Shown: positions 1 through 64,000 of the stretch, piece after piece
How positions within the stretch are numbered: the stretch's first letter is position 1
How the letters are laid out: every line of letters starts with the position of its first letter
The notes under the pieces: model-generated
Seen by the model: the letters and a program-made list of their open reading frames with translations, nothing else
The model's database searches: none
What the model was told of the DNA's origin: nothing
From: Streptomyces sp. SPB074
Lineage (GTDB): Bacteria; Actinomycetota; Actinomycetes; Streptomycetales; Streptomycetaceae
NCBI RefSeq assembly: GCF_000154905.1
Contig: NZ_GG770540.1
Coordinates: 1-64,000 of the forward strand
Reading direction: 5' to 3'
Length of the DNA stretch: 64,000 bases
Made by a program: the position numbers and the translations under genes

Positions 1-76
1 CCGCGTGCTCGGGCAGGGCGTCGAGGGCCTTGGCCGCCGGAGCGGAGACGCGGACCGCGTATGGCGACGGGCTCAC
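1..76 (-). CDS. RelE/ParE-like toxin, N-terminal part only
   Basis: Only the first 25 codons lie in the window; the gene runs off the left edge. The GTG start shares the four bases GTGA with the stop of the preceding gene, as in translationally coupled toxin-antitoxin pairs. The visible start (VSPSPYAVRVSAPAAKALDA) has the pattern of actinobacterial RelE/ParE-type toxins, in which a short beta strand is followed by a helix with alanines and leucines. Toxins of this family are ribosome-dependent mRNA endonucleases or gyrase poisons. The catalytic part is not visible, so activity cannot be judged. The DUF6247-like partner upstream supports the call. Confidence 0.5.
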   Translation of the reverse strand, partial: MSPSPYAVRVSAPAAKALDALPEHA

Positions 77-378
77 CCGCGACGGCGGCGGAGCTCCGCC
101 AGGTCGACGGCGTCGCTGTCGTCGCAGCCGGAGGCGACGAACGCGTCGACGGCCGGGGCGTGCGCGAGGCGGCCCTGCCACTCCTGAACGACCTCGTAGA
201 GCCCGGCCAGGGAGAACGTGCGGCGGCTCTCCTCGAGGGCGGCCGCGTAGTCGCGCTCGAAGGCCGGCACCCAGCGGTCCGCGCGCTTGTCGGCGCGCAG
301 CTGGGCGAGGAGTTCGGCCGGCGCCCCGGGCGCGGGGGCGTAGGTGGTGACGGGTGCGTGGTCGGGCTGCGCGCTCAT
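73..378 (-). CDS. DUF6247-like protein, probable antitoxin
   Basis: A 101-residue acidic protein. The ATG at 378 was chosen over the longer reading frame because GGGAGG sits six bases upstream. The body (residues 20-80) contains LLAQLRADKRADRW followed by a helical EESRRTFSLAGLYEVVQEW segment, which I recognise as the DUF6247 type found next to RelE-like toxins in Streptomyces. The stop overlaps the toxin start (GTGA). The inferred role is to bind and neutralise the toxin and possibly repress the pair; no DNA-binding motif is obvious. It is the last but one gene of a minus-strand run that begins at tap. Confidence 0.55.
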   Translation of the reverse strand: MSAQPDHAPVTTYAPAPGAPAELLAQLRADKRADRWVPAFERDYAAALEESRRTFSLAGLYEVVQEWQGRLAHAPAVDAFVASGCDDSDAVDLAELRRRRG

Positions 379-452
379 CTGATCCTCCCGGCGGGTTCTC
401 ACCTCACCGTACGCGCGCCGGGTGGCCGTGGATGCGGTCATGGGCGGATCCC

Positions 453-866
453 CTACTCCTGGGTGCCGGGCCGGATGATGTGGCCGAAGCCGAGGGCGTG
501 CGGCCTGGCGTGGTAGCCGAAGGAGTTGAGGATGCTGCCGAGGGCGAGGTGCATCGCTGCGCGGGTGGTGTCGTAGCGGACGACCACGTCCTCGCCCTGG
601 CGGCCGGCGCCCTGCAGGTCGATGGCCGCCTCGCAGAGCCGGTCGTGCACGCCCCAGCTGACGGCGACGTGGTCCTCGTAGAGGAAGACGAGCAGGCCGC
701 CGTCGGGGTCGTCTTCGTGGCCGGGTGCCACCGCGGTGAAGCCGGCGCTCGCCAGGTCGAAGCGCACGTCGGCCGCGAGGGCCTCGAGTTCCGCGCGGTT
801 CGCCGCGCGTTCGGCGTTGTTCTTCGGCTCTGGGTAGGGGTGTGGGTACTGGTGGTTGATCGTCAT
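453..866 (-). CDS. Hypothetical protein downstream of tpg
   Basis: A 137-residue protein starting MTINHQYPHPYPEPKNNAER, with the ATG at 866. The N-terminal 17 residues are rich in proline and histidine. The rest looks like a compact alpha/beta fold with two conserved-looking strands (GLLVFLYEDHVAVSWG and GEDVVVRYDT). I do not recognise a family. There is no signal peptide or membrane segment. It starts 14 bases after the tpg stop on the same strand, so it is probably co-transcribed with tpg. Confidence 0.55.
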   Translation of the reverse strand: MTINHQYPHPYPEPKNNAERAANRAELEALAADVRFDLASAGFTAVAPGHEDDPDGGLLVFLYEDHVAVSWGVHDRLCEAAIDLQGAGRQGEDVVVRYDTTRAAMHLALGSILNSFGYHARPHALGFGHIIRPGTQE

Positions 867-880
867 AAGGGGCTCCGGAT

Positions 881-1438
881 TTAGTAGTCGAGATCGAGGT
901 AGTCGATGTCGTTGATTTCTACGTCCGACAGTCCCATGGCGCGGCCGCCGCCGTCCTGGAAATACACTTCTTTGAATCCTTCGGCGACGATTTTGCGCAT
1001 GTGCTGGTCGCTGGCCCCCGCGTTGCGGGCGTCGAACAGCTGCTGCGCGTACGTCGCGGGGAGGTGCACGGTGAGGCGGCGGAACCGGCCGTCGTCGGTT
1101 GATCCGGCGGACGATGTGTAGCCGAACCGGGCCCTCGTCTCCACCGTGATCCCGCCCGAGGTGGCGGCCTGCTTCTGCCGGCGCTTGCGCACCAGCGGCT
1201 GCCAGCGGGCCTTGACCGTGTCGTCGATTTTCGCGGCGACGTCCGGGCGGGCGTGCTTGCGGGCCCCGCGCCGGTAGCGGTTGACGGAGTCGGCGGTGAC
1301 GCCGAGCTCCGCCGCGACGGCCTTGGCGCTGCCGAACTGCTTGATCAGGAACCCGATCTGGCCCTTCAACGTCTTGGGCGGGTCCTTGGTGAACGCCTCG
1401 CGGTCGGCCCGCTCGATCGCGTCGTCGATCTCGCCCAT
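881..1438 (-). CDS. tpg: Telomere terminal protein Tpg
   Basis: A 185-residue protein with the layout of Streptomyces Tpg. The N-terminus (MGEIDDAIERADREAF, then PKTLKGQIGFLIKQ) leads into a helix-turn-helix around residues 35-60 (AVAAELGVTADSVNRYRRG). A central RARFGYTSSAGSTDD segment and the C-terminus ending DIDYLDLDY follow. Tpg becomes covalently attached to the 5' ends of linear Streptomyces DNA and primes end patching, recruited by Tap. The ATG at 1438 gives the usual family N-terminus; a GTG one codon earlier is possible. Seven bases separate it from the stop of the gene upstream. The family call is strong; which telomere it serves cannot be seen here. Confidence 0.92.
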   Translation of the reverse strand: MGEIDDAIERADREAFTKDPPKTLKGQIGFLIKQFGSAKAVAAELGVTADSVNRYRRGARKHARPDVAAKIDDTVKARWQPLVRKRRQKQAATSGGITVETRARFGYTSSAGSTDDGRFRRLTVHLPATYAQQLFDARNAGASDQHMRKIVAEGFKEVYFQDGGGRAMGLSDVEINDIDYLDLDY

Positions 1439-1444
1439 CACCCT

Positions 1445-1837
1445 CTACCGTCCTTCTTCGGGCGTGCTGTGGCCCCAGCGGTCGGGTACGAGGTGCGCGT
1501 CGGTGGCCGGGGTCAGGTCGACCAGCAGACGCTCGCCCACGCCCGTGGTGGTGCTGGCGTCGGGGATGAGATAGCCCAGCGTGCGCAGCTCCTTGACGGC
1601 CTTGGAGAACGCTTCGCGGCCTTCGGCTGCGGAGCGGTCCCGGCGTGCGAGGCCTGCCAGGGCGCTGATGGTGGGTTCCTGTCCGTCGTCGTAGCCGGTG
1701 GCGAGTTCGGCCAGGACACCGCGGGCACGCCACGTCAGGCGCATGTCGCGCATCGCCTGGGCGAACAGGATCGGGTCGTGGACGGGCGGGTTGGTGGGGA
1801 TGGGCCAGCGCGGTGCGAGGCGGGGCGCGGCAGTCAC
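1445..1837 (-). CDS. Winged-helix-like protein between tap and tpg
   Basis: A 130-residue protein with a GTG start at 1837 and AGGAG five bases upstream. Residues 30-105 read as a helical winged-helix domain (MRLTWRARGVLAELATGYD, then a KAVKELRTLGYLI recognition-like helix and a short VGERLLVDL wing), similar in plan to replication-initiator or MarR-like folds. It lies between tap (1888) and tpg (1438) with short gaps on both sides, so it is probably part of the same transcript. The function is unknown. A helper in telomere recognition or regulation of the tap-tpg operon is a guess from position only. Confidence 0.6.
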   Translation of the reverse strand: MTAAPRLAPRWPIPTNPPVHDPILFAQAMRDMRLTWRARGVLAELATGYDDGQEPTISALAGLARRDRSAAEGREAFSKAVKELRTLGYLIPDASTTTGVGERLLVDLTPATDAHLVPDRWGHSTPEEGR

Positions 1838-1887
1838 GGGAACTCCTGCTCAGGGGCGGGAAATGGGGGTGGGTGAGGCGCGGTGGG

Positions 1888-4024
1888 CTATTCGCCGTCG
1901 TCGAGGACGGCGTCGCCGCCCTTGATGTGGCGGGCGGGGTTGAGGCCCTTCTCCATGAGGTCGACGGCCCAGTCCATGCTCTGGACGCCTTCGAGCTTGG
2001 CCAGGCCGGGGGTGGGGCCGAGGCGGAAGGCGCCGGGCTGGGGCTTGCCCGAGGTGGCGTAGGGGAGGATGTCGAGGGGGCTGGGGCCGGGGCTGGGGTA
2101 GACGACGCAGTCGGACAGCACGGCGAGGGGGAACAGGCCGGTCATCTTCGCCATGTTGAGCATCTTGCGGTGCATGTTGACGCGGGCCTTGCTGATGACG
2201 GCGGCGCGGATGTCGGGGCGCCAGGTCGGCCGCATCATGGCCGGCCACGGCTCGCCCTCCTTGTAGTGCTTGCCCTGGGGGTTCTCGAAGAGCTTCCCGA
2301 TGCCGCCCTTCACGGTGGCCTTGATCGCGGCGAGGACCGCGGCCATCGCGGGGTCGGCGCTCTTGTGCGCTTCCATCGCCGTGAGGAACTGCTCGTCGGT
2401 GAGGTCCTTGGTGACACCCAGGTCGGCGAGCGTGTCGACGTAGGCGGTCTTGAGGCGGTCGTGCCAGGGGTCGAGGTACGCGCCGGTTTCCTTGCGCAGG
2501 TACGCCTCGAGGGGTTCGACGTTGTGGCCGAGTTCCTGGGCGTAGGCGACGGTGTGGGTCTGGTACCAGGCCGGGCCCGCAGGGCGGGTGCCGTCCGGGG
2601 TGAACGGTGAGGGCAGGCGGGGGTCGAGGTCGATGTGGGAGAGGTCCACGAGCCAGCTGCCGGGGACCTTCGGGCTGAACGCGGGGTGCAGGAGGTGGAC
2701 CGGCTCCGAGAGGCCCACCGTCAACCGGGCTGCGGCGGCGAGGAACGCGGTGTTCAGGTCCAGGCCGATGGCCCAGGGCAGGCGGCAGTCCTCAGCGGTG
2801 AGCGTGTCCACGTCCCGCACCCACTGGAACGCCTCCTCGCGGAGGAAGCCACCCTTCCAGCCCGTGCGGAAGACGGCGGGGTGCTCGGGCTGGCCCTCGG
2901 GTGGGGCGGGGTCCATCGGCTCCGTACCCAGGCTGCCGGGGTTGAGGCCGGAGACCCAGTTGCCGGTGGCCTCGTCGCGGACGGGCCGGGTGGGCGGGCG
3001 CAGCGCCGTCATCAGTTCCAGGCCTGAGACCGCGGTGCTGCCGCGCGGGGTGATGACCCGCTGCGCGTACACGCCCAGGACCCGGGCGATGTCGGCCGGG
3101 CCCATCGCGCTGACGCCGGGCCAGGACCGCTCATCCAGCGCGTCCCAGGGCAGGATCGCGAGCTGCACGCACTGACGCTCGCGGCCCTGTGCCTTGCGGT
3201 ACACCCGCGCCCACGGGCCGAATCCGCGCTGCGTGAGCTGCCACTTGGCCTTCGTGATCTGCTTGAGGACCGGGTGATCCTCGGGCAGGCGCAGGCCGCG
3301 CCGGTCCTCCAGACGCTCGGGCAGCCCGAGCTTCGGCGGCCGCGGCCTCGGTGAGGACGATGAGCGGGTCGGCGTCCTTGCCGTAGCGGTGCAGCCTCGG
3401 GGCGCCGAGACCGGACTCGCGCAGCGTCCACTCAACGAGCTCCACCACCGTGGTGGCGGGGCAGTCCAGCACCAGCCCGTCCACGCCGTACGCGGAGCCG
3501 TCACCGTCGAGGACGGCGAGCGGCCCGTGAGGGAAGCGCGGGTCGACGGCGGGCGCGGCGGCCTTCTTCGCGGCCGGCCGCCGGGACGATGTCGACGGGC
3601 GCGCGGCCGCCCGGGCGGGGCGCCCGGGCGCGACATGGGCGGCCGTAGCCTGAACCGGCACGGCGGTCTCCCGCTCCTCCGGGGAGACCGGGCCGGTGAA
3701 CGTCCCGGGCCCTTCCGGCTCCGGTACGCGGGCCGGGGCCGGAGCGGGCGCAGTGGGGGCGCTGGGGGCGCCGTGGGCGGGGTACTTCGCGGCCCATCCC
3801 TTCAGAAGCCGCTGGTATGCCTCCAGGCGCGGCGACTTCGGCTCGGAGCGGCCGTTCTCGTAGTTCTTCACCGTCTGCACGGTCGACTTCAGGGCCTGCG
3901 CGAGCCGTGCCTGGGTGATACCAGCGGCCTCACGCAGCCGGGCGCGCTCCGCCGGGGGCGGCAGCTGCGGCTCCTCCTCCAGCAACGCGTCGATGTTCGC
4001 GAACAGCTCTTCCTCGGACGCCAT
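1888..4024 (-). pseudogene. tap: Telomere-associated protein Tap, one-base frameshift
   Basis: The two halves of a Tap protein lie in different frames. Part one (4024 to about 3340) starts MASEEELFANIDALLEEEPQ and has an XRE-type helix-turn-helix at residues 28-60 (ARLAQALKSTVQTVKNYENG). Part two (about 3335 to 1888) carries the conserved body (KLGLPERLEDRRGLRLPEDH through WAVDLMEKGLNPARHIKGG). At 3331-3345 the coding strand reads GCCGCCGAAGCTC; removing one G joins the frames and gives a product of about 711 residues, the expected family size. Tap binds telomeric DNA folds and recruits Tpg. The ATG at 4024 has AAGGAG seven bases upstream. The extra base is either a real inactivating mutation or a sequencing error. 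Confidence 0.88.
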
Positions 4025-4071
4025 CACGGTCTCCTTCCGTACCACCACCCTACCAGTCTTTAGCCCCAACA

Positions 4072-4090
4072 TTTAACCCTGTTGTTTAAC
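4072..4090 (-). promoter_or_regulatory. GTTAAA direct repeats upstream of tap
   Basis: Two copies of GTTAAA (read on the minus strand) lie 13 bases apart, 48-66 bases upstream of the tap start and in an unusually AT-rich patch. This is the likely tap promoter and operator region. Autoregulation by the XRE domain of Tap is an inference. Confidence 0.35.
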
Positions 4091-4133
4091 TCGATCTAGC
4101 GAATGTGGGGGCGGAGGGTGGGCCGTACCCCGA

Positions 4134-4274
4134 TCAGCGGCCCCCTCCGGCGTCACCGCCCGCCACGGCCTCGGGGGCGTCGGCCTGGCGGCGGCGCTCG
4201 GTGCGGGCCTGCTCGATCGGGGCCGGTGCATCGTCCGGGGCGACGTCGGTCTCGGGGAAGGCGCGCAGGCTCAC
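4134..4274 (-). CDS. Small hypothetical protein (46 aa)
   Basis: A GTG start that overlaps the stop of the preceding small gene (GTGA) and a TGA stop just upstream of the tap promoter region. The 46-residue product is acidic in the middle (FPETDVAPDDAPAPIEQART) and ends in glycines. It has no recognisable domain. Translational coupling and typical codon-position GC bias are the only support. Confidence 0.35.
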   Translation of the reverse strand: MSLRAFPETDVAPDDAPAPIEQARTERRRQADAPEAVAGGDAGGGR

Positions 4275-4459
4275 GCCCGCATCGCGGCTGACTGCGGCTC
4301 CACCGCCTCCGCGATGTGCGGGTCCATCCGCGACGGCGGCGCCGCCTTCCGGTGCGCGGCGAGGGCGCGGCGGTACTGCCCGAGGCGTTCTCCCGGGTGC
4401 GCACCGGACCGGTGAGGGCGCGGGCGCGCGGGAGCCGGGCCGGTGTCGCGCGTCGGCAT
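4271..4459 (-). CDS. Small hypothetical protein (62 aa)
   Basis: An ATG at 4459, about 20 bases downstream of the small membrane protein gene. The product is basic and rich in proline and arginine at the N-terminus, then helical (ERLGQYRRALAAHRKAAPPS). The stop overlaps the GTG of the next small gene. No family is recognised. It probably belongs to one short operon with its two neighbours. Confidence 0.35.
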   Translation of the reverse strand: MPTRDTGPAPARPRPHRSGAHPGERLGQYRRALAAHRKAAPPSRMDPHIAEAVEPQSAAMRA

Positions 4460-4479
4460 TGTGCCGGGCGCGAGGATCT

Positions 4480-4692
4480 TCAGATGCGCGCGTGGGCGAG
4501 GCTGTCGGCGAGCTGTCCGACGATGTGGACGATCTGCTGTCCGATCTCGGTGGGGGCGAGGAGGAGGCCGAGGACGAGCACGATGGCCACGGTGAGCTTC
4601 TCGTCGTTGCGGCTGCGGGCGTGGGTGCGGCGCCGCAGGCGGATGGCGACGATGACGGCCAGGAGCACGGCCACGTTCATGGACACCAGCAC
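4480..4692 (-). CDS. Small membrane protein
   Basis: About 70 residues with two predicted transmembrane stretches (MNVAVLLAVIVAI and LTVAIVLVLGLLLA) separated by a basic loop RLRRRTHARSR. The GTG at 4692 was chosen because GGGAGGG lies nine bases upstream; an ATG at 4680 is the alternative. Small two-helix proteins of this kind are common on actinobacterial plasmids and their role is unknown. It leads a run of three small minus-strand genes. Confidence 0.5.
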   Translation of the reverse strand: MLVSMNVAVLLAVIVAIRLRRRTHARSRNDEKLTVAIVLVLGLLLAPTEIGQQIVHIVGQLADSLAHARI

Positions 4693-4923
4693 GATCGGGT
4701 TCCCTCCCCCGGCGACCCGCGGACCGCCCTTGCCCGGCACGAAGGGCAAGCGCCCCCGGCTTTGGATATGACTCGCTGATCAAGGCCCGCACGATTTCCC
4801 TACGAAATGGCTGTATCACTCAGGGTGTATGGCTGGGAACGCACAGTTGCGGCAGTTTTGTTGCCGTGCCCCCCGGGGGGCGAGCGGTACGCGGTGCGGG
4901 CGCCGCCCGCCCCCCGGGGGCAT

Positions 4924-5094
4924 TCACATGCGGGTGCGGAGCCACAGGCCTACGGCACCGGCCAGGGCCGTGCCGGTGCCGTAGGCCAGCCCTCGTACGA
5001 GCTGCCCGAGCGCGAGGGCGCGGTGCTGGCGCAGGCGGGCGGCGAGGGACGCGCGGCGGGGTACGTGTTCGTGGGGTGCGGGGGCGACGGTCAT
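4924..5094 (-). CDS. Small hypothetical protein (56 aa)
   Basis: The ATG at 5094 follows a GAGGAAGA ribosome binding site. The product starts MTVAPAPHEHVPRRASLAAR and has a C-terminal helix with a GTGTALAGAVGLWL stretch that could insert in a membrane. It lies 54 bases downstream of the 5149-5841 gene on the same strand, so it is probably the last gene of the sigma-factor operon. No family is recognised. Confidence 0.5.
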   Translation of the reverse strand: MTVAPAPHEHVPRRASLAARLRQHRALALGQLVRGLAYGTGTALAGAVGLWLRTRM

Positions 5095-5148
5095 GCTCTT
5101 CCTCGGTGGGGTGGGCGGGCGGGGTGTCGGGCCCCGCCCGCGGGCCGG

Positions 5149-5841
5149 TCAGGGGTGGGTGAGCTGGCGGAGGTGGTGGGCGAGGGCGCGGTCGGGCTGG
5201 CCGACGATGACGTCGTCGTCGCCGGTTTCGGCGATGCGCTCGATGGCCATCTCGAGGCCGCTGGTCGGGGTGGCGGGGATGAGGGGGGCGGTGAGGAGGC
5301 GGTGGACGGCGTCCTTGTCGGCCTCGGTGAGCTGGTGGGCCCAGTGGGCGGCGTCGCGGATTTCGCCGAGGGTGAGGTGGTGCAGGTGCAGGCAGTGGGC
5401 GGCGACGCCGTGTTCGCTGCCGGCGGCGATCTGCCACCAGAATTTCGCGGATTCGGGGTGGTCGGCGAGGTGGAGGAGGCAGCCGTAGATGAAGAGGCCC
5501 TCGACGTCCGGGGGTGCCTCGGGGTGGGGGGAGTTCTTGTCGGGCGGGGTCGGCGGGGAGTCGGAGATCCGCTCGATGTGGAGGGCGGCGGCGGGGGTGG
5601 TGATGGCCGCGCGGCAGACGGCGTTCAGGCGGGCGGTGGCCTTGGTGGCGCGGTCGAGGTCGTTGTCACCGGGCCGGGCCGGGGCGGTCGCAGCGTCGGT
5701 GGACAGGCGGCGCAGCGCGGCCGCGACGTCGAAGGCGGCCGGGGTGCCGGTGCGCACGAGGGGCTGCTCCAGGAGGCCGTCGAGCAGGTCGTCGATCAGA
5801 AGGGGCCTGGGGGTGTAGGGCGGGGGCGGGGTGCGGGTCAC
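5149..5841 (-). CDS. Hypothetical protein coupled to a sigma factor
   Basis: A 230-residue protein. Its GTG start overlaps the stop of the sigma-factor gene (GTGA), so it is translated from the same message. The N-terminal third is rich in proline and threonine. From about residue 110 there are helical repeats (LFIYGCLLHLADHPESAKFW, LHLHHLTLGEIRDAAHW) that look like Sel1/TPR-type units. No membrane segment is present, so it is not a classical membrane-bound anti-sigma factor. A soluble partner of the sigma factor is possible but not shown. Confidence 0.6.
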   Translation of the reverse strand: MTRTPPPPYTPRPLLIDDLLDGLLEQPLVRTGTPAAFDVAAALRRLSTDAATAPARPGDNDLDRATKATARLNAVCRAAITTPAAALHIERISDSPPTPPDKNSPHPEAPPDVEGLFIYGCLLHLADHPESAKFWWQIAAGSEHGVAAHCLHLHHLTLGEIRDAAHWAHQLTEADKDAVHRLLTAPLIPATPTSGLEMAIERIAETGDDDVIVGQPDRALAHHLRQLTHP

Positions 5842-6416
5842 GGCGTCTTCTTCTTCCTGGGCTCGGTGGACAGGCCGAGTTGGCGGCTGAGGATTTCCTT
5901 GGCGCGGCGCAGGTGGTAGTCGACCGTGCGGGGGTTGAGGCCGGTGAAGCGGGCGATACGGGCGGTGGGGTAGCCCAGGAAGTACCGCATGACGACCACG
6001 TCGAACTGCCGGTCGTTCAGCGCGGCGATCGCGGCGTACAGGCCGCGCGGGCTGTCGTGGAGCTCGAGCTGCTCGCGGATCGCGGCGAGGTTGTGCTGCC
6101 GTACGGGGCCGTTCCTGACGAAGGACGGGTCGCGGCCCTCGATGTGCAGGCGCCACTTGACCTCCGCGTGCAGGAGGAGCAGCGCGTGCTGCTCGGCCTT
6201 GCCCTCCGTCGCGATCTGCTCCCAGCTGTCCTGGATCTTCAGGAACGTCTCGTGGACGAGTTCCTCGGCGGCGGCGCGCGTACCAAGCTGGAGCTCGGCG
6301 TAGGCGTGGAAGAACTCCTGGTGCCCCAGATAGAAGGCCTGGAGGTCGTAGTCGAGCGGCAAAGGCGCGGCGTGCTCGGACCGCGAGGCGGGGGCACTCA
6401 CTCGGGCCTCCGGCAT
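5838..6416 (-). CDS. Sigma-70 family (ECF-like) sigma factor
   Basis: A 192-residue protein. Residues 25-95 match the helical region-2-like part (FFHAYAELQLGTRAAAEELV, then ETFLKIQDSWEQI). Residues 130-180 form the region-4 helix-turn-helix (LNDRQFDVVVMRYFLGYPTA, then FTGLNPRTVDYHLRRAKEIL). It would direct RNA polymerase to a small regulon. The product ends in a basic RKKKTP tail and the stop overlaps the next gene. Region 2 is weak compared with canonical ECF factors, so a sigma-like regulator with only the region-4 domain functional is the alternative. Confidence 0.75.
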   Translation of the reverse strand: MPEARVSAPASRSEHAAPLPLDYDLQAFYLGHQEFFHAYAELQLGTRAAAEELVHETFLKIQDSWEQIATEGKAEQHALLLLHAEVKWRLHIEGRDPSFVRNGPVRQHNLAAIREQLELHDSPRGLYAAIAALNDRQFDVVVMRYFLGYPTARIARFTGLNPRTVDYHLRRAKEILSRQLGLSTEPRKKKTP

Positions 6417-6682
6417 GGCAGGGACATCACGAACTCCTCAGCGTCGAGGGACAGATGGCGCCGTGAGGGCGCCGGGACCGGATGCGGTCCTGACCCCACT
6501 GAAGCGATTTCGAAGCCCGAACACTCATGCGCCTCAAGGAAAAAGGAATCCGCTCTGTGCGCAACGCTTCACAATGCGCAAGATCAAAAGCCCCACGAAG
6601 GGACGCTGAGCAGCAAGAACGACATCACTGAGAGGTCTCGACCAATCACCCTTAGTGGCTTACATCACACCCGCGTGCGCCG

Positions 6683-6980
6683 TCCCTGCTCGACGAACTC
6701 GGCTTCGACGCCGTCGACGCGGGCGGCCTCGACGAATCCTGGCGCCAGCAGCCCGGCACCCCGGTCTACGGGCTGGCCGCGGGCGCCGACGAGGTCGTCG
6801 CCGCACTGGCCGCCGCCACCCCGGAGCGTCCAGCGCAATTCCGCGCCTGACCACCCCGCCAGCACCTGCCGGTCCCGCCACGAGAAGACAGTGGCGGGAC
6901 CCGAGCCCACACCGCCGCCGCCCCGCGCGAGCCCACACCGCCGCCGCGCGGCTTCGCCGGCGCGGCGGCTTGAGGCTGTT
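6683..6980 (+). pseudogene. 3' fragment of an F420/NADP-type oxidoreductase gene (duplicate of 40489-40786)
   Basis: These 298 bases repeat 40489-40786 almost exactly. They hold the last 55 codons of the oxidoreductase gene (SLLDELGFDAVDAGGLDESW to the stop at 6850), its terminator hairpin and the following GC-rich tail. There is no start codon or N-terminal part. The left join is at the TCCCTGCTCGAC sequence. The right join is exactly where an IS5-like element (copy A) begins. One codon change (AAG for AAS) separates it from the intact copy. Confidence 0.85.
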
Positions 6981-6981
6981 A

Positions 6982-8016
6982 CGAGTTGGTGCGTGATAGC
7001 GGGTGAGGTGTGTTTGCCCTGCTCACGGCCGTTTTCAGATGCTGGTGTTGCGGTCGGAGACGAGGCCGGCGATGGCGCGGTAGGTGTCGGGCAGGCGGTC
7101 GCGGCGATGTGTCCAGCGGGTCAGTTGCTTCCAGCGTTTGTGATCAGCGAGGGCGTGTTCGACGGTGATGCGGTCGGACGAGTGGCCGTGGCGGTCGCGT
7201 CCCCGTTGTTCGACTCTGTCGGGCAGTGCTCCCGGCCGGGGTTTTCTCGGCGGCGTGATCGCCTGCCCGCGATGGTCGCGGCTCAGCCCCAGGTAGCCGT
7301 CGTCCAACAGGACCTCGACGTCGGGGAAGTGCTGGAAGCAGATGGCGATGCCTTCGTCGCGGGCGGCGGTGGCGTCGTGCATACGCCCAGGTCGTAGGGC
7401 ATCGGTCCATAACGTGCGGCCCCGCCAGCCGGCGATCACGGTGGCCTTCATCGTGTTCTGCTTCTTCTTGCCCGAGACGAATGCGCGCCGGCCGCCGCGG
7501 CCGGCCGGTGGCCGGCGGACCTGGATCTCGGTGGCGTCCAGACGCAGCTCGACACCTTCGGCCTGGGCGTAGGCAAACACATCCGCCGGAGTCCGAAGCC
7601 GCAGGCCGGGACGGTCGGGAACCGCGCACCCCCGCTCCGCCAAGAGCGTGCGCACCTCTCCGATCGCCCGGGTGACCGTGGATCGGTCGACACCTGACAG
7701 CAGCCCCAGCACCGAGTGCGGCAGGTCGTGCCGCAGGTGGATGAGTGTGGCCACCAACCGGTCGACGAACACCAGCTGATGGCGGGCGCCGGCGCCTTCG
7801 GCCCGCTTGCGGGCCCCGCCTCGCACAGCATGGCGGCGACCCTCGACCCCGGCCTGCCACGGCTCGGCCAACTCTTCGACCAAGCAGGCAAGATGACGCC
7901 GGGAGAGCCCCGTGAACAGTCGATGCGCCAGCACCACCCGATTGACCATGATCGCCACAGCGGGATCATGCCATCCACGTGGCACGACACCTCACCCGCT
8001 ATCACGCACCAACTCG
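6982..8016 (-). mobile_element. IS5-like element, copy A
   Basis: A 1,035-bp element with inverted ends CGAGTTGGTGCGTGATAGCG / CGCTATCACGCACCAACTCG and one transposase gene. An almost identical copy in the opposite orientation lies at 27839-28873. The flanks here do not match (TTA left, TAA right), unlike copy B, which suggests rearrangement after insertion. Confidence 0.85.
7035..7985 (-). CDS. IS5-like transposase (copy A)
   Basis: A 316-residue DDE transposase of the DDE_Tnp_4 type. It has an N-terminal helical DNA-binding part (LRHDLPHSVLGLLSGVDRST with VTRAIGEVRTLL). The catalytic core follows with LDATEIQVRRP (first Asp), VLLDDGYLGLSRD (second Asp) and the C-terminal ITVEHALADHKRWKQL (Glu). 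It appears intact. It differs from copy B (27870-28820) by only two visible residues. Confidence 0.85.
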   Translation of the reverse strand: MPRGWHDPAVAIMVNRVVLAHRLFTGLSRRHLACLVEELAEPWQAGVEGRRHAVRGGARKRAEGAGARHQLVFVDRLVATLIHLRHDLPHSVLGLLSGVDRSTVTRAIGEVRTLLAERGCAVPDRPGLRLRTPADVFAYAQAEGVELRLDATEIQVRRPPAGRGGRRAFVSGKKKQNTMKATVIAGWRGRTLWTDALRPGRMHDATAARDEGIAICFQHFPDVEVLLDDGYLGLSRDHRGQAITPPRKPRPGALPDRVEQRGRDRHGHSSDRITVEHALADHKRWKQLTRWTHRRDRLPDTYRAIAGLVSDRNTSI

Positions 8017-8019
8017 TAA

Positions 8020-8269
8020 CGAACTGGTGCGTGATTGCGGTTGAGGCGTGTTTGCCTGATCAGGGGCGTGGTTACGCGTTGGCGGTTCGGTCGGAGACGA
8101 GGCCGGCGATGGCCCGGTAGGTGTCGGGCAGGGCCTCTCGCCGGTGCGTCCAGCGGGTCAGCTGTTTCCAGCGTTTGTGGTCGGCAAGCGCGTGCTCGAC
8201 GGTGATGCGCTTCGATGAGTGTCGGTGCCGGGCCTCTTCTCTGGCGGCGTGCACGTTCGGCAAAGCGAT
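8020..8269 (-). pseudogene. C-terminal fragment of a second IS5-like transposase (left copy)
   Basis: Encodes the last about 60 residues of a transposase (RHRHSSKRITVEHALADHKR to GLVSDRTANA) and the element's end, starting CGAACTGGTGCGTG. It is the reverse complement of 9661-9910, so this end is present twice in inverted orientation on both sides of IS3 copy 1. The 5' part is missing. Confidence 0.8.
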
Positions 8270-8297
8270 GGGCCTTGACCCTGGAGTTTGAACACGT

Positions 8298-9200
8298 CTA
8301 TGCGGCTCGGGCCAGGGTAGTTGAGGTTGGGTGGACGGTGATCTCGTAGGTGATCGGGGCTCGCTGGCCGAGCCGGGAATGACGGCGTCGGGTGTTGTAG
8401 CGGGACAGCCAGTGGAAGGCGTCGAGTCGTGCCTCGCGCTCGCTTGACCAGCCCTTTCGGCCCTTCAACGTCTCCCTTTTAAAGCTGGCGTTGAACGATT
8501 CGGCGGCGGCGTTGTCCGCGCTGGACCCGACGGCGCTCATGCTCTGCAGGACACCGGCCCGGCGGCAGGCGTCCGCGAAGGCCCCGCTGGTGTACTGGGC
8601 TCCGTGATCGGTGTGCATGATCGCCCCGTTCAGACTGCCGCGGGTCCGTTCCGCGGCGGCGAGGGCGTCGATGACGAGCTCGGTGCGCATGTGGTCGGCG
8701 ATCGCCCAGCCTGCCAGGCGGCGCGAGCACAGGTCGATCACTGTCGCGAGATAGCAGAACCGTCCGCCGCCGACGCTCAAGTAGGTGATGTCACCGACGT
8801 ACTTGGTGTTGATCTCCTTCGCGGTGAAGTCGCGGCCGATCAGGTCCGGGGCCTTCGCGGTGGCCGGGTCGGCGATGGTGGTGCGGTGCCGGCGCCGCAG
8901 ACGGACCCCTTCGAGGCCGATGGTCCGCATGATCCTGGCAACGCGCTTGTGGTTGACCGCCTGGCCGCCCTCGTCGCGGAGCTCGGCAGTGATCCTCGGG
9001 ACTCCGTAGGTGCCGTCGGACTCCTTGTGGGCCTTGCGTATCCGGGCCGCGAGCCGGTCGTCAGCGGCCTGACGGGCCATGCGAGCCGGGGCGGTGCGAC
9101 GCCAGTAATAGAAACTCGAGCGGGCGATCCCGAGAATGTCGCAGAGCCGCTTCACGCCGTATCGGCGCTGGTGATCCTCAACGAACTGGCAGCGGTTCAC
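8298..9200 (-). CDS. IS3-family transposase OrfB (copy 1)
   Basis: A 300-residue integrase-core (rve) protein. It has an N-terminal HTH_21 part (HQRRYGVKRLCDILGIARSS). The DDE triad lies in VGDITYLSVGGG, IMHTDHGAQYTSGAF and the SADNAAAESFNASFK glutamate. The GTG start overlaps the OrfA stop by four bases. In IS3 elements the active enzyme is an OrfAB fusion made by ribosomal frameshifting. Confidence 0.9.
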   Translation of the reverse strand: MNRCQFVEDHQRRYGVKRLCDILGIARSSFYYWRRTAPARMARQAADDRLAARIRKAHKESDGTYGVPRITAELRDEGGQAVNHKRVARIMRTIGLEGVRLRRRHRTTIADPATAKAPDLIGRDFTAKEINTKYVGDITYLSVGGGRFCYLATVIDLCSRRLAGWAIADHMRTELVIDALAAAERTRGSLNGAIMHTDHGAQYTSGAFADACRRAGVLQSMSAVGSSADNAAAESFNASFKRETLKGRKGWSSEREARLDAFHWLSRYNTRRRHSRLGQRAPITYEITVHPTSTTLARAA

Positions 9201-9532
9201 CAGCGCGTCTCCGTCGCGAAATACCGGGCCGCCTTGCGGAGGATGTCGCGTTCTTCCTCCAGCTCGCGGATCCTCTTGCGCGCGGCGGCCAGCTCCGCCT
9301 GAACCGGGTCACCGGCAGGCTGCGGTGCCGTTGCGGGGGCGGAATGGGCACCGGCGCGGCGTCCGTCGGCGGCCCGGATCCAGTTCCGCAGCGTCTCGGT
9401 GTTCACTCCGAGATCGGCGGCGACCGACTTGATCGTCGCTCCCGGACGCGACCGGTACAACGCGACCGCGTCCGCCTTGAACTCGGCGGGGTAATGCTTC
9501 ATCCCCACAGGGACTCCGTTCTCCTGGACCAT
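9197..9532 (-). CDS. IS3-family OrfA (copy 1)
   Basis: About 111 residues with an N-terminal helix-turn-helix (FKADAVALYRSRPGATIKSV, then ADLGVNTETLRNWIRAADG) and a C-terminal leucine-zipper-like coil (AAARKRIRELEEERDIL). It binds the terminal repeats. The start is uncertain; a TTG at 9559 would lie inside the inverted repeat. Confidence 0.85.
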   Translation of the reverse strand: MVQENGVPVGMKHYPAEFKADAVALYRSRPGATIKSVAADLGVNTETLRNWIRAADGRRAGAHSAPATAPQPAGDPVQAELAAARKRIRELEEERDILRKAARYFATETRW

Positions 9533-9577
9533 CAAGATCCAAGTCTCTCCGGTGTCCAAACTCCAGGGTCAGGGCCC

Positions 9578-9910
9578 AAGTGCTTCTGGACGACGGCTAC
9601 CTCGGTCTCCGGCGTGATCACCCCGGCCAGGCGATCACACCGCCCAGAAAACCAAACAAGATCGCTTTGCCGCACGTGCACGCCGCCAGAGAAGAGGCCC
9701 GGCACCGACACTCATCGAAGCGCATCACCGTCGAGCACGCGCTTGCCGACCACAAACGCTGGAAACAGCTGACCCGCTGGACGCACCGGCGAGAGGCCCT
9801 GCCCGACACCTACCGGGCCATCGCCGGCCTCGTCTCCGACCGAACCGCCAACGCGTAACCACGCCCCTGATCAGGCAAACACGCCTCAACCGCAATCACG
9901 CACCAGTTCG
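9578..9910 (+). pseudogene. C-terminal fragment of a second IS5-like transposase (right copy)
   Basis: Encodes 92 residues of a transposase C-terminus (LLDDGYLGLRRDHPGQAITP to GLVSDRTANA, stop at 9858) and the end repeat to CCAGTTCG at 9910. The last 250 bases are the inverted copy of 8020-8269; 9578-9660 extends further into the gene. It lacks the first catalytic Asp region. Confidence 0.8.
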
Positions 9911-10011
9911 TTAGGCTCGCAGACATCACGCTGCGCCGTACGCTCCCCGCCGCCCAGGCCGGGGAGGCGGAGTGAGCCCGCCAGCCGCTCCGGGTCGGTC
10001 CGCTCGTTCGC

Positions 10012-10176
10012 TCAGTCCGCCGGGGTCCACGGCCCGGCGGGCACGGTGCTGTTGCTGCCGCACGCCCAGCAGTCGAAGGTCTCCGGGAGCTCGAAGCGGT
10101 TGTTCCAGAATCCTGTGCGCTCGCCGTACAACGTGTTCTCCTCGCCGCACCACCCGCACGTGAACAAGAAGTCCAT
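10012..10176 (-). CDS. Small double-CxxC zinc-ribbon-like protein
   Basis: A 54-residue protein with a clear GAGGAGAG ribosome binding site before the ATG at 10176. It has two CxxC knuckles, CGWCGEEN near the N-terminus and CWACGSNS near the C-terminus, 32 residues apart, with aromatic residues between (TGFWNNRFELPETFD). This looks like a single structural zinc ribbon. No catalytic domain is present. It stands alone on the minus strand and its function is unknown. Confidence 0.65.
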   Translation of the reverse strand: MDFLFTCGWCGEENTLYGERTGFWNNRFELPETFDCWACGSNSTVPAGPWTPAD

Positions 10177-10332
10177 GCCCGCTCTCCTCGACCCAGCCCA
10201 CCGGATCCCCTCAGGGTGAAGGCCAGTCGCCAAGGGGACAACCACGCCTCCAGGGGGCCAGAAGGCCGGCGCGTCCCGTGGACGGACGGGAGCCAGCCGG
10301 AACCGCGGGACGGACGTGGCAGGCTCGATGCC

Positions 10333-10812
10333 ATGCAGCCCGCCCCCGCACCCGGTCCGCTCGCCGAGGTCCGCCTCGGTGGCGCCTGGGTGCGGGTGAC
10401 GGTGCGGGCACGTGAGCGCGACGCTCGCGGGGCGTGGTGGTACGTCTGCGAGATCCTCCTCCCCGACCGGGTGAGCACCGGGCGCGGCCCCATCCCGCGG
10501 GAGCGCGCCGAGGTCTTCACCGCGCCCGCCCCGCTCGTGCGCCCTGTGCCCGGCGAGGACTACACCGTCCTCGACGACGGGCACGGGCACGAGGGCACGG
10601 GCGCGCCGGGGACGGGGCGCGGGCGGTGGCTGGTTGCCGAGGACTACACGGGCGGTGGCGCGCTCGTGCACCGCGCCGACTGCGCGCAGGCCCCTCCCGA
10701 CGCCGAGCCCGCCGACGACGCCGTCGCCCTCCAGGCCGCCGCCGGGGCCCGGCCCTACCCCGTGTGCCGCCCCGAGACCGCCTTGCGCGCACTGGCCCCC
10801 GGGGGGTCATGA
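10333..10812 (+). CDS. Hypothetical protein with C-terminal HxxxC/PxxxC motif
   Basis: A 159-residue protein. The N-terminal half (LAEVRLGGAWVRVTVRARER, WWYVCEILLPDRV) reads as a beta-rich domain. The C-terminal half contains ALVHRADCAQA and ARPYPVCRPETALRAL, a His/Cys arrangement seen in small Streptomyces proteins of the DUF6233 kind. The assignment to that family is tentative. The stop overlaps the ATG of the next gene (ATGA), so the two are coupled. Confidence 0.55.
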   Translation: MQPAPAPGPLAEVRLGGAWVRVTVRARERDARGAWWYVCEILLPDRVSTGRGPIPRERAEVFTAPAPLVRPVPGEDYTVLDDGHGHEGTGAPGTGRGRWLVAEDYTGGGALVHRADCAQAPPDAEPADDAVALQAAAGARPYPVCRPETALRALAPGGS

Positions 10813-11042
10813 GCCGCCGTACCGTACGGCTCATGACGACGAATCCGCGCGACGAGGTGGAAGTCGAGCTGCACGGCGGCACGCTCGACGGCTGGCGGGT
10901 GCCCGTGGACCCCGACGATCCAGATCCCTGGACCGCCATCATCAGCGACCACGGCCAGTACCCCGGCGGCCGGAGCCTCTACGCCCCCGACACGGCCGGC
11001 ACCTGGTGGTGGGTCCGCGACCTGCGCCCCCAGGAGCTGTAG
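10809..11042 (+). CDS. Small hypothetical protein (77 aa)
   Basis: Starts at the ATG that shares ATGA with the upstream stop; an internal ATG at 10833 (MTTNPRDEVEVELHGG) is an alternative. The product has a conserved-looking HGGTLDGWRVPV stretch and ends with WWWVRDLRPQEL. It is similar in style to small actinobacterial proteins that begin with a beta-hairpin GG-turn. No function can be assigned. Confidence 0.5.
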   Translation: MSRRTVRLMTTNPRDEVEVELHGGTLDGWRVPVDPDDPDPWTAIISDHGQYPGGRSLYAPDTAGTWWWVRDLRPQEL

Positions 11043-11321
11043 GCGGCCCGCCCAGGCGCGCCCCGGCAAGCCCTCGTGCCGACTCAACGACGCCAGCGTG
11101 TCTGTTACGGCTGTTACGCCTACGCCCCACCCCGCCGCACCACCCACCAAACCGCAGGTCACAGGCATAACACCTTCATCTGTTATGCCCGCGCCCCACC
11201 GTGGGGGTAACAGACGTAGCACCTGCCTGCCGGGGCGACCGTACGCCGTCAGCTCCCGTACAAAACAGTAGATATAATCGCAATACAATGTGAATGACGT
11301 ATTGAAGGAGGAGGGAGTGGG
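11043..11321 (+). promoter_or_regulatory. Intergenic region with inverted GTCTGTTAC repeats and a TATAAT box
   Basis: No gene is seen. GTCTGTTAC near 11099 and GTAACAGAC near 11207 are inverted copies about 100 bases apart, with further GTTA-containing repeats between. An AT-rich stretch holds TATAAT at 11273-11278, 43 bases before the start at 11322, which also has AAGGAGG. This is the probable promoter of the next gene. No good -35 box is seen. Confidence 0.4.
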
Positions 11322-11897
11322 ATGCCGGAGCGGAACATCGCGTTCGGCCAGTTCGGCGCCCAGGGCGTCAAGGGCCACGAGTTCGTCGCGCGCCGTCTCG
11401 ACAGCCTCGCGGGGTTCATCGCGTCCCCGGTGGCCACCCGCCGGGGCCTGGCCGCGCGGCTGCGCTACCTCACGAGCAGTCCGCGCCAGCTCGCTGCCGC
11501 ACGGGAGGCCGGGCTCACGATCTCTGACCGCACGATCAGGGCGCAGCAGGCCGGGACCCGCGCCCCGTCCGCGCGTACGCTCCGCGAGATCGACGCCGCC
11601 TATCAGCAGGTGCGCCGTCAGAACGTCGCCCGTCACCTCCTGGCCCGCCTCAACCGGCAGGGCCGGGGGACCCGCGTCGAGTTCCACCCCGTCAACCAGT
11701 CCGCGGTTGACCGCCCCCGGCAGCGGGCCGTGGAGTACCGCACCCTGAACGTCCGCAGGTGGGAGCGGATCGTCGGTGCGTGGGAGGCGGGGGACGACGC
11801 GGGCCTGGATGCCGCGTGGGTCGACGAGGTCGTGGTCGACCTCGGTTCGCAGTGGGGCCAGTACGAGTACGTCACCAACATCGGCTTCGCCGCCTGA
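11322..11897 (+). CDS. Plasmid-type HTH protein with Tpg-like layout
   Basis: A 191-residue protein starting MPERNIAFGQFGAQGVKGHE. Residues 45-110 form a helix-turn-helix-like region (LAARLRYLTSSPRQLAAARE, then DRTIRAQQAGTRAPSARTLR). A basic GRGTRVEFHP segment and an acidic, aromatic C-terminus (SQWGQYEYVTNIGFAA) follow. The order resembles Tpg (HTH, basic strand, acidic C-terminus with Tyr), but the sequence is not a Tpg match. A decayed relative lies at 39391-39935. The start has a strong AAGGAGG site and an AT-rich promoter. The role is unknown; DNA binding is inferred. Confidence 0.6.
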   Translation: MPERNIAFGQFGAQGVKGHEFVARRLDSLAGFIASPVATRRGLAARLRYLTSSPRQLAAAREAGLTISDRTIRAQQAGTRAPSARTLREIDAAYQQVRRQNVARHLLARLNRQGRGTRVEFHPVNQSAVDRPRQRAVEYRTLNVRRWERIVGAWEAGDDAGLDAAWVDEVVVDLGSQWGQYEYVTNIGFAA

Positions 11898-11903
11898 GAA
11901 GGG

Positions 11904-12314
11904 CTACGCCCCCAGGAGGTGACGTGCCTTGCGGGTGGCGCCGTCGAAGACCCCGCACCGAGCCCGGCTCGCGGGGCCCGCCGCTTTGACCAGCGCGGTC
12001 CATTCCGCCTCGGTGATCCGGGAGGCCGCCTCGGCCCTGTGAGCGGGGCAGGCGTAGAGGACGCCGTCGACCCGCTCGCGCGGCTCCTCACAGACCGCCT
12101 CCAGGCAGACGTCGGCCGGTGCCATGCACTCCATCCACGTAGCCACGCGGCCCCCGTACCGGGCGAGGACTTCCTCCCCCTGCTCGGCGGGGGCCAAGAG
12201 CACGGCCGCGTACGCCGGATCCTCACCCGCGCGCAGCCCGGCGCGGAAAGCCAGATGACGCCGCGCATCGTCGATGAAATCCCGCACCTCGGGCGGCAGG
12301 GGCTCGGTGGGCAT
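11904..12314 (-). CDS. Hypothetical plasmid protein
   Basis: A 136-residue protein. The ATG at 12314 is preferred because GAGGAG lies six bases upstream; the ATG at 12320 would overlap that site. The middle contains four cysteines (MECMAPADVCLEAVCEE and YACPAHRAEA) and the C-terminus is helical. No known domain is recognised. It converges on the 11322 gene with only six bases between the stops. Confidence 0.5.
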   Translation of the reverse strand: MPTEPLPPEVRDFIDDARRHLAFRAGLRAGEDPAYAAVLLAPAEQGEEVLARYGGRVATWMECMAPADVCLEAVCEEPRERVDGVLYACPAHRAEAASRITEAEWTALVKAAGPASRARCGVFDGATRKARHLLGA

Positions 12315-12748
12315 CGGCATCTCCTCGGCGTGCGTGACTCCCCACATGGTCATGCATCCAGCCGCCCGAGGAGAACGAAACGCCGCCCCGGGCGGAGACG
12401 TCCCCGCCCGGGGCGGCGCGTACGGCGTGGACATCGACCACCACCTACACGGCCCAGGGCGCGCCGAGTGCGGCGAGCTGGCCGCGTTCGTCCTCGCCCA
12501 GCGTGCCGAAGCGAGCGCGGCGACGGCAGACCGTGTTGCCGTGCGCGGTGACGCGCCGGACGGCTGCGGCACCGCGTACAACGGGGTGGAGGGCCGGCCG
12601 AGATACGGCCGACCCCGGGTCCGCGCGGAAGGCCCCGCGTCCTCGCGGGTTCCCGCCAGGACCGCCCGGAGGACCGACGAGGCCACATCACGCTCAGCGC
12701 GCTCGCGGCGTCGGCGCGCGCCAAGGCCGAGAGGTGGCCCTCCGCGGC
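12315..12748. other. 434-bp stretch without a supported gene
   Basis: Contains the strong hairpin at 12381-12418. On the plus strand a short reading frame ends at 12809 (HITLSALAASARAKAERWPS and a VASSTQWYRIKAV end) and looks protein-like, but it has no start codon after an upstream stop at 12549-12551. This may be the 3' remnant of a gene. Nothing else is supported. Confidence 0.35.
12381..12418. terminator. Perfect 15-bp stem-loop
   Basis: CGCCGCCCCGGGCGG pairs exactly with CCGCCCGGGGCGGCG across an 8-base loop. There is no T-run, as is usual in Streptomyces terminators. It lies upstream of the minus-strand gene at 11904-12314 and could insulate it from transcription out of 12749-13090. 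Confidence 0.6.
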
Positions 12749-13090
12749 TCAGGCCTCCCGCGACTTCGGCGTGGCGTCGTCGACCCAGTGGTACCGCATC
12801 AAGGCGGTGTAGTGCGGGGGGCTCGCGGGCGAGGTCGCACGTCCACGGCTCCCAGTCGATGTCCTTGTGCCGGGGGATCTCCGGCGCGAGGCACAGCGGC
12901 TGCTCCTCGGCGCGGCGGAAGCGGAGCGCGAAGGCGTCCCCACCCGTACCCCGGTGAAGCGCTCCGCCCCGTAGCCCGCGCGGTTCAACGCGCGCACGCA
13001 GACGGGCCCGAGCCGCGCGTAGTTCTCGGCGAGGACGGCGTACCCGCCACCGCGCCAGTCCGTACCGGACGCCCAGACGCTGTGCACCAC
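12749..13090 (-). pseudogene. Hypothetical gene with two compensating frame changes
   Basis: The N-terminus (MVHSVWASGTDWRGGGYAVL to ERFTGVRVG) and the C-terminus (PHYTALMRYHWVDDATPKSR) are in one frame. The convincing middle part (DAFALRFRRAEEQPLC to WTCDLAREP) is in another. The switches fall in a GGGG run near 12943 and a CCCCCC run near 12820. Either these are homopolymer sequencing errors and the gene is intact (about 114 residues), or it is a decayed gene. The function is unknown. Confidence 0.45.
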
Positions 13091-13507
13091 CCCGCGAGTG
13101 GTGGATCATGGTCGGGTAATACGTCGCCATGAACTGTCCGATGAGGAGTGGGAGTTCGTTCGGCCACTGCTGCCTGTGTCCTTGCGGGGGCGGAAGCGGT
13201 TGGACGATCGAAGGGTGCTCAACGGGATCGTGTGGAAGTTCCGCACCGGCACGGCCTGGTGGGACGTGCCTGAGCGGTATGGGCCGTGACAGACGCTGCA
13301 CACCCGCTTTCGCCGGTGGGCCCTGGACGGCACCTTCGAGCGGATGCTCCGGGCCGCGCAGGCCCAGGCGGACGCGGCCGGGGACATCGAGTGGCTGGTG
13401 TCGGTCGACTCCACCGTCTTACGTGCCCACCAGCATGCCGCCGGGGCCCGAAAAGGGGGCGCTGTAGCCCATGCCTCGGACGCTCGCGGGGTGGCCTGAC
13501 CAGCAAT
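13087..13507 (+). pseudogene. Truncated IS5-family transposase remnant
   Basis: It matches the first half of the transposase at 59462-61620 (RRHELSDEEWEFVRPLLP, GIVWKFRTGTAW, VSVDSTVLRAHQHAAGARKG) up to the TGACCAGCAA sequence near 13507. One Trp codon has become TGA at 13288-13290. The C-terminal half and the right end are missing. The AAAAGGGGG frameshift site is still present at 13451-13459. Confidence 0.8.
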
Positions 13508-13730
13508 GCAGCGTGTGCCTGGCCTCACGATCGGTCACCGATGTCGGCGTGACCATCACGGCCAGCAGCAGCCCGAGCGTCCAACTCCCAACCGACGTCA
13601 TCAGGTTGGAAAGGGCATCCGTGATGCTGGCGTTGGCGTGCCGCCGGGCGTCGCTCGTCTCGCTCTCCTCAGCTTTTGAGCTTGTAACGCGATCATGTGC
13701 CGGTCAGGCGCCGAAGGTATCGTTCGGGCC

Positions 13731-14723
13731 ATGGTGCATCATGTCGTCGTCCTGGCGCTCGACGGTGTCAAACCGTTCGATCTCGGCATCCCCTCTCAGG
13801 TGCTGGGACAGGCCTTCGGCGCCTCGGGGCACGCCTTGTACCGGGTGTCGACATGTTCGATCGGCGGTCGGCCGGTGGTGACGAATCAGGACTTCTCCAT
13901 CTCCGTGGAGCAGGACGAGTCGGCGTTGGCCGGTGCCGATACGGTGGTCGTGGCGACGCAGGACCATCGGAGAGGCGTGCCGGATCGTGGTGACCTTCCC
14001 GACAGGCTGGCCGCCGCTCTGAGGAGTGTTCCGTCCACAGCTCGCGTGGTCAGCTTGTGTACATCCGCGTTCGTACTGGGCGCTGCCGGAATGCTCGACG
14101 GGCAACGTGCCACGACACACTGGCAGATGTGCGATGAGCTGGCGCGGCGGTTCCCGCGTGTCACGGTGGACCAGAACGTGCTGTTCGTCGACAACGGCCG
14201 CATTCTGACGGCGGCGGGGGCCGCCGCGGGTCTTGACCTGTTCCTGCACCTCGTACGTCGGGATCATGGCGTGGCGGTGGCCAACGCGACGGCGCGGCGG
14301 TGCGTAGTGGCCCCCTGGCGAGAAGGGGGTCAGGCTCAGTTCATCGAACGGCCTCTGCCCGCTTCCGGGGATTCGTCGACGTCGTCCACGCGTGAGTGGG
14401 CTGAGGAGCGGCTTTCGCAGCCGCTGGCCCTGGTGGATCTCGCCGCACACGCGCACATGAGCGTCCGCACCTTCACCCGGCGGTTTCGTTCCGAGGTCGG
14501 TCTGAGCCCCCATGAGTGGCTGCTGCAACGCCGCCTGGATCACGCCCGGTACTTGCTGGAGTCGACCGAGTTGAGCATCAACGAGGTCAGCAGCAAGGCG
14601 GGCTTCACCGATCCGGTGCTTCTGCGGAAGCACCTGCGGAATGCGGTCGGGCTGACCCCGGGCGCCTACCGGCGGACCTACTCGGCCGTCGGCCGCGAGG
14701 CCGGCGCATCCGGCCGCGTCTGA
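13731..14723 (+). CDS. GlxA-type AraC-family transcriptional regulator
   Basis: A 330-residue protein with two domains. Residues 3-170 are a DJ-1/PfpI (GATase1-like) domain (VVVLALDGVKPFDLGIPSQV), including the nucleophile-elbow region VVSLCTSAFVLGAAG. Residues 220-315 are an AraC-type double helix-turn-helix (DLAAHAHMSVRTFTRRFRSE, then SSKAGFTDPVLLRKHLRNA). Such proteins are transcription activators and the first domain is thought to sense a metabolite. It lies 103 bases upstream of the aldehyde dehydrogenase operon on the same strand and is the likely regulator. The ATG at 13731 fits the family start. Confidence 0.88.
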   Translation: MVHHVVVLALDGVKPFDLGIPSQVLGQAFGASGHALYRVSTCSIGGRPVVTNQDFSISVEQDESALAGADTVVVATQDHRRGVPDRGDLPDRLAAALRSVPSTARVVSLCTSAFVLGAAGMLDGQRATTHWQMCDELARRFPRVTVDQNVLFVDNGRILTAAGAAAGLDLFLHLVRRDHGVAVANATARRCVVAPWREGGQAQFIERPLPASGDSSTSSTREWAEERLSQPLALVDLAAHAHMSVRTFTRRFRSEVGLSPHEWLLQRRLDHARYLLESTELSINEVSSKAGFTDPVLLRKHLRNAVGLTPGAYRRTYSAVGREAGASGRV

Positions 14724-14826
14724 GTTCTTGCGTCATCCGGGGCCGCACCGAGATCTGGCCCGAAAGTTATCCATAGTGACCCGTGGGCCAATGTCGTGAG
14801 GGGAGAGGGATGCCGATCATGGATTC

Positions 14827-16272
14827 ATGGAATTGGTTCATGATCGTTTCTTCATAGGCGGGGAGTGGGTCGCCCCGAGCACCTCTCTGCGGTTCACCGT
14901 TGTCAACGCGAGTACGGAGGAGACGCTCGGCAGCACACCGGAAGGTGTCCGGGCCGATGTCGACGCCGCAGTCTCGGCCGCGCGCCGCGCGTTCGACGAT
15001 TCCAGCGGATGGCGCGCCTGGGCCCCCAGTGCCCGTGCCGAGATGATGCGGCGCCTGGCAGCAGCCCTCGATGCACGGCGAGCTGAGATCACACGAGTCG
15101 TCAGCAGCGAGAACGGCATGCCGACAGCCCTTGGCGAGATGCTCGAAGGCACCGTGCCCAGCATGCTCCTGCGCTACTACGCGGACCTGATCAGCGACGC
15201 CCCGGCCGAGGAGCACCGCGACGGGCTCCTCGGCGGACCAGTGCGAGTGCGTCGCGAACCCGTCGGCGTGGTCGCGGCGATCGTGCCTTGGAACGCTCCG
15301 CAGACGCTGGCGTCGGGAAAGTACGCCCCGGCACTTGCCGCAGGCTGCACGATTGTGCTCAAGCCGTCGCCGGAGACGGCGCTGGACGCGGTCCTGTTCG
15401 CGCAGGCCGTACAGGAGGCCGGGGTGCCCGACGGCGTCGTCAACGTCGTGCCGGCCGACCGGGAGGCGGGGGCCTACCTGGTCGCGCATCCCGGCATCGA
15501 CAAGGTGGCGTTCACCGGGTCGAGCGCGGCGGGCCGCTCCATCGCCGAGGCCTGCGGGCGTCTGCTCCGTCCCGTCAGCCTGGAGCTCGGCGGCAAGTCG
15601 GCGGCGATCGTACTCGACGACGCCGACCTGGACAGTGAGGCGATACGGCGGGAACTGGTCGCCGCGACACTCATGAACAACGGTCAGGCGTGCTTCGCCA
15701 GCACGCGCGTGCTCGCTCCGCGCAGCCGATACAAGGAGGTCGTGGAGGCGGTGTCGTCGCTTGCCGCATCGTTGACGGTAGGAGACCCGCTCGACCCGAG
15801 CACGGACGTGGGCCCTCTCGCGTCCGCCAAGCAGCGTGACCGCGTCGAGGGGTACATCGCTCGCGGCGTGAAGGAAGGGTCGAGACTGACAGTCGGCGGC
15901 GGCCGGCCGAAACATCTGAAGCGGGGCTGGTACGTCGAGCCGACCGTGTTCGCTGATGTCGACAACCACCAGGTGATCGCACGGGAGGAGATCTTCGGTC
16001 CTGTCCTCGTAGTCATCGCCTACAAGGACGAAGAGGACGCGATCCGCCTGGCGAACGACTCCGAGTACGGCCTGGCCGGGTCGGTGTGGACACGAGACGT
16101 CCAGCGCGGGCTTGAGGTCGCGCGTCGGATGCATACCGGCTCTGTCGGCATCAACCACTACATGTCGGACCCGGTCGCTCCCTTCGGCGGAGTCAAGCAG
16201 AGCGGCATAGGCCGCGAACTGGGTCCCGAAGGTCTGGCCGGATATCAGCAGTTCAAGTCCGTCTACCTGTGA
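14827..16272 (+). CDS. NAD(P)-dependent aldehyde dehydrogenase
   Basis: A 481-residue protein of full family length. It has the Rossmann-type PWNAPQTLASGKYAPALAAG region, the FTGSSAAGRSIAEACG cofactor loop, the catalytic-base motif LELGGKSA and the catalytic cysteine in NNGQACFAST. The C-terminal EIFGPVLVV and PFGGVKQSGIGRELG motifs are present. It would oxidise an aldehyde to an acid; the substrate cannot be told, although short-chain or terpenoid aldehydes are common for this clade. The stop overlaps or nearly abuts the next gene, making a three- or four-gene operon. Confidence 0.92.
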   Translation: MELVHDRFFIGGEWVAPSTSLRFTVVNASTEETLGSTPEGVRADVDAAVSAARRAFDDSSGWRAWAPSARAEMMRRLAAALDARRAEITRVVSSENGMPTALGEMLEGTVPSMLLRYYADLISDAPAEEHRDGLLGGPVRVRREPVGVVAAIVPWNAPQTLASGKYAPALAAGCTIVLKPSPETALDAVLFAQAVQEAGVPDGVVNVVPADREAGAYLVAHPGIDKVAFTGSSAAGRSIAEACGRLLRPVSLELGGKSAAIVLDDADLDSEAIRRELVAATLMNNGQACFASTRVLAPRSRYKEVVEAVSSLAASLTVGDPLDPSTDVGPLASAKQRDRVEGYIARGVKEGSRLTVGGGRPKHLKRGWYVEPTVFADVDNHQVIAREEIFGPVLVVIAYKDEEDAIRLANDSEYGLAGSVWTRDVQRGLEVARRMHTGSVGINHYMSDPVAPFGGVKQSGIGRELGPEGLAGYQQFKSVYL

Positions 16273-16283
16273 AGGGACATCAG

Positions 16284-17156
16284 GTGCCCTCTCCGCAAGC
16301 CTCCACGCTGCCGTCCTCCTTCTCCTGGCCGGACGACCGGCAGGTGGCCGTGATCGCCACGGTGGCGGTCGAACTGTGGTCCCACGGTAGTTGGCCCGTC
16401 TACGCACCGATGGCTGCAGCGTGGCCTCTCCCCGGCGCCCAGGACACTCACAGCGTCTCATGGGCCGAATACGGTGTCACCACCGGCGTGTGGCGCCTGC
16501 TGGACATCCTTCAGACGAAGGAAATGCGGGCCACCTTCGGCATCAACGGTCTGGTCGCCGAACGGTTCCCGGAAATTCTACGGGCGACCGGTGGAGCAGG
16601 GCACGAGATCGCAGCCCACTCCTACGCACAGGATGTGCTTCCCGCCTGCCTAGACGCCGCCGCCGAGCGCGCCAACATCGTCCGGTCGTGCGACCTCATC
16701 GAGGGTGTGACCGGACGCCGTCCCACAGGATGGATGAGTCCTCGTGCCACGGGCACCGCGCGGACCGTGGATCTGCTCGCCCAAGCCGGGCTCACATGGT
16801 CCGGCGACTTCAACGACGCTGACCTGCCCTACGTGCTGCACACACCGTACGGACCGGTGGTGGCCATCATGCACAGCGATGTCAGCGATGTGCGCACACC
16901 ATCGGGACCGGCCGCCTACCGCAGCCTGCTTGAGCAGCTGCTGGGTTGTCTGCTGGCCAGCGGGCGGCCCCAGATCCTCAATCTGACAGTGCATGCCCAC
17001 GTCGGCGGACGCCCGGCCATGGCTGACGCGATCGGGCGGGTCCTCGATTCAGTGCAGCAAGCCGGCGACCGGGTTTGGGTCGCCACCCATCAGCAAGTCG
17101 CCGAACATGTGCTGCGGCACACCGGCCACGCGACACAGCGCCAAGGAGCTTCGTGA
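16284..17156 (+). CDS. Polysaccharide deacetylase-family protein
   Basis: A 290-residue protein of the NodB-homology (CE4-like) fold: MRATFGINGLVAERFPEILR, then GHEIAAHSYAQDVL (the H-x4 metal-binding type motif), then TGRRPTGWMSPRATGTARTV. GTG at 16284 was chosen since GAAGGG lies about nine bases upstream; a GTG at 16269 overlapping the previous stop is the alternative. In metabolic operons such proteins are often amidohydrolase-like or puuE-like enzymes acting on C-N bonds rather than on sugars. The substrate is unknown. Confidence 0.8.
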   Translation: MPSPQASTLPSSFSWPDDRQVAVIATVAVELWSHGSWPVYAPMAAAWPLPGAQDTHSVSWAEYGVTTGVWRLLDILQTKEMRATFGINGLVAERFPEILRATGGAGHEIAAHSYAQDVLPACLDAAAERANIVRSCDLIEGVTGRRPTGWMSPRATGTARTVDLLAQAGLTWSGDFNDADLPYVLHTPYGPVVAIMHSDVSDVRTPSGPAAYRSLLEQLLGCLLASGRPQILNLTVHAHVGGRPAMADAIGRVLDSVQQAGDRVWVATHQQVAEHVLRHTGHATQRQGAS

Positions 17157-18154
17157 TGCCCAATACCCTAGTCATCGGTGGGACCGGCGCGATGGGCAGC
17201 CGGGTGGTGGCCCGGCTGCTCGACTCGACGGAAGTCACCGTCCTTGTGGCGACCCGGAATCCGTCGTCCGCCCGTGCCCAGGCGCTGTATGCCGAGGGCG
17301 GCGGTCGGGTACGCCTCGTCCAGTGCGATGTCGATGACGACGCGGTGATCCGTGAGGTGATGACGTCGGTCGACCGTGTCTTCTGCAACACCGACTTCTT
17401 CTCGTCCGGATCCGTGCAGGCCGAACACGACCAGGGGGTACGGATCCTTGAGGCAGCCCGCGCCGCCGGGGTCGGCCAATTCATCTGGTCATCGCTGGAC
17501 TACGCCGTCTTCCTGACGGGCGGCCGGGTCCCAGCGCCGCATTACGACAGCAAGGGGTCTGTCGCGGCACACATCGGTCTGCGGCGTGCGGACGAGATGA
17601 TGCGGAAAGAGCCAGATGGGTGGTACACCCACCACGTCTCGGTACTGACCACAGCGCCGTATTTCGAGAACTTCCAACTGCGGCTCGCTCCGCGGCCGGA
17701 GACACTCGCGGACGGCCGGGACGGGCTGGTGTTCGCCATTCCGCTCGGCAACGGACGCTACCCGCTGATCGGACTCGACGACATCGCCTGGTTCGCCAGC
17801 TTCGTCTTCGACAACTGGCACTCCTGGGGAGCGCGTGATCTCGCGGTCGCCGCGGACAGCCTGACCGGTGACCAGATCGCCGGGATCTTCGAACGGGTGA
17901 CGGGGAAGCCCGCCGCGTACGAGGCTATTCCGCTCGAAGCGGTGCGCTCCGGCATGGGCGAATTCGGGCACGACTTCGCGGGAATGTTCGAGTTCTTCCA
18001 GGACCGGGATGTCGTGGGCCTGGACAGGGACCTGCCCGCGCTGCGGGCCATGCATCCCGGACTGCAGGACTTCGAGGCATGGCTGCGGTCCACCCGATGG
18101 GACGGCGCCGAGCGCGACGTGCAGAAATACCCCAGAAAGCTGGACCTGCAATGA
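17156..18154 (+). CDS. NmrA-like NAD(P)-binding protein
   Basis: A 332-residue protein with an N-terminal Rossmann motif (TLVIGGTGAMGSRVVARLL). The NmrA/atypical short-chain dehydrogenase pattern follows (VRLVQCDVDDDAVIREVM, AGVGQFIWSSLDYAV, PAPHYDSKG). It lacks the usual YxxxK pair, as NmrA-type members do, so it may be an NADP-sensing or isoflavone-reductase-like protein. The ATG overlaps the previous stop (TGATG), and CAAGGAG precedes it. Confidence 0.82.
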   Translation: MPNTLVIGGTGAMGSRVVARLLDSTEVTVLVATRNPSSARAQALYAEGGGRVRLVQCDVDDDAVIREVMTSVDRVFCNTDFFSSGSVQAEHDQGVRILEAARAAGVGQFIWSSLDYAVFLTGGRVPAPHYDSKGSVAAHIGLRRADEMMRKEPDGWYTHHVSVLTTAPYFENFQLRLAPRPETLADGRDGLVFAIPLGNGRYPLIGLDDIAWFASFVFDNWHSWGARDLAVAADSLTGDQIAGIFERVTGKPAAYEAIPLEAVRSGMGEFGHDFAGMFEFFQDRDVVGLDRDLPALRAMHPGLQDFEAWLRSTRWDGAERDVQKYPRKLDLQ

Positions 18155-18217
18155 CATTTCCCCGGAAGGAAGGGAACACCGTCTACGAGCGGCTGAACGC
18201 CGGCATTGAGCTGTACT
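18151..18217 (+). pseudogene. 5' end of a gene cut by an IS
   Basis: The ATG at 18151 shares ATGA with the stop of the NmrA-like gene and opens a frame of 22 codons (MTFPRKEGNTVYERLNAGIE) that then runs into the IS at 18218. The coupling shows that the operon had at least a fourth gene, whose remainder is not next to the other IS border. The family cannot be told from so short a piece. Confidence 0.55.
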
Positions 18218-18275
18218 GAGATGCGTGGAGTCCCTGATGCCAGGGTTACGATCCTGGCGAAGGAGATCCACATCA

Positions 18276-18596
18276 GTGCCAGCACCACGGAAATACCCCG
18301 ATGGACTACGTGAGCGCGCGATCCGAGAGGTCCGCACCACCGGCCGGCCCGTCGCGCACGTCGCGAAGGATCTCGGCATCCACAAGGAAGCCCTGCGCGG
18401 CTGGGTCCGCCAGGCCGAGGCGGACGCCGGCGAACGTGAGGACCGGCTGAGCACGGCCGAGCTCGACAAACTCCAGCAACTCCGCAAGGAGAACGCCCAG
18501 TTGAGGAGGGCCAATGAGATCCTGAAGGCCGCTGGTGTTTTTGCCCAGGAGATCGACCGTCCCCGGACGAGGCCGAGCAGGTGGCCGAGCAGGTGA
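18276..18596 (+). CDS. IS3-family OrfA (second type)
   Basis: About 106 residues, GTG start with AAGGAG ten bases upstream. It has a helix-turn-helix (REVRTTGRPVAHVAKDLGIH with ALRGWVRQAE) and a coiled-coil C-terminus (KLQQLRKENAQLRRANEILK). A GTTTTTGCCC run near 18536 could be the frameshift site to OrfB. Confidence 0.82.
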   Translation: MPAPRKYPDGLRERAIREVRTTGRPVAHVAKDLGIHKEALRGWVRQAEADAGEREDRLSTAELDKLQQLRKENAQLRRANEILKAAGVFAQEIDRPRTRPSRWPSR

Positions 18597-19477
18597 TCGA
18601 CCACCTGCGAGCGAAGGGCCTCGGGGTCGATCCCGTCTGCCGGGAGCTGGACCTGTCGCCGTCGACGTACTTCGCCCGCAAGAAGCGCCCGAAGTCCGCC
18701 CGCCGGCGCCGGGACGAACAGATAGTGCCTATGATCGAGCAGATCCACGTCGAGTCCGGCGGCACCTACGGAGCCCGCCGGATCACCCGCGCCCTGCGGC
18801 GCAAGGGAGCCGAGGTGGCCCGCTGCACCATGGAGCGGCTGATGGCCGAGCTCGGCATCGAGGGCGTCATCCGCGGCCAGCGCAGGCGGACCACGGTGTC
18901 CGAACCGTCGGCGCCCAGGCCGCCGGACCTGGTCGAGCGGGACTTCACCGCCGACGGTCCCGACCAGCTCTGGGTCGCCGACATGACCTATGTCAGGACC
19001 TGGTCCGGCTGGGCTTACGTCGCCTTCGTCCTGGACATGTTCTCCCGCATGATCGTCGGCTGGCAGATCGCGAACCATACGCGGACCGAACTGCCCCTGA
19101 ACGCACTGGAGATGGCGCTCTGGCTTCGACGGATCAAGAAGGGCTCCGGCCTGGTCCATCACTCCGACAGGGGGTCGCAATACGTGTCAATTCGCTGCAC
19201 CGAGCGGCTGTCCGATATCGGCGCCTCCGCGTCGGTCGGCTCCGTCGCGGACTCGTACGACAACGCCATGGCCGAGGCGCTGAACGGCACCTTCAAGGCG
19301 GAGCTGATCGAGATGCAGGGCCCATGGAAGGACGTCGAGCAGGTCGAGCGAGCGATCTTCCAGTGGATCACGTGGTACAACGAAGAACGCCTCCACTCCG
19401 CCCTCGATTACGTACCGCCCACCGAGTACGAACGGGACTTTTGGCAGAGCCTGGAACAAGTCCCGCAGTCCGCCTGA
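18581..19477 (+). CDS. IS3-family transposase OrfB (second type)
   Basis: A 298-residue integrase-core protein: HTH_21 region (GGTYGARRITRALRRKGAEV), then DDE motifs in VADMTYVRTWSG, LVHHSDRGSQYVSIR and YDNAMAEALNGTFKAELIE. It overlaps OrfA by 16 bases. It appears intact. Confidence 0.88.
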   Translation: MAEQVIDHLRAKGLGVDPVCRELDLSPSTYFARKKRPKSARRRRDEQIVPMIEQIHVESGGTYGARRITRALRRKGAEVARCTMERLMAELGIEGVIRGQRRRTTVSEPSAPRPPDLVERDFTADGPDQLWVADMTYVRTWSGWAYVAFVLDMFSRMIVGWQIANHTRTELPLNALEMALWLRRIKKGSGLVHHSDRGSQYVSIRCTERLSDIGASASVGSVADSYDNAMAEALNGTFKAELIEMQGPWKDVEQVERAIFQWITWYNEERLHSALDYVPPTEYERDFWQSLEQVPQSA

Positions 19478-19779
19478 ACCAACATCACCGGACTCTACGA
19501 AACTCGGGACAGCTCATCCCAGCCACCCAACTTTCATCTGGCCGGAAGAAGGCTAGGCCATGCGCCTCTGCCATATAAGATCACCCGACCATGCCTGATG
19601 AACGATCAGCCCAGCCGAGCGCGCTCCGGTCCCGCCGCGAGACCACGGCGCAGCTCCAGGCGGGCTCCCCCTCCGGAGGCCTCACGCCGACCGTTGTGTC
19701 CCCTGCCGTGACTTACCGGCGGCACCCGCTGGGCCCGCCCGCGTCAGCCTGCGAATCCGAGCCAACTCAAGGGCTATCC

Positions 19780-21369
19780 ATGGCACGTTCTCCCGCGCCT
19801 TCGGGCGCCCCACCCAGCAGGCCCCACCTCTGGTGGGCGGCTCTTCTGTTCACCGTCGTACCGCTCGTGTTCGGAGTGTTCTCCACGGGTCGGCTGTCCG
19901 GCACGCTGGCTGTTGTCTACGCCGCGTCGGCAGTGTTGGCCCTTGTCTGTCTCATCTCCCTGCGGGCACGGCATCTGAAGGCCGGCACAGATACCGCTCG
20001 TCTGCGGACGGAGTCTCAGGCCCAGAAGGCGGAGGCGGCCCGCCAGGACGCGGAGTGGCGGCAGTACATCGGCCGTCAGTTGGAACTGGTTGTCGAGGAG
20101 GTCGGTCATCTGGCCTCCGAGCGGCTGCCCGCAGCCCTCGCGAAGCGTGAAATTCCCCCACCGCGGCATGGCGCCCCACAGCTGGGCGCGGTCCTCGCGG
20201 ATGGCCTGGAGCGGTTGCTCTCGCAGGTCTCCACCGCGGTGGAGGAGCGTGAGGAGTCCCATCGGCGCGCACTGATCGAACTCGCGAACCGCGTCCAGAC
20301 CTCCGCTCACCGGATTCAGGCCACCATCACAGGAGTGACCGAGCGCTATCCGGGCGACGCGGATCTCCTCGAAGCCACGATGCAGGTGGACCATGCGGCC
20401 ACCCAGCAGGCACGACATGCCCAGAGTCTGAAGGTGCTGTGCGGTGAGTGGCCCGGGCAGCAGTGGCAGAGGCCGCTCGCCCTGGTCGACGTGGTCAGGG
20501 CAGCTTCCGGAAGGATCGTTTCCTTCAAACGCGTCGAAGTGACGGGCGATCCCGATGTCGGCATTGCAGCTCCGCTCGTAGAGCCCCTCATTCATCTCCT
20601 CGCGGAACTGCTCGCCAACGCCACGGAGTACAGCCCGCCGAGAACCGGTGTGCCCGTCACCGTCCGGACGGTGCAGCGCGGGGCAGTCATCGAGGTGGAC
20701 GACGGCGGACTCGGACTCGACGAGTACCGACTGGCCGAAGCACGCGAGGTCGCCTCCGGCCTCCGGCTCCTCGGCGTCGGCGACGTCGGGGAGATCCCGC
20801 AGACCGGTTTCGCGGTTGTCGGACGCTTCGCCCGGCGGCACGGCCTCGGCGTCGATCTGGGGCCGTCTCCGTACGGTGGTGTGCGTGCGGTCGTTCTCGT
20901 ACCGGTGGAACTGCTCACGGCCCTCCCCCCGGCAGGCGCACCGGCGGCCACACGTGTTCCCGCCCGGCCCGCGCCACCGGACCCAAAGGAGCGCCGGGCC
21001 CCGGCCGCCCGTTCGCCGCAGCCTATGACGGAGTCCACCGCATCCTCGCCGGCACCGGCACGCGGCGGCCCTCTCGCACCTCCCTCCGAACACTGCGGGT
21101 CCTCTCCGTCGGAGGAGCCCCCGCGCCGCCCCTCCCGCAGACTGCCGCAGCGCCGCTCCCGGCGCGACGGCCCGACGCCCCAGGTTCAGGCGGAGCCAAC
21201 GGCTGTTACCCCACCCGGTTCACCGGAAGACGCCGGCGACTGGATGGAGCAGTTCTTCGAGGGTGGCCGCGCCGAGACTTCGTTGACCGGTGCCCATGAC
21301 GAGTACACGTACGGCAACGACCACGGTCTATCCGCCACCCACCCAGATTCGACAGAAGGACAGACCTGA
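19780..21369 (+). CDS. cvnA: Conservon sensor-like ATPase CvnA
   Basis: A 529-residue protein. Two N-terminal membrane segments (LWWAALLFTVVPLVFGVF and LAVVYAASAVLALVCLISL) are followed by a coiled linker. A histidine-kinase-like ATP-binding domain lies at about residues 270-390 (HLLAELLANATEYSPP, DDGGLGLDEYRL, GFAVVGRFARRHGLGVDLG). The C-terminal 140 residues are low-complexity proline/arginine/serine. This is the nitrate-sensor-like kinase of the cvn system, which acts at the membrane with CvnB-D as a GPCR-like switch. The ATG at 19780 (AAGGGC upstream) was chosen over 19591, which adds 63 unlikely residues. Confidence 0.85.
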   Translation: MARSPAPSGAPPSRPHLWWAALLFTVVPLVFGVFSTGRLSGTLAVVYAASAVLALVCLISLRARHLKAGTDTARLRTESQAQKAEAARQDAEWRQYIGRQLELVVEEVGHLASERLPAALAKREIPPPRHGAPQLGAVLADGLERLLSQVSTAVEEREESHRRALIELANRVQTSAHRIQATITGVTERYPGDADLLEATMQVDHAATQQARHAQSLKVLCGEWPGQQWQRPLALVDVVRAASGRIVSFKRVEVTGDPDVGIAAPLVEPLIHLLAELLANATEYSPPRTGVPVTVRTVQRGAVIEVDDGGLGLDEYRLAEAREVASGLRLLGVGDVGEIPQTGFAVVGRFARRHGLGVDLGPSPYGGVRAVVLVPVELLTALPPAGAPAATRVPARPAPPDPKERRAPAARSPQPMTESTASSPAPARGGPLAPPSEHCGSSPSEEPPRRPSRRLPQRRSRRDGPTPQVQAEPTAVTPPGSPEDAGDWMEQFFEGGRAETSLTGAHDEYTYGNDHGLSATHPDSTEGQT

Positions 21370-21371
21370 TC

Positions 21372-21779
21372 ATGAGCTACGTGGAAAGCCCTCAGCAGCG
21401 TGGATGGATGCTGGCTGAGGTCACGGCGGTGCCAGGAGTGCGGCAGGCCATCGTGTTCAGCGCGGACGGGCTGCTGCTGGCCAGTTCGGACGGAATCGAC
21501 AGAGATTCGGCCGACCGGCTGTCGGCCAACTGTTCCGGGTTGCAGTCCTTGGGACGCAGCCTGGGCAGGGAGTTCGGAGAGGATGGCGGGGCCGTACACC
21601 AGCAGATGGTGGAGTTCAAAGGCGGCTTCCTCTTCATGCGGAGTGCCAACGGCGCACACCTCGCGGTGGTGACGGGACCGGTCGTCGATCCCAAGCTGGT
21701 CGCCCGGCAGATGCAGGCCCAGGTCATGAAGATCGGAGCCCACAACCTCAGCAGTCCGCCGCGACAGGGGTCCGCGTGA
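21372..21779 (+). CDS. cvnB: Roadblock/LC7-domain protein CvnB
   Basis: A 135-residue Roadblock/LC7 protein (QRGWMLAEVTAVPGVRQAIV, LLLASSDGIDRDSADRL, GGFLFMRSANGAHLAVV). It starts two bases after the cvnA stop. In conservons this protein is the presumed regulator of the GTPase CvnD and docks on CvnA. It has normal family length and looks intact. Confidence 0.9.
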   Translation: MSYVESPQQRGWMLAEVTAVPGVRQAIVFSADGLLLASSDGIDRDSADRLSANCSGLQSLGRSLGREFGEDGGAVHQQMVEFKGGFLFMRSANGAHLAVVTGPVVDPKLVARQMQAQVMKIGAHNLSSPPRQGSA

Positions 21780-22144
21780 CGGCGTCCGGACAGGATTCGT
21801 TCCCGGACGGTGCGGTTCGTCCTTACGTCATCACCCGAGGGCGCTCGCGGCCCAGTCGTAACACCGTCGGGGTCGAGACCCTCCTGATCGTGGCCGACGC
21901 GCACAAGCCGCTGCCAGTCACGGCCACCCGGGAGGAACTCGCGCTGATGCGCATGTGCGAGCGGCTTATTTCTCTGGTGGAAGCTGCCGCTCATCTCTCG
22001 CTGCCGGTCAGTCTCATGAAGGTACTGGCGTCTGACCTCGTGGACAGCGGTCATCTGTCCGCGCGGTCCGGCGTCCCGCAGGCCGCTCTGCCCGACAGCC
22101 ATTTGCTTCAGGAGGTACTGGATGGGCTCCGCAGGCTCGTCTGA
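21776..22144 (+). CDS. cvnC: DUF742 protein CvnC
   Basis: A 122-residue DUF742 protein with the family start (RPYVITRGRSRPSRNTVGVE) and a winged-helix-like C-terminal part (LSLPVSLMKVLASDLVDSGH). It overlaps cvnB by four bases and cvnD by 23. It is a standard member of the cvnABCD set. Confidence 0.9.
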   Translation: MTASGQDSFPDGAVRPYVITRGRSRPSRNTVGVETLLIVADAHKPLPVTATREELALMRMCERLISLVEAAAHLSLPVSLMKVLASDLVDSGHLSARSGVPQAALPDSHLLQEVLDGLRRLV

Positions 22145-22730
22145 TCGTTATCTGCCCGAAACCGTCCAGCAAGCCGCCAAAATCCTCGTCGTGGGTGCCT
22201 TCGGTGTGGGCAAGACGACGCTCGTCGGGTCCGTCAGCGAGATCGAACCGCTGCGCACCGAAGAGGTCATGACTGTGGCGAGCGTCGGCATCGACGATCT
22301 GGCCGGCATGAGTACCAAGTCCACGACCACCGTCGCCATGGACTTCGGCAGAATCACGCTCAGCTCCCGACTGGTGCTCTACTTGTTCGGAATGCCGGGG
22401 CAGCGCCGGTTCTGGGATTTGTGGGAAGGACTATCCGAGGGCGCCATCGGGGTGCTCGTCCTCATCGACACCCGTCGGCTGGAGGACAGCTTCGACGTCC
22501 TGGAGCAACTGGAGATCCGCGGGCTGCCCTTCGCCGTCGCGGTCAACCAGTTCCCCGACAGCGACCAGTACTCGGTGGAGGAACTGCGCGGCGCCCTTGA
22601 TCTCCTGCCCGACACACCTATTGTCACCTGCGACGCACGCCAATCCAGTTCGTCGGTCGGTTCTCTGGTGAGCCTTGTGGAGTACGTATCGGGCAACCGA
22701 AGTGCGGCCGCCTGGGAGACCATCTCATGA
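22122..22730 (+). CDS. cvnD: Ras-like GTPase CvnD
   Basis: A 202-residue small GTPase. The P-loop is GAFGVGKTTLVG. A TTTVAMDFGRI segment stands at switch I, FGMPGQRRFW gives the G3-like region and AVNQFPD replaces the NKxD base-specificity motif, as is normal in CvnD proteins. It would cycle between nucleotide states under CvnB control. The stop overlaps the P450 start (ATGA). Confidence 0.9.
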   Translation: MGSAGSSDRYLPETVQQAAKILVVGAFGVGKTTLVGSVSEIEPLRTEEVMTVASVGIDDLAGMSTKSTTTVAMDFGRITLSSRLVLYLFGMPGQRRFWDLWEGLSEGAIGVLVLIDTRRLEDSFDVLEQLEIRGLPFAVAVNQFPDSDQYSVEELRGALDLLPDTPIVTCDARQSSSSVGSLVSLVEYVSGNRSAAAWETIS

Positions 22731-23989
22731 GCCTCACACCACCACCCGCATGCCCGGCACACAGCACACAGTCCACCGGGCTGATGCCTCTGTCGGCGGC
22801 CGTGGGGTCGGGGGACCCGCAGGCCGCCTACCGCAGGCTGCGTGACGAGTGGGGCAATGTCGCCAAGGTCGAACTGGAACCGGGTGTACCCGCCTGGCTC
22901 GTCCTCGGCTACCGGGAACTCCTGACCATCACCCGGCAGGAACAGTTGTTCTCCCGCGACGCCCGCAACTGGCGCGATCTCAACGACGGCCTCGTGCCAC
23001 TCCATTCAGGCCTTCTTCCGATGATGGCCTGGCGGGCGAACGTCATCGGTGCCGACGGCCCGGAGCATCGTCGGCTGCGCATGCCGCTCGACAACGCTGT
23101 CGCAAGGATGGACCAACGGCGGGTCCGCCGGGAGGTGGAGGCCCTCTGCACAGAGCTCATCGCCGAGTTCTCGCCGCGCGGCCGTGCGGATCTGGTGAAC
23201 GAGTACGCGACCGTCGTGCCCATGCTGTCGCTTGCCTCGCTCTTCGGTCTGGACACCACAGAGGGACGGGAGTTGCTGGACGCCCTCATCGCACTGTTCG
23301 GCAGCGCCGACAACTCGCAGAGCGGCAACAGGACCTTCGAGCAGATCATCCTGGACACCGTGCGTGAGCGGCGGCGCAACCCTACTAGTGACATGACCAC
23401 GGCGTTCGTCAGCGATCCGAACCTGCACAATGAGGCGGAGCATCTCCAGTCGGTCGTCGTGATGATCTCGGCGGGCAATGAGACGGTGACGGCCTGGATC
23501 TCCCACACGCTACGACTGATGCTCACCGATCCGCGGTTCGCCGCGCGCCTACGCGGCGGCCGACTCGGTATCGACGACGCGCTGGACGAGGCGCTGTGGC
23601 GCGATCCTCCCATGAACAACATGCCTGCCAGATACGCGTTGCACGACACCGAGCTGGGTGGTCACGTCATCCAGCGCGGCGACTGTCTGATTCTCGGTCT
23701 GTGCGGCGCCAACGACGACCCAGCGATCCGCCCCGGGAGCGACGAGGAGAGCTGGGGAAACCGAGCGCATCTCGCCTTCTCCGCCGGTCCGCATGTCTGC
23801 CCCGCGCAGGTTCCCGCCCGGCTGATCACCCGTACAGCGGTGCAGACCGCCCTGCACCTGCTGCCGGACATGCGGCTCAGCATCCCGGCAGAAGAGGTGA
23901 CGTGGCGCCCCTCTCCCTGGACACGGGTGCCGGTGTCGCTTCCCGCAGAGTTCTCTGCCTCCCGCATCGCCACCGGCATCCGCCGGTGA
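22727..23989 (+). CDS. CYP157-like cytochrome P450 with ExxW in place of ExxR
   Basis: A 420-residue P450 coupled to cvnD. The heme-cysteine loop is FSAGPHVCPAQ and the oxygen-binding I-helix is VVMISAGNETVT. The K-helix reads DEALWRDPP, so Trp stands where the ExxR arginine should be. This departure is known for the actinobacterial CYP157 family, which occurs in conservons next to a CYP154 gene. The next gene is the matching partner type. Without Arg the E-R-R triad is missing, so the fold or redox use may differ. The substrate is unknown. Confidence 0.85.
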   Translation: MSLTPPPACPAHSTQSTGLMPLSAAVGSGDPQAAYRRLRDEWGNVAKVELEPGVPAWLVLGYRELLTITRQEQLFSRDARNWRDLNDGLVPLHSGLLPMMAWRANVIGADGPEHRRLRMPLDNAVARMDQRRVRREVEALCTELIAEFSPRGRADLVNEYATVVPMLSLASLFGLDTTEGRELLDALIALFGSADNSQSGNRTFEQIILDTVRERRRNPTSDMTTAFVSDPNLHNEAEHLQSVVVMISAGNETVTAWISHTLRLMLTDPRFAARLRGGRLGIDDALDEALWRDPPMNNMPARYALHDTELGGHVIQRGDCLILGLCGANDDPAIRPGSDEESWGNRAHLAFSAGPHVCPAQVPARLITRTAVQTALHLLPDMRLSIPAEEVTWRPSPWTRVPVSLPAEFSASRIATGIRR

Positions 23990-24050
23990 CACCTTCGATC
24001 CCCGCCGGACCTGCGGCCACGGCTGCGGGTCCCGTAACCTGGAGCAACGT

Positions 24051-25298
24051 ATGACGCGTACAGCTTCCTCCGAGGGGCACATACCGGTCATCGCTCTCGA
24101 CCCCCGCGGAACAGACCACCACGCTGAAGCCGCCCGACTTCGCGAACTCGGCCCCGTGGTCCGTGTCCGGCTTCCCGGCAACGTCATGGCCTGGTCGGTC
24201 ACAGAACATGCCCTGCTCAACGACATGATCGCCGACCCACGTTTCAGCAAGGACTGGCGCAACTGGAGTGCCATCATCCGTGGCGAGATCGAGGACGGCT
24301 GGCCGCTCATAGGCATGGTGAAAGTGACCAACATGGTCACATCCGACGGCCAGGAACACCGGCGGCTTCGCAAACTGGTCACCCAGACCTTCACCCCACG
24401 TCGCGTCCAGGAGATGCGCCCACGGATCGAGCACATCATCGACGACCTTCTCGACGCGCTTCCCGACCGGGCGGACGTTGACGGCAGTGTGGACCTGCGC
24501 AGGCACTTCGCGCACCCTGTACCGATGCAGGTCATCTGCGAGTTGTTCGGCGTCCCTGCGCACGAGCGTCGGCGGCTCCAGGAGTTGATGGACAACATAT
24601 TCCGCTCGGACCTGCCTCCCGAAGAGGTCACCGCTAGCCAGATCGAGCAGTACCAACTGCTGGGCCGGGTCGTGGAGGCCCGCCGCGATGATCCCGGTGA
24701 TGACCTCACCAGCGCGCTCATCGCCGCGCGTGAGGCGGACCCCGACGCGCTGAGCGAGGAGGAGCTCGTCGGCACTCTCCTGCTGATGCTGTCGGCGGGG
24801 CAGGAGACCACACTGAGCCTCATCACCAACGCGGTACGCGCACTGCTGACCCATCCTGATCAGCGCGCTCTCGCCACGGGTGGGGACGCCTCGGTCTGGG
24901 CGGACGTGGTGGAGGAGACCCTGCGCTGGGACGCGCCGATCGGCAACTTCCCCTTCCGCTACCCGTTGGAGGACGTGGAGATCGCCGGGGTCCCCATCCC
25001 CAAGGGCGAAGCGATCATGGCCCCGTATAGCGCAGTCGGCCGCGACCAGCGCCAACACGGTTCCGATGCGGACCGGTTCGACATCACCCGTGAGCGGCAC
25101 AGGCACCTGGCATTCAGCCACGGCCCTCACTTCTGCCTCGGGGCCCCGCTGGCACGCCTGGAGGCCGGGCTGGCCATCCCGGCCGTCTTCCGACGCTACC
25201 CGGACCTCTCGTTGGCGGTCGACCCCGGCGCACTGGTCCCCGTACCGTCCCTCTTCTCCAACAGCTCCTCGACCCTGCCGGTACGCCTCGGCAACTGA
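24051..25298 (+). CDS. CYP154-like cytochrome P450
   Basis: A 415-residue P450 with all standard motifs: I-helix LMLSAGQETTLS, K-helix EETLRWDAP (ExxR intact) and heme loop FSHGPHFCLGAPLARLE. It begins 61 bases after the CYP157-like gene and ends just before a strong terminator, closing the conservon operon. CYP154 enzymes hydroxylate macrolide or steroid-like substrates; the substrate here cannot be predicted. No ferredoxin gene is in this operon, so electrons must come from elsewhere, possibly the ferredoxin at 47147. Confidence 0.87.
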   Translation: MTRTASSEGHIPVIALDPRGTDHHAEAARLRELGPVVRVRLPGNVMAWSVTEHALLNDMIADPRFSKDWRNWSAIIRGEIEDGWPLIGMVKVTNMVTSDGQEHRRLRKLVTQTFTPRRVQEMRPRIEHIIDDLLDALPDRADVDGSVDLRRHFAHPVPMQVICELFGVPAHERRRLQELMDNIFRSDLPPEEVTASQIEQYQLLGRVVEARRDDPGDDLTSALIAAREADPDALSEEELVGTLLLMLSAGQETTLSLITNAVRALLTHPDQRALATGGDASVWADVVEETLRWDAPIGNFPFRYPLEDVEIAGVPIPKGEAIMAPYSAVGRDQRQHGSDADRFDITRERHRHLAFSHGPHFCLGAPLARLEAGLAIPAVFRRYPDLSLAVDPGALVPVPSLFSNSSSTLPVRLGN

Positions 25299-25335
25299 TG
25301 CTCCGCGGTCTGCCCCGCTCGTCGGGCAATGCCAG

Positions 25336-25367
25336 GAGCTCCCCCGCACCGCTGCGCGGGGGAGCTC
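25336..25367 (+). terminator. Terminator of the conservon operon
   Basis: Perfect 12-bp stem GAGCTCCCCCGC / GCGGGGGAGCTC with an 8-base loop, starting 38 bases after the second P450 stop. Confidence 0.75.
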
Positions 25368-25401
25368 TGCCCGTCGCGCGGTAGCCCGCCGCGCCGCCAC
25401 C

Positions 25402-25741
25402 TCACACGAGTGCCCGCGCTATCTCTGCCACCGCCTCACGGGTGATGCCGAAGTGTTCGAAAAGTTCCTGGGCCGAAGCGGAGGCGCCGAACTTCTCCAC
25501 GCAGATCGCCTGCCCTTCCAGCCCCAGAAGGTCATGCCAGCCCTGACTCCCCCCGGCCTCGACGACAACCCGACGGCGGGATGACAGTTTCACGGTACGA
25601 CGCGGGCTGTGCGCCGAACCATCCTCGGCACGGCATGGAGACCACGCGGGCCCGGATCGACTCCGCCGCCAGGGCACGAGCAGTCTCGATGGCCACCCAC
25701 ACCTCGGATCCGGTGGCGATGAGGATGACGTCCCGGGTACT
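25402..25741 (-). pseudogene. Transketolase C-terminal remnant
   Basis: Minus-strand reading gives DVILIATGSEVWVAIETARA and RARVVSMPCRGWFGAQ in one frame, and SQGWHDLLGLEGQAICVEKF with LFEHFGITREAVAEIARALV in another. Both are hallmarks of the transketolase C-terminal domain. A frameshift near 25580 and loss of everything upstream at the IS border (25742) make it non-functional. Transketolase is a pentose-phosphate enzyme, and its presence points to an accessory copy brought in and then destroyed. Confidence 0.85.
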
Positions 25742-26632
25742 GAGCCCTTTCCAACCTCAGGTTGAGGCGTGGTGAAGGACGACGACGGCCTTCACGATGT
25801 TGGTGTTGCGGTTGGTGCTGCGGCGGAGCTTGCGTGGGAGGCGTCAGCCCTTCAGGACGGCGATGGCCTGCTCGCAGAGGCACCGGATTTTGGCGTGGGT
25901 GCTGTTGTGCCGTCGCTTCCAGTGCTTGAGCCGACGGCCCCGGAAGGGTACGCGGACATGGCGACCAGCCCCTTGGTACGCCTTGTCCGCCCAGCACTTC
26001 AGCCCTGCTGTTGCGAGCGCGTCGATGATGCCGTGTTCGCGCGCGGCGGTCAGGTCGTGGGTGGAGCCGGGCAGGGCCGCGGAAGCCCACAGCAGTCGGC
26101 CGAAGGGATCCGTGATGACCTGGACGTTCATGCCGTGGCGCTTGTGTTTTCCGGAGTAGTACGGGGTGTCGGCGGCGATCCGGTCGATGGGCAGGAGGGT
26201 GCCGTCCAGGACGACGTACGCCTTCGTCCGGACGGTCGTCATTGCCTCGGCCAGGGTCTGCGCCTGGGCGGCCAGCACTTTGACGGCCTCGCGTATGTAG
26301 CGGTAGACGGTCGCGATGCCGATCTCGAGCCCTGCGGCGAGCTGGGCGTACGTGTCGCCGCATCGCAGGTGGGCCAGGGCGAGCAGGGCCTGACGGCCGA
26401 CGGGCAGACGCCGCCATCGCGTGCCGATCTCCCGTCGGTGGGCGGCCAGTTGCCTCGTCAGGTGCCGCAGCGTGCGGCTGGACAGATCGATCGACGACGG
26501 GTAGACAAGCACGCGAAGCTCCTGGCAGACACGGGTGATCTTTGTCGAGAACCCGTCTACCAGGAGCTTCGTTGTTCCGTACAACCCATGCCCACCAACA
26601 CCCCGACGCCACAGCCAGGTTGGAAAGGGCTC
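25742..26632 (-). mobile_element. IS5-family element with mutated transposase
   Basis: About 891 bp with ends GAGCCCTTTCCAACCT / AGGTTGGAAAGGGCTC. It is related to the element at 42606-43479. It cut off the transketolase gene on its left. Confidence 0.8.
25757..26584 (-). pseudogene. IS5-family transposase with premature stop
   Basis: A DDE transposase (PIDRIAADTPYYSGKHKRHG, WADKAYQGAGRHVRVPF, RRHNSTHAKIRCLCEQAIAV). After VLKG a TGA at 25844-25846 replaces the Trp codon found in the copy at 42636-43463. The remaining 28 codons (LRRSTNRNTNIVKAVVVLHH and stop) still follow in frame. The N-terminal HTH part is intact. Confidence 0.82.
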
Positions 26633-26669
26633 CGTGTCGCGACAGGCTGCAATTTTCCGCTTCTGTCGA

Positions 26670-26780
26670 TCAATTCTTGCGGTTATTCAGCCAGGCGATT
26701 CCGGCGAGAATCCCGACGATGATCAGTGCGACTACCACGAAGAGTGCGATCTTTGTCCCGGCGTCCATGGTTCCGTACAC
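26670..26780 (-). CDS. Single-span membrane microprotein (32-36 aa)
   Basis: Too short for routine gene finders. MDAGTKIALFVVVALIIVGI with LAGIAWLNNRKN gives one transmembrane helix with a charged C-terminal tail. A GTG at 26780 has GGGGAG four bases upstream and is preferred; the ATG at 26768 lacks a site at the right distance. It is 68 bases downstream of the XRE gene on the same strand, so it may belong to the DUF2975 operon. Confidence 0.5.
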   Translation of the reverse strand: MYGTMDAGTKIALFVVVALIIVGILAGIAWLNNRKN

Positions 26781-26848
26781 TTATCTCCCCTTTTACGGTT
26801 GACGCTTTCCCGGTCCAGTGCTCGCGAAATATGGCGAGCCTGAGCTCC

Positions 26849-27094
26849 TTAGGATTCGTCGCGTTTAGTGCGCACGCCGAGCAAATCGCCAGGCTGGCAG
26901 TCCAATACCTCGCAAATATGGGTCAGGGTGCTAAATCTAATGGCTTTTGCGCGGCCGTTTTTCAGTACGGATAGGTTGACGTTCGTTACTCCTACCCGGG
27001 CAGCGAGCTCCGCGAGAGTCATGCCTCGCTGCTCCAGGAGTGAGCCGAGGTGAACCACTACGCGATGCCCCTCGTCTTCATCGTCGGTCGTCAC
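26849..27094 (-). CDS. XRE-family repressor paired with DUF2975
   Basis: An 81-residue Cro/C1-type helix-turn-helix protein (LLEQRGMTLAELAARVGVTN, VNLSVLKNGRAKAIRFSTL, then CEVLDCQPGDLLGV). The GTG start overlaps the DUF2975 stop (GTGA). This short type is widely found directly after DUF2975 membrane proteins and is presumed to repress the pair. The operator-like repeats at 27720-27750 support autoregulation. Confidence 0.85.
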   Translation of the reverse strand: MTTDDEDEGHRVVVHLGSLLEQRGMTLAELAARVGVTNVNLSVLKNGRAKAIRFSTLTHICEVLDCQPGDLLGVRTKRDES

Positions 27095-27705
27095 ACAAGC
27101 CCCTCAAGGTCTTCGCGCATCTTGGAACTGACGCGGATGATCCGAGAGAAGGCGAGTAGCCCAAGCCCGGTAAGGACGGCCAGGTAAGGCGGATTCCAGG
27201 CTTCCAGCCACCGACCCAGGCTGAGGTCAGCGCTTCGGGAGAGGGTGCCGAGGAGGGCGGTTCGCGCGAGGGCTGAGACCGACTGGGCGATGATGCTGCC
27301 GCCTAGAAGCCACCACCCCAAGAGCCGCAGACCGGAGGTGGTCCGTGCGGTGTGTACTCCGCTGCGCGACGCGCCTTGCAGGAGACGGTTGAGCAGGAAG
27401 AGGCCACCTATGTACGTAACGATAGACGTCAGCGCCCCGAGGCGGGCTAGCGCAGCCTGACCGGCCGAGGCATCGTCAGTGCAGTAGCGAGGGATCGAGT
27501 CGACGTGGGCTCCGGGTTCCGGAACGAAGGACCTGGCCGTTGTTGAGCTGTTGGAGTTCCAATCAGCAACACAGACGCTTCCGCCGTCCCAACTACCTTT
27601 CACCACGGCCAAGATGAACCAGGCGACGAGTAGGCCCATGATCAATCGCAGGGCAACCGAGACGACTGTAGCCATGGGCTCCAGAAGCTTACGATCCTCC
27701 GCCAT
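27091..27705 (-). CDS. DUF2975 membrane protein
   Basis: A 204-residue protein with about four transmembrane segments (VALRLIMGLLVAWFILAVV, SIVTYIGGLFLLNRLL, LLGWWLLGGSIIAQSV, YLAVLTGLGLLAFSRII). An extracytoplasmic loop with two cysteines (GGSVCVADWN and PRYCTDD) lies between the first two. The ATG at 27705 has GGGGAG five bases upstream and lies directly after the operator repeats. The function of the family is unknown, although it is often linked with stress or cell-envelope control. Confidence 0.8.
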   Translation of the reverse strand: MAEDRKLLEPMATVVSVALRLIMGLLVAWFILAVVKGSWDGGSVCVADWNSNSSTTARSFVPEPGAHVDSIPRYCTDDASAGQAALARLGALTSIVTYIGGLFLLNRLLQGASRSGVHTARTTSGLRLLGWWLLGGSIIAQSVSALARTALLGTLSRSADLSLGRWLEAWNPPYLAVLTGLGLLAFSRIIRVSSKMREDLEGLV

Positions 27706-27719
27706 ACCCGCTCCCCACC

Positions 27720-27750
27720 TATCGAAAAACGATACCATCGAAAAACGATA
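27720..27750 (-). promoter_or_regulatory. Tandem operator TATCG-AAAAA-CGATA
   Basis: Two 15-bp inverted repeats, TATCGAAAAACGATA at 27720-27734 and CATCGAAAAACGATA at 27736-27750, sit 16 bases apart, 15 bases upstream of the DUF2975 start. The AT-rich cores stand out in this GC-rich sequence. They are the probable binding sites of the XRE protein encoded second in the operon. Confidence 0.65.
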
Positions 27751-27791
27751 CACCCGTCCAGTGTCTGGCAACTTCCGGTGTGGAACCGGCT

Positions 27792-27828
27792 GGGGCGGCA
27801 AGGCGGCCATGTGCCGCCTTGCCGCCCC
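27792..27828. terminator. Perfect 15-bp hairpin
   Basis: GGGGCGGCAAGGCGG pairs exactly with CCGCCTTGCCGCCCC over a 7-base loop, between the DUF2975 promoter and IS copy B. It probably insulates the operon from transcription coming from the right; the gene it first served has been lost to the IS. Confidence 0.6.
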
Positions 27829-27838
27829 ATCGGCCTAA

Positions 27839-28873
27839 CGAGTTGGTGCGTGATAGCGGGTGAGGTGTCGTGCCACGTGGATGGCATGATCCCGCTGTGG
27901 CGATCATGGTCAATCGGGCGGTGCTGGCGCATCGACTGTTCACGGGGCTCTCCCGGCGTCATCTTGCGTGCTTGGTCGAAGAGTTGGCCGAGCCGTGGCA
28001 GGCCGGGGTCGAGGGTCGCCGCCATGCTGTGCGAGGCGGGGCCCGCAAGCGGGCCGAAGGCGCCGGCGCCCGCCATCAGCTGGTGTTCGTCGACCGGTTG
28101 GTGGCCACACTCATCCACCTGCGGCACGACCTGCCGCACTCGGTGCTGGGGCTGCTGTCAGGTGTCGACCGATCCACGGTCACCCGGGCGATCGGAGAGG
28201 TGCGCACGCTCTTGGCGGAGCGGGGGTGCGCGGTTCCCGACCGTCCCGGCCTGCGGCTTCGGACTCCGGCGGATGTGTTTGCCTACGCCCAGGCCGAAGG
28301 TGTCGAGCTGCGTCTGGACGCCACCGGGATCCAGGTCCGCCGGCCACCGGCCGGCCGCGGCGGCCGGCGCGCATTCGTCTCGGGCAAGAAGAAGCAGAAC
28401 ACGATGAAGGCCACCGTGATCGCCGGCTGGCGGGGCCGCACGTTATGGACCGATGCCCTACGACCTGGGCGTATGCACGACGCCACCGCCGCCCGCGACG
28501 AAGGCATCGCCATCTGCTTCCAGCACTTCCCCGACGTCGAGGTCCTGTTGGACGACGGCTACCTGGGGCTGAGCCGCGACCATCGCGGGCAGGCGATCAC
28601 GCCGCCGAGAAAACCCCGGCCGGGAGCACTGCCCGACAGAGTCGAACAACGGGGACGCGACCGCCACGGCCACTCGTCCGACCGCATCACCGTCGAACAC
28701 GCCCTCGCTGATCACAAACGCTGGAAGCAACTGACCCGCTGGACACATCGCCGCGACCGCCTGCCCGACACCTACCGCGCCATCGCCGGCCTCGTCTCCG
28801 ACCGCAACACCAGCATCTGAAAACGGCCGTGAGCAGGGCAAACACACCTCACCCGCTATCACGCACCAACTCG
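27839..28873 (+). mobile_element. IS5-like element, copy B
   Basis: A 1,035-bp copy of the element at 6982-8016 in the opposite orientation, with matching 3-bp target duplications TAA (27836-27838 and 28874-28876). Its right end lies inside the 3' end of the SpoIIE phosphatase gene. Confidence 0.88.
27870..28820 (+). CDS. IS5-like transposase (copy B)
   Basis: 316 residues, the same as the copy at 7035-7985 except for two visible changes. One is Gly in place of Glu after the first catalytic Asp (LDATGIQV instead of LDATEIQV); the other is Ala for Val near the N-terminus. It otherwise looks intact. Confidence 0.85.
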   Translation: MPRGWHDPAVAIMVNRAVLAHRLFTGLSRRHLACLVEELAEPWQAGVEGRRHAVRGGARKRAEGAGARHQLVFVDRLVATLIHLRHDLPHSVLGLLSGVDRSTVTRAIGEVRTLLAERGCAVPDRPGLRLRTPADVFAYAQAEGVELRLDATGIQVRRPPAGRGGRRAFVSGKKKQNTMKATVIAGWRGRTLWTDALRPGRMHDATAARDEGIAICFQHFPDVEVLLDDGYLGLSRDHRGQAITPPRKPRPGALPDRVEQRGRDRHGHSSDRITVEHALADHKRWKQLTRWTHRRDRLPDTYRAIAGLVSDRNTSI

Positions 28874-30948
28874 TAATGCTGTGGCCGGTCCGGTCGGAAT
28901 GCGATGACGGCCACGTCGTCGTGACGGTCCGTGGCGAGCGTGAGGAGTTCGGACACGATGTCCGCCAGCGACAGGTCCTGCGCGCGAAGTTGGTCGGTCC
29001 GCTGAAGGAGGCGGTCGAGGCCGGCGTCGAGGTCCTTTCCCGGAACCTCCACAAGGCCGTCGGTGTACAGCAGTAGGGTGTCACCGGATCGCAGACGCTG
29101 GTGCCAGGCGTTGCGCCGAGTACGCGTTCCTGCGCCCAGGGGTGGGTCGGGGCTCTCGCCGAGCCGCAGGTAGTGAGGGCGACCGTCGGCGGGGATAAGC
29201 AGGGGGGGTGGGTGTCCGGCGTTGGAGATGGTGGCTTCCCAGCTGTGGTCGAACTGGGGGCGAAGGAGCGCGTGGACGACAGTGGCGAGGGGTGTGATCT
29301 GCAAAGCCTGCGTGATGCCGTCCAAGTGGGCCAGAGTTCTGGCGGGACAGGCCGCTGGCCCACCGTCGCAGGCGAGTCCTTTGAGGATGCTGTTCACTCG
29401 CGCCATTGCCGTAGCTGCGGCGAGGTCGTGGCCGGCGATGTCACCGATGGTGAGGGCGAGAGTCTTGTCGGCCATCGTGGTGACGTCGTACCAGTCACCG
29501 CCGACCTCAGCGGCGGTATCGGCGGGCTGGTAGGCCGCCTCGATCGCGGCGTCGTCGATGTCGGGGAGCGCGGCGAGAAAGGACTGCTGAAGCGCCAGGG
29601 AGGTGTCCCGTGCAGCCTGCAGCTCCATGCTTAGGCGCAATGGCCCGCTCACATGGTGGAGCACATCCTCTAAAAGTTGGAGGTCAGCCTTGTCCGGTGG
29701 CGGGTTCCCGCGGCAGCTGGCTGCCGCAGCCAGCGCGACTGTGCGGTTGTCGACCACGACGGGCACTATGAAGAGGCTCGTCGCGCTGGCCTCCCGCAGC
29801 CACTCGAAGGAGGTGCCGGACATCTGTTCCGGCGGCGGGTCGCCAGGCGGGAAAAGCAGGAGAGCGGGATACCGATCGGTGATGGCCCGCTCAGCCACCG
29901 GCCCCAGTTCGAAGTCCGCCGGTATCGGCGGCAGGGGAGGCAAGCCAGGAGCGAGTGCGGTGCGGGCGGTGTCGGAGGTGTCCCTGCGACCGAGGAGAAA
30001 GGCCTGCCTCGTCTGTTCGGGCGAGTGGTAGAAGACAACGAAGGCATCGACAAGGTCAGGTACAACGGCTGCCGCGATGATCCTGAACGCTTCGGACGGA
30101 TCGCGCGCGGCCGGCAGCGCTGCCATGCGCGCCAGCAGCCGCTCGCGCATCCTGGCGCGCCAAAGATCCTCGGTATCGGTCACGGTACCGATCCACTCGG
30201 TCACCGCACCTCTGTGGATCACGGGCACCGCCACGATTCGGACGTGCCGGAACTTGCTGTCCGGCGCGGCCTTGCGCCGCACGCGAACGACGGTGTCAAG
30301 GACGGCCTCGCCTCGGGCTGTCGCGGCCCACTCCCGCTCGAACCACTCTCGGTCCTTCGGGTGCACCGCCGCCATCCATTCGTCCCCCTCCCCGGCGTGC
30401 CACAGACCTCCCGCAGTGCTGCCGAACGTTCCTACCAGACCGGTCACCTCTCCTTTTGGGGACATCAGCCAAACTGTCTGAGGGATCGCGGACAGGAGCG
30501 CCTCATACCGCCTGACCAGGGACTCTGCCTCAAAGGTGCTCCCTGCTCGCCGATCGGCCGACTGCGATCGCGGCGAGACGAGCAGCAAAGCCGCCGGACC
30601 GCCGCCCCACACCGTCGGCATGCAGCGCACCATCCAGGGCTCTTCGTCCGTGTGCTTCGCGCTGAGGAACGGGAACTCCACCAGGCTCGCCGTATTAGCC
30701 CCGACGGCCCGTCTCAGGGCTGATCTAACTGGCTCCCAGTCTTCGCCTGCCAGGGCGTCGTCTGCTGGCTGCCCGACTTCCCAGTACCCGAACACCGCCT
30801 CGAAGGCCCGATTGCGGTCCACCAGACGCGCTGGCTCACCTGCCACCAGCGCCATCGCTGAAACCGACTCCAGAAGCCCGCCGCCCGCACAGTCAGGGGC
30901 CGTCTCCCTTTCGTCCATGGGCATAGCTTGCCACCACATCCATGACAC
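28849..30948 (-). CDS. PAS/GAF-SpoIIE-type PP2C phosphatase, C-terminus supplied by an IS
   Basis: A 699-residue soluble sensor phosphatase. It has two PAS-like regions (residues 25-125 and 145-265, the second with VHPKDREWFEREW and GTVTDTEDL), a GAF-like region (270-430) and a C-terminal SpoIIE/PP2C domain (EVGGDWYDVTTM, TIGDIAGHDLAAATAMAR, SNAGHPPPLL, LLLYTDGLVE, HDDVAVIAFRP). Such enzymes dephosphorylate anti-sigma-factor antagonists. The last residues (YELVRDSG and the stop) are read from the end of IS copy B, so the natural C-terminus was replaced just after the conserved core. The start is uncertain: ATGs at 30939, 30924 and 30918 are alternatives. Confidence 0.85.
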   Translation of the reverse strand: MSWMWWQAMPMDERETAPDCAGGGLLESVSAMALVAGEPARLVDRNRAFEAVFGYWEVGQPADDALAGEDWEPVRSALRRAVGANTASLVEFPFLSAKHTDEEPWMVRCMPTVWGGGPAALLLVSPRSQSADRRAGSTFEAESLVRRYEALLSAIPQTVWLMSPKGEVTGLVGTFGSTAGGLWHAGEGDEWMAAVHPKDREWFEREWAATARGEAVLDTVVRVRRKAAPDSKFRHVRIVAVPVIHRGAVTEWIGTVTDTEDLWRARMRERLLARMAALPAARDPSEAFRIIAAAVVPDLVDAFVVFYHSPEQTRQAFLLGRRDTSDTARTALAPGLPPLPPIPADFELGPVAERAITDRYPALLLFPPGDPPPEQMSGTSFEWLREASATSLFIVPVVVDNRTVALAAAASCRGNPPPDKADLQLLEDVLHHVSGPLRLSMELQAARDTSLALQQSFLAALPDIDDAAIEAAYQPADTAAEVGGDWYDVTTMADKTLALTIGDIAGHDLAAATAMARVNSILKGLACDGGPAACPARTLAHLDGITQALQITPLATVVHALLRPQFDHSWEATISNAGHPPPLLIPADGRPHYLRLGESPDPPLGAGTRTRRNAWHQRLRSGDTLLLYTDGLVEVPGKDLDAGLDRLLQRTDQLRAQDLSLADIVSELLTLATDRHDDVAVIAFRPDRPQHYELVRDSG

Positions 30949-30964
30949 GGCATCCGTTGAGTAA

Positions 30965-31347
30965 AGGGACTGCTGCGGGGTTGGGTGACAGTGGGGCTTA
31001 TGCAGCCAGGGCTGCGGCTGGGTTCATGATGGTCTCGTACTCGACGGGGGTCAATCCTGGCCAGGCGTCTCTGACGCCAGCGTCGGTGGTAGGTGCGCTC
31101 GATCCAGGTCACGATCGCGATCCGGAGTTCTTCGCGGGTGGACCAGGTACGGCGGTCGAGGACGTTCTTCTGCAGCAGCGCGAAGAAGCGATCTGTTCCA
31201 GCGTGACGCCGGGCTCACGGTTGCGCGCGACCCGCACGACGTCCTCGCGGAACTCTTTCGGATACGGCTTGGGCACTGCGACATCCTTCCAGGCCGCCTC
31301 TCAGCAAGCCGCCAGGTCAGGTGTCACCTACTCGTGCAGCAGTCCCT
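30965..31347 (-). mobile_element. MITE-like internal-deletion derivative of an IS3 element
   Basis: 383 bp with inverted ends AGGGACTGCTGC / GCAGCAGTCCCT and matching subterminal GGTGACA. On the minus strand it starts like an IS3 OrfA (VPKPYPKEFREDVVRVARNR to LEQIA). Near 31190 it jumps to the end of OrfB (FFALLQKNVLDRRTWSTREE, RIAIVTWIERTYHRR), ending TPVEYETIMNPAAALAA after one frameshift. About 900 internal bases are missing, but both ends are kept, so it might still be moved in trans by a full-length relative. Confidence 0.75.
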
Positions 31348-31413
31348 GGTTCACCGTGATCGGAAGGCGGCTCGTGGGACGAGCGCACGCGAAACGGCTG
31401 GTATTACTGGGGC

Positions 31414-31791
31414 ATGCAGGAAGAGACCGCACGCTCCGCGATCGACATGTTCATCTCCGCGTTCAACGCCTCGGACGACAGCTATGTGACTGCCCTGCTC
31501 TCCCAGGCCCTGACCTCAGACGTGGTCTTCTGGGGCCCGTTGGGTCGCAGCGAAGGAATCGCGGCGGTCGAGCGGTTCGTGCTGGACATCCGGCGCCACC
31601 CGGCGGGGACCGGTACGATGGTGCGCTGCTCAGCGGTGGACATGCCTGACGAATGGGCCCGGTACCAGTGGGTCTTCACCACGCCTGATGGAGGCCCCCG
31701 CCTGGCGGGAACGGATGTCGTCCATCTGCGACGGAGCCTCATCGACCAGGTCATCGTTTTCGCGGGGGAGATCGAGCCGTCCGTCTCCTGA
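31414..31791 (+). CDS. NTF2/SnoaL-like protein
   Basis: A 125-residue SnoaL-type alpha+beta barrel protein: N-terminal helix (EETARSAIDMFISAFNAS), then the typical LTSDVVFWGPLGRSEGIAAV stretch and beta strands ending DQVIVFAGEIEPSVS. Members are cyclases, isomerases or binding proteins for small hydrophobic compounds. No RBS of note is seen before the ATG at 31414. It stands alone between two mobile elements, so its original partners are missing. Confidence 0.75.
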   Translation: MQEETARSAIDMFISAFNASDDSYVTALLSQALTSDVVFWGPLGRSEGIAAVERFVLDIRRHPAGTGTMVRCSAVDMPDEWARYQWVFTTPDGGPRLAGTDVVHLRRSLIDQVIVFAGEIEPSVS

Positions 31792-32376
31792 GTCATCCTT
31801 CTGCCGCTGTCCTTCTCCTGCAACTTGCCCCGTCGGGGTGCGGGAGCTGCTGTTCGCGATTGGTCAGGCTGCGGTGTTGAGGGGGCGTCCGCCCAGCGGA
31901 TGCCCTTTTCGCTGCGGATGCGGGCGCGTTCCTTGCGTTGGGCGGCGAGTACGTCGGGGTGGCGGGCGTTGGTGTTGCGCCAGCGCAGGTAGCGGTGCAG
32001 TGCCTGTGTTTGCGCGGGGTGGCTGTGGTGGTGGGAGTTGGCCAGGGTGAACTGCCGCAGCGGGCCGAAGTGGGCCTCGATCGGGTTGGCCCAGGAGGCG
32101 TAGGTCGGGGTGAAGCACAGCTCGACCTTGTTCTTCTTCGCCCGGCGGCGGATGTCCGCGCCGGTGTGGGCGGAGAGGTGGTCCAGGATGATGTAGATCG
32201 GGGCGCCGTCGGGCCGGGCGGCGCGGATCGACTTGAGCGCGGCCAGGGTGTCGGCGGTGCCCTTGCGGCGGCGGTTGACGCCCCACAGGCGGTCGTCGCC
32301 CACGGAGTAGCAGCCGTGGAAGTAGGTGACGCCGTGGGTGCGGCGGTAGGGCCTTGACCCTGGAGTTTGAACACGT

Positions 32377-33279
32377 CTATGCGGCTCGGGCCAGGGTAGT
32401 TGAGGTTGGGTGGACGGTGATCTCGTAGGTGATCGGGGCTCGCTGGCCGAGCCGGGAATGACGGCGTCGGGTGTTGTAGCGGGACAGCCAGTGGAAGGCG
32501 TCGAGTCGTGCCTCGCGCTCGCTTGACCAGCCCTTTCGGCCCTTCAACGTCTCCCTTTTAAAGCTGGCGTTGAACGATTCGGCGGCGGCGTTGTCCGCGC
32601 TGGACCCGACGGCGCTCATGCTCTGCAGGACACCGGCCCGGCGGCAGGCGTCCGCGAAGGCCCCGCTGGTGTACTGGGCTCCGTGATCGGTGTGCATGAT
32701 CGCCCCGTTCAGACTGCCGCGGGTCCGTTCCGCGGCGGCGAGGGCGTCGATGACGAGCTCGGTGCGCATGTGGTCGGCGATCGCCCAGCCTGCCAGGCGG
32801 CGCGAGCACAGGTCGATCACTGTCGCGAGATAGCAGAACCGTCCGCCGCCGACGCTCAAGTAGGTGATGTCACCGACGTACTTGGTGTTGATCTCCTTCG
32901 CGGTGAAGTCGCGGCCGATCAGGTCCGGGGCCTTCGCGGTGGCCGGGTCGGCGATGGTGGTGCGGTGCCGGCGCCGCAGACGGACCCCTTCGAGGCCGAT
33001 GGTCCGCATGATCCTGGCAACGCGCTTGTGGTTGACCGCCTGGCCGCCCTCGTCGCGGAGCTCGGCAGTGATCCTCGGGACTCCGTAGGTGCCGTCGGAC
33101 TCCTTGTGGGCCTTGCGTATCCGGGCCGCGAGCCGGTCGTCAGCGGCCTGACGGGCCATGCGAGCCGGGGCGGTGCGACGCCAGTAATAGAAACTCGAGC
33201 GGGCGATCCCGAGAATGTCGCAGAGCCGCTTCACGCCGTATCGGCGCTGGTGATCCTCAACGAACTGGCAGCGGTTCAC
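32377..33279 (-). CDS. IS3-family transposase OrfB (copy 2)
   Basis: A 300-residue integrase-core transposase with the same protein sequence as copies 1 and 3 (DDE residues in VGDITYLS, MHTDHGAQ, NAAAESFNA). The GTG start overlaps the OrfA stop. Confidence 0.9.
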   Translation of the reverse strand: MNRCQFVEDHQRRYGVKRLCDILGIARSSFYYWRRTAPARMARQAADDRLAARIRKAHKESDGTYGVPRITAELRDEGGQAVNHKRVARIMRTIGLEGVRLRRRHRTTIADPATAKAPDLIGRDFTAKEINTKYVGDITYLSVGGGRFCYLATVIDLCSRRLAGWAIADHMRTELVIDALAAAERTRGSLNGAIMHTDHGAQYTSGAFADACRRAGVLQSMSAVGSSADNAAAESFNASFKRETLKGRKGWSSEREARLDAFHWLSRYNTRRRHSRLGQRAPITYEITVHPTSTTLARAA

Positions 33280-33611
33280 CAGCGCGTCTCCGTCGCGAAA
33301 TACCGGGCCGCCTTGCGGAGGATGTCGCGTTCTTCCTCCAGCTCGCGGATCCTCTTGCGCGCGGCGGCCAGCTCCGCCTGAACCGGGTCACCGGCAGGCT
33401 GCGGTGCCGTTGCGGGGGCGGAATGGGCACCGGCGCGGCGTCCGTCGGCGGCCCGGATCCAGTTCCGCAGCGTCTCGGTGTTCACTCCGAGATCGGCGGC
33501 GACCGACTTGATCGTCGCTCCCGGACGCGACCGGTACAACGCGACCGCGTCCGCCTTGAACTCGGCGGGGTAATGCTTCATCCCCACAGGGACTCCGTTC
33601 TCCTGGACCAT
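33276..33611 (-). CDS. IS3-family OrfA (copy 2)
   Basis: Same protein as OrfA of copies 1 and 3: helix-turn-helix plus leucine-zipper coil. It overlaps OrfB by four bases. Confidence 0.85.
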   Translation of the reverse strand: MVQENGVPVGMKHYPAEFKADAVALYRSRPGATIKSVAADLGVNTETLRNWIRAADGRRAGAHSAPATAPQPAGDPVQAELAAARKRIRELEEERDILRKAARYFATETRW

Positions 33612-34382
33612 CAAGATCCAAGTCTCTCCGGTGTCCAAACTCCAGGGTCAGGGCCCGTAGGTCGCCGGCAGCTGGTTGGGCTTGCCCTGCTTCGCCCAGC
33701 AGGAGCCTGCGGTGGGCCGGATCCCCAGGGGCCCGAACTCGTCGAAGGCGAAGACCCGGTCCGGGAAGCGTTCCAGCACCTGCTCGATCCGGTCGAGCTT
33801 GGCGTCGCGGTCAGGGTCGGGTGACTCCTTCCAGGTCTTGGTGCGCTGGAAGGTGATGCCGCGGCGCCGGAGCAGGCACCGTAAGGCCTCACGGCCGATG
33901 CGGATGACGCGTCCGTGCACTTTCCGCAGGTGGGCGGCGAGTTTGCGGCTCGACCAGCGGGTGAAGGGCTGGCCGAGCTTGGTGGGGCGGGTGGTGGCCG
34001 TCGCCACGACGAAGTCCTCGTCGTCAGGCTTGAGCAGGCGGGGACGGCCTCCCGCCCACCGAGGGTCCAGGCAGGCCAGGCCGATCTCGTTGAACCGGTG
34101 GATCACATCCCGGACGGTGTCCTCGTCGGCCTGCACCAGCTGAGCGATCGCCGGCACCCGGTTCCCGCCGGCCGAGGCCAGCAGCATCATCGCGCGCCGG
34201 TAGCGCACCGAACTCGTGCTGCCCTGGCGCACGATCTGCTGCAGCTTCTGCCCCTCCTGGTCGGTCAGTCTGCGCACACGGACAGGCTCGGCCACCGCGC
34301 CTTCAGCGATCGGATCGGACGTCGCCGCACATCCAACCGTCGCGACCACCAACCCGGCGAACCTTCCCGGTCAGAGCACTAG

Positions 34383-35478
34383 GGAGCGTATTCGGTTGTG
34401 ATCAAGAGGCTGCTCGTGTGAGGTCCTTGATCCAGATCATGGAGGCCCGGAGGTGGAGTCCGGCGAGGTAGCTCCCCGGGGTCTTGTCGTAGCGGGTGGC
34501 GATGCCTCGCCATGCCTTCATCCTGTTGATCGTCCGCTCGACGGTGTTCCGTTCCTTGTAGAGCTCGGTGTCGTGACTGACGGGCCTGCCGCCTCCACTG
34601 CCTTTCTTCTTCCGGTTGGCGGCCTGGTCCTTCTTCTCCGGGATGACCGCTTTGATACGGCGTTTGCGCAGGTGGGCACGGTTGCCGCGAGACGAGTAAG
34701 CCTTGTCTGCGGCGACTGCGTCCGGCCGGGTGCGGGGGCGGCCGACGGGCCCGCGTATCCGCACCTTCTTCAGGACGGGGATGAACTGTGGGCTGTCCGC
34801 TGCCTGGCCCGCGGTCAGGATGAACGCCAGCGGGCGGCACTTGCGGTCGGCGGCGAGGTGGATCTTGCTGGTCTGCCCGCCCCTGGAGCGTCCGAGGAGG
34901 GCGGCCTTCAGCCGGAGTTTGCGCCGACGCCGGACGCGTCGTCGTTCTTCCCGCGCGGGATCGCTTTCGGTCTCCTGCCCGGTTTGTTCGTCGCAGCCGC
35001 CCCCTTTGACCTGGCCTTCTCCTCCTCGGCGGCGGCTTTCTCCAGGGCGGTGACGACGTCCTCGTCGAGGTGCATCCCGGCCGCGTCGTGGTGGGCACGG
35101 GCGGTGGTGGAGTCGATGCTGACCAGGGACAGGTCCACCTCACCGCGCTTCGCGGCTTCCGCGATCAGGCCCTCCAGCAGGGCCTCGAAGACCCCGGCGT
35201 CACGCCACTGCCGGAAGCGGTTGTGGACGGTCGACCAGGCGCCGAACTCTGCCGGTATCTCCCGCCACTGGCCGCCCGTCTTGAACCGCCAGATCACGCC
35301 CTCGAACTGCTGCCGCAGCCGCTCGGGGTACGGGCCGTACTCGCCGATCGGCAGGTACGGCTCAATGAAATCCCACTCCGGGTCGGTCAGTTGCACTCGC
35401 GTCACGTACGACGGTCTACCGGACCAGACCGTGCCACGAAGGCACATCCCGCAGATTGATCACGACTCGATACGCTCC
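34383..35478 (-). mobile_element. IS5-family element with CTAG target duplication
   Basis: About 1,096 bp with ends GGAGCGTATTCGGTTGTGATCAA / TTGATCACGACTCGATACGCTCC, flanked on both sides by CTAG. The same right end (168 bp) also appears inside another IS at 54533-54700. Confidence 0.85.
34402..35447 (-). CDS. IS5-family transposase in two overlapping frames
   Basis: The first frame (35447 to 34908, 179 residues) carries the N-terminal DUF4096-like part (LTDPEWDFIEPYLPIGEYGP, GVIWRFKTGGQWREIP) and the first catalytic Asp (VSIDSTTARAHHDAAG). The second frame (about 34920 to 34402) carries the rest (LLGRSRGGQTSKIHLAADRK, AADKAYSSRGNRAHLRK, ERNTVERTINRMKAWRGIAT). They would be joined by ribosomal frameshifting near 34910-34925, as is common in this IS5 subgroup; a simple mutation cannot be excluded. 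Confidence 0.75.
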
Positions 35479-35518
35479 CTAGCCACGCCTCCGGCCGTGA
35501 ACGGCCAGAGATGTGAAG

Positions 35519-35555
35519 GAGCGGCCCCTGCCTGCCCAACCGCAAGGGGCCGCTT
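35519..35555. terminator. Hairpin after the IS5 element
   Basis: AGCGGCCCCT / AGGGGCCGCT, a 10-bp perfect stem with a 15-base loop, followed by TCG. It is a probable remnant terminator of a gene lost at the IS border. Confidence 0.5.
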
Positions 35556-35941
35556 CGTGCTCGGTGCCGCCACGGCTCCAGGTGAGCCAGCGTTGCACCG
35601 TAAAGGCAGGAGCGCCGACCCCGCGGCCAAGCCGGTCGACGGCCAGGAGGCGTTGCGGATGGGGTGGGAGTCCGGGCTGGGGCCCGCCACCTGGAGGCGC
35701 CGTGGGTGCGTCGGGCTGCTGGGAGCGGGCGCGGCGCGGGGCGATGACCCGATGGATGCGGCGCGGCAGGTGCTGGGGCGTGGCCAACTGCCCTGTAGGC
35801 AAGTAGTCGGCGCCCGCATCGTCTGAAATGCGCGCTCTGACCTGGCGTTTTATGCCTGTCGACTGCTGTGTGCGGTGCGACCCGGGATGTGACCGAGGGT
35901 GCGACCTGGGGCGGGACTCAAGGAGTGCCCCGGGATGCGAC
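35556..35941. other. 386-bp stretch without a supported gene
   Basis: Open frames exist on both strands but none has a ribosome binding site or recognisable protein features. The right part (from 35876) is a degenerate short tandem repeat described separately. Confidence 0.4.
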
Positions 35942-35962
35942 TCAGGGCGCGACCCGGCCCCG
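35876..35962. repeat. Degenerate GCGAC(C/T)-GGG tandem repeat
   Basis: About 87 bases made of imperfect units around GGGatGCGACCcGGG, for example GTGCGACCCGGGATGTGACC, then GGTGCGACCTGGGGCGGGAC, then GGGATGCGACTC and GGGCGCGACCC. It overlaps the 3' end of the hypothetical gene at 35942-36364. Confidence 0.45.
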
Positions 35963-36364
35963 CTGGTGAGGTCGCTCGGTCGCTGCCCTCTCGCGGTATC
36001 GGTATCCGCTGGAGAAGGTCGCTCGGCGCGTGGTTCTGGGGGGGCAGCGCGGCGGGGTGCCGGTGCCGAGTGGGCGGCGGGCCTGGGGTACCGGCGCGGT
36101 GGTGATGCCCTGGTATCCGGGGCCGAGTCCGCGCCGGCCGGGGCGGGTGGTCCGGGGCCTGGCCGGGCTCGCGGACGTCTCCTCTAGGTTCAGGGCTCTG
36201 CGGAGCCGGGTGAGAGTGCGGGGCATGTGCGCGAGGGCGTGCGCGGCGGCGGGGCCGTGCTCGGCGAGGAGCTGGGTGAGGAGCTCTACGGTCTCCACGG
36301 CGTCTTCGAGGGCGGGCTGTGTCCACGCGGGGGCTGGGGTGAGGGCGTCGGAGAGGTCGCACAC
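35942..36364 (-). CDS. Hypothetical plasmid protein
   Basis: A 140-residue protein whose N-terminal half is helical and well formed (CDLSDALTPAPAWTQPALED, AVETVELLTQLLAEHGPAAA, then RTLTRLRRALNLEE). The C-terminal half is basic and low-complexity. GTG at 36364 is the first start in frame, although protein-like sequence extends about 25 codons upstream (ALEAPYQPTPAPAERYAAAI), so a non-standard start near the previous stop is possible. It follows the DUF3307-like gene on the same strand. Confidence 0.5.
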   Translation of the reverse strand: MCDLSDALTPAPAWTQPALEDAVETVELLTQLLAEHGPAAAHALAHMPRTLTRLRRALNLEETSASPARPRTTRPGRRGLGPGYQGITTAPVPQARRPLGTGTPPRCPPRTTRRATFSSGYRYRERAATERPHQRGRVAP

Positions 36365-36440
36365 GGCGTCGGAGATGGCGGCGGCGTAGCGCTCGGCGGG
36401 GGCGGGGGTGGGCTGGTACGGGGCTTCGAGTGCGCGGGCG

Positions 36441-36761
36441 TCAGGCGGAGAGGCCGAGCGCGGCGACCAGGAGCACCACGAGGTGCGCGGTCTGGTCTAC
36501 GTGAGCGGCGCCCCCGTGGTCTGCGAACCGCGGCTGACGGGCGGCTCGCATCCAGTGCTGGACGAGCCAGCGGCGGTCGATGACCGCGTGGGTGACGCCA
36601 ATCCATGCGAGCGCGACTGCGGCTCGCCACGGCGGAACGTCCAGGCCGGTGAGCGCGCCCACCGCGAGGGCGAGCACGCCGACGAGAACGTGGACGCTGG
36701 CGTGGGCGTAGTCGCTTACGAGGTGGGCGACGTAGAGGAGCGCGAAGAGCGACCCCAGCAT
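36441..36761 (-). CDS. DUF3307-like membrane protein
   Basis: A 106-residue protein with three or four hydrophobic segments. It has the DUF3307 pattern: an N-terminal HLVSDYAHASVHVLVGVLAL segment, then AVALAWIGVTHAVIDRRWLV and a C-terminal DQTAHLVVLLVAALGL helix. His and Asp residues recur in the membrane parts. GGAG lies six bases before the ATG at 36761. The family is of unknown function and is common in phages and plasmids. Confidence 0.7.
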   Translation of the reverse strand: MLGSLFALLYVAHLVSDYAHASVHVLVGVLALAVGALTGLDVPPWRAAVALAWIGVTHAVIDRRWLVQHWMRAARQPRFADHGGAAHVDQTAHLVVLLVAALGLSA

Positions 36762-36978
36762 GCTGGTCTCCGATCAGAACGGGGCGGGGCCCACCCGGTA
36801 GGGCAGGAGGGGGATGGCGACCGAGGGGCGGGACCACGTCGACTGCTTCCCCCTGAGCCTCTTCCCGGGCCCGGGGACGTACCGGCCAGGCACTCCACGA
36901 CCACGCCTCCGGCGCCGTGCTCGGCCGTCTCCGGGCGACTGCGGGGCGCCGCTCACGAGGCGCCCCTGCAGGGGAGGG

Positions 36979-37002
36979 GGTGGCGTCACACATGACGCCA
37001 CC
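36979..37002. terminator. 10-bp perfect hairpin
   Basis: GGTGGCGTCA / TGACGCCACC with a CACA tetraloop. It is either a terminator or, given the short loop, an operator-like palindrome upstream of the DUF3307-like gene. Confidence 0.5.
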
Positions 37003-37564
37003 CTGCACGCTTCTTCACGCCCTCAGGGGCGTGGAGGTCCTCGCGGGCCCGGCATGCCACCGCCGCCCGCTGCGGGCCCGCACCCGCACCGCCGCCGCGC
37101 GCGAGCCCGCACCGTCGCTGCGGCGACTCGACGGCTACTGGCTCGGGCGGAAGCGGCCCCCTCGTCACCGCGGTCAGGCCACCGTCCCGCTCAGCGGGCC
37201 AGTTCGACCTTGACCGGCGGCACGTTCGGGCACTCCCGAGCTACGCACTTGCTCTCATCTTCGCCCCGGGGCGGGGAACCGAGTCCGAGGTCTTCGCGCT
37301 GATCCGACGCCCCAGGCGGCGGGAGGGCGCCTCGGCCCGGACCCCCGATGTCGCTCCGGACGGTTCGGTGCTTCGCACCGAAGTGCCGTGGCGTCGTGCG
37401 CCTCGTGTTCCGGGGCGGTGGGCGGGTGTGGATTCGCCGGTGTCCGGGGGCGTTGTCCGTTCAGCAAGGTGCGAACCACAGACCAGAGCGGTCGACGGGC
37501 TCACCGCTCGTTCCGGCGGAAGGTGCCTAGTTCCGGCGGCCGAGGTTCAGGTCGGCCAGCGTCC
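37003..37564. other. 562-bp stretch without a supported gene
   Basis: No frame on either strand shows a start with a ribosome binding site or a recognisable protein. The sequence is GC-rich with many short CCGC repeats. Nothing functional is assigned. Confidence 0.4.
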
Positions 37565-37623
37565 ATGCACGTGGCGTGCATGAGTCCCGCGCGGAGAAAT
37601 GGGCTCATGCACGTCACGTGTAT
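37565..37623. repeat. Hairpin 1 made of the ATGCACG-TGG-CGTGCAT palindrome
   Basis: The arms 37565-37584 (ATGCACGTGGCGTGCATGAG) and 37604-37623 (CTCATGCACGTCACGTGTAT) pair with two mismatches over a 19-base loop. Each arm is itself a 7-bp palindrome around three bases (one arm imperfect). It lies directly downstream of the winged-helix gene at 37632-37946. The same arm sequence occurs in hairpin 2 at 39290-39357. Confidence 0.75.
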
Positions 37624-37631
37624 ATAGGAAG

Positions 37632-37946
37632 TCAGCGGGTGCCGGTCCGGCGCAGGGGGACCACGACCTGCTCTCCGGTGCTTTTCGGGGCGAGGCGGTA
37701 GAAGCGGATGTGGCCGAAGCGTTCCGATTCCTCCAGCCATCCTCCGGCGACGAGCTGGCGGCGGGTGCGGGAGAACACGGTGGGTGCGAGCCCGAGGTGG
37801 GCGGCAAGCTCGGCGGCGGTCACCGGGACGGCGCCGGAGCGGTCAGTCTTGTGCGTCGCGTAGAGCATGAGCACGAGGCGCTGGTTGGCTGTCAGTCCTG
37901 CCGAGCGCGTCAGCACGTGAAATGCGGTCTGGTCGTGGTCGCTCAC
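37632..37946 (-). CDS. Winged-helix protein coupled to the RepL-like gene
   Basis: A 104-residue winged-helix protein: FHVLTRSAGLTANQRLVLML, then PVTAAELAAHLGLAPTVFSR, the wing and recognition part RRQLVAGGWLEESERFGHIR, and FYRLAP. The GTG start overlaps the stop of the upstream RepL-like gene (GTGA). The same FYR-type end is found in the upstream protein, so the two may be related by duplication. The likely role is DNA binding in replication or copy control. Confidence 0.65.
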   Translation of the reverse strand: MSDHDQTAFHVLTRSAGLTANQRLVLMLYATHKTDRSGAVPVTAAELAAHLGLAPTVFSRTRRQLVAGGWLEESERFGHIRFYRLAPKSTGEQVVVPLRRTGTR

Positions 37947-38401
37947 TGCGCCTCCTGCGCTGCCGTGCGGGCGTCCTTGTCGAAGCCTGGAATGTCGGGC
38001 GGGTTGCACAGCGTGATCGCTTCGCGCTGCTCGACTCCGCTGCCGTGGAAAGCGATGTAGGGGCTGATCCGGTAGAAGCGGTAGCTTCCCACCCGGCCCC
38101 GTTCGATCAGGATTCGCCGCCGACGCAGGGCCCGGTTGATCTTGCCGACCGCGTCGGGGGTCATGCCGACCCGTTTCGCGATGTCCGCGCCGGTGAGGCG
38201 CAGCGGTTCCATGCCGGGCGGTGACGTGCCGATCCACCAGAGGATCAAGTACTTCTGGCTCGGCGTGAACGTGCGGCTCTCGGTGATGGCCGCGACGCGG
38301 GCCTTGTCGACCTGGACATGTCCGCCGCCGGAGAAGGCGTACGGGGCATAGGGCACGACTTCGCCGGTGGCCTCGTCGACCAGCCTGCGCACGGCTCCCA
38401 C
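37943..38401 (-). CDS. RepL-like winged-helix replication protein
   Basis: A 152-residue protein. It begins MGAVRRLVDEATGEVVPYAP, similar in type to the N-terminus of RepL plasmid initiators (RLIDEESGEV-like). A winged helix follows (FTPSQKYLILWWIGTSPPGM, TGADIAKRVGMTPDAVGKIN, RRRRILIERGRVGSYRFYRI), ending SPYIAFHGSGVEQREAITLC. RepL proteins start plasmid replication. Similarity is from memory and by pattern, so a MarR-like regulator is the alternative. GAGAGG lies six bases before the GTG at 38401. Confidence 0.55.
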   Translation of the reverse strand: MGAVRRLVDEATGEVVPYAPYAFSGGGHVQVDKARVAAITESRTFTPSQKYLILWWIGTSPPGMEPLRLTGADIAKRVGMTPDAVGKINRALRRRRILIERGRVGSYRFYRISPYIAFHGSGVEQREAITLCNPPDIPGFDKDARTAAQEAQ

Positions 38402-38648
38402 AGAGATCCTCTCTCAGCGTACGAATTTGTGTGCACACCGTACATGAACGCCAGGTGCATGTGGGACGCCTGAGGGACGGGCTCATCAACATGGACGCAC
38501 CCCGCCCCTTCAACGCGGGGCCGGACGGGTCCCGGACGCCGGTCGAGGAATGCACGAGCGTCAGGGGCCCACGAGGACCTCATGCCAGATTCCGGGAAGC
38601 CGCTCCCCCGCCGCCCCTCATGTACTCCACGTGCATTTACCCGGTTCT
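38402..38648. promoter_or_regulatory. Upstream region of the RepL-like operon
   Basis: Contains an AT-rich patch with GTACGAATTTGTGTGCACAC just upstream of the start and further CATG-containing repeats (CAGGTGCATGTGGG, CCACGTGCATTT) that echo the hairpin arms. It is the probable promoter region; no clear -10/-35 pair is named. Confidence 0.35.
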
Positions 38649-38690
38649 TGGGAACTGGCAGGCAGATCCTGGGAACTGGCAGGCAGATCC
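38649..38690. repeat. Exact 21-bp tandem repeat (two copies)
   Basis: TGGGAACTGGCAGGCAGATC-C occurs twice back to back (38649-38669 and 38670-38690), about 250 bases upstream of the RepL-like gene. The arrangement is iteron-like, but two copies are few for an origin. Confidence 0.7.
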
Positions 38691-39289
38691 CAGGATCGTA
38701 GTGTCCGACAACGTTTCAGCAGGTCGAAGGGGATTTCTTGGCGGCGCCCTCTAATACATCCCGGAGCACCGGCACGGCGGCCTTCACCCCTCGCAGCGAC
38801 GTCAACGCATCTACCGCGCTTCGCCTGCGCGCGGGAACACCAAGGCGCGTCGCGACGCCCCGCCCTCACATCCTGACGACGTACACCTCCTCACCCTCTT
38901 CGGCCCCAGCCACGGAAAGCCGCCAGGACGCGCCCGCAGCTCCCCTCCCGCCTGCACGTATGCCACCCGCACCACCCACTGACCGCACCAAGGAGCCCGT
39001 TAAGCCCCGCGCTCGGTTCGCCGCCCGTCCAGCATCCCGGCGGGCCCACCGTCGCACCGCAGGCCCCCCGGGGCCGAGGATGCGCCGGTCCTCCTGCGCG
39101 AAGAGCGCGAAGCACGACCTCCGACCCTCGGGCAACGCCCCAGCACTCCACACGAGCCAGACAGAGGACGGTGTTCACGGCGGGGCAGCATCCCCGAATA
39201 TCCAGAACAACCCGGTCGGCGAATTCGGCCCCTGGTACGGCACGGGCAGCCCTCCTGTTGGCGAAGCTCTCTTGGGCGACGAGCCACTT
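38691..39289. other. 599-bp stretch without a supported gene
   Basis: A long open frame on the plus strand and others on the minus strand are present, but their composition is that of chance frames in GC-rich DNA and no ribosome binding site is seen. It lies between the tandem repeat and hairpin 2 and may be non-coding. Confidence 0.4.
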
Positions 39290-39357
39290 CCATATGCACG
39301 TGGCGTGCATGAGTCTCGCTCGGAGAAGAGGGACTCATGCACGCCACGTGCATATGG
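39290..39357. repeat. Hairpin 2, perfect 26-bp inverted repeat
   Basis: CCATATGCACGTGGCGTGCA-TGAGTC at 39290-39315 pairs exactly with 39332-39357 over a 16-base loop. Each arm contains the ATGCACG-TGG-CGTGCAT palindrome of hairpin 1. CACGTG E-box-like and CATATG cores are included. A perfect stem this long with internal palindromes is unusual for a terminator. Confidence 0.85.
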
Positions 39358-39390
39358 GAAGATCAGGGATGCTGCCTCCCTACGGTCGGC

Positions 39391-39935
39391 TTAGGCGGTG
39401 AAGCCGACGTTGGTGACGTACTCGTACTGGCCCCACTGCGAATCCAGGTCGACCACGACCTCGTCGACCCACCCGGCATCCAGGCCCGCGTCGTCCCACG
39501 CGCCGACGATCCGGTCCCACCGGCGCACGTTGAGGGTGCGCTCCACAGCCCGCTGACGGGGGTGGTCGACCCCGGACTGGTTGACGGTGAAACTCGACGC
39601 GGGTCCCCCGCCCTTGCCGGTTGAGGCGGGCCAGGAGGTGGCGGGAGACGTTCTGACGGCGCACCGCGCGGTAGGCGGCGTCGATCTCGCGGACCGTGCG
39701 CGCGGTGCGGGTCCCGGCCTTGTGCGCCTTGATCGTGCGGTCCGAAATCGTGAGCCCGGCCTCCCGAGCGGCCGCGAGCTGGCGGGCGCTGCCGGCGAGG
39801 TGGCGCAGACGGGCCGTGAGGCGACGGCGGGGGGGACCGGGGAGGCGACGAAGCCCGCGAGGCTGTCGAGGCCGCGGGGCGCGACGACGCTCTCGTGCAC
39901 CGCGAGGACCACGCGCCACCGGAATACGCGCACGC
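39391..39935 (-). pseudogene. Decayed relative of the HTH gene at 11322
   Basis: Pieces matching the 11322-11897 protein appear in alternating frames: LDSLAGFVASPV, then LAAAREAGLTISDRTIKAHK through RRQNVSRHLLARLNRQGRGT in a second frame, then RTLNVRRWDRIVGAW and SQWGQYEYVTNVGFTA back in the first. At least two frameshifts and a changed N-terminus are needed to explain it, so it is not functional as read. Confidence 0.75.
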
Positions 39936-39996
39936 CTGAGGGGTTGTAGCCGGTGCGGCACCCGGCCGTTACGTGTCCACGTTCTCCGGAGGACTC

Positions 39997-40656
39997 ATGA
40001 AGATCGGCATTGTCGGCGCGGGACACATCGGCGGGAACCTCACCCGCCGCTTGACGGCGCTCGGGCATGACGTGAGCGTGGCCAATTCGCGAGGCCCACA
40101 GACGCTGTCCGAGCTCGCCGAGGAGACCGGGGCCACCGCGGTTCCCGTCGCCGAGGCGGCGCACGGCGCGGACGTCGTCGTGGTCACGATCCCGGTGAAG
40201 AACATCCCCGACCTGCCCGCCGGGCTCCTCGACGGCGCGACGGAGGGCTTCGTCCTCATCGACACCGGCAACTACTACCCGCAGCGCGACGGCCGGATCG
40301 CCGGGATCGAGGACGAGGGCCTCACCGAGAGCCGCTGGACCGAGCGTCAGCTCGGGCACCCGGTGGTGAAGGTCTTCAACGCCACCTACGCCCAGGACCT
40401 CCTGGACAAGCCGCGCCCCGCAGGCGCCGCCGACCGCATCGCCCTGCCCCTCACCGGTGACGACGAGGAGGCGAAAAAGACCGTGACATCCCTGCTCGAC
40501 GAACTCGGCTTCGACGCCGTCGACGCGGGCGGCCTCGACGAATCCTGGCGCCAGCAGCCCGGCACCCCGGTCTACGGGCTGGCCGCGAGCACCGACGAGG
40601 TCGTCGCCGCACTGGCCGCCGCCACCCCGGAGCGTCCAGCGCAATTCCGCGCCTGA
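39997..40656 (+). CDS. NADPH-dependent F420 reductase-like / NAD(P)-binding protein
   Basis: A 219-residue protein with the N-terminal Rossmann motif KIGIVGAGHIGGNLTRRLTA and the F420/NADP-reductase-type pattern (VSVANSRGPQTLSELAEETG, VVVTIPVKNIPDLPAGLL, DTGNYYPQRDG, VVKVFNATYA). It would move hydride between NADPH and a cofactor or act as a small-substrate reductase. TCCGGAGGA precedes the ATG at 39997, and a hairpin terminator follows. The 3' end is duplicated at 6683-6980. Confidence 0.85.
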   Translation: MKIGIVGAGHIGGNLTRRLTALGHDVSVANSRGPQTLSELAEETGATAVPVAEAAHGADVVVVTIPVKNIPDLPAGLLDGATEGFVLIDTGNYYPQRDGRIAGIEDEGLTESRWTERQLGHPVVKVFNATYAQDLLDKPRPAGAADRIALPLTGDDEEAKKTVTSLLDELGFDAVDAGGLDESWRQQPGTPVYGLAASTDEVVAALAAATPERPAQFRA

Positions 40657-40677
40657 CCACCCCGCCAGCACCTGCCC

Positions 40678-40706
40678 GTCCCGCCACGAGAAGACAGTGG
40701 CGGGAC
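40678..40706 (+). terminator. Terminator of the F420-type reductase gene
   Basis: GTCCCGCCAC / GTGGCGGGAC, 10-bp perfect stem with a 9-base loop, 22 bases after the stop. The duplicate at 6683-6980 carries the same hairpin. Confidence 0.7.
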
Positions 40707-40889
40707 CCGAGCCCACACCGCCGCCGCCCCGCGCGAGCCCACACCGCCGCCGCGCGGCTTCGCCGGCGCGGCGGCTTGAGGCTGTTTTAGAACTCAAGCA
40801 GGGTGCGGGACCCCCGGCACAGATCGCGGTGGGGGTTGTCGCCTGTTTGGGTTTACGGTGGGAATTATCGTCTGGGAGGTGTGAAGCGC

Positions 40890-42488
40890 ATGGGCTACGA
40901 CTACGACTACGTCATTGTCGGCGCAGGTGCCGCAGGTGCGGTGCTGGCGAACCGGTTGTCGGAGAACACGGAGAGTCAGGTACTGCTACTGGAATATGGG
41001 CCGATCGACGCCAACCCTCTACACTCCATCCCGAAGGGGTTTTTCTTCACCCTGAACGGGAGCCGGTACACATATCACTATCCGACGCAGCCGATCGCGG
41101 GCGGTTCCGCTTCGGAGACGTGGACGAGGGGGAAGGTGCTGGGGGGGTCGACGACGGTCAACGGAATGATGTACAGCCGCGGCTCGCGGGCGGACTTCGA
41201 CGCGCTGGAGAAGCATACTGGCGCAGGCCACTGGGGCTGGACAAACGTCCTCGCCGCCTTCCGTACGATGGAGGACCACCAACTCGGGCCGTCGGAGCTG
41301 CGTGGAGCGGGCGGTCCGCTGGGCATCTCGATCGACGAACCCCATGAACCGGTCACCGACGCGCTCATGGAGGCGGGCCAGGCCGTCGGTTGGCGCCGTG
41401 TCGCAGATCTCAACGCGGCCGAGGACGAGCGGATCGGCTTTACCCCGTCCACGGTTAAGAACGGCCGGCGTGTCAGTTCGGCGACCGCGTTCCTGCGCCC
41501 GGTCCGTCGGCGCAAGAACCTGACGGTCCTGACCGGTGCACGCGTCGGCTATCTGCAGTTCGACGGCAGGCGCGTCATCGGCGTGCGGGCCTCGGTTCGC
41601 GGCAGGGTCCAAGACTTCCGGGCTCGGCGCGAGGTGATTGTCTCCGCCGGGACGATCGAGAGTACGTTGCTACTCGAACGATCCGGCATCGGCAGTCCCG
41701 AAGTACTGCGCGCCGCTGGTATCACTCCTGTCGTGGAGAGTCCGAATGTCGGCGAACGCGTCGTCGAGCAGCACGGTGTGGCGATGCAAGTACGTTTTAA
41801 GGAACCGATCGGGCCGACGACCGAGCTGAACTCGATTCCGAAGCAGGGCGTCCAAGGGGTCAAGTACCTGCTGACGCACCGCGGACCGATCTCGACGGCC
41901 GGCTACGACGTGACCTCGCAGTTCAAGTCAACCCAGGATGTCGATCGGCCCGATATCGCCGCAGCCTGGGTCCCTCTCGCGCTGGACACCTCGTCTGCGG
42001 CGATGAAGCTCGCCAAGCACGGCGGAATCATGATGATGGGATACCAGCTACGACCCGAAAGCCGCAGCTCTATCCACGCCAGTGGGCGCCTGCCCGAGAA
42101 CCTTCCGGTCATCACACCGGGCTATTTCCAGACGGAGACCGACCGTAAAGTGACCTCCACGATCCTCGATCACGCACGCGAGGTGTTCGCCCAGGGGCCG
42201 CTCGCACGTTTGATCGCCGCGGAGGAGTATCCCGGAGCTGCGGTCTCGACTCCCGAGCAGGCACTGGAGTACGCGACGAACACGGGTGCGACGATCTACC
42301 ACGCCGTCGGGGCGAACGCCATGGGCCCGGCCAACGATGACGTGGTCGATGCCGAACTGCGTGTCCGGGGCGTCGATGGACTCCGGGTCGTGGACGCCTC
42401 CGTCATCCCCTTCCAACTTTCCGGAAACACCGCCGCCCCGACCATGGCGGTCGGCTGGATCGCCGCGGATCTCATCCTGCGGGACTGA
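40890..42488 (+). CDS. GMC-family FAD-dependent oxidoreductase
   Basis: A 532-residue protein with the FAD-binding motif VIVGAGAAGAVLANRLSE, the GMC signature region (KVLGGSTTVNGMMYSRGSRA), REVIVSAGTIESTLLLERSG and the C-terminal active-site part. The usual HPVGTCRMG motif reads HAVGANAMG here: the His is kept, but Thr, Cys and Arg are changed. SGNTAAPTMAVGW at the end matches the family. It would oxidise an alcohol. The ATG at 40890 was chosen by the FAD motif position, with GGGAGG 10 bases upstream. The next gene is lost to an IS. Confidence 0.87.
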   Translation: MGYDYDYVIVGAGAAGAVLANRLSENTESQVLLLEYGPIDANPLHSIPKGFFFTLNGSRYTYHYPTQPIAGGSASETWTRGKVLGGSTTVNGMMYSRGSRADFDALEKHTGAGHWGWTNVLAAFRTMEDHQLGPSELRGAGGPLGISIDEPHEPVTDALMEAGQAVGWRRVADLNAAEDERIGFTPSTVKNGRRVSSATAFLRPVRRRKNLTVLTGARVGYLQFDGRRVIGVRASVRGRVQDFRARREVIVSAGTIESTLLLERSGIGSPEVLRAAGITPVVESPNVGERVVEQHGVAMQVRFKEPIGPTTELNSIPKQGVQGVKYLLTHRGPISTAGYDVTSQFKSTQDVDRPDIAAAWVPLALDTSSAAMKLAKHGGIMMMGYQLRPESRSSIHASGRLPENLPVITPGYFQTETDRKVTSTILDHAREVFAQGPLARLIAAEEYPGAAVSTPEQALEYATNTGATIYHAVGANAMGPANDDVVDAELRVRGVDGLRVVDASVIPFQLSGNTAAPTMAVGWIAADLILRD

Positions 42489-42501
42489 GACCGCGATAGG
42501 C

Positions 42502-42605
42502 TGAAGCTTCCCCTTGATCGTGGACACCTGAAGGTTGGGATCTTGAGGTTCCAGAGGAAGTAGCACCAGGTGGGAAGCACATACACGAAGCGGTACACCG
42601 AGTAG
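42502..42605 (+). pseudogene. 5' remnant of an IS3-family element
   Basis: Matches the left end of the IS3 element at 53805-55158 (TGAAGCTTCCCCTTGATCGT onward) and the first codons of its OrfA (YTKRYTE), then stops at the border of the IS5-like element at 42606. The rest is missing. Confidence 0.8.
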
Positions 42606-43479
42606 TGAGCCTCTTCCAACCTGAAGAGTCTGACCGTGAGTTGGACTGCTCTGCATAACGACGAAGCTCCTGGTAGACGGGTTCTCGACCAAGACCAACC
42701 GTCGCTCCAAGAGCTCCGAGTGCTTGTCTATCCGTCGTCGATCGACCTCTCCAGTCGCACCCTGCGGTGCCTGGCGGGACACCTCGCCACCCGCCGAGGC
42801 GAGATCGGCACCCGGTGGCGGAGGCTGACTGCCGGACGGCAGGCCCTCCTCGCCCTGGCGCATTTGCGGTGCGGTGACACATACGCCCATCTCGCCGCCG
42901 GATTCGGTGTCGGCATCGCCACCGCATACCGCTACATACGCGAGGCCGTCGATGTCCTGTCCATGCTCGCGCCCACCCTGGACGAGGCGATGTGCATCGC
43001 ACAAGCCAAAGCGTTCGTGATCCTGGATGGCACCCTGCTGCCGATCGACCGGATCGCCGCCGACACCCCGTACTACCCGGGCAAACACAAGCGGCACGGC
43101 ATGAATGTCCAGGTTCTCGCCGATCCCTTCGGGCGGCTGCTGTGGGCGTCGCCCGCGCTTCCCGGCTCCACGCACGACCTGACCGCCGCACGCATCCACG
43201 GGATCGTCGACGTCGACCTCAAGGCTTACGCCGACAAGGCGTACCAGGGTGCCGGCCGCTCCGTCCGGGTCTCCTTCCGGGGCCGTCGCCTCAAGCGGTG
43301 GCAGCGACGGCACAACAGCACGCACGCCAAGATCCGTGGCCTTGGCGAACAGGCCATGGCCACCCTCAAGGGCTGGCGCCTGCTGCGGAAGCTCCGCTGC
43401 AGCACCAACCGCATCACCGCGATCGTCCAAGCCGTACTCGTCCTCCACCACGCATCAGCGTGAGGATGGAAAAGGCTCA
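42606..43479 (+). mobile_element. IS5-family element, intact relative of 25742-26632
   Basis: About 874 bp with ends TGAGCCTCTTCCAACCT / GGATGGAAAAGGCTCA and an intact transposase. It separates the IS3 remnant from the helicase fragment. Confidence 0.8.
42636..43463 (+). CDS. IS5-family transposase
   Basis: A 275-residue DDE transposase: helix-turn-helix part (LRCGDTYAHLAAGFGVGIAT), then AFVILDGTLLPIDRIAADTP, ADKAYQGAGRSVRVSFRG and HNSTHAKIRGLGEQAM. The Trp that is a stop codon in the 25757-26584 copy is present here (ATLKGWRLLRKL). The true start may be a little downstream. Confidence 0.85.
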   Translation: MSWTALHNDEAPGRRVLDQDQPSLQELRVLVYPSSIDLSSRTLRCLAGHLATRRGEIGTRWRRLTAGRQALLALAHLRCGDTYAHLAAGFGVGIATAYRYIREAVDVLSMLAPTLDEAMCIAQAKAFVILDGTLLPIDRIAADTPYYPGKHKRHGMNVQVLADPFGRLLWASPALPGSTHDLTAARIHGIVDVDLKAYADKAYQGAGRSVRVSFRGRRLKRWQRRHNSTHAKIRGLGEQAMATLKGWRLLRKLRCSTNRITAIVQAVLVLHHASA

Positions 43480-43846
43480 GTCGGTGCTCGCAGGCTTCCG
43501 CGAGGCGCATCGTCGCCGTGGTCCGCTTACTGTCGACCGCGTAGCCGCGTTGGCCCGGCGCTGTCATCGGGCTGGCCGGCGCCACGTGGTGCGCCTCGTC
43601 GACCACCAGCATGTCGAACGCGTACCGCTTGGCCGTGCCTGCGCTGCGCACATCGGCCAGCACGTCGCGCAGGAGGCGCTGCGCCCGCAATGACGGCAGC
43701 CACGCCATGCTCACGATTACGCGCGGGAAGAGCCGGAACGGGTTGGCGTTCAGCCCGTGGCTCCGTCGTACCTTCGCCATGAGCTCGCTGTCGACGATGA
43801 CGAAGTCCAGGCCGAATTTCTCCCGCATCTCGTCCTGCCACTTTAA
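43480..43846 (-). pseudogene. Fragment of a DrmD-type SNF2/DEAH helicase
   Basis: About 120 codons on the minus strand: KWQDEMREKFGLDFVIVDSE, the ANPFRLFPRVIVSMAWL segment, the Walker-B-type motif FDMLVVDEAHHVAPASP, then GYAVDSKRTTATMRLAEACE. The order and wording match the helicase of DISARM defence systems (DrmD) and its close relatives. Both ends are cut by ISs (43479 and 43847). No other DISARM gene is present in the window. Confidence 0.75.
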
Positions 43847-44246
43847 CGAGCTCGTGCACGGTAGGCGGTGAGACGTCGAGGATGACGGTGGGGCGCCGTC
43901 CTCACCTCTGTCGTGCCGAAGTCAGATCCGCGGTCTGCTGATGGGACAGCAGACCGGCGACGGCTTGGACGATGTCGCTCATGTGCTCGCGGCGGCCGAG
44001 ATGGCGGGCCAGCGCCCGCCAGTTCTTCAAGTGCGCGATGCCGTGTTCGACCCGGATACGCCGCGAGGAATGCGCCTTGCGCTGCCGCTCATGCATTTCC
44101 TCGTACCAGTCCGGAGCGTTCTTCTTGAACTTGCGATGCGGCGGTGTCACCACACGTCCGCCGCTCTGGGCACCCAGGCCCTGGTAGCCGGCATCGGCGA
44201 GAATCTCCACGACGGGGCCGTCGGCCAGGAGCTTGACCAGCCCTAA

Positions 44247-45103
44247 GAAGCCATCTCATTTGGGTGACTCGGTAGTCTATGAGTCATGGTGGGGCTTGTT
44301 GAGCGGCTGGTGCCGGACGAATTGTGGCAGTTGTTCCAGCGGGTGGTGCCTGAGGCGCCGTCGCGGCCGCAGGGTGGTGGTCGGCGTCGGCACGGTGACC
44401 GGGAAGTGCTGGCCGCGATCGTCTTCGTGGCCACGTCGGGTTGTACCTGGCAGCAGCTGCCTTCGGCGTCGTTCGGCCCGTCCGGAGCGACTGCCCACCG
44501 GCGGTTCTCGGAGTGGTCGAAGGCCAGGGTGTGGGCCAAGCTCCACCGCCTGGTCCTCGACGAGCTCGGTACGCGCGGGGAGCTGGACTGGTCGCGGTGC
44601 GCGATCGACTCGGTGAACATGCGGGCCTTGAAAAGGGGGACCTGACAGGTCCGAATCCTGTCGACCGGGGCAAGTACGGGTCGAAGATCCACCTGATCAC
44701 CGAGCGGACCGGTCTGCCCATATCCGTCGCAATCTCCGGTGCCAACGTCCACGACAGCCAAGCCCTTATCCCGCTCGTGAAGGGCATACCGCCTATCAGC
44801 TCCCGCCGGGGCCCCCGTCGACGCCGACCCGGAAAGCTCCACGCCGACAAGGGATACGACTACCGCCACCTGCGGCAATGGCTGTCCGGACGCGGAATCC
44901 GGCATCGCATCGCCCGCAAAGGCGTCGAGACCTCGCAGCGACTCGGCCGACACCGCTGGACCATCGAACGCACCATGTCCTGGCTCGCCGGCTGCCGACG
45001 ACTCCACCGACGCTACGAACGCAAAGCCGACCACTTCCTCGCCTTCACCAGCATCGCCTGCACCCTCATCTGCTACCGCAGACTCACCAAATGAGATGAC
45101 TTC
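44247..45103 (+). mobile_element. IS5-family element nested in another IS
   Basis: 857 bp with ends GAAGCCATCTCATTTGG / CCAAATGAGATGACTTC and TAA target duplications (44244-44246 and 45104-45106). Confidence 0.88.
44286..45094 (+). CDS. IS5-family transposase made by frameshifting
   Basis: The first frame (44286 to about 44645) encodes VPDELWQLFQRVVPEAPSRP, IVFVATSGCTWQQLP and the first Asp in CAIDSVNMRA. The second (to 45094) encodes GSKIHLITERTGLPISVAIS, LHADKGYDYRHLRQWLSGRG and RWTIERTMSWLAGCRRLHRR. They overlap at an AAAAGGGGG run (44630-44638), the classic slippery site of this subgroup, so the full protein needs a programmed shift. Confidence 0.8.
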
Positions 45104-45763
45104 TAACTGGCGAGCGTGGGTGATGTCCGCGCAGCTTCCCGGCTTGGTCGGGCTGCAGAACAGCACGCGGCCGTTGCCGTCCGTGACGACCATGGTCTTG
45201 ACGGCGTTCTGCTTGTTCTTGCCGGAGATGAACTTGTCCCGGTCCTTGCGCCCGGCGGCCGGCCGGCGGACCCGGATCTCGGTGCCGTCGATGATCCCGG
45301 TCTTGCCGTCGGCGCCGAGGTGGCTGACGACCTCGGCCAGAGTCCGCAGCCGCACTCCGGGGCTGACGGTGCAGCCTCGCTCGGCGAGTAGTGGCCGCAC
45401 CTCGCCGACGGCGCGGGTGATGGTGGAGCGGTCCACACCGAACCAGCAGGCCAGCACGTCATGAGTGACGGCATGGCGCAGATGCACGAGCGTGGCCAGG
45501 AGGCGGTCGACGAACACCAGCCGGTGCTTCGCACCCGCGCCCACAGCCCGCTTCCGCGGCCTGGACGCGAGCTTGGCGTGGTGTCGCTCGTGCCACAACG
45601 GACCTACCTCAGCCACGAGTTCAGCGATCACGTCAGCCGACAGGCCGGTGATCCTCCGGTCGCTGATGATCGCTGCACGAGACGCGTTCCCCACCACACG
45701 ACCATGATCGACGATCGAGAACTCGACGCGTCACCGCCTACCGTGCACGAGCTCGTTAGGCGG

Positions 45764-45931
45764 CTAGCGAAACGTCAAATGGGGCAGCCCTTGCCACGCA
45801 GGGGTCGTAGACCGCCGAGCAGGCCGGGGAGCCGGAAGGAGCAAAGGCCTGGCTGGTGCGTGAGCTGCCGGGCAGACGAACCAGCCGTCCACGGCGCGAA
45901 CGCGGCAGGCGTCGGCTCCGAGGGTGGGCAT
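45764..45931 (-). CDS. Small hypothetical protein (55 aa), possibly IS-truncated
   Basis: Starts MPTLGADACRVRAVDGWFVC at the ATG at 45931, with AAAGG eight bases upstream. The first 25 residues look genuine; the rest is proline/arginine-rich and ends about 10 bases from the IS border, so the original 3' end may have been replaced. The function is unknown. Confidence 0.4.
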   Translation of the reverse strand: MPTLGADACRVRAVDGWFVCPAAHAPARPLLLPAPRPARRSTTPAWQGLPHLTFR

Positions 45932-45980
45932 GGTGGCGCCTTTCGGGGTGGGGCCTGGTGAGGTACACACGGCCGTGCGG

Positions 45981-46000
45981 TGGGGTGGGGTGGGGTGGGG
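45981..46000. repeat. (TGGGG)x4 tandem repeat
   Basis: Four exact TGGGG units in a row, upstream of the minus-strand small gene and about 200 bases before the TetR gene. Four runs of four G with single-base loops form a textbook G-quadruplex motif. Confidence 0.75.
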
Positions 46001-46206
46001 TCCAGGGACGCCGAAGGCGGGCCCCTGCCCAGCACGGGGCGGGAGGCTGCAGTCGGCTGTGTGGCACTGTGGCGCCGCGCCTGGGCCCCCACCCCGGACG
46101 TGGAGGATCCCTTGCTGTGTACGGGTGCAGCGTCGCCATCATCCGTACCGCAGCGCTGGGAAGGGGGCAGGCTGGCTACCCTGTTGGCGGAAAGGGAGTG
46201 CGCGCG

Positions 46207-46929
46207 ATGGAGGCAGGGCCGACCGGTGATGGTCAGCGGGACGGGCAGGGGCCGCGGCGCCGCCGGGAGATCGTGGCCGCGGTCCAGCGGTTGCTCGGCG
46301 AATGGGGCAGTTCCGAGCGGCTGACGATGCGGGCGGTTGCCAAGGAGGTGGGCATCTCCGCTCCGAGCATCTACCTGCACTTCCAGGACAAGACGGAGCT
46401 GGTATGGGCGGCGCTGGAGGACCGCTACGGTGAACTGGCCGCCCAAATGGCTGCTGCAGCCCTGGACTGTGGTGACGAGGATCCGCGGGGCAGGGTGCGG
46501 GCGCGGGCGCGCGCGTACTGCCGGTTCGCCCTGGGCAGTCCGGGCCATTACCGGCTCATGTTCGAGGCGCATCAGCCGGCGGCGGATCCGAGCAGGATCG
46601 GTGCTCACCCCGCCCGCCGCATATCCGCCGGTCTGCGCGACGGCCTGAACAGCTGTGCAGAGCATGGGTTCGGTCTGTCGCTGCCGGTGGAACAGGCCGC
46701 GCAGACACTGTGGGCCGGTCTGCACGGCATGCTCTCGCTGCACCACAGTCTCTACTGCGACGAGTCGTCAGAGGGCCTGGTCCTGCAGCTTTCCGACGGT
46801 CTGGTCGACTCGCTCGTGGCCCGCGGGCCTAACGTTCCCTTCCACGCCGCAAGCGGATCCGAGACCGAGGCGTCGCGCAGGATCAGGGCACTCAGGAATG
46901 CTCCGGAGCCGGACAGTCCGCAGTTGTAG
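46207..46929 (+). CDS. TetR-family transcriptional regulator
   Basis: A 240-residue protein. It has an N-terminal TetR helix-turn-helix (RREIVAAVQRLLGEWGSSER, then TMRAVAKEVGISAPSIYLHF, QDKTELVWAALEDRY) and a C-terminal TetR_C_33-like ligand domain (GSPGHYRLMFEAHQP, QTLWAGLHGMLSLHHSLY). It lies 217 bases upstream of the oxidative operon on the same strand, and the palindrome at 47063-47071 is a possible operator. AAAGGGAG is 10 bases before the ATG at 46207. Confidence 0.87.
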   Translation: MEAGPTGDGQRDGQGPRRRREIVAAVQRLLGEWGSSERLTMRAVAKEVGISAPSIYLHFQDKTELVWAALEDRYGELAAQMAAAALDCGDEDPRGRVRARARAYCRFALGSPGHYRLMFEAHQPAADPSRIGAHPARRISAGLRDGLNSCAEHGFGLSLPVEQAAQTLWAGLHGMLSLHHSLYCDESSEGLVLQLSDGLVDSLVARGPNVPFHAASGSETEASRRIRALRNAPEPDSPQL

Positions 46930-47025
46930 CGGGAGACGCCGCCCTCGGTGAAGGGGCGGCGCCCGGTCGCGCGCTCCGCGTTCACACTCTCTTCACATCG
47001 TCAACAACCCTCTGCGTGCGGCTGG

Positions 47026-47071
47026 TTGTCGCTCCGTAGGTGCGGGAGTACAGTCGCCGCTGAACTAAGTT
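47026..47071 (+). promoter_or_regulatory. Promoter and palindrome of the P450 operon
   Basis: TTGTCG at 47026-47031 and TACAGT at 47049-47054 are separated by exactly 17 bases, close to the sigma-70 (HrdB-type) pattern. The palindrome AACT-A-AGTT at 47063-47071 lies at or just after the expected transcription start, a typical repressor position. The first gene starts 76 bases further on. Confidence 0.55.
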
Positions 47072-47146
47072 AGGTGCCCAGGGCAACAATGTGGCGCCTG
47101 ACCCGCGTCGCCCGTAGTAGCGGGCTGGACGGAAGTGGATCCCCCC

Positions 47147-47341
47147 ATGGACATCACCATCGACTTCGACAAATGCTGCGGTGCCGGCCAGTGCGTACTG
47201 GCGGCGCCGGAGGTCTTCGACCAGCGCGACGAGGACGGCGTCGTGGTCCTGCTCGATGACAACCCGCCGGCCGAACAGACCGAGAACGTGGTCCAGGCCG
47301 CAGCGGTCTGCCCTGCCGCCGTGATCCAGGTGCGCGCGTGA
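47147..47341 (+). CDS. Ferredoxin ([3Fe-4S] type)
   Basis: A 64-residue ferredoxin: MDITIDFDKCCGAGQCVLAA, then EVFDQRDEDGVVVLLD and ENVVQAAAVCPAAVIQV. The cysteines at CCGAGQC and VCP fit the 3Fe-4S ferredoxins that serve actinobacterial P450s, in which the second cysteine of the classic set is replaced. It is the first gene of the operon and should carry electrons from the reductase (next gene) to the two P450s. The stop overlaps the next start. Confidence 0.9.
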   Translation: MDITIDFDKCCGAGQCVLAAPEVFDQRDEDGVVVLLDDNPPAEQTENVVQAAAVCPAAVIQVRA

Positions 47342-48555
47342 GTGCCGAAGCTGCGGCCACGACTGCGTCGCGGATCACCGTGGTCGGCGCTTCCGCAGCC
47401 GGACTGAGTGCCGTGGAAGGGCTGCGGCGTGCGGGCTACACCGGAACACTCACGCTGATCGGTGAAGAGCAGCACCTGCCCTACGACCGGCCCCCGCTGT
47501 CGAAGCAACTGTTGTCCGGCGTCTGGGACGCCGACCGGCTCCACCTGCGCGGCGAGGACGACTTTCAGGCCCTCGGCGTGGAGCTGAAGCTGGGGCAACC
47601 GGCTACCGCTCTGGACACCGCTGCCCGCCAGGTCGTTCTGGCCGACGGCACAGTCGTCGGCTACGACGCCCTGGTGGTGGCCACCGGCACGCGGGCCCGG
47701 CGGCTGCCGGGCACCGAATCGGTGCGCGGGGTGCACGTCCTGCGCACGCTGGAGGACGCGCTCGCGCTGCGCGAGGATCTGGCGGCCAAGCCGCATCTGG
47801 CCGTGGTCGGCGGCGGCTTCGTCGGGGCCGAGGCCGCCGCCGTGGCCCGCCGCTTGGGCTGCGAGGTCACCCTTCTCACCGACACCGCTCAGCCGATGGG
47901 CGACGCCCTCGGTGACGAGTTGGGCGCCCTGCTGCGCACCGTCCACCAGGAACACGGCGTCAGGATCGAGACCGGAGCTCGTGTCGAGGAGGTCCTCGCC
48001 GACGGCGGGCGGGCGAGCGGGGTACGTCTCGCCGACGGCCGCACGCTGACCGCGGACGCCGTCCTGGTCGGTATCGGAGCCCGACCGAACACCGAATGGC
48101 TCACCGGCAGCGGCGTTCCGGTCGGCAACGGGGTCGAGTGCGATGCGACCCTGTACGCCGGGTTTGGGGTGTGGGCGGCAGGTGACGTCGCCTGCTGGCT
48201 CCATGCCCGCACCGGTGAACCGTGGCGTATCGAGCACCGCACCAATGCCGCTGAGCAGGGCCTGGCCGTCGCCCGCAACATCCTGGCCGGACCCGGGCGG
48301 ACTGTCGCGTTCGATCCGGTGCCCTACGTGTGGTCCGACCAGTACGACCTGAAAATCCAGATCTACGGCAGGACCCGTGGCGCCGACGAGGTCCGCGTCG
48401 TCGAAGGCAGCACCGCTGAGCGCAAGCTGGTCGCCCTCTACGCCAGGAACGGCCGGATCTGCGCGGCGGTCGGCATCAACATGGTCCGGGCCCTGCGCGG
48501 CTACCGGGCACAGGTCGCTGCGGCGGCCCCTCTTCTCACCGGGAGTGCGGCATGA
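47338..48555 (+). CDS. FAD-dependent ferredoxin reductase
   Basis: A 405-residue pyridine-nucleotide-disulfide-type reductase without redox cysteines. It has an FAD motif (ITVVGASAAGLSAVEGLRRA), ATGTRARRLPG, an NAD motif (LAVVGGGFVGAEAAAVARRL), a second FAD contact (GFGVWAAGDVACW) and a C-terminal reductase dimerisation part. It resembles putidaredoxin/rhodocoxin reductases and would pass electrons from NADH to the ferredoxin. GTG start, overlapping the ferredoxin stop by four bases. Confidence 0.9.
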   Translation: MSAEAAATTASRITVVGASAAGLSAVEGLRRAGYTGTLTLIGEEQHLPYDRPPLSKQLLSGVWDADRLHLRGEDDFQALGVELKLGQPATALDTAARQVVLADGTVVGYDALVVATGTRARRLPGTESVRGVHVLRTLEDALALREDLAAKPHLAVVGGGFVGAEAAAVARRLGCEVTLLTDTAQPMGDALGDELGALLRTVHQEHGVRIETGARVEEVLADGGRASGVRLADGRTLTADAVLVGIGARPNTEWLTGSGVPVGNGVECDATLYAGFGVWAAGDVACWLHARTGEPWRIEHRTNAAEQGLAVARNILAGPGRTVAFDPVPYVWSDQYDLKIQIYGRTRGADEVRVVEGSTAERKLVALYARNGRICAAVGINMVRALRGYRAQVAAAAPLLTGSAA

Positions 48556-49829
48556 GCGACACCCTCAGGGCCGGAGTTGTCGGCCTGGGCATGATCGGCG
48601 GCGGGGTCGCCGTCAGTCTGGCCCGCAGCGGACGCGTCCCCGCAGTCTACGACGTCCGCCCCGACGCCGCCAGGGACCTGGCCGGTGTGCCCGATCCGCT
48701 CGGCTCGCCTGCCGAGGTGGCCGAGGTGTCCGACGTAGTGATGGTCGCGGTGGTCAACGCCGACCAGGCACGCGAGGTCATCGGCGGCAAGGACGGCCTG
48801 CTGCGAGCAGCTCGGCCGGGCCTGACCGTCGTGCTGCTCGCCACGGTTGCCTTGCCGGTCGTCCACGAACTGGCCGCGCTCTGCTCCGAGTCCGGTGTGG
48901 GCTTCCTCGACTGCGGGGTGACCCCGGGCGACCAGGCCGCCGAGCACGGCATGGTCGCCATCCTCGGCGGCGAGCAGAGCATCGTGGAGGCGGCGCTGCC
49001 CATCCTTGAGGACTGGGCGAAGAAGGTGGTGCACTGCGGTCCGTCCGGCGCCGGTATGGCCACCAAGATCGCCCGCAATGTCGTCACGTACGGCAGTTGG
49101 CGCACGGTTGCCGAGGCCGCGGCCCTGGCCCGTGCCGCAGGTGTGGACACCGCCCGTCTTGCCGAGGTCATCGACGCGGCCGACCCCGAGGGCCGCACGC
49201 TGCTGCAACTGTTGCGGATGCAGGACGCCGACGGCGTGCTGCCCGGGGCTGTCGGCCGGCAGATCGAACCGTTGATGACCAAGGACCTCGAAGCCGCCCG
49301 CGACCTCGCCGCCGCCCTCGGTGTCCAGGCGCCCCTCGTCGAGACGGTACGCACCCAGGCTCGTCGCACCCTCCAGCTGGAGGCCGATGTGGCACCAGTC
49401 CCGGCACCGGCGAAGGAGGACGCCCGTGCATACGGACTGCACATGATGGACCAGGCGTACGGCCCCGGTTTCAGCGCTGCCGTCCAGGATGCCGACGACC
49501 CCTTCAGTACCGAGACCGTCGACTACCTCTTCGCCCAGGTGTGGGGCCGCGCGGGCCTGTCCGTCCGTGACCGTCGGCTACTCACCCTCGGCGTCGCCGC
49601 CACCGTCGCCCGGCCCGAACTCGTGCAAGTGATCGCCAACGGGGCGCTGGTCAACGGGGAGCTGAGCGCGGAGCAGCTGCGCGAGGCCGTCCTGCACCTG
49701 GCCCTCTACACCGGCTGGTGCAAGGCCACGGCCACCCACACCGGCGTCACCGCCGCGATCGCCGCGCACAACGCCGCCCAGCCCCCCACCAGCGGGCCCC
49801 ACACCCTCGCGCAGGAGCAGCAGCAATGA
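48552..49829 (+). CDS. Fusion of a 6PGDH/HIBADH-type dehydrogenase and a CMD domain
   Basis: A 425-residue two-domain protein. Residues 5-290 are a 3-hydroxyisobutyrate-dehydrogenase-type enzyme (RAGVVGLGMIGGGVAVSLAR Rossmann loop, then DCGVTPGDQAAEHGMVAILG, GPSGAGMATKIARNVVTYGS with the catalytic Lys). Residues 300-405 are a carboxymuconolactone-decarboxylase-like domain (FAQVWGRAGLSVRDRRLLTL, EQLREAVLHLALYTGWCKAT). A linker around 280-300 joins them. The same CMD type is a separate gene at 52372. The fusion suggests consecutive steps in one degradation path. ATGA overlap with both neighbours. Confidence 0.87.
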   Translation: MSDTLRAGVVGLGMIGGGVAVSLARSGRVPAVYDVRPDAARDLAGVPDPLGSPAEVAEVSDVVMVAVVNADQAREVIGGKDGLLRAARPGLTVVLLATVALPVVHELAALCSESGVGFLDCGVTPGDQAAEHGMVAILGGEQSIVEAALPILEDWAKKVVHCGPSGAGMATKIARNVVTYGSWRTVAEAAALARAAGVDTARLAEVIDAADPEGRTLLQLLRMQDADGVLPGAVGRQIEPLMTKDLEAARDLAAALGVQAPLVETVRTQARRTLQLEADVAPVPAPAKEDARAYGLHMMDQAYGPGFSAAVQDADDPFSTETVDYLFAQVWGRAGLSVRDRRLLTLGVAATVARPELVQVIANGALVNGELSAEQLREAVLHLALYTGWCKATATHTGVTAAIAAHNAAQPPTSGPHTLAQEQQQ

Positions 49830-51040
49830 CCGACATCCCCGTCAATCAGCCCGTCACCCGCGTTACTGGCGCCCCCCTCGACCCGCCGGCCGAGTACACC
49901 CGGCTCCGCGAGGACCAGCCCATCGTCAAGGCCCGCTTTCCCAACGGCTCGACGGGCTGGCTCGTCACGCGTTTCGAGGAGGGCAGCCAGGTCTTCACCG
50001 ACCCGCGCCTGAGCGCCCGCCGTCCACGCCACGACACCCCTGAGGGAGAGATCGCCGAGGCCGGGGAGGACGCCCCCTTCGATGCCGGTTTCGTGATGAT
50101 GGACGAGCCCGAGCACGGCGCCTACCGTCGGTTGCTGACTGCCCGCTTCACCCCCAAATCGGTGCAGAACAAGCTCCAGCCCTATCTCGACAAAATCGTT
50201 GACGAGCACCTGGACGCCATCGCCGCAGGCCCCGAGACCTTCGACTTCGTCCAGGCCATGGCCCTGCCCATCCCATGTCTGGTGATCTGCGAACTGCTCG
50301 GGGTCCCCTACGAAGACCGTGACGGTTTCCACGACGCCACCGTCGATCTCATGGACATGGCCAAGAGCCGCGAGGAACGCGACAGGGGTGCCCACTGGCT
50401 CATCGACTACATCACCAGCCTCGTCGCCGACAAGCGCCGCACCGGTGCCAGGGACGGCATCCTCGCCGAACTCATCCACAAGAGCGATGGCGACGACGCG
50501 GCACTGACCGAGAAGCAGCTCATCGGCCTGGGCGTGCTGCTGCTGTTCGCCGGACACGACACCACGGCCGCCATGATGGGGCTGTCCACCCTCACCCTGC
50601 TCACCCACCACGAGCAGCGCGAGCAGATGCTGGCCCACCCGGAGAAGACGGGCACCATGGTTGAGGAGCTGATGCGCTACCTCACCATCGTCCAGTTCGG
50701 CCTGGGCCGCGTGGCCAAGGAAGACCTCGAACTCGCGGGCGCTCAGGTGAAGAAGGGTGATCTCGTCGTCGTCGCGATGAACGCCGCCAACCGCGACCCG
50801 CGCGCCTTCCAGGACCCCGACACCCTCGACATCGACCGCAAGATGGCCCGCCACATGGGCTTCGGCTACGGCGTCCACGCCTGTCTCGGCCAGAACGTCG
50901 CCCGCGCCGAACTCAGGACCGTCCTGCCCAAGCTCTTCCAGCGCTTCCCCAACCTGCGGCTCGCCACCCCGCTGGAAGAAGTCCCCATGGACTTCACCGG
51001 CACCAACTACGGCGTCCGCAAGCTCATGGTCACCCGCTGA
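49826..51040 (+). CDS. Cytochrome P450 (first of two in operon)
   Basis: A 404-residue P450 with I-helix LLLFAGHDTTAAMMG, K-helix EELMRYLTI (ExxR intact) and heme loop FGYGVHACLGQNVARAEL. This is a CYP105/107-like bacterial soluble P450. The ATG at 49826 overlaps the stop of the fusion gene. Electrons are presumably supplied by the ferredoxin/reductase pair at the start of the operon. The substrate is unknown. Confidence 0.92.
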   Translation: MTDIPVNQPVTRVTGAPLDPPAEYTRLREDQPIVKARFPNGSTGWLVTRFEEGSQVFTDPRLSARRPRHDTPEGEIAEAGEDAPFDAGFVMMDEPEHGAYRRLLTARFTPKSVQNKLQPYLDKIVDEHLDAIAAGPETFDFVQAMALPIPCLVICELLGVPYEDRDGFHDATVDLMDMAKSREERDRGAHWLIDYITSLVADKRRTGARDGILAELIHKSDGDDAALTEKQLIGLGVLLLFAGHDTTAAMMGLSTLTLLTHHEQREQMLAHPEKTGTMVEELMRYLTIVQFGLGRVAKEDLELAGAQVKKGDLVVVAMNAANRDPRAFQDPDTLDIDRKMARHMGFGYGVHACLGQNVARAELRTVLPKLFQRFPNLRLATPLEEVPMDFTGTNYGVRKLMVTR

Positions 51041-51065
51041 GCCGCCCCCGGGGCCCAGGCAGCGT

Positions 51066-51114
51066 TCCCCGGAGCAGCTTGCGCCGTCCCCTGACAGGCA
51101 GCGCGCTCCGGGGA
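51066..51114 (+). promoter_or_regulatory. Hairpin between the two P450 genes
   Basis: TCCCCGGAGC / GCTCCGGGGA, a 10-bp stem with a long 29-base loop in the only sizeable gap of the operon (126 bases). It may partly terminate or stabilise the message, or it may be chance. Confidence 0.4.
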
Positions 51115-51166
51115 GCGGCCCCGGCCGCGGCATGACCCCACGTCTTTCGCAGGCAAGGAGTTCCCC

Positions 51167-52375
51167 ATGACTGTCTCCTTCGAACCCGCCCCCGCTTTCC
51201 CCCTGAAGCGTGGATGCCCCTTCTCGCCACCCGAGGACGCTACGGCCTTCCGGGAAAGCGGCCGGCCGCACCGGGTGACGATCTGGGACGGCAGCACGCC
51301 CTGGCTGATCACCCGGCACGACCACATCCAGCAGCTCCTCGGAGCAGTCGGCATGATCAGCGCGGACGTCACCGACCCCGGCTTCCCCAACACCAGCGAC
51401 GCCCAGCCCGCCGTCGAGGGCAACATCTTCTTCCGCAAGGACGGCACGGAACACCTCCCGGTACGCCGCATCCTCAACCCGGACTTCACCGCCAAACGCT
51501 CCGAAGCGCTACGCCCGCGCATCGCCGAACTCACCGACCGGCTCCTCGACGACCTGCTCGCCATGGACGGCCCCGTCGACCTCTTCGAGCATTTCGCGCT
51601 GGCCCTGCCCACCGTGGTGATCTGCGAAGTCCTCGGCGTCCCCTACGAGGACAGCACCACCGTGCACGAGTCCTCGAAGAAGATGGTGCAGCTCGCCATC
51701 GCGCAGGACGAGAAGGTGGCCGCCCACCGCGCTCTGCACGAGCTGTTGGCCCGTCACATGGAGGCCAAGCGCTCCCGCCCCGACAACGGACTGCTGTCCC
51801 GTCTGGTGAACACCCACGTCGACGACAAGGGCGACCTGACGTTCGAGGAAGCTGTGGGGCTCGGCGTCCTCGTGATCGGCGCCGGGCACGAGACCACCGC
51901 CAACATGATCGCCCTGGGCATCCTCGCGCTCCTGCGCGAACCCTCACAGCGCGACCTCCTGCTGTCCGACCCGGTGGCGTACTCCTCGACCGCAGTCGAG
52001 GAGATGATGCGCTACTGGAGCATGGTGCAGACCGAACCGCGCCGCGTCCTGACCGAGGACATCGAGGTGGGCGGCGTACTACTGAAGGCCGGCGAGGGCA
52101 TCATCTGCAACCTGCCCGCCGCCAACCGGGATCCCTTGGTCTTCGCCGACCCCGAACGCCTGGACATCACCCGCAGGGAGCGCAAGCACATTGGCTTCGG
52201 CTACGGCGTGCACCAGTGCCTGGGCCAGAACCTCTCCCGGGTCGAGATGCAGGTGGCCTGGCCCAAACTGTTCGAACGGATCCCGGGCTTGCGGCTCGCC
52301 GTCGACGAGAGCGAACTGCACTTCCACGACGATGCCCTCACCTACGGAGTTGAGACGCTGCCGGTGACCTGGTGA
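51167..52375 (+). CDS. Cytochrome P450 (second of two in operon)
   Basis: A 402-residue P450 with I-helix VLVIGAGHETTANMI, K-helix EEMMRYWSM and heme loop FGYGVHQCLGQNLSRVEM. It is close in type to its upstream partner (similar ER..FGYGVH wording), so the two may have arisen by duplication and could act one after the other on the same compound. AAGGAG precedes the ATG. The stop overlaps the next start. Confidence 0.92.
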   Translation: MTVSFEPAPAFPLKRGCPFSPPEDATAFRESGRPHRVTIWDGSTPWLITRHDHIQQLLGAVGMISADVTDPGFPNTSDAQPAVEGNIFFRKDGTEHLPVRRILNPDFTAKRSEALRPRIAELTDRLLDDLLAMDGPVDLFEHFALALPTVVICEVLGVPYEDSTTVHESSKKMVQLAIAQDEKVAAHRALHELLARHMEAKRSRPDNGLLSRLVNTHVDDKGDLTFEEAVGLGVLVIGAGHETTANMIALGILALLREPSQRDLLLSDPVAYSSTAVEEMMRYWSMVQTEPRRVLTEDIEVGGVLLKAGEGIICNLPAANRDPLVFADPERLDITRRERKHIGFGYGVHQCLGQNLSRVEMQVAWPKLFERIPGLRLAVDESELHFHDDALTYGVETLPVTW

Positions 52376-52782
52376 GCACCCAGGACACACCGGGCCCGGA
52401 CCACTTCGCCCACCTCGCCGCGACCGGCCGCGCCACGCAGGCCGAGGTCATGCGCGTACCGCAGGAGGCAGTCCGGAGCGAGCCCGGATCGCTCAGCGAC
52501 CTGGCGACCAAAATCGTCTTCGGCGACCTGTGGAACAGAGCGGGACTGAGCGTCCGCGAGCGGCGCATCGTCACGCGCACGGTCCTGGCCATGCTCCAGT
52601 CCCACCAGTTCCACGGACACCTGCATGGCAAGGCCGCCCTGGACAGTGGTGACCTGACCGAGGCCGAACTCCGGGAGATCGCCGTGCAGATCGCCTACAA
52701 CGCCGGCTGGCCCGTTGCCACCTCCTTCGAATGGACCGTGGACAAGGCCACCGGCACAAAACCACCAGTGGAGGACCTGTGA
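52372..52782 (+). CDS. Carboxymuconolactone decarboxylase-family protein
   Basis: A 136-residue protein with the CMD helical pattern (FGDLWNRAGLSVRERRIVTR, LTEAELREIAVQIAYNAGWP). It lacks the CxxC of AhpD-type members, so it is more like the gamma-CMD branch that acts on lactones. It resembles the C-terminal domain of the fusion protein at 48552. GTG start overlapping the P450 stop (GTGA). Confidence 0.85.
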   Translation: MSTQDTPGPDHFAHLAATGRATQAEVMRVPQEAVRSEPGSLSDLATKIVFGDLWNRAGLSVRERRIVTRTVLAMLQSHQFHGHLHGKAALDSGDLTEAELREIAVQIAYNAGWPVATSFEWTVDKATGTKPPVEDL

Positions 52783-53582
52783 GCGGACGGCTTCAGGGCA
52801 GGCGCGCGATCGTGGTCGGCGGAGGCCAGACCCCTGGCGCCACCACCGGCAACGGCCGCGCAGTCGTCCTCTCCTTCGCCCGCGAGGGCGCACAGGTTCT
52901 GGTCGTGGACCGAGACTTGGACTCGGCCGAGGAGAGCGCCGAACTGGTGCGCAAGGAAGGCGGCACGGCGACCGCTCACCGGGCGGACATCACCGTCGAG
53001 GACGAGTGCGCGGGCATTCTCGACGCGGCTCTGGCGGTCCTGGGACATGTCGACGTGCTGCACAACAACGTCGGTGTCGTCCCCGCCGGCCGCACCGAGG
53101 ACCTCGGTGCCCAGACATGGCGTCAGGGCTTCGAGGTCAACCTCACCAGCATGTGGCTGACCTGCAAGGCCGTCCTGCCCCACATGCGCCAGCGGCGGAG
53201 CGGTGCGATTGTCAACATCTCCTCCATGGCGGGCCTGCTCGCGGGTGGCGAAGCGATCGCCTACACCACCTCCAAGGCCGCGGTGCACGCCATGACCCGC
53301 AGTCTGGCACTGGAGTACGCACCCCACGGAATCCGGGTCAACTGCATCGCCCCCGGCATGATGGACACCCCCATGGGCGTCGACGCCCCGGCCCGGGCGG
53401 AAGGTTCCTCCCGCGAGGACGTGGCCGCCAAGCGGGCCGCGCTGGTTCCGATGGGGCACCAGGGCACGTGCTGGGACGTTGCCAACGCCGCCCTGTTCCT
53501 GGCCTCTCAGGAGGCCGCCTTCATCACGGGCACGGTGCTCGCGGTGGACGGCGGGTTCACTCTGACCTCGCGCATGAGTTAG
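52779..53582 (+). CDS. Short-chain dehydrogenase/reductase
   Basis: A 267-residue classical SDR. It has a TGxxxGxG-like cofactor loop (IVVGGGQTPGATTGNGRAVV, slightly altered), NNVGVVPAGR, catalytic Ser-Tyr-Lys in VNISSMAG and AYTTSKAAVHAM, and a C-terminal GTVLAVDGGFTL. It would oxidise an alcohol produced by the P450s or reduce a ketone. GTG start overlapping the previous stop; last gene of the operon. Confidence 0.9.
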   Translation: MSGRLQGRRAIVVGGGQTPGATTGNGRAVVLSFAREGAQVLVVDRDLDSAEESAELVRKEGGTATAHRADITVEDECAGILDAALAVLGHVDVLHNNVGVVPAGRTEDLGAQTWRQGFEVNLTSMWLTCKAVLPHMRQRRSGAIVNISSMAGLLAGGEAIAYTTSKAAVHAMTRSLALEYAPHGIRVNCIAPGMMDTPMGVDAPARAEGSSREDVAAKRAALVPMGHQGTCWDVANAALFLASQEAAFITGTVLAVDGGFTLTSRMS

Positions 53583-53872
53583 CGCAGCGCAGCCTTCCCG
53601 GGGCATCCCACAAGCACCCGCACCCGTGGGCGAGTGCCGGTCACTAGGTCGGGCTGCTGTGCACGGGATCGCCGCAGCAGCAGCGGGCGTTATCGGGACG
53701 TTGTACGGGCCATCGGTGAACAACCGGTGGCCCGGCAGGCAGCCGTGCCCCCTTGGTCGACGGCGCCGACCGGAGCTTCTCCAACCGGACCGGCTGGGTC
53801 GACCTGAAGCTTCCCCTTGATCGTGGACACCTGGAGACTGGGATCTTGAGGTTCCAGAGGAAGTAGCACCAG

Positions 53873-54172
53873 GTGGGAAGCAAGTACACGAAGCGGTACA
53901 CCGAGGAGTTCAAGCGGGACGCGATCGCGCTCGTCGATTCCTCGGGCAAGACGGTCACCGCCGTCGCCCGGGAGCTTGGCATCAGCTCCGAGTCCCTGCG
54001 CGGCTGGTACCGCAAGGCCAGGGCCGACCGGGGCGAGGGTGAGTCCGGTGAGCTGACCAGCGCCGAGCGCGAGGAGCTCAAGCGGCTGCGCAAGGAGGTC
54101 CGCGAACAGAAGCAGACGATCGAGATCCTGAAAAAAGCGACGGCCTTCTTCGTGAAGGAGAACGACCGGTGA
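53873..54172 (+). CDS. IS3-family OrfA (third type)
   Basis: 99 residues: helix-turn-helix (FKRDAIALVDSSGKTVTAVA, RELGISSESLRGWYRKARAD) and a coiled C-terminus (EREELKRLRKEVREQKQTIE). The stop overlaps the OrfB start (GTGA). AAAAAAG near 54131 is a possible slippery site. Confidence 0.85.
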   Translation: MGSKYTKRYTEEFKRDAIALVDSSGKTVTAVARELGISSESLRGWYRKARADRGEGESGELTSAEREELKRLRKEVREQKQTIEILKKATAFFVKENDR

Positions 54173-55125
54173 GCGAGCTGTACCGGTTGATCCATGCGGA
54201 GAAGGCGACGTACCCGATCGTCCTGCTGTGCCGGGTGCTGAAAGTCGCCCGCTCCTCCTACTACGCATGGTGCGAGGGCGAGGCCGCACGCCGTGCCCGG
54301 CAAGCCGCCGACGACGCGCTCGCCCACGAGATCACCGTGGTGCACATCGCCTCCCGCCACACCTACGGTGTCCCGCGCATCCACGCCGAACTACGCCGCC
54401 TGGGCCGGCGGGTGAACCGCAAGCGCATCGCTCGTGTGATGCGTGAGCGCGACATCCGTGGTGTCACCCGGCGCAGACGGCGTTCGCTGACCCGGCCCGA
54501 CAAGAAGGCGACACCGGCCCCGGACCTGATCGGCCGCAGCCGCTCGGGGTACGGGCCGTACTCGCCGATCGGCAGGTACGGCTCAATGAAATCCCACTCC
54601 GGGTCGGTCAGTTGCACTCGCGTCACGTACGACGGTCTACCGGACCAGACCGTGCCACGAAGGCACATCCCGCAGATTGATCACGACTCGATACGCTCCC
54701 ACCTGGCCACCCGCGAGGTCGTCGGCTACGCCATGGCCGGCCACCACCGCGCCGAGCTGATCGTCGACGCTCTCAACATGGCCCACGGCCGCGGCGGACT
54801 CGAGCCCGGCTGCGTGGTTCACAGCGATCGCGGCAGCGAATACACGTCGGCCCAATTCCGCCTACGAGTAGAGAAGTTAGGCCTGCGGCAGAGCTGCGGA
54901 CGCACCGGGTCATGCTTCGACAACGCCACCGCGGAAAGTTTCGGGGCCCTGCTCAAAGAGGAGATCGGCACCCGCACCTGGCCCGACCGGGCCACCGCCC
55001 GAGCCGAGGTCTTCTCCTTCATCGAGACCTTCTACAACCGCCGCCGACTGCGCAAGCACCGGACTTTCGGCTATGTCACCCCGGCCGAGACCAGGCAGCG
55101 GCAGCAGCACACCCTCGCGGCATAA
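54169..55125 (+). pseudogene. Chimeric IS3 OrfB with IS5 sequence replacing the first catalytic region
   Basis: The N-terminal part (LCRVLKVARSSYYAWCEGEA, HTYGVPRIHAELRRLGRRVN) and the C-terminal part (EVVGYAMAGHHRAELIVDAL, VVHSDRGSEYTSAQFRLR, FDNATAESFGALLKEE) are normal. Between them, where VGDITY with the first catalytic Asp belongs, 56 codons of foreign DNA are read in frame (SRSGYGPYSPIGRYG to PRRHIPQIDHDSIRS). Without that Asp the transposase should be inactive although the frame is open. Confidence 0.8.
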
Positions 55126-55189
55126 CGATCACGTGTCCGGGATCATGGGGAAACTTCACGGGCACTGTTCCCCCGACTGTAGGACCGCA

Positions 55190-55218
55190 GGGCCGGACCC
55201 GGTGACCGGGTCCGGCCC
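55190..55218 (+). terminator. 13-bp hairpin downstream of the IS3 element
   Basis: GGGCCGGACCCGG / CCGGGTCCGGCCC with a TGA loop, perfect. It probably belongs to the original gene end before IS insertion and now shields the kinase-like gene. Confidence 0.65.
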
Positions 55219-55390
55219 CCGGCCCGCCTCACCGCCCGCCCCCTGAGTGGCCTTCGGTCACGGGCCCACCCCTGCGGGGCCAGGGAGCCGCCTCCGGCGG
55301 CACCGATCCCGTGCGGTGAACCCATGACACCGTTGGACTGAATTGCTGTAAGGTTTCTTGTGTCAATTTCCCTGTAGAAATGAGGCGTAC

Positions 55391-55960
55391 ATGCGACGGG
55401 TCGCACTGTTCGGGCCCCCGGCCACCGGAAAGTCAACGCTCGCCCGCTGGCTCTCCACGGAACTCGACGAACCCCATACCGACCTCGACGACATCCTGTT
55501 CACCCCCCAGGGGCCGCTGCCGCTGGACGAATTCCGCCGGCAGGCCGCGGCCATCACCGCGACGGACGGGTGGATCGTCGAAGGGAACTTCTCCAAGCTG
55601 GCGGACGTCGTCTGGAACCGGGCCGACACCCTGGTCTGGCTCGACTTCCCACTGCCGCTGATCCTCTACCGGATCACCCGGCGAAGCCTGCGCCAGCTGG
55701 CCGGCCGGGAGGACAGCGCACAGGCCCGGCGCCTCACCTGGACCTCGGCGTTCTTTGCCCGCCGGTCCCTGCTGCGCACCGCCATCCGCAAGTACCGGGC
55801 CAACCGGCCCCGGTACGCCCGGCAGGTGGCCGAGGCCGCGGCCCTGGGCGTCGAGGTCGTACGGCTCCGCAGCCCACGCGAGGTCCAGCGCTGGAGGCAG
55901 AGAACAGCGAAGGGGGCGGAGAGCCGCTCACGAGCGGCCCGGCACACCACCGGCCCTTAA
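55391..55960 (+). CDS. P-loop kinase-like protein (adenylate-kinase type)
   Basis: A 189-residue P-loop protein: Walker A GPPATGKSTLARWLS, then LDDILFTPQGPLPL, DGWIVEGNFSKLADVVW, TLVWLDFPLPLILYRITRRS. This matches the small FlaR/adenylate-kinase-like proteins found as topology-modulation-like kinases in many bacteria. It would phosphorylate a nucleotide or small substrate. The ATG at 55391 follows GATATG-poor, AT-rich upstream DNA with TTGTGTC and TAGAAAT boxes. It is the first of three plus-strand genes. Confidence 0.75.
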   Translation: MRRVALFGPPATGKSTLARWLSTELDEPHTDLDDILFTPQGPLPLDEFRRQAAAITATDGWIVEGNFSKLADVVWNRADTLVWLDFPLPLILYRITRRSLRQLAGREDSAQARRLTWTSAFFARRSLLRTAIRKYRANRPRYARQVAEAAALGVEVVRLRSPREVQRWRQRTAKGAESRSRAARHTTGP

Positions 55961-56051
55961 CCAGCCATCTCCACCACCAGCTGACGCCAGCGCAGGGAAG
56001 CACCCACCAGCCTACAAGGCACACCAGCCCGGACCACCCCAAGGAAACCCC

Positions 56052-56642
56052 GTGATCCCACATGGCCGCCCCGTGATCAACGAACGGGACATCGCCCAGA
56101 GAGCCGGTGTTCCCCTCCCCACCTGGAGGCGCCGGGACGCACCAGCCTTCCGGCGACGAGTAACCGCCCTCTTCGACAGTCGCGTACTCATCTACGACAA
56201 GGCCCAGGCACATGCCTACCTCAACGGACAACCCATCCCTCCACTGCCCACGTCACCGCACCCCGACGACCTCCTCAACGACCAAGAAGCCGCAGCTCTC
56301 CTTGAAGTGACACCCGGCACCGTCCGCGCCTACGCCAGCCAGAACTACCTCCCGCGAGGCACCACGGTCTACAGCCTCCGCCTCTGGACCCGCCAGGGCA
56401 TCGAAGCCCGCCGCGACACCCCTCCCCGCCAAGGACAGGGTGGCGGTCGCCCCCCAGGCAAAACTGGCCCCACCAAAGCGCACCCCTACGAAGGCGACCC
56501 CCGCCTCCACCTCGCCGCGCAAACCCTCACCGCCTCGCCAGGCACCCCCCGCACACATCTCGCTGCCACCCTCGCCGACCAGCACGGCAGCTCCACCCGC
56601 ACCTGGGAACGCCTCCTCGCCCAAGCCGCCCGCACCCAGTGA
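56052..56642 (+). CDS. Helix-turn-helix plasmid/phage-type protein
   Basis: A 196-residue protein; GTG at 56052 with AAGGAAA just upstream. Two helix-turn-helix-like units are seen: NERDIAQRAGVPLPTWRRRD near the N-terminus and LLNDQEAAALLEVTPGTVRA, then YASQNYLPRGT, in the middle (HTH_17/excisionase-like). The C-terminal 60 residues resemble a further small helical domain (HLAATLADQHGSSTRTWERL). The function is unknown; a DNA-binding regulator is likely. Confidence 0.55.
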   Translation: MIPHGRPVINERDIAQRAGVPLPTWRRRDAPAFRRRVTALFDSRVLIYDKAQAHAYLNGQPIPPLPTSPHPDDLLNDQEAAALLEVTPGTVRAYASQNYLPRGTTVYSLRLWTRQGIEARRDTPPRQGQGGGRPPGKTGPTKAHPYEGDPRLHLAAQTLTASPGTPRTHLAATLADQHGSSTRTWERLLAQAARTQ

Positions 56643-56737
56643 CGGACGCAGGCCCCCCGTCACTTATCCGACGCGACAAAAAGGGACATGACGATCGTTC
56701 TGCCTGCGCGGCGGAAACCGGGAGGGGAACCGCGCGC

Positions 56738-57865
56738 ATGAGCGAGGACGGCAGAACGACGAGCGCGCCCGCACCTCTGCCACGCCCTTCCCGGTGGCGG
56801 CCCGGGACACCCCCGCCCGGCCCCGCGCACCTCGACTTCCCGCCCGTGCGCAACGGCCTCGACTTCCTCCAGAGCGCCGTCGGACACCTCGACGACTGGG
56901 AAGGCGGCCAGGCCCGCGACGTGAAGTACGCCGTCCTGCACCTCCGGGCCGCCGTAGAGGTCCTCCTCAAAGCGCGTCTGCACGCCGAGGACTGGACCCT
57001 CGTCTTCGCGCCGTTCGTTCCGCCCAGGAAGATGACCCGCGAGAACTTGGAGAGCGCCGACTTCAAGAGCGTCACCCTTGCCGAGGCGATCACCCGTCTT
57101 CGCGACATCCCGCATGTCACCATCGACAAGACCGAGGAAGAGGAGCTCCTCGCCCTTGTCAGGGCCCGCAACAAGCTCCAGCACTTCGGCCTGACCGCCT
57201 CCGCGACCGAGGTCGAAGAGCGGACGGCGAAGGTGCTCGACTTCCTCATCCGCTTCTGCGACGAACAGCTCCTCCCCTACCTGACCAACGAGTCGGAGCT
57301 GCGGGAGGCAAAGGAAAGCCTGGAATCGCTCAGAGAGGGTCTGACCCGGGTCACCGCCTACGGCGACCAGCGCATGGAGCGCATCGGCAATGACCTGCGC
57401 CGGGAGGGCGCGGAGAACCGAACCATCGAGTGCCCCGAGTGCGAGCGGGCCGCCCTGGTGATCGGCGACTCCCCTGCCGATCCGCCCGCCGAGGGCCCGC
57501 CCGTCACGGCGACGTGCCGCTTCTGCGAGCGGACCTGGAGTACGGAGGACCTCGCCTTCCGCTACTTCGGGGGGAGGGGAAGACGGCCCGAGCGGCCCCA
57601 CGCCTGCCCGCAGTGCGGGCAGGCGACGCTCGGGACCGGCGTCGTGCTGCGCTCCAGCCCCCGCACCCGGACCGTCTTCTGCTTCACCTGCCTTTTCCCC
57701 TCTCCTGAGCTGGGCTCGTGCTCCGACTGCGGGCATGTCGTGAGCCCCGCCGAGGACCCTTCCTTCTCGGGCCGGTGCGAGCGGTGCCGCGCGTCCGGTG
57801 CGCCCGTGTACGAGGGCCGCCAGGACTACGGGTTCCACGATGAGGCGGAGGACGAGACGCCGTGA
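56738..57865 (+). CDS. HEPN-like domain protein with C-terminal zinc ribbons
   Basis: A 375-residue protein. Residues 40-190 are helical, with DVKYAVLHLRAAVEVLLKAR and a RNKLQH motif that fits the R-x4-H signature of HEPN ribonuclease-like domains. Residues 225-345 hold four or five CxxC knuckles (CPECERA, CRFCERT, CPQCGQA, CFTCLF, CSDCGH, CERCR), indicating stacked zinc ribbons. HEPN proteins are often toxins or RNA-binding effectors in defence systems. No antitoxin-like MNT partner is beside it. The start at 56738 is by ATG position. Confidence 0.6.
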   Translation: MSEDGRTTSAPAPLPRPSRWRPGTPPPGPAHLDFPPVRNGLDFLQSAVGHLDDWEGGQARDVKYAVLHLRAAVEVLLKARLHAEDWTLVFAPFVPPRKMTRENLESADFKSVTLAEAITRLRDIPHVTIDKTEEEELLALVRARNKLQHFGLTASATEVEERTAKVLDFLIRFCDEQLLPYLTNESELREAKESLESLREGLTRVTAYGDQRMERIGNDLRREGAENRTIECPECERAALVIGDSPADPPAEGPPVTATCRFCERTWSTEDLAFRYFGGRGRRPERPHACPQCGQATLGTGVVLRSSPRTRTVFCFTCLFPSPELGSCSDCGHVVSPAEDPSFSGRCERCRASGAPVYEGRQDYGFHDEAEDETP

Positions 57866-57891
57866 CCCAACCCGGCTCCGCCGGAGCACCT

Positions 57892-59270
57892 GGGTCTGTC
57901 AAACGAGCGGTGTAAGTAGGGTTGTTGAGGGTTACTGGCGGGCTGCGGAGAGTCGGCCGTCGAAGGTGATGTCGAAGGCGTTGAGAGCGGTTTTCCAGCG
58001 CATGGTCCAGCGGGCCTGGCCCTTGCCGGTCGGGTCGAGCGACATGATCGCCATGTAGACGCACTTCAGGGCGGCCTGTTCGTTCGGGAAGTGCCCCCGG
58101 GCTTTCACCGCCCGGCGGATCCTGGCGTTGACGGACTCGATCGCGTTGGTGGTGCAGACGATGCGGCGGATCTCAATGTCGAAGCGCAGGAACGGGGTGA
58201 ACTCCTCCCACGCGTTCTCCCAGAGCCTGACGTCGCCGGATACTTCTTGCCCCATGCGTCGGCGAACTCCGCGAACCGATCGAGGGCCGCGTCCTCGGTC
58301 GCCGCGGTGTAGACGGGCTTGAGGACCTTGGCGATCTTGTCCCAGTCCTGGCGGGCGGCATAGCGGAAGGAGTTCCGCGGCAGATGGACCACGCAGGTCT
58401 GCACGACGGTGCGGGGCCAGACGGTCTCGACCGCGTCGGGCAGGCCCTTGAGCCCGTCGCATACGAGCATGAGGACGTCGTTCACGCCGCGGTTCTTGAT
58501 CTCGGTGAGGATGTGCATCCAGTGCTTGGCGCCCTCGCCGCCGTCGCCGGCCCACAGCCCGAGAATGTCCCGCCGGCCCTCGACGGTGACGGCCAGGGCG
58601 ACGTAGATGGGCCGGTTGGCGACCGCGCCGTCGCGGATCTTTACGTGGATGGCGTCGATGAAGACGACCGGGTAGACGGCGTCCAGGGGCCGGTTCTGCC
58701 ATTCGGCCATGCCTTCGAGGACCTTGTCGGTGATCGTGGAGATCGTCTGGCGCGACACGTCGGCGCCATAGACCTCGGCCAGGTGGGCCTGGACCTCGCC
58801 GGTGGTCAGGCCCTTCGCCGCGAGTGAGATGACCATCTCGTCGACGCCGGACAAACGCTTCTGGCGCTTCTTGACGATCTTCGGTTCGAAGGAGCCCTCG
58901 CGGTCGCGGGGCACGGTTGTCTCCACCGGGCCCACGTCGGTCAGTACGGTCTTGGCGCGGGTGCCGTTGCGGGAGTTGCCGCCGTTCTTCCCCGCCGGGT
59001 CGTGCTTGTCATAGCCGAGGTGGTCGGTGATCTCGCCCTCGAGGGCCGACTCCAGGAGTCGTTTGGTCAGCTGCTGGAGCAGCCCGCCCTCGCCGGTCAG
59101 CTGCAGGCCCTCCGCCTGAGCCCGGCCCACCAACTCGTCGATCAGCCGGTCGTCCACAGACTTCGACGGCACCGTCTCAGACGGCTCGACGGGCTCGGCC
59201 TTGGTCACGTTGTTGCTGGTCATCGAGCATCTTCCATGATCGGGAGTTACACCGAACGTTTTACAGTCCC
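57892..59270 (-). mobile_element. IS256-family element, frameshifted
   Basis: About 1,379 bp with ends GGGTCTGTCAAACG / CGTTTTACAGTCCC. The 8-9-bp duplication usual for the family is not seen. Confidence 0.85.
57932..59223 (-). pseudogene. IS256-family transposase with a one-base deletion
   Basis: Mutator-type transposase: LLQQLTKRLLESALEGEITD, then VLTDVGPVETTVPRDREGSF, PVVFIDAIHVKIRDGAVANR (first Asp), ILGLWAGDGGEGAKHWMHI, VCDGLKGLPDAVETVWP (second Asp). After KKYPA the frame is lost near 58239, where a T seems missing from GCGATCGTCAGG. The rest (WENAWEEFTPFLRFDIEIRR, CTTNAIESVNARIRRAVKAR) continues in another frame to 57932. Confidence 0.85.
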
Positions 59271-60305
59271 CTTCTCAGGCGGCAAGCACGCTGTGTGCGC
59301 GGTCGATGAAGTCGCGGGCGGCTGGCGTGGTGCGGTGCTGGCCGAGACGTTCCGCGAGGGAGAGCAGGGGCGCGGTGGTGCGGTGCGAGCTGATCGTTTC
59401 GGTGAGGTCCAGCGCGGTGCCGGCGGTGGCGCACGCGCGCTCTAGGCGGTGTCTTCAAATGTCACGCCCACATCAGGAGCGAGGCGAGGGTGACGGCTGC
59501 GTGATAGGACTCGGCGGTCTTGTCGTAGCGGGTTGCGATGCCGCGCCACTGCTTCAAGCGGTTGAAGCACCGTTCGACCACGTTGCGCTGCTTGTAGAGC
59601 TGCTTGTCGAAGATCGGCGGGCGGCCGCCCCGGCTGCCGCGCCGGAGCCGGTTGCGTATCTGGTCGGCACGCTCGGGGATGGTGTGGCTGATGCCTCGGT
59701 GTCGCAGCCAGGCGCGTATCGCGCGGGAGCTGTAGCCCTTGTCGCCCAGCACGTGCGCGGGCCTCGTCCGGGGGCGGCCCGGGCCGACGCGCGGCACCCT
59801 GATCGCTTCCATCACGGCGGCGAACTGGGTGCAGTCGTTGGTGTTGCCACTCGTGAGGACAAAGGCGAGCGGGCGTCCGAAGGCGTCGCAGACCAGGTGG
59901 ATCTTGCTGGTCAGCCCACCTCGGGAGCGTCCGAGTGCCCGGTCGCGGTGCCCCCTTTTCGGGCCCCGGCCGCATGCTGGTGGGCGCGTACGACGGTGGA
60001 GTCGACCGACACCAGCCAGCCGACCTCTCCTGCCGCGTCCGAGCGGGCCTGTGCGGCCTGGAGCATCCGTTCGAAGGTGCCGTCCAGGGCCCACCGGCGG
60101 AAACGGGTGTGCAAGGTGTGCCAGGAGCCGTACCGCTCGGGCACATCTCGCCAGGCCGTGCCCGTCCGGAACTTCCACACGATCCCGTTGAGCACGGTCC
60201 GGTCGTCCAAGCGCTTCCGCCCACGAGAAGCCCCGGGCAACAGCGGACGGAGGAACTCCCGGGCCCTGACCCTGGAGTTTGGACACCGGAGAGACTTGGA
60301 TCTTG

Positions 60306-60641
60306 ATGGTCCAGGAGAACGGAGTCCCTGTGGGGATGAAGCATTACCCCGCCGAGTTCAAGGCGGACGCGGTCGCGTTGTACCGGTCGCGTCCGGGAGC
60401 GACGATCAAGTCGGTCGCCGCCGATCTCGGAGTGAACACCGAGACGCTGCGGAACTGGATCCGGGCCGCCGACGGACGCCGCGCCGGTGCCCATTCCGCC
60501 CCCGCAACGGCACCGCAGCCTGCCGGTGACCCGGTTCAGGCGGAGCTGGCCGCCGCGCGCAAGAGGATCCGCGAGCTGGAGGAAGAACGCGACATCCTCC
60601 GCAAGGCGGCCCGGTATTTCGCGACGGAGACGCGCTGGTGA
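60306..60641 (+). CDS. IS3-family OrfA (copy 3)
   Basis: Same protein as in copies 1 and 2; helix-turn-helix plus coil. Overlaps OrfB by four bases. Confidence 0.85.
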   Translation: MVQENGVPVGMKHYPAEFKADAVALYRSRPGATIKSVAADLGVNTETLRNWIRAADGRRAGAHSAPATAPQPAGDPVQAELAAARKRIRELEEERDILRKAARYFATETRW

Positions 60642-61540
60642 ACCGCTGCCAGTTCGTTGAGGATCACCAGCGCCGATACGGCGTGAAGCGGCTCTGCGAC
60701 ATTCTCGGGATCGCCCGCTCGAGTTTCTATTACTGGCGTCGCACCGCCCCGGCTCGCATGGCCCGTCAGGCCGCTGACGACCGGCTCGCGGCCCGGATAC
60801 GCAAGGCCCACAAGGAGTCCGACGGCACCTACGGAGTCCCGAGGATCACTGCCGAGCTCCGCGACGAGGGCGGCCAGGCGGTCAACCACAAGCGCGTTGC
60901 CAGGATCATGCGGACCATCGGCCTCGAAGGGGTCCGTCTGCGGCGCCGGCACCGCACCACCATCGCCGACCCGGCCACCGCGAAGGCCCCGGACCTGATC
61001 GGCCGCGACTTCACCGCGAAGGAGATCAACACCAAGTACGTCGGTGACATCACCTACTTGAGCGTCGGCGGCGGACGGTTCTGCTATCTCGCGACAGTGA
61101 TCGACCTGTGCTCGCGCCGCCTGGCAGGCTGGGCGATCGCCGACCACATGCGCACCGAGCTCGTCATCGACGCCCTCGCCGCCGCGGAACGGACCCGCGG
61201 CAGTCTGAACGGGGCGATCATGCACACCGATCACGGAGCCCAGTACACCAGCGGGGCCTTCGCGGACGCCTGCCGCCGGGCCGGTGTCCTGCAGAGCATG
61301 AGCGCCGTCGGGTCCAGCGCGGACAACGCCGCCGCCGAATCGTTCAACGCCAGCTTTAAAAGGGAGACGTTGAAGGGCCGAAAGGGCTGGTCAAGCGAGC
61401 GCGAGGCACGACTCGACGCCTTCCACTGGCTGTCCCGCTACAACACCCGACGCCGTCATTCCCGGCTCGGCCAGCGAGCCCCGATCACCTACGAGATCAC
61501 CGTCCACCCAACCTCAACTACCCTGGCCCGAGCCGCATAG
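60638..61540 (+). CDS. IS3-family transposase OrfB (copy 3)
   Basis: 300-residue integrase-core transposase, identical in protein sequence to copies 1 and 2. It is intact and is a possible source of transposition for all three copies. Confidence 0.9.
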   Translation: MNRCQFVEDHQRRYGVKRLCDILGIARSSFYYWRRTAPARMARQAADDRLAARIRKAHKESDGTYGVPRITAELRDEGGQAVNHKRVARIMRTIGLEGVRLRRRHRTTIADPATAKAPDLIGRDFTAKEINTKYVGDITYLSVGGGRFCYLATVIDLCSRRLAGWAIADHMRTELVIDALAAAERTRGSLNGAIMHTDHGAQYTSGAFADACRRAGVLQSMSAVGSSADNAAAESFNASFKRETLKGRKGWSSEREARLDAFHWLSRYNTRRRHSRLGQRAPITYEITVHPTSTTLARAA

Positions 61541-63011
61541 ACGTGTTCAAACTCCAGGGTCAAGGCCCCCCACTCCGCATCGGACTATTCATGACGACGT
61601 ATCATCCGACCATGATCCACCACTCAAGATCAATTGAAGACAGGCCCTAGCTCGCCCTGTGCGTACTGGGCGTCCGCCATCCGGCACAGGTAGACGGCGT
61701 GGGTGCGGACGGTGGTGGGGCCGAGCAGCTCGTCGGCCGCCGTGAACTCGGTCTCGGCGCGGTCGTGCTGGCCCATGTCGCGGTGGCTGGACGCGCGGGC
61801 GCCGAGGATTTCGGCGCGGTCGAACCAGTACGCCCACTGCGGGGCCTGGTCCTGCTGCTCGTCAGCGCGGGCGAGGAGAGTTTCCGCGGCGTCGAAATCG
61901 TCCCAGCACCGGGCGTCGCCGAGGTGGGCGCGGGCGCGGCCGCGCCGGCTGTGCATCATCGCTTCGACGCGGGGATCGGTGCGGCCGCGGACGGCGGCGA
62001 GTGCTGCGGTGGCCATGTCGTCGGCGTCGTGGAGACGGCCGGTGTTGTAGGCGGAGACGCACCAGAACGCCAGGACGTTGGCGCCGAGGGCGTCGTCTCC
62101 GGCGACGCGAGCCGCGCGCAACGCGGTCAGGAACGTGCCGTCGGCGCAGTCGCCCCGGGTGTCGAACAGGGCGGCGGCGCGCTGGCGGGCGAGGTCGGCG
62201 GCCGCGGCGTACAGGCGGGCGCCGTGCGCGTCGGTGTAGGTGCGCTGGTTGATGATGCCGTTGACCAGTGCGAGGGCGCTCGACGCTTCGGCGAGGACGG
62301 TACCGCCCCCGTCTTCGTCGTCCCGCTCCCGGAGCTCCTGGGCGCGGGCCTCCAGCTTGGCCACTCCGGCCTCTCCGATGCGCTGGCCGGTGGTGAGCTG
62401 CCCGGCGGCCACCGGATCGGCCGTGAGCCAGTTCAACAGGGCGGCGGTCAGGGTGCCGCCGGAGATCAGTACGAGTTCCCGTCGCGTGACGCCCATGGCA
62501 CCCCTTGTGAGTTCGGTGAGGGACTGGGAGGCGCCGAGAAGCGTCCAGGGCCGGGGAGTTGGCCTCTGGGCGGGATCCTCGGACAACCACTCTGGCCATG
62601 GTCGCTCATCGACCGCCGTAGGCGGAATACCGAGCAGATCGGCGATGAGCCGTTGGGTCGGGTCGTCCGGCTCGCGGTCGTGCTCCCAGTACCACACGCC
62701 ATCGCGGCCGGTCTGGATCGGGTGGCCGCGCTCGCGGCTGCGGGCGCGTAAGCGGGTGGCCATCTCCGCCAGACTCCACCCGCGCATCTTCCGGGCGCGG
62801 GTCAGCAGGTAGCCGCGGGGGCTACCGGCCGTGTGGGGCGTCCTGGGGCCATTGGCACCTCCGCTGTGCGCATGCCCAGACACGGGCGGTGGCCGCACTC
62901 TACGGCGGCCGGGCCGGCGGCGGTAGCCGCTTCGGTGTTGCTCCCTGTTGCTCGTGGTCGCAACGCAGAGCAACACCGTCATCACGCCTCGCGGGCGAGC
63001 ACGACGCCACC

Positions 63012-63176
63012 ATGAAGAGGCTGAACGAGGCCCTCACGAACGGCGACGCCCGGAGGGTGAAGCTCATGCGCAAGTACTTGGAGCACATCGAGCACTTCCA
63101 GAGGCAGGCTGACAGCATGTGGGCCAACCGCCATCGCAGCAAGCCGCCGACGCCCCGCAGCTCCACCGAGAAGTAG
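63012..63176 (+). CDS. Small basic helical protein (54 aa)
   Basis: Starts MKRLNEALTNGDARRVKLMR and continues as a charged amphipathic helix (KYLEHIEHFQRQADSMWANR) with a serine/proline tail. No family is recognised. It lies divergent from the split XRE/TPR gene and 12 bases upstream of the next gene, with which it probably forms an operon. Confidence 0.5.
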   Translation: MKRLNEALTNGDARRVKLMRKYLEHIEHFQRQADSMWANRHRSKPPTPRSSTEK

Positions 63177-63188
63177 TGAGGCAGTCGC

Positions 63189-63539
63189 GTGGCTCGGCTC
63201 AAGACGGAAGCTGCGCCCATCTTTCCCCGTGGAATGGAGAGTTTCTGGACGTCCGGCGGTCACCAGGACCGGGTGCGAGTAGCGACGATCCACCAAGCGG
63301 ACGGGGTGTGGGTTCTGGTCTGGGACCCCGACTACGTCTCCGCAACCTTCCACGAGACGGCGCTCGCGGCCGTCGCGGCAGCTCGCGACTCGTACGCCGC
63401 CTACCTGGCTGCCGAGTACGCGTCTGATGAGGAGGGGCGGCGTAACGAGGCCACCGCCAAACGCCAGGGAGGTGCCGTGGCGCGGGCAGTACGGGCACCG
63501 ATGGGCGGCCAACGAAAGTTGCCAAACAGCGCCAAGTAG
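63189..63539 (+). CDS. Hypothetical protein (116 aa)
   Basis: GTG start with TGAGG upstream. The product has a beta-rich start (RVRVATIHQADGVWVLVWDP), a helix (FHETALAAVAAARDSYAAYL) and a basic, disordered tail. No family is recognised. It follows the small basic gene closely. Confidence 0.5.
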   Translation: MARLKTEAAPIFPRGMESFWTSGGHQDRVRVATIHQADGVWVLVWDPDYVSATFHETALAAVAAARDSYAAYLAAEYASDEEGRRNEATAKRQGGAVARAVRAPMGGQRKLPNSAK

Positions 63540-63773
63540 ATCGGTGCACGGTCTGGTGAAAGCAGGCCGGGCACCGCCATGCGGACTACCGGTCCCGGCG
63601 TGACGTCAGACACGTTGCCCCAAGGCGGGGATGACTACAGGCAGCACACGTTGTCCGGAGGTTGCCCACACGTTGTCCCCACCCCCTGGCTACGGTCTCA
63701 GGCGCCCACGCCCGAATGGGATCTCGAACCTTTTGCAGGGCTTTCACGGGCCACTCGCCCTGGACGAGTTGGG
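63540..63773. promoter_or_regulatory. Intergenic region with three ACACGTTG(T/C)CC repeats
   Basis: GACACGTTGCCCC near 63609, CACACGTTGTCC near 63646 and CACACGTTGTCCCC near 63668 are direct repeats, the last two 22 bases apart. No gene is seen. They may be operators or part of an origin; they stand directly upstream of nothing intact on the right because of the IS remnant. Confidence 0.5.
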
Positions 63774-64000
63774 TCAGCCGACCGGGTCAGCCTGATTCGG
63801 GGCGAGGCTGGTGACGGCGTAGACGGTCTTCGTCAGAGCCTCGCCGGTCTCCTTGTTCACGCGGGTTCGCTTGATCTCGATGGCCTGGACGGCGTGCGGG
63901 CCCGGCCTGGTCGGTGCGCGCCTTCAGTCGTTGTACCTCGCGCCATCCGGGGCTGGCGGGGCGGCGGCGGTCCAACTGTGGCATCTGCCGCCAGCGCAGG
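63774..64000 (-). pseudogene. ISAs1-type transposase remnant at the window edge
   Basis: The minus strand reads IEIKRTRVNKETGEALTKTV, then YAVTSLAPNQADPVG and a stop at 63774-63776. This is the wording of the C-terminal region of ISAs1-family transposases. Upstream (toward the edge) the frame is shifted (REVQRLKARTDQAG), so it is degenerate. It runs off the right edge. Confidence 0.65.

Follow-up and report, generated by a model that had tools for sequence, protein, structure and literature searches.

The question raised by this locus is whether a TetR gene and seven enzyme and redox genes, lying in a row in the 64,000-nucleotide stretch of Streptomyces sp. SPB074 DNA that we analysed (the window), constitute a single coupled operon, as an initial annotation had proposed, and what such a set of genes would do. 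All eight reading frames are present between positions 46207 and 53582, and each product scored above a Pfam cut-off (8/8; Table 1). The row is indeed oxidative in content (P450s, dehydrogenases and CMD proteins) and brings its own redox chain, with a ferredoxin and an FAD reductase encoded alongside the P450s as in a Class I P450 system. The stop/start overlaps reported for nearly every junction are also there: the seven enzyme genes meet at six junctions, of which five are overlaps of 4 bases (GTGA, ATGA, ATGA, GTGA and GTGA) and the sixth, between P450a and P450b, is a gap of 126 bp. This gap would explain the row, which we read as a module A followed by the core of a module B. A single coupled operon is not supported in that form: the two modules are separate elsewhere and are joined here at a seam, with a strong hairpin between them, so that a single transcript is no more than possible. 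We consider it probable that the row is a composite, substrate-induced oxidative cassette with a catabolic or detoxifying role.

Table 1. Features of the gene row in window coordinates, with the basis of each assignment
Feature	Position	Strand	Basis
TetR-family regulator A (240 aa)	46207..46929	+	Pfam TetR_N 37.2 bits (cut-off 24) and TetR_C_33 48.8 bits, each exceeding its cut-off
Promoter-like hexamers TTGTCG (47026-47031) and TACAGT (47049-47054), 17-bp spacer	47026..47054	+	Conservation across loci
Putative TetR-A operator CTGAACTAAGTTAGGTG	47060..47076	+	Conserved just 3' of the promoter
Small ferredoxin (64 aa)	47147..47341	+	Pfam Fer4_13 44.7 bits (cut-off 24.5)
FAD ferredoxin reductase	47338..48555	+	Pyr_redox_2 198.6 bits, Reductase_C 55 bits
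Dehydrogenase-CMD fusion	48552..49829	+	NAD_binding_2, NAD_binding_11 and CMD above cut-off
Cytochrome P450a	49826..51040	+	p450 103.9 bits
Module A 3' flank with hairpin	51041..51142	+	blastn, alignment score against shuffles and other flanks, fold
Likeliest module A/B seam	51143..51150 (widest 51143-51166)		End of left-hand homology, start of right-hand match
P450b ribosome-binding leader, G102 module B type	51151..51166	+	Leader comparison
Cytochrome P450b	51167..52375	+	p450 112.4 bits
Free CMD-family protein (136 aa)	52372..52782	+	CMD 32.6 bits (cut-off 23)
Short-chain dehydrogenase (SDR)	52779..53582	+	adh_short_C2 208.2 bits

A comparison of gene neighbourhoods, as the annotation had advised, showed modules A and B as separate units elsewhere. 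Module A (TetR, ferredoxin, reductase, dehydrogenase-CMD fusion and P450a) occurs at 23 other loci in Streptomyces, Frankia and Nocardia, and also on two plasmids, and P450b followed it in none of the 22 other loci where that position could be viewed. Note that the 24 loci include three close-looking pairs that are not independent (L021/L030, L029/L052 and L015/L016) and two loci from one species, S. mexicanus (L013 and L017), that L022 stops before P450a, and that the reductase and fusion frames of L024 are broken in the draft. Genes at related loci were taken from our own codon-bias caller and cross-checked by tblastn, which recovered the L016 ferredoxin that the caller had overlooked; the P450b starts of L048 and L049 may be misplaced. 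P450a matched in three of 150 genomes of the genus (the window genome, G022 and G102), each time beside the fusion, and a phylum-wide search with the fusion (296 genomes, E 1e-40) returned only the window genome and one dehydrogenase at 39% that matched residues 4-261, and thus no new module. Two sphingomonad plasmids carry dehydrogenase and CMD side by side as separate genes, an arrangement that suggests joint function. At a 45% identity threshold, module A had no neighbour common to different genera, and the distant neighbours L025 (a Ferruginibacter MAG, beside glycoside hydrolases) and L034 (Paenibacillus) gave no usable substrate clue. The modules A of L020 and of G372 (L053) lack the reductase, which counts against the composite reading; at E 1e-25 a module B CMD was likewise absent from G372.

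Module B consists of its own TetR, a ferredoxin, sometimes a reductase, P450b, CMD and SDR, and was found in four other genomes, with the SDR 71-85% identical in all four loci and P450b 74-83% identical in G102, G381 and G258. The window carries a complete module A and only P450b-CMD-SDR of module B. In scans of 392 genomes of the genus, module A was present in seven, the module B CMD in four and both in three (hypergeometric probability 1.4e-5 with the window genome and 5.9e-4 without it, uncorrected for genome relatedness); a class-wide search with the free CMD (394 genomes, E 1e-20) returned the window genome alone and no further module. Four genomes hold both complete cores, and each has one reductase gene across its two modules; this gene belongs to module B in G102 and to module A in the other three (the window, G381 and S. 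sulphureus), so that sharing of the redox chain by P450a and P450b is likely. The module B reductases of G102, G258 and G022 are 66-68% identical to that of the window and surpass every listed non-module-A reductase there, and among the matches to TetR-B in G102 and G381 TetR-A ranks second. Two further genomes count against the composite reading. G258 has module B without module A, and G022 has, besides module A, a module B reduced to a rump of TetR-B plus reductase, hence two such reductases. In G022 no P450b-CMD-SDR was found, the ferredoxin of the rump was not detected by tblastn, and an exact search of the rump (L078) for the module B operator core was negative, a similar stretch being seen only by eye.

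The 126-bp gap falls into parts that resemble the two modules. The end of P450a and its flank align by blastn with the P450a end and flank of G189 at 81% over 122 columns; the flank reached a local score of 92, when the best of 200 shuffles gave 33, and the match ranked first against 555 gene 3' flanks, with the runner-up at 47. The flank folds at -66.8 kcal/mol (z -3.4), its G189 equivalent at -59.3 (z -3.3), and the arms of the hairpin (51063-51075 and 51105-51117) are not accompanied by a T-run; the hairpin may stop transcription ahead of P450b, a point against the composite reading. Homology to module A stops at 51142, and the match to a module B leader begins at 51151. When window positions 51143-51166 were compared with 566 gene leaders, the P450b leader of G102 came top (27, next 20), a short match to a single relative; the three remaining module B leaders, as called, did not match. 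The segment 51143-51150 is thus most likely the recombination seam between module A and the module B core.

A junction of this kind could also arise by chance, two cassettes coming to lie end to end, so that P450b-CMD-SDR would be cut off by the module A hairpin and hardly expressed. The seam and retained hairpin would fit such an event, as would the IS3-family transposase genes directly 3' of the SDR, the lack of a TetR-B orthologue in the window genome and the absence of the join from the other viewable loci. However, the P450b, CMD and SDR frames have remained intact with their GTGA overlaps, the two modules are found together in the genus sample more often than chance would give, and in S. 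sulphureus they are also adjacent, tail to tail. We regard a chance junction as unlikely.

TetR-A adjoins module A in 19 of the 24 loci, window counted, and the promoter with a palindrome noted earlier in front of the enzyme genes is supported by conserved hexamers and a conserved operator. TACAGT stands at the same place in 15 of the 24 loci (one base nearer the operator in Frankia), and a TTG-type hexamer lies upstream of it in some of these. When 46900-53900 was searched with generic models of sigma-70 promoters and terminators, neither was returned (2.1 terminator-like sites being expected in shuffles), so the promoter call rests on conservation across loci. The operator recurs in 21 of the 24 loci, including all 19 with an adjacent TetR-A, and departs from a perfect palindrome by three mismatches, with 0.01 such matches expected in the window. 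Searched with zero mismatches, it occurs exactly once in each of seven module-A genomes and not at all in two other genomes; with up to three mismatches, counts did not exceed those of a reversed-pattern control. We infer that TetR-A binds this operator. The interval proposed initially for a gel shift, 47026-47071, ends within the operator.

Among solved structures, the best matches to P450a and P450b include several CYP105 enzymes, CYP105AS1 being the nearest to P450a (304 bits). The two P450s are 37% identical to each other; membership of the CYP105 family requires more than 40% identity to its named members. The cysteine spacing of the ferredoxin points to a 3Fe-4S type. A review of CYP105 assigns the family both biosynthesis and xenobiotic breakdown and describes a herbicide-inducible Streptomyces CYP105-ferredoxin pair (PMC4265290), and the window resembles such pairs in its CYP105-like P450 and small ferredoxin. 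Unlike them, it also has a reductase of its own, the fusion of dehydrogenase and CMD, a TetR gene and its putative operator, and a further P450 set. SuaC/SuaB of S. griseolus is a pair of this kind. Given the dual role of CYP105, the P450s and dehydrogenases might instead tailor an endogenous specialised metabolite. Yet the 28 window proteins scanned include neither a synthase nor any other core gene of biosynthesis (our gene caller counts 70 genes in the window, and not every scanned frame need be a gene), the neighbours of module A do not recur across genera, the modules are sporadic (7/392 and 4/392 genomes), and module A lies on two plasmids as well, all of which makes tailoring quite improbable. 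The annotation knew of no described pathway with this order, and in the open-access literature neither the order nor a dehydrogenase-CMD fusion was described in the titles and abstract openings of the matches listed.

The fusion consists of a beta-hydroxyacid dehydrogenase (residues ~1-282; NAD_binding_2 94.4 bits against a cut-off of 21, NAD_binding_11 40.3 against 30) and a CMD domain (~320-400). Its structure model has a pLDDT of 79.7 and a pTM of 0.62, and in a fold search with the dehydrogenase part alone residues 5-276 matched 1vpd (Z 25.8, top rows within Z 1). Lys and Asn form the catalytic pair of beta-hydroxyacid dehydrogenases, and K172 and N176 are invariant in 18 aligned sequences. 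Fold and pair are those of 3-hydroxyisobutyrate dehydrogenase and tartronate semialdehyde reductase; unlike this family, with its canonical substrate motif D-x-P-V-S-G-G, the fusion has DCGVTPG, invariant in the 18 sequences, and an attached CMD domain. The free CMD and the fused domain are 34% identical over 88 columns. Neither contains CxxC, the active site of AhpD peroxidase-type CMD proteins, and the SDR reached 185.3 bits against the mycofactocin-coupled TIGR03971 (cut-off 300). Both CMD proteins exceed the Pfam CMD cut-off and match the two-CMD-domain 4g9q, in which they resemble PcaC. Unlike PcaC, they fall far below the equivalog cut-off (TIGR02425, 155.7 bits; fusion 36.9, free CMD 39.5), and no protocatechuate gene was seen among the 28 scanned window proteins. 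In the alignments, the free CMD has histidines opposite a PcaC-type histidine, but the fused domain has no equivalent of them and therefore may not act like PcaC, a point against the composite reading. To infer lactone or ring-cleavage intermediates from CMD-type enzymes is weak, as neither CMD protein reaches the PcaC cut-off. A PcaC-like route through lactones and aromatic ring cleavage, the one suggested initially, for which the CMD domains and the aromatic catabolic genes some kb from module A (NBC_00564) or beside module B (G102) would speak, is highly improbable given these scores, the lack of a ring-cleavage dioxygenase among the 28 window proteins scanned, and neighbours that vary from locus to locus.

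For the composite, substrate-induced cassette we propose an account that starts from what the DNA itself carries, namely its gene content, the separate modules elsewhere, the seam and the conserved operator. The core of B (P450b-CMD-SDR) would have landed behind module A, minus B's TetR, operator, ferredoxin and reductase. By predicted gene content, both modules share one plan: a P450, an NAD(P) dehydrogenase and a CMD protein. TetR-A would occupy the operator 3' of the promoter until a ligand, most likely the substrate or a product formed early on, released it. NAD(P)H would supply P450a and P450b with electrons by way of the FAD reductase and then the small ferredoxin, and each P450 would hydroxylate; the new alcohol would then be oxidised by an NAD(P)-dependent dehydrogenase (the fusion for P450a, the SDR for P450b), and the resulting carbonyl compound may be the target of a CMD-family protein, whose reaction might be a decarboxylation or an isomerisation. 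If so, a longer P450 pathway was built by joining cassettes and dropping spare regulator and redox genes, with the joint placed within a few dozen bases. Module A itself emerges as an actinobacterial P450 module of scattered occurrence that has a conserved operator of its own and includes a fusion of dehydrogenase and CMD, and it would offer biocatalysis a ready-made P450 system, redox partners included.

A broader proposal is that the plan is a general, swappable oxidation unit that removes or rearranges a carbon adjacent to the site just oxidised, the fusion passing an unstable beta-keto acid from dehydrogenase to CMD and the window taking one substrate through two such rounds, both fed by one electron chain; we hold this to be doubtful. 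Hsa-like proteins adjoin module B in G102. The HsaA-like protein of G102 has no match in the window genome at E 1e-60, so this catabolic context is not conserved, which counts against the composite reading. As a general feature, a ring-cleavage partner was rejected: at the same threshold HsaA-like matches were found in 4 of 44 genomes, namely G102 and three others in which the identity is 35-36%, and one of these three carries neither module.

The oxidative gene row of the window is best explained, with moderate confidence, as a composite, substrate-induced cassette in which a module A (TetR-A, ferredoxin, reductase, a dehydrogenase fused to a carboxymuconolactone decarboxylase family (CMD) domain, and P450a) is joined to the P450b-CMD-SDR part of a module B; we hold confidence at this level since the seam's right edge depends on one relative, the Streptomyces genome G102. 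All eight reading frames lie where they had been placed initially, and each product scored above the Pfam cut-off, in the order TetR, small ferredoxin, FAD reductase, beta-hydroxyacid dehydrogenase-CMD, P450a, P450b, free CMD and SDR. The overlapping stops and starts described for almost every junction were also recovered: five of the six enzyme-gene junctions overlap by 4 bases, the sole non-overlapping one being a 126-bp gap between P450a and P450b. Every part of the row is from a known family. Insertion elements lie on both sides, so that the cassette is bracketed.

Coordinates of features in the window and in compared loci
Feature	Location	Remark
IS5-like transposase pieces	window 42720-44645	upstream of TetR
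Gene row	window 46207-53582	
Putative TetR-A operator	window 47060-47076	
Putative joint, most likely	window 51143-51150	
Putative joint, at widest	window 51143-51166	
IS3-family transposase genes	window 53873-55125	directly 3' of SDR
ATPase-domain protein and tandem P450 genes	window 19591-25298	
Second P450-ferredoxin-reductase row	L082 8692-11350	window genome, contig C2
Rump of module B	L078 4979-9531	genome G022
Possible meta-cleavage set beside module B	L046 50-8435	genome G102
Module A and the block beside it	L029 5036-17399	also in L052
Further fused gene and its surroundings	L025 7542-11230	Ferruginibacter MAG

Relatives of the fusion were sought in one genome per species (84,980 species; 16 loci), in plasmids, and in 392 genomes from the genus (hits in 8 at E 1e-60, 1 of these by the dehydrogenase part only), and gene neighbourhoods were compared within about 10 kb of each. 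Module A was recovered in 24 loci, window counted, from Streptomyces, Frankia and Nocardia, as a ferredoxin, usually a reductase, the fusion and P450a, with TetR-A adjoining in 19; the ferredoxin is missing from L045 and the reductase from L020, L045 and L053. Wherever the contig extends far enough, in 23 loci, the fusion is followed by P450a. P450b directly follows P450a in 1 of the 23 testable loci, that of the window, and the modules are separate elsewhere, which does not sustain the single coupled operon of the initial annotation. Module B occurs in four other genomes, G102 (L046), G381 (L048), G258 (L049) and S. sulphureus (L027), as a divergent TetR-B, ferredoxin, with or without reductase, P450b, CMD and SDR; in S. 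sulphureus the modules are adjacent, tail to tail.

Alignment with genome G189 runs through the P450a 3' end and flank up to 51142 (81% over 122 columns). Local alignment over 51058-51142 scored 92 (best of 200 shuffles, 33), and the G189 flank ranked first of 555 gene 3' flanks from related loci (next 47). The flank in L024 gave no such alignment, although P450a there is equally close (94.3% identity, against 93.8% for G189). From 51151 on, the window resembles module B of G102 across the P450b leader and the beginning of the gene, and this leader tops 566 gene leaders for the 24 bases 5' of the window P450b (27, next 20); three other module B P450b leaders, as called, did not match. Since homology to G189 stops at 51142 and the match to G102 begins at 51151, the joint would most likely fall between them. 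The module A part of the gap forms a strong hairpin (-66.8 kcal/mol, z -3.4), and its G189 counterpart (-59.3, z -3.3) sits between convergent genes, a location that suits a terminator; a terminator scan of the region found none. A TetR-B orthologue is absent from the window genome, where the best match is TetR-A at 37%.

Among the 392 genomes, module A is present in 7, a B-type CMD in 4 and both in 3 (hypergeometric 1.4e-5; 5.9e-4 when the window genome is left out, kinship of genomes being ignored). The two modules taken together contain one reductase gene in each of the four genomes with both complete cores, placed in A (window, G381, S. sulphureus) or in B (G102). Against strict coupling, G258 carries B alone, G372 has A without reductase and B CMD, and G022 combines A with a rump of B that has a second reductase and TetR-B, no ferredoxin being detected in it. 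In this rump, TetR-B (68%) and the reductase (75% to the G102 one) occur with no P450b-CMD-SDR, and genes for CoA ligase, enoyl-CoA hydratase and thiolase are close by. Inspection by eye suggested a stretch resembling an operator and what is left of the ferredoxin start.

Promoter-like hexamers (TTGTCG, 17 bp spacer, TACAGT) and a near-palindromic element do lie between the TetR and ferredoxin genes, as first proposed, but a generic promoter scan misses the hexamers. Of the 24 module A loci, 21 have the operator ahead of their first enzyme gene, 15 of these with TACAGT a few bases 5' of it; the 21 include all 19 loci with adjacent TetR-A. L015, L016 and L024 lack both; L029 and L052 have the operator without adjacent TetR-A. 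Exactly one 0-mismatch operator was found in each of 7 module A genomes and none in the two genomes searched without the module, and matches with up to 3 mismatches were no commoner than in a reversed-pattern control; TetR-A therefore probably controls mainly the module A unit through this putative site. Module B loci carry a different palindrome, GTAAATATAC or similar.

In the dehydrogenase part of the fusion, K172 and N176 are kept in 18 of 18 aligned sequences, but the substrate motif position reads DCGVTPG. In a fold comparison covering this part, the structure model (pLDDT 79.7, pTM 0.62) matched tartronate semialdehyde reductase 1vpd (Z 25.8, rmsd 3.2 across 239 residues), with other beta-hydroxyacid dehydrogenases on a par. 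Dehydrogenase and CMD are separate adjoining genes on two sphingomonad plasmids, and neighbours on opposite strands in L033 and L054. The free CMD and fused domain share 34% over 88 columns, and both fail the NCBIfam cut-off for PcaC, the namesake enzyme. The further fused gene in L025 is 62% identical in a different context; its frame shares one base with the end of a GH3 glycosidase gene, a rhamnosidase-like protein lies further on, and the locus has no match to the window P450s.

Our preferred reading is an inducible cassette that breaks down or detoxifies a hydrophobic compound. A P450 step would be followed by a dehydrogenase and then a CMD; this plan is found twice, the strongest mechanistic hint, with CMD chemistry presumed. 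No other genes recur around module A across genera at 45% identity clustering; Frankia loci have neighbours common among themselves, and in NBC_00564 the module lies near catabolic genes, namely those for a 3-keto-5-aminohexanoate cleavage protein and an aldehyde dehydrogenase, and catA. In L029 and L052 the module adjoins a common block encoding that type of cleavage protein, an aldehyde dehydrogenase, an SDR, an extra P450 and an additional reductase. Module B of G102 adjoins HsaA-, HsaC- and HsaD-like proteins, each below its equivalog cut-off, a flavin reductase, dienelactone hydrolase and CoA ligase, possibly a meta-cleavage set. As a general feature an Hsa-like context was rejected: HsaA-like matches at E 1e-60 occur in 4 of 44 genomes, three at only 35-36% identity, and none in the window genome.

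Among the literature matches listed, mostly open-access and covering few subscription papers, we found no description, at title and abstract level, of the module, of a CMD fusion in a P450 cassette, or of the composite row.

Elsewhere in the window, a protein carrying an ATPase domain of histidine-kinase type precedes two tandem P450 genes, the first a weak match, an arrangement that we take to resemble a Streptomyces conservon. The row in L082 (46% identity to P450b, 50% to the ferredoxin, 51% to the reductase) lies about 46 kb from the contig end, near cupin-like protein and ABC transporter genes.
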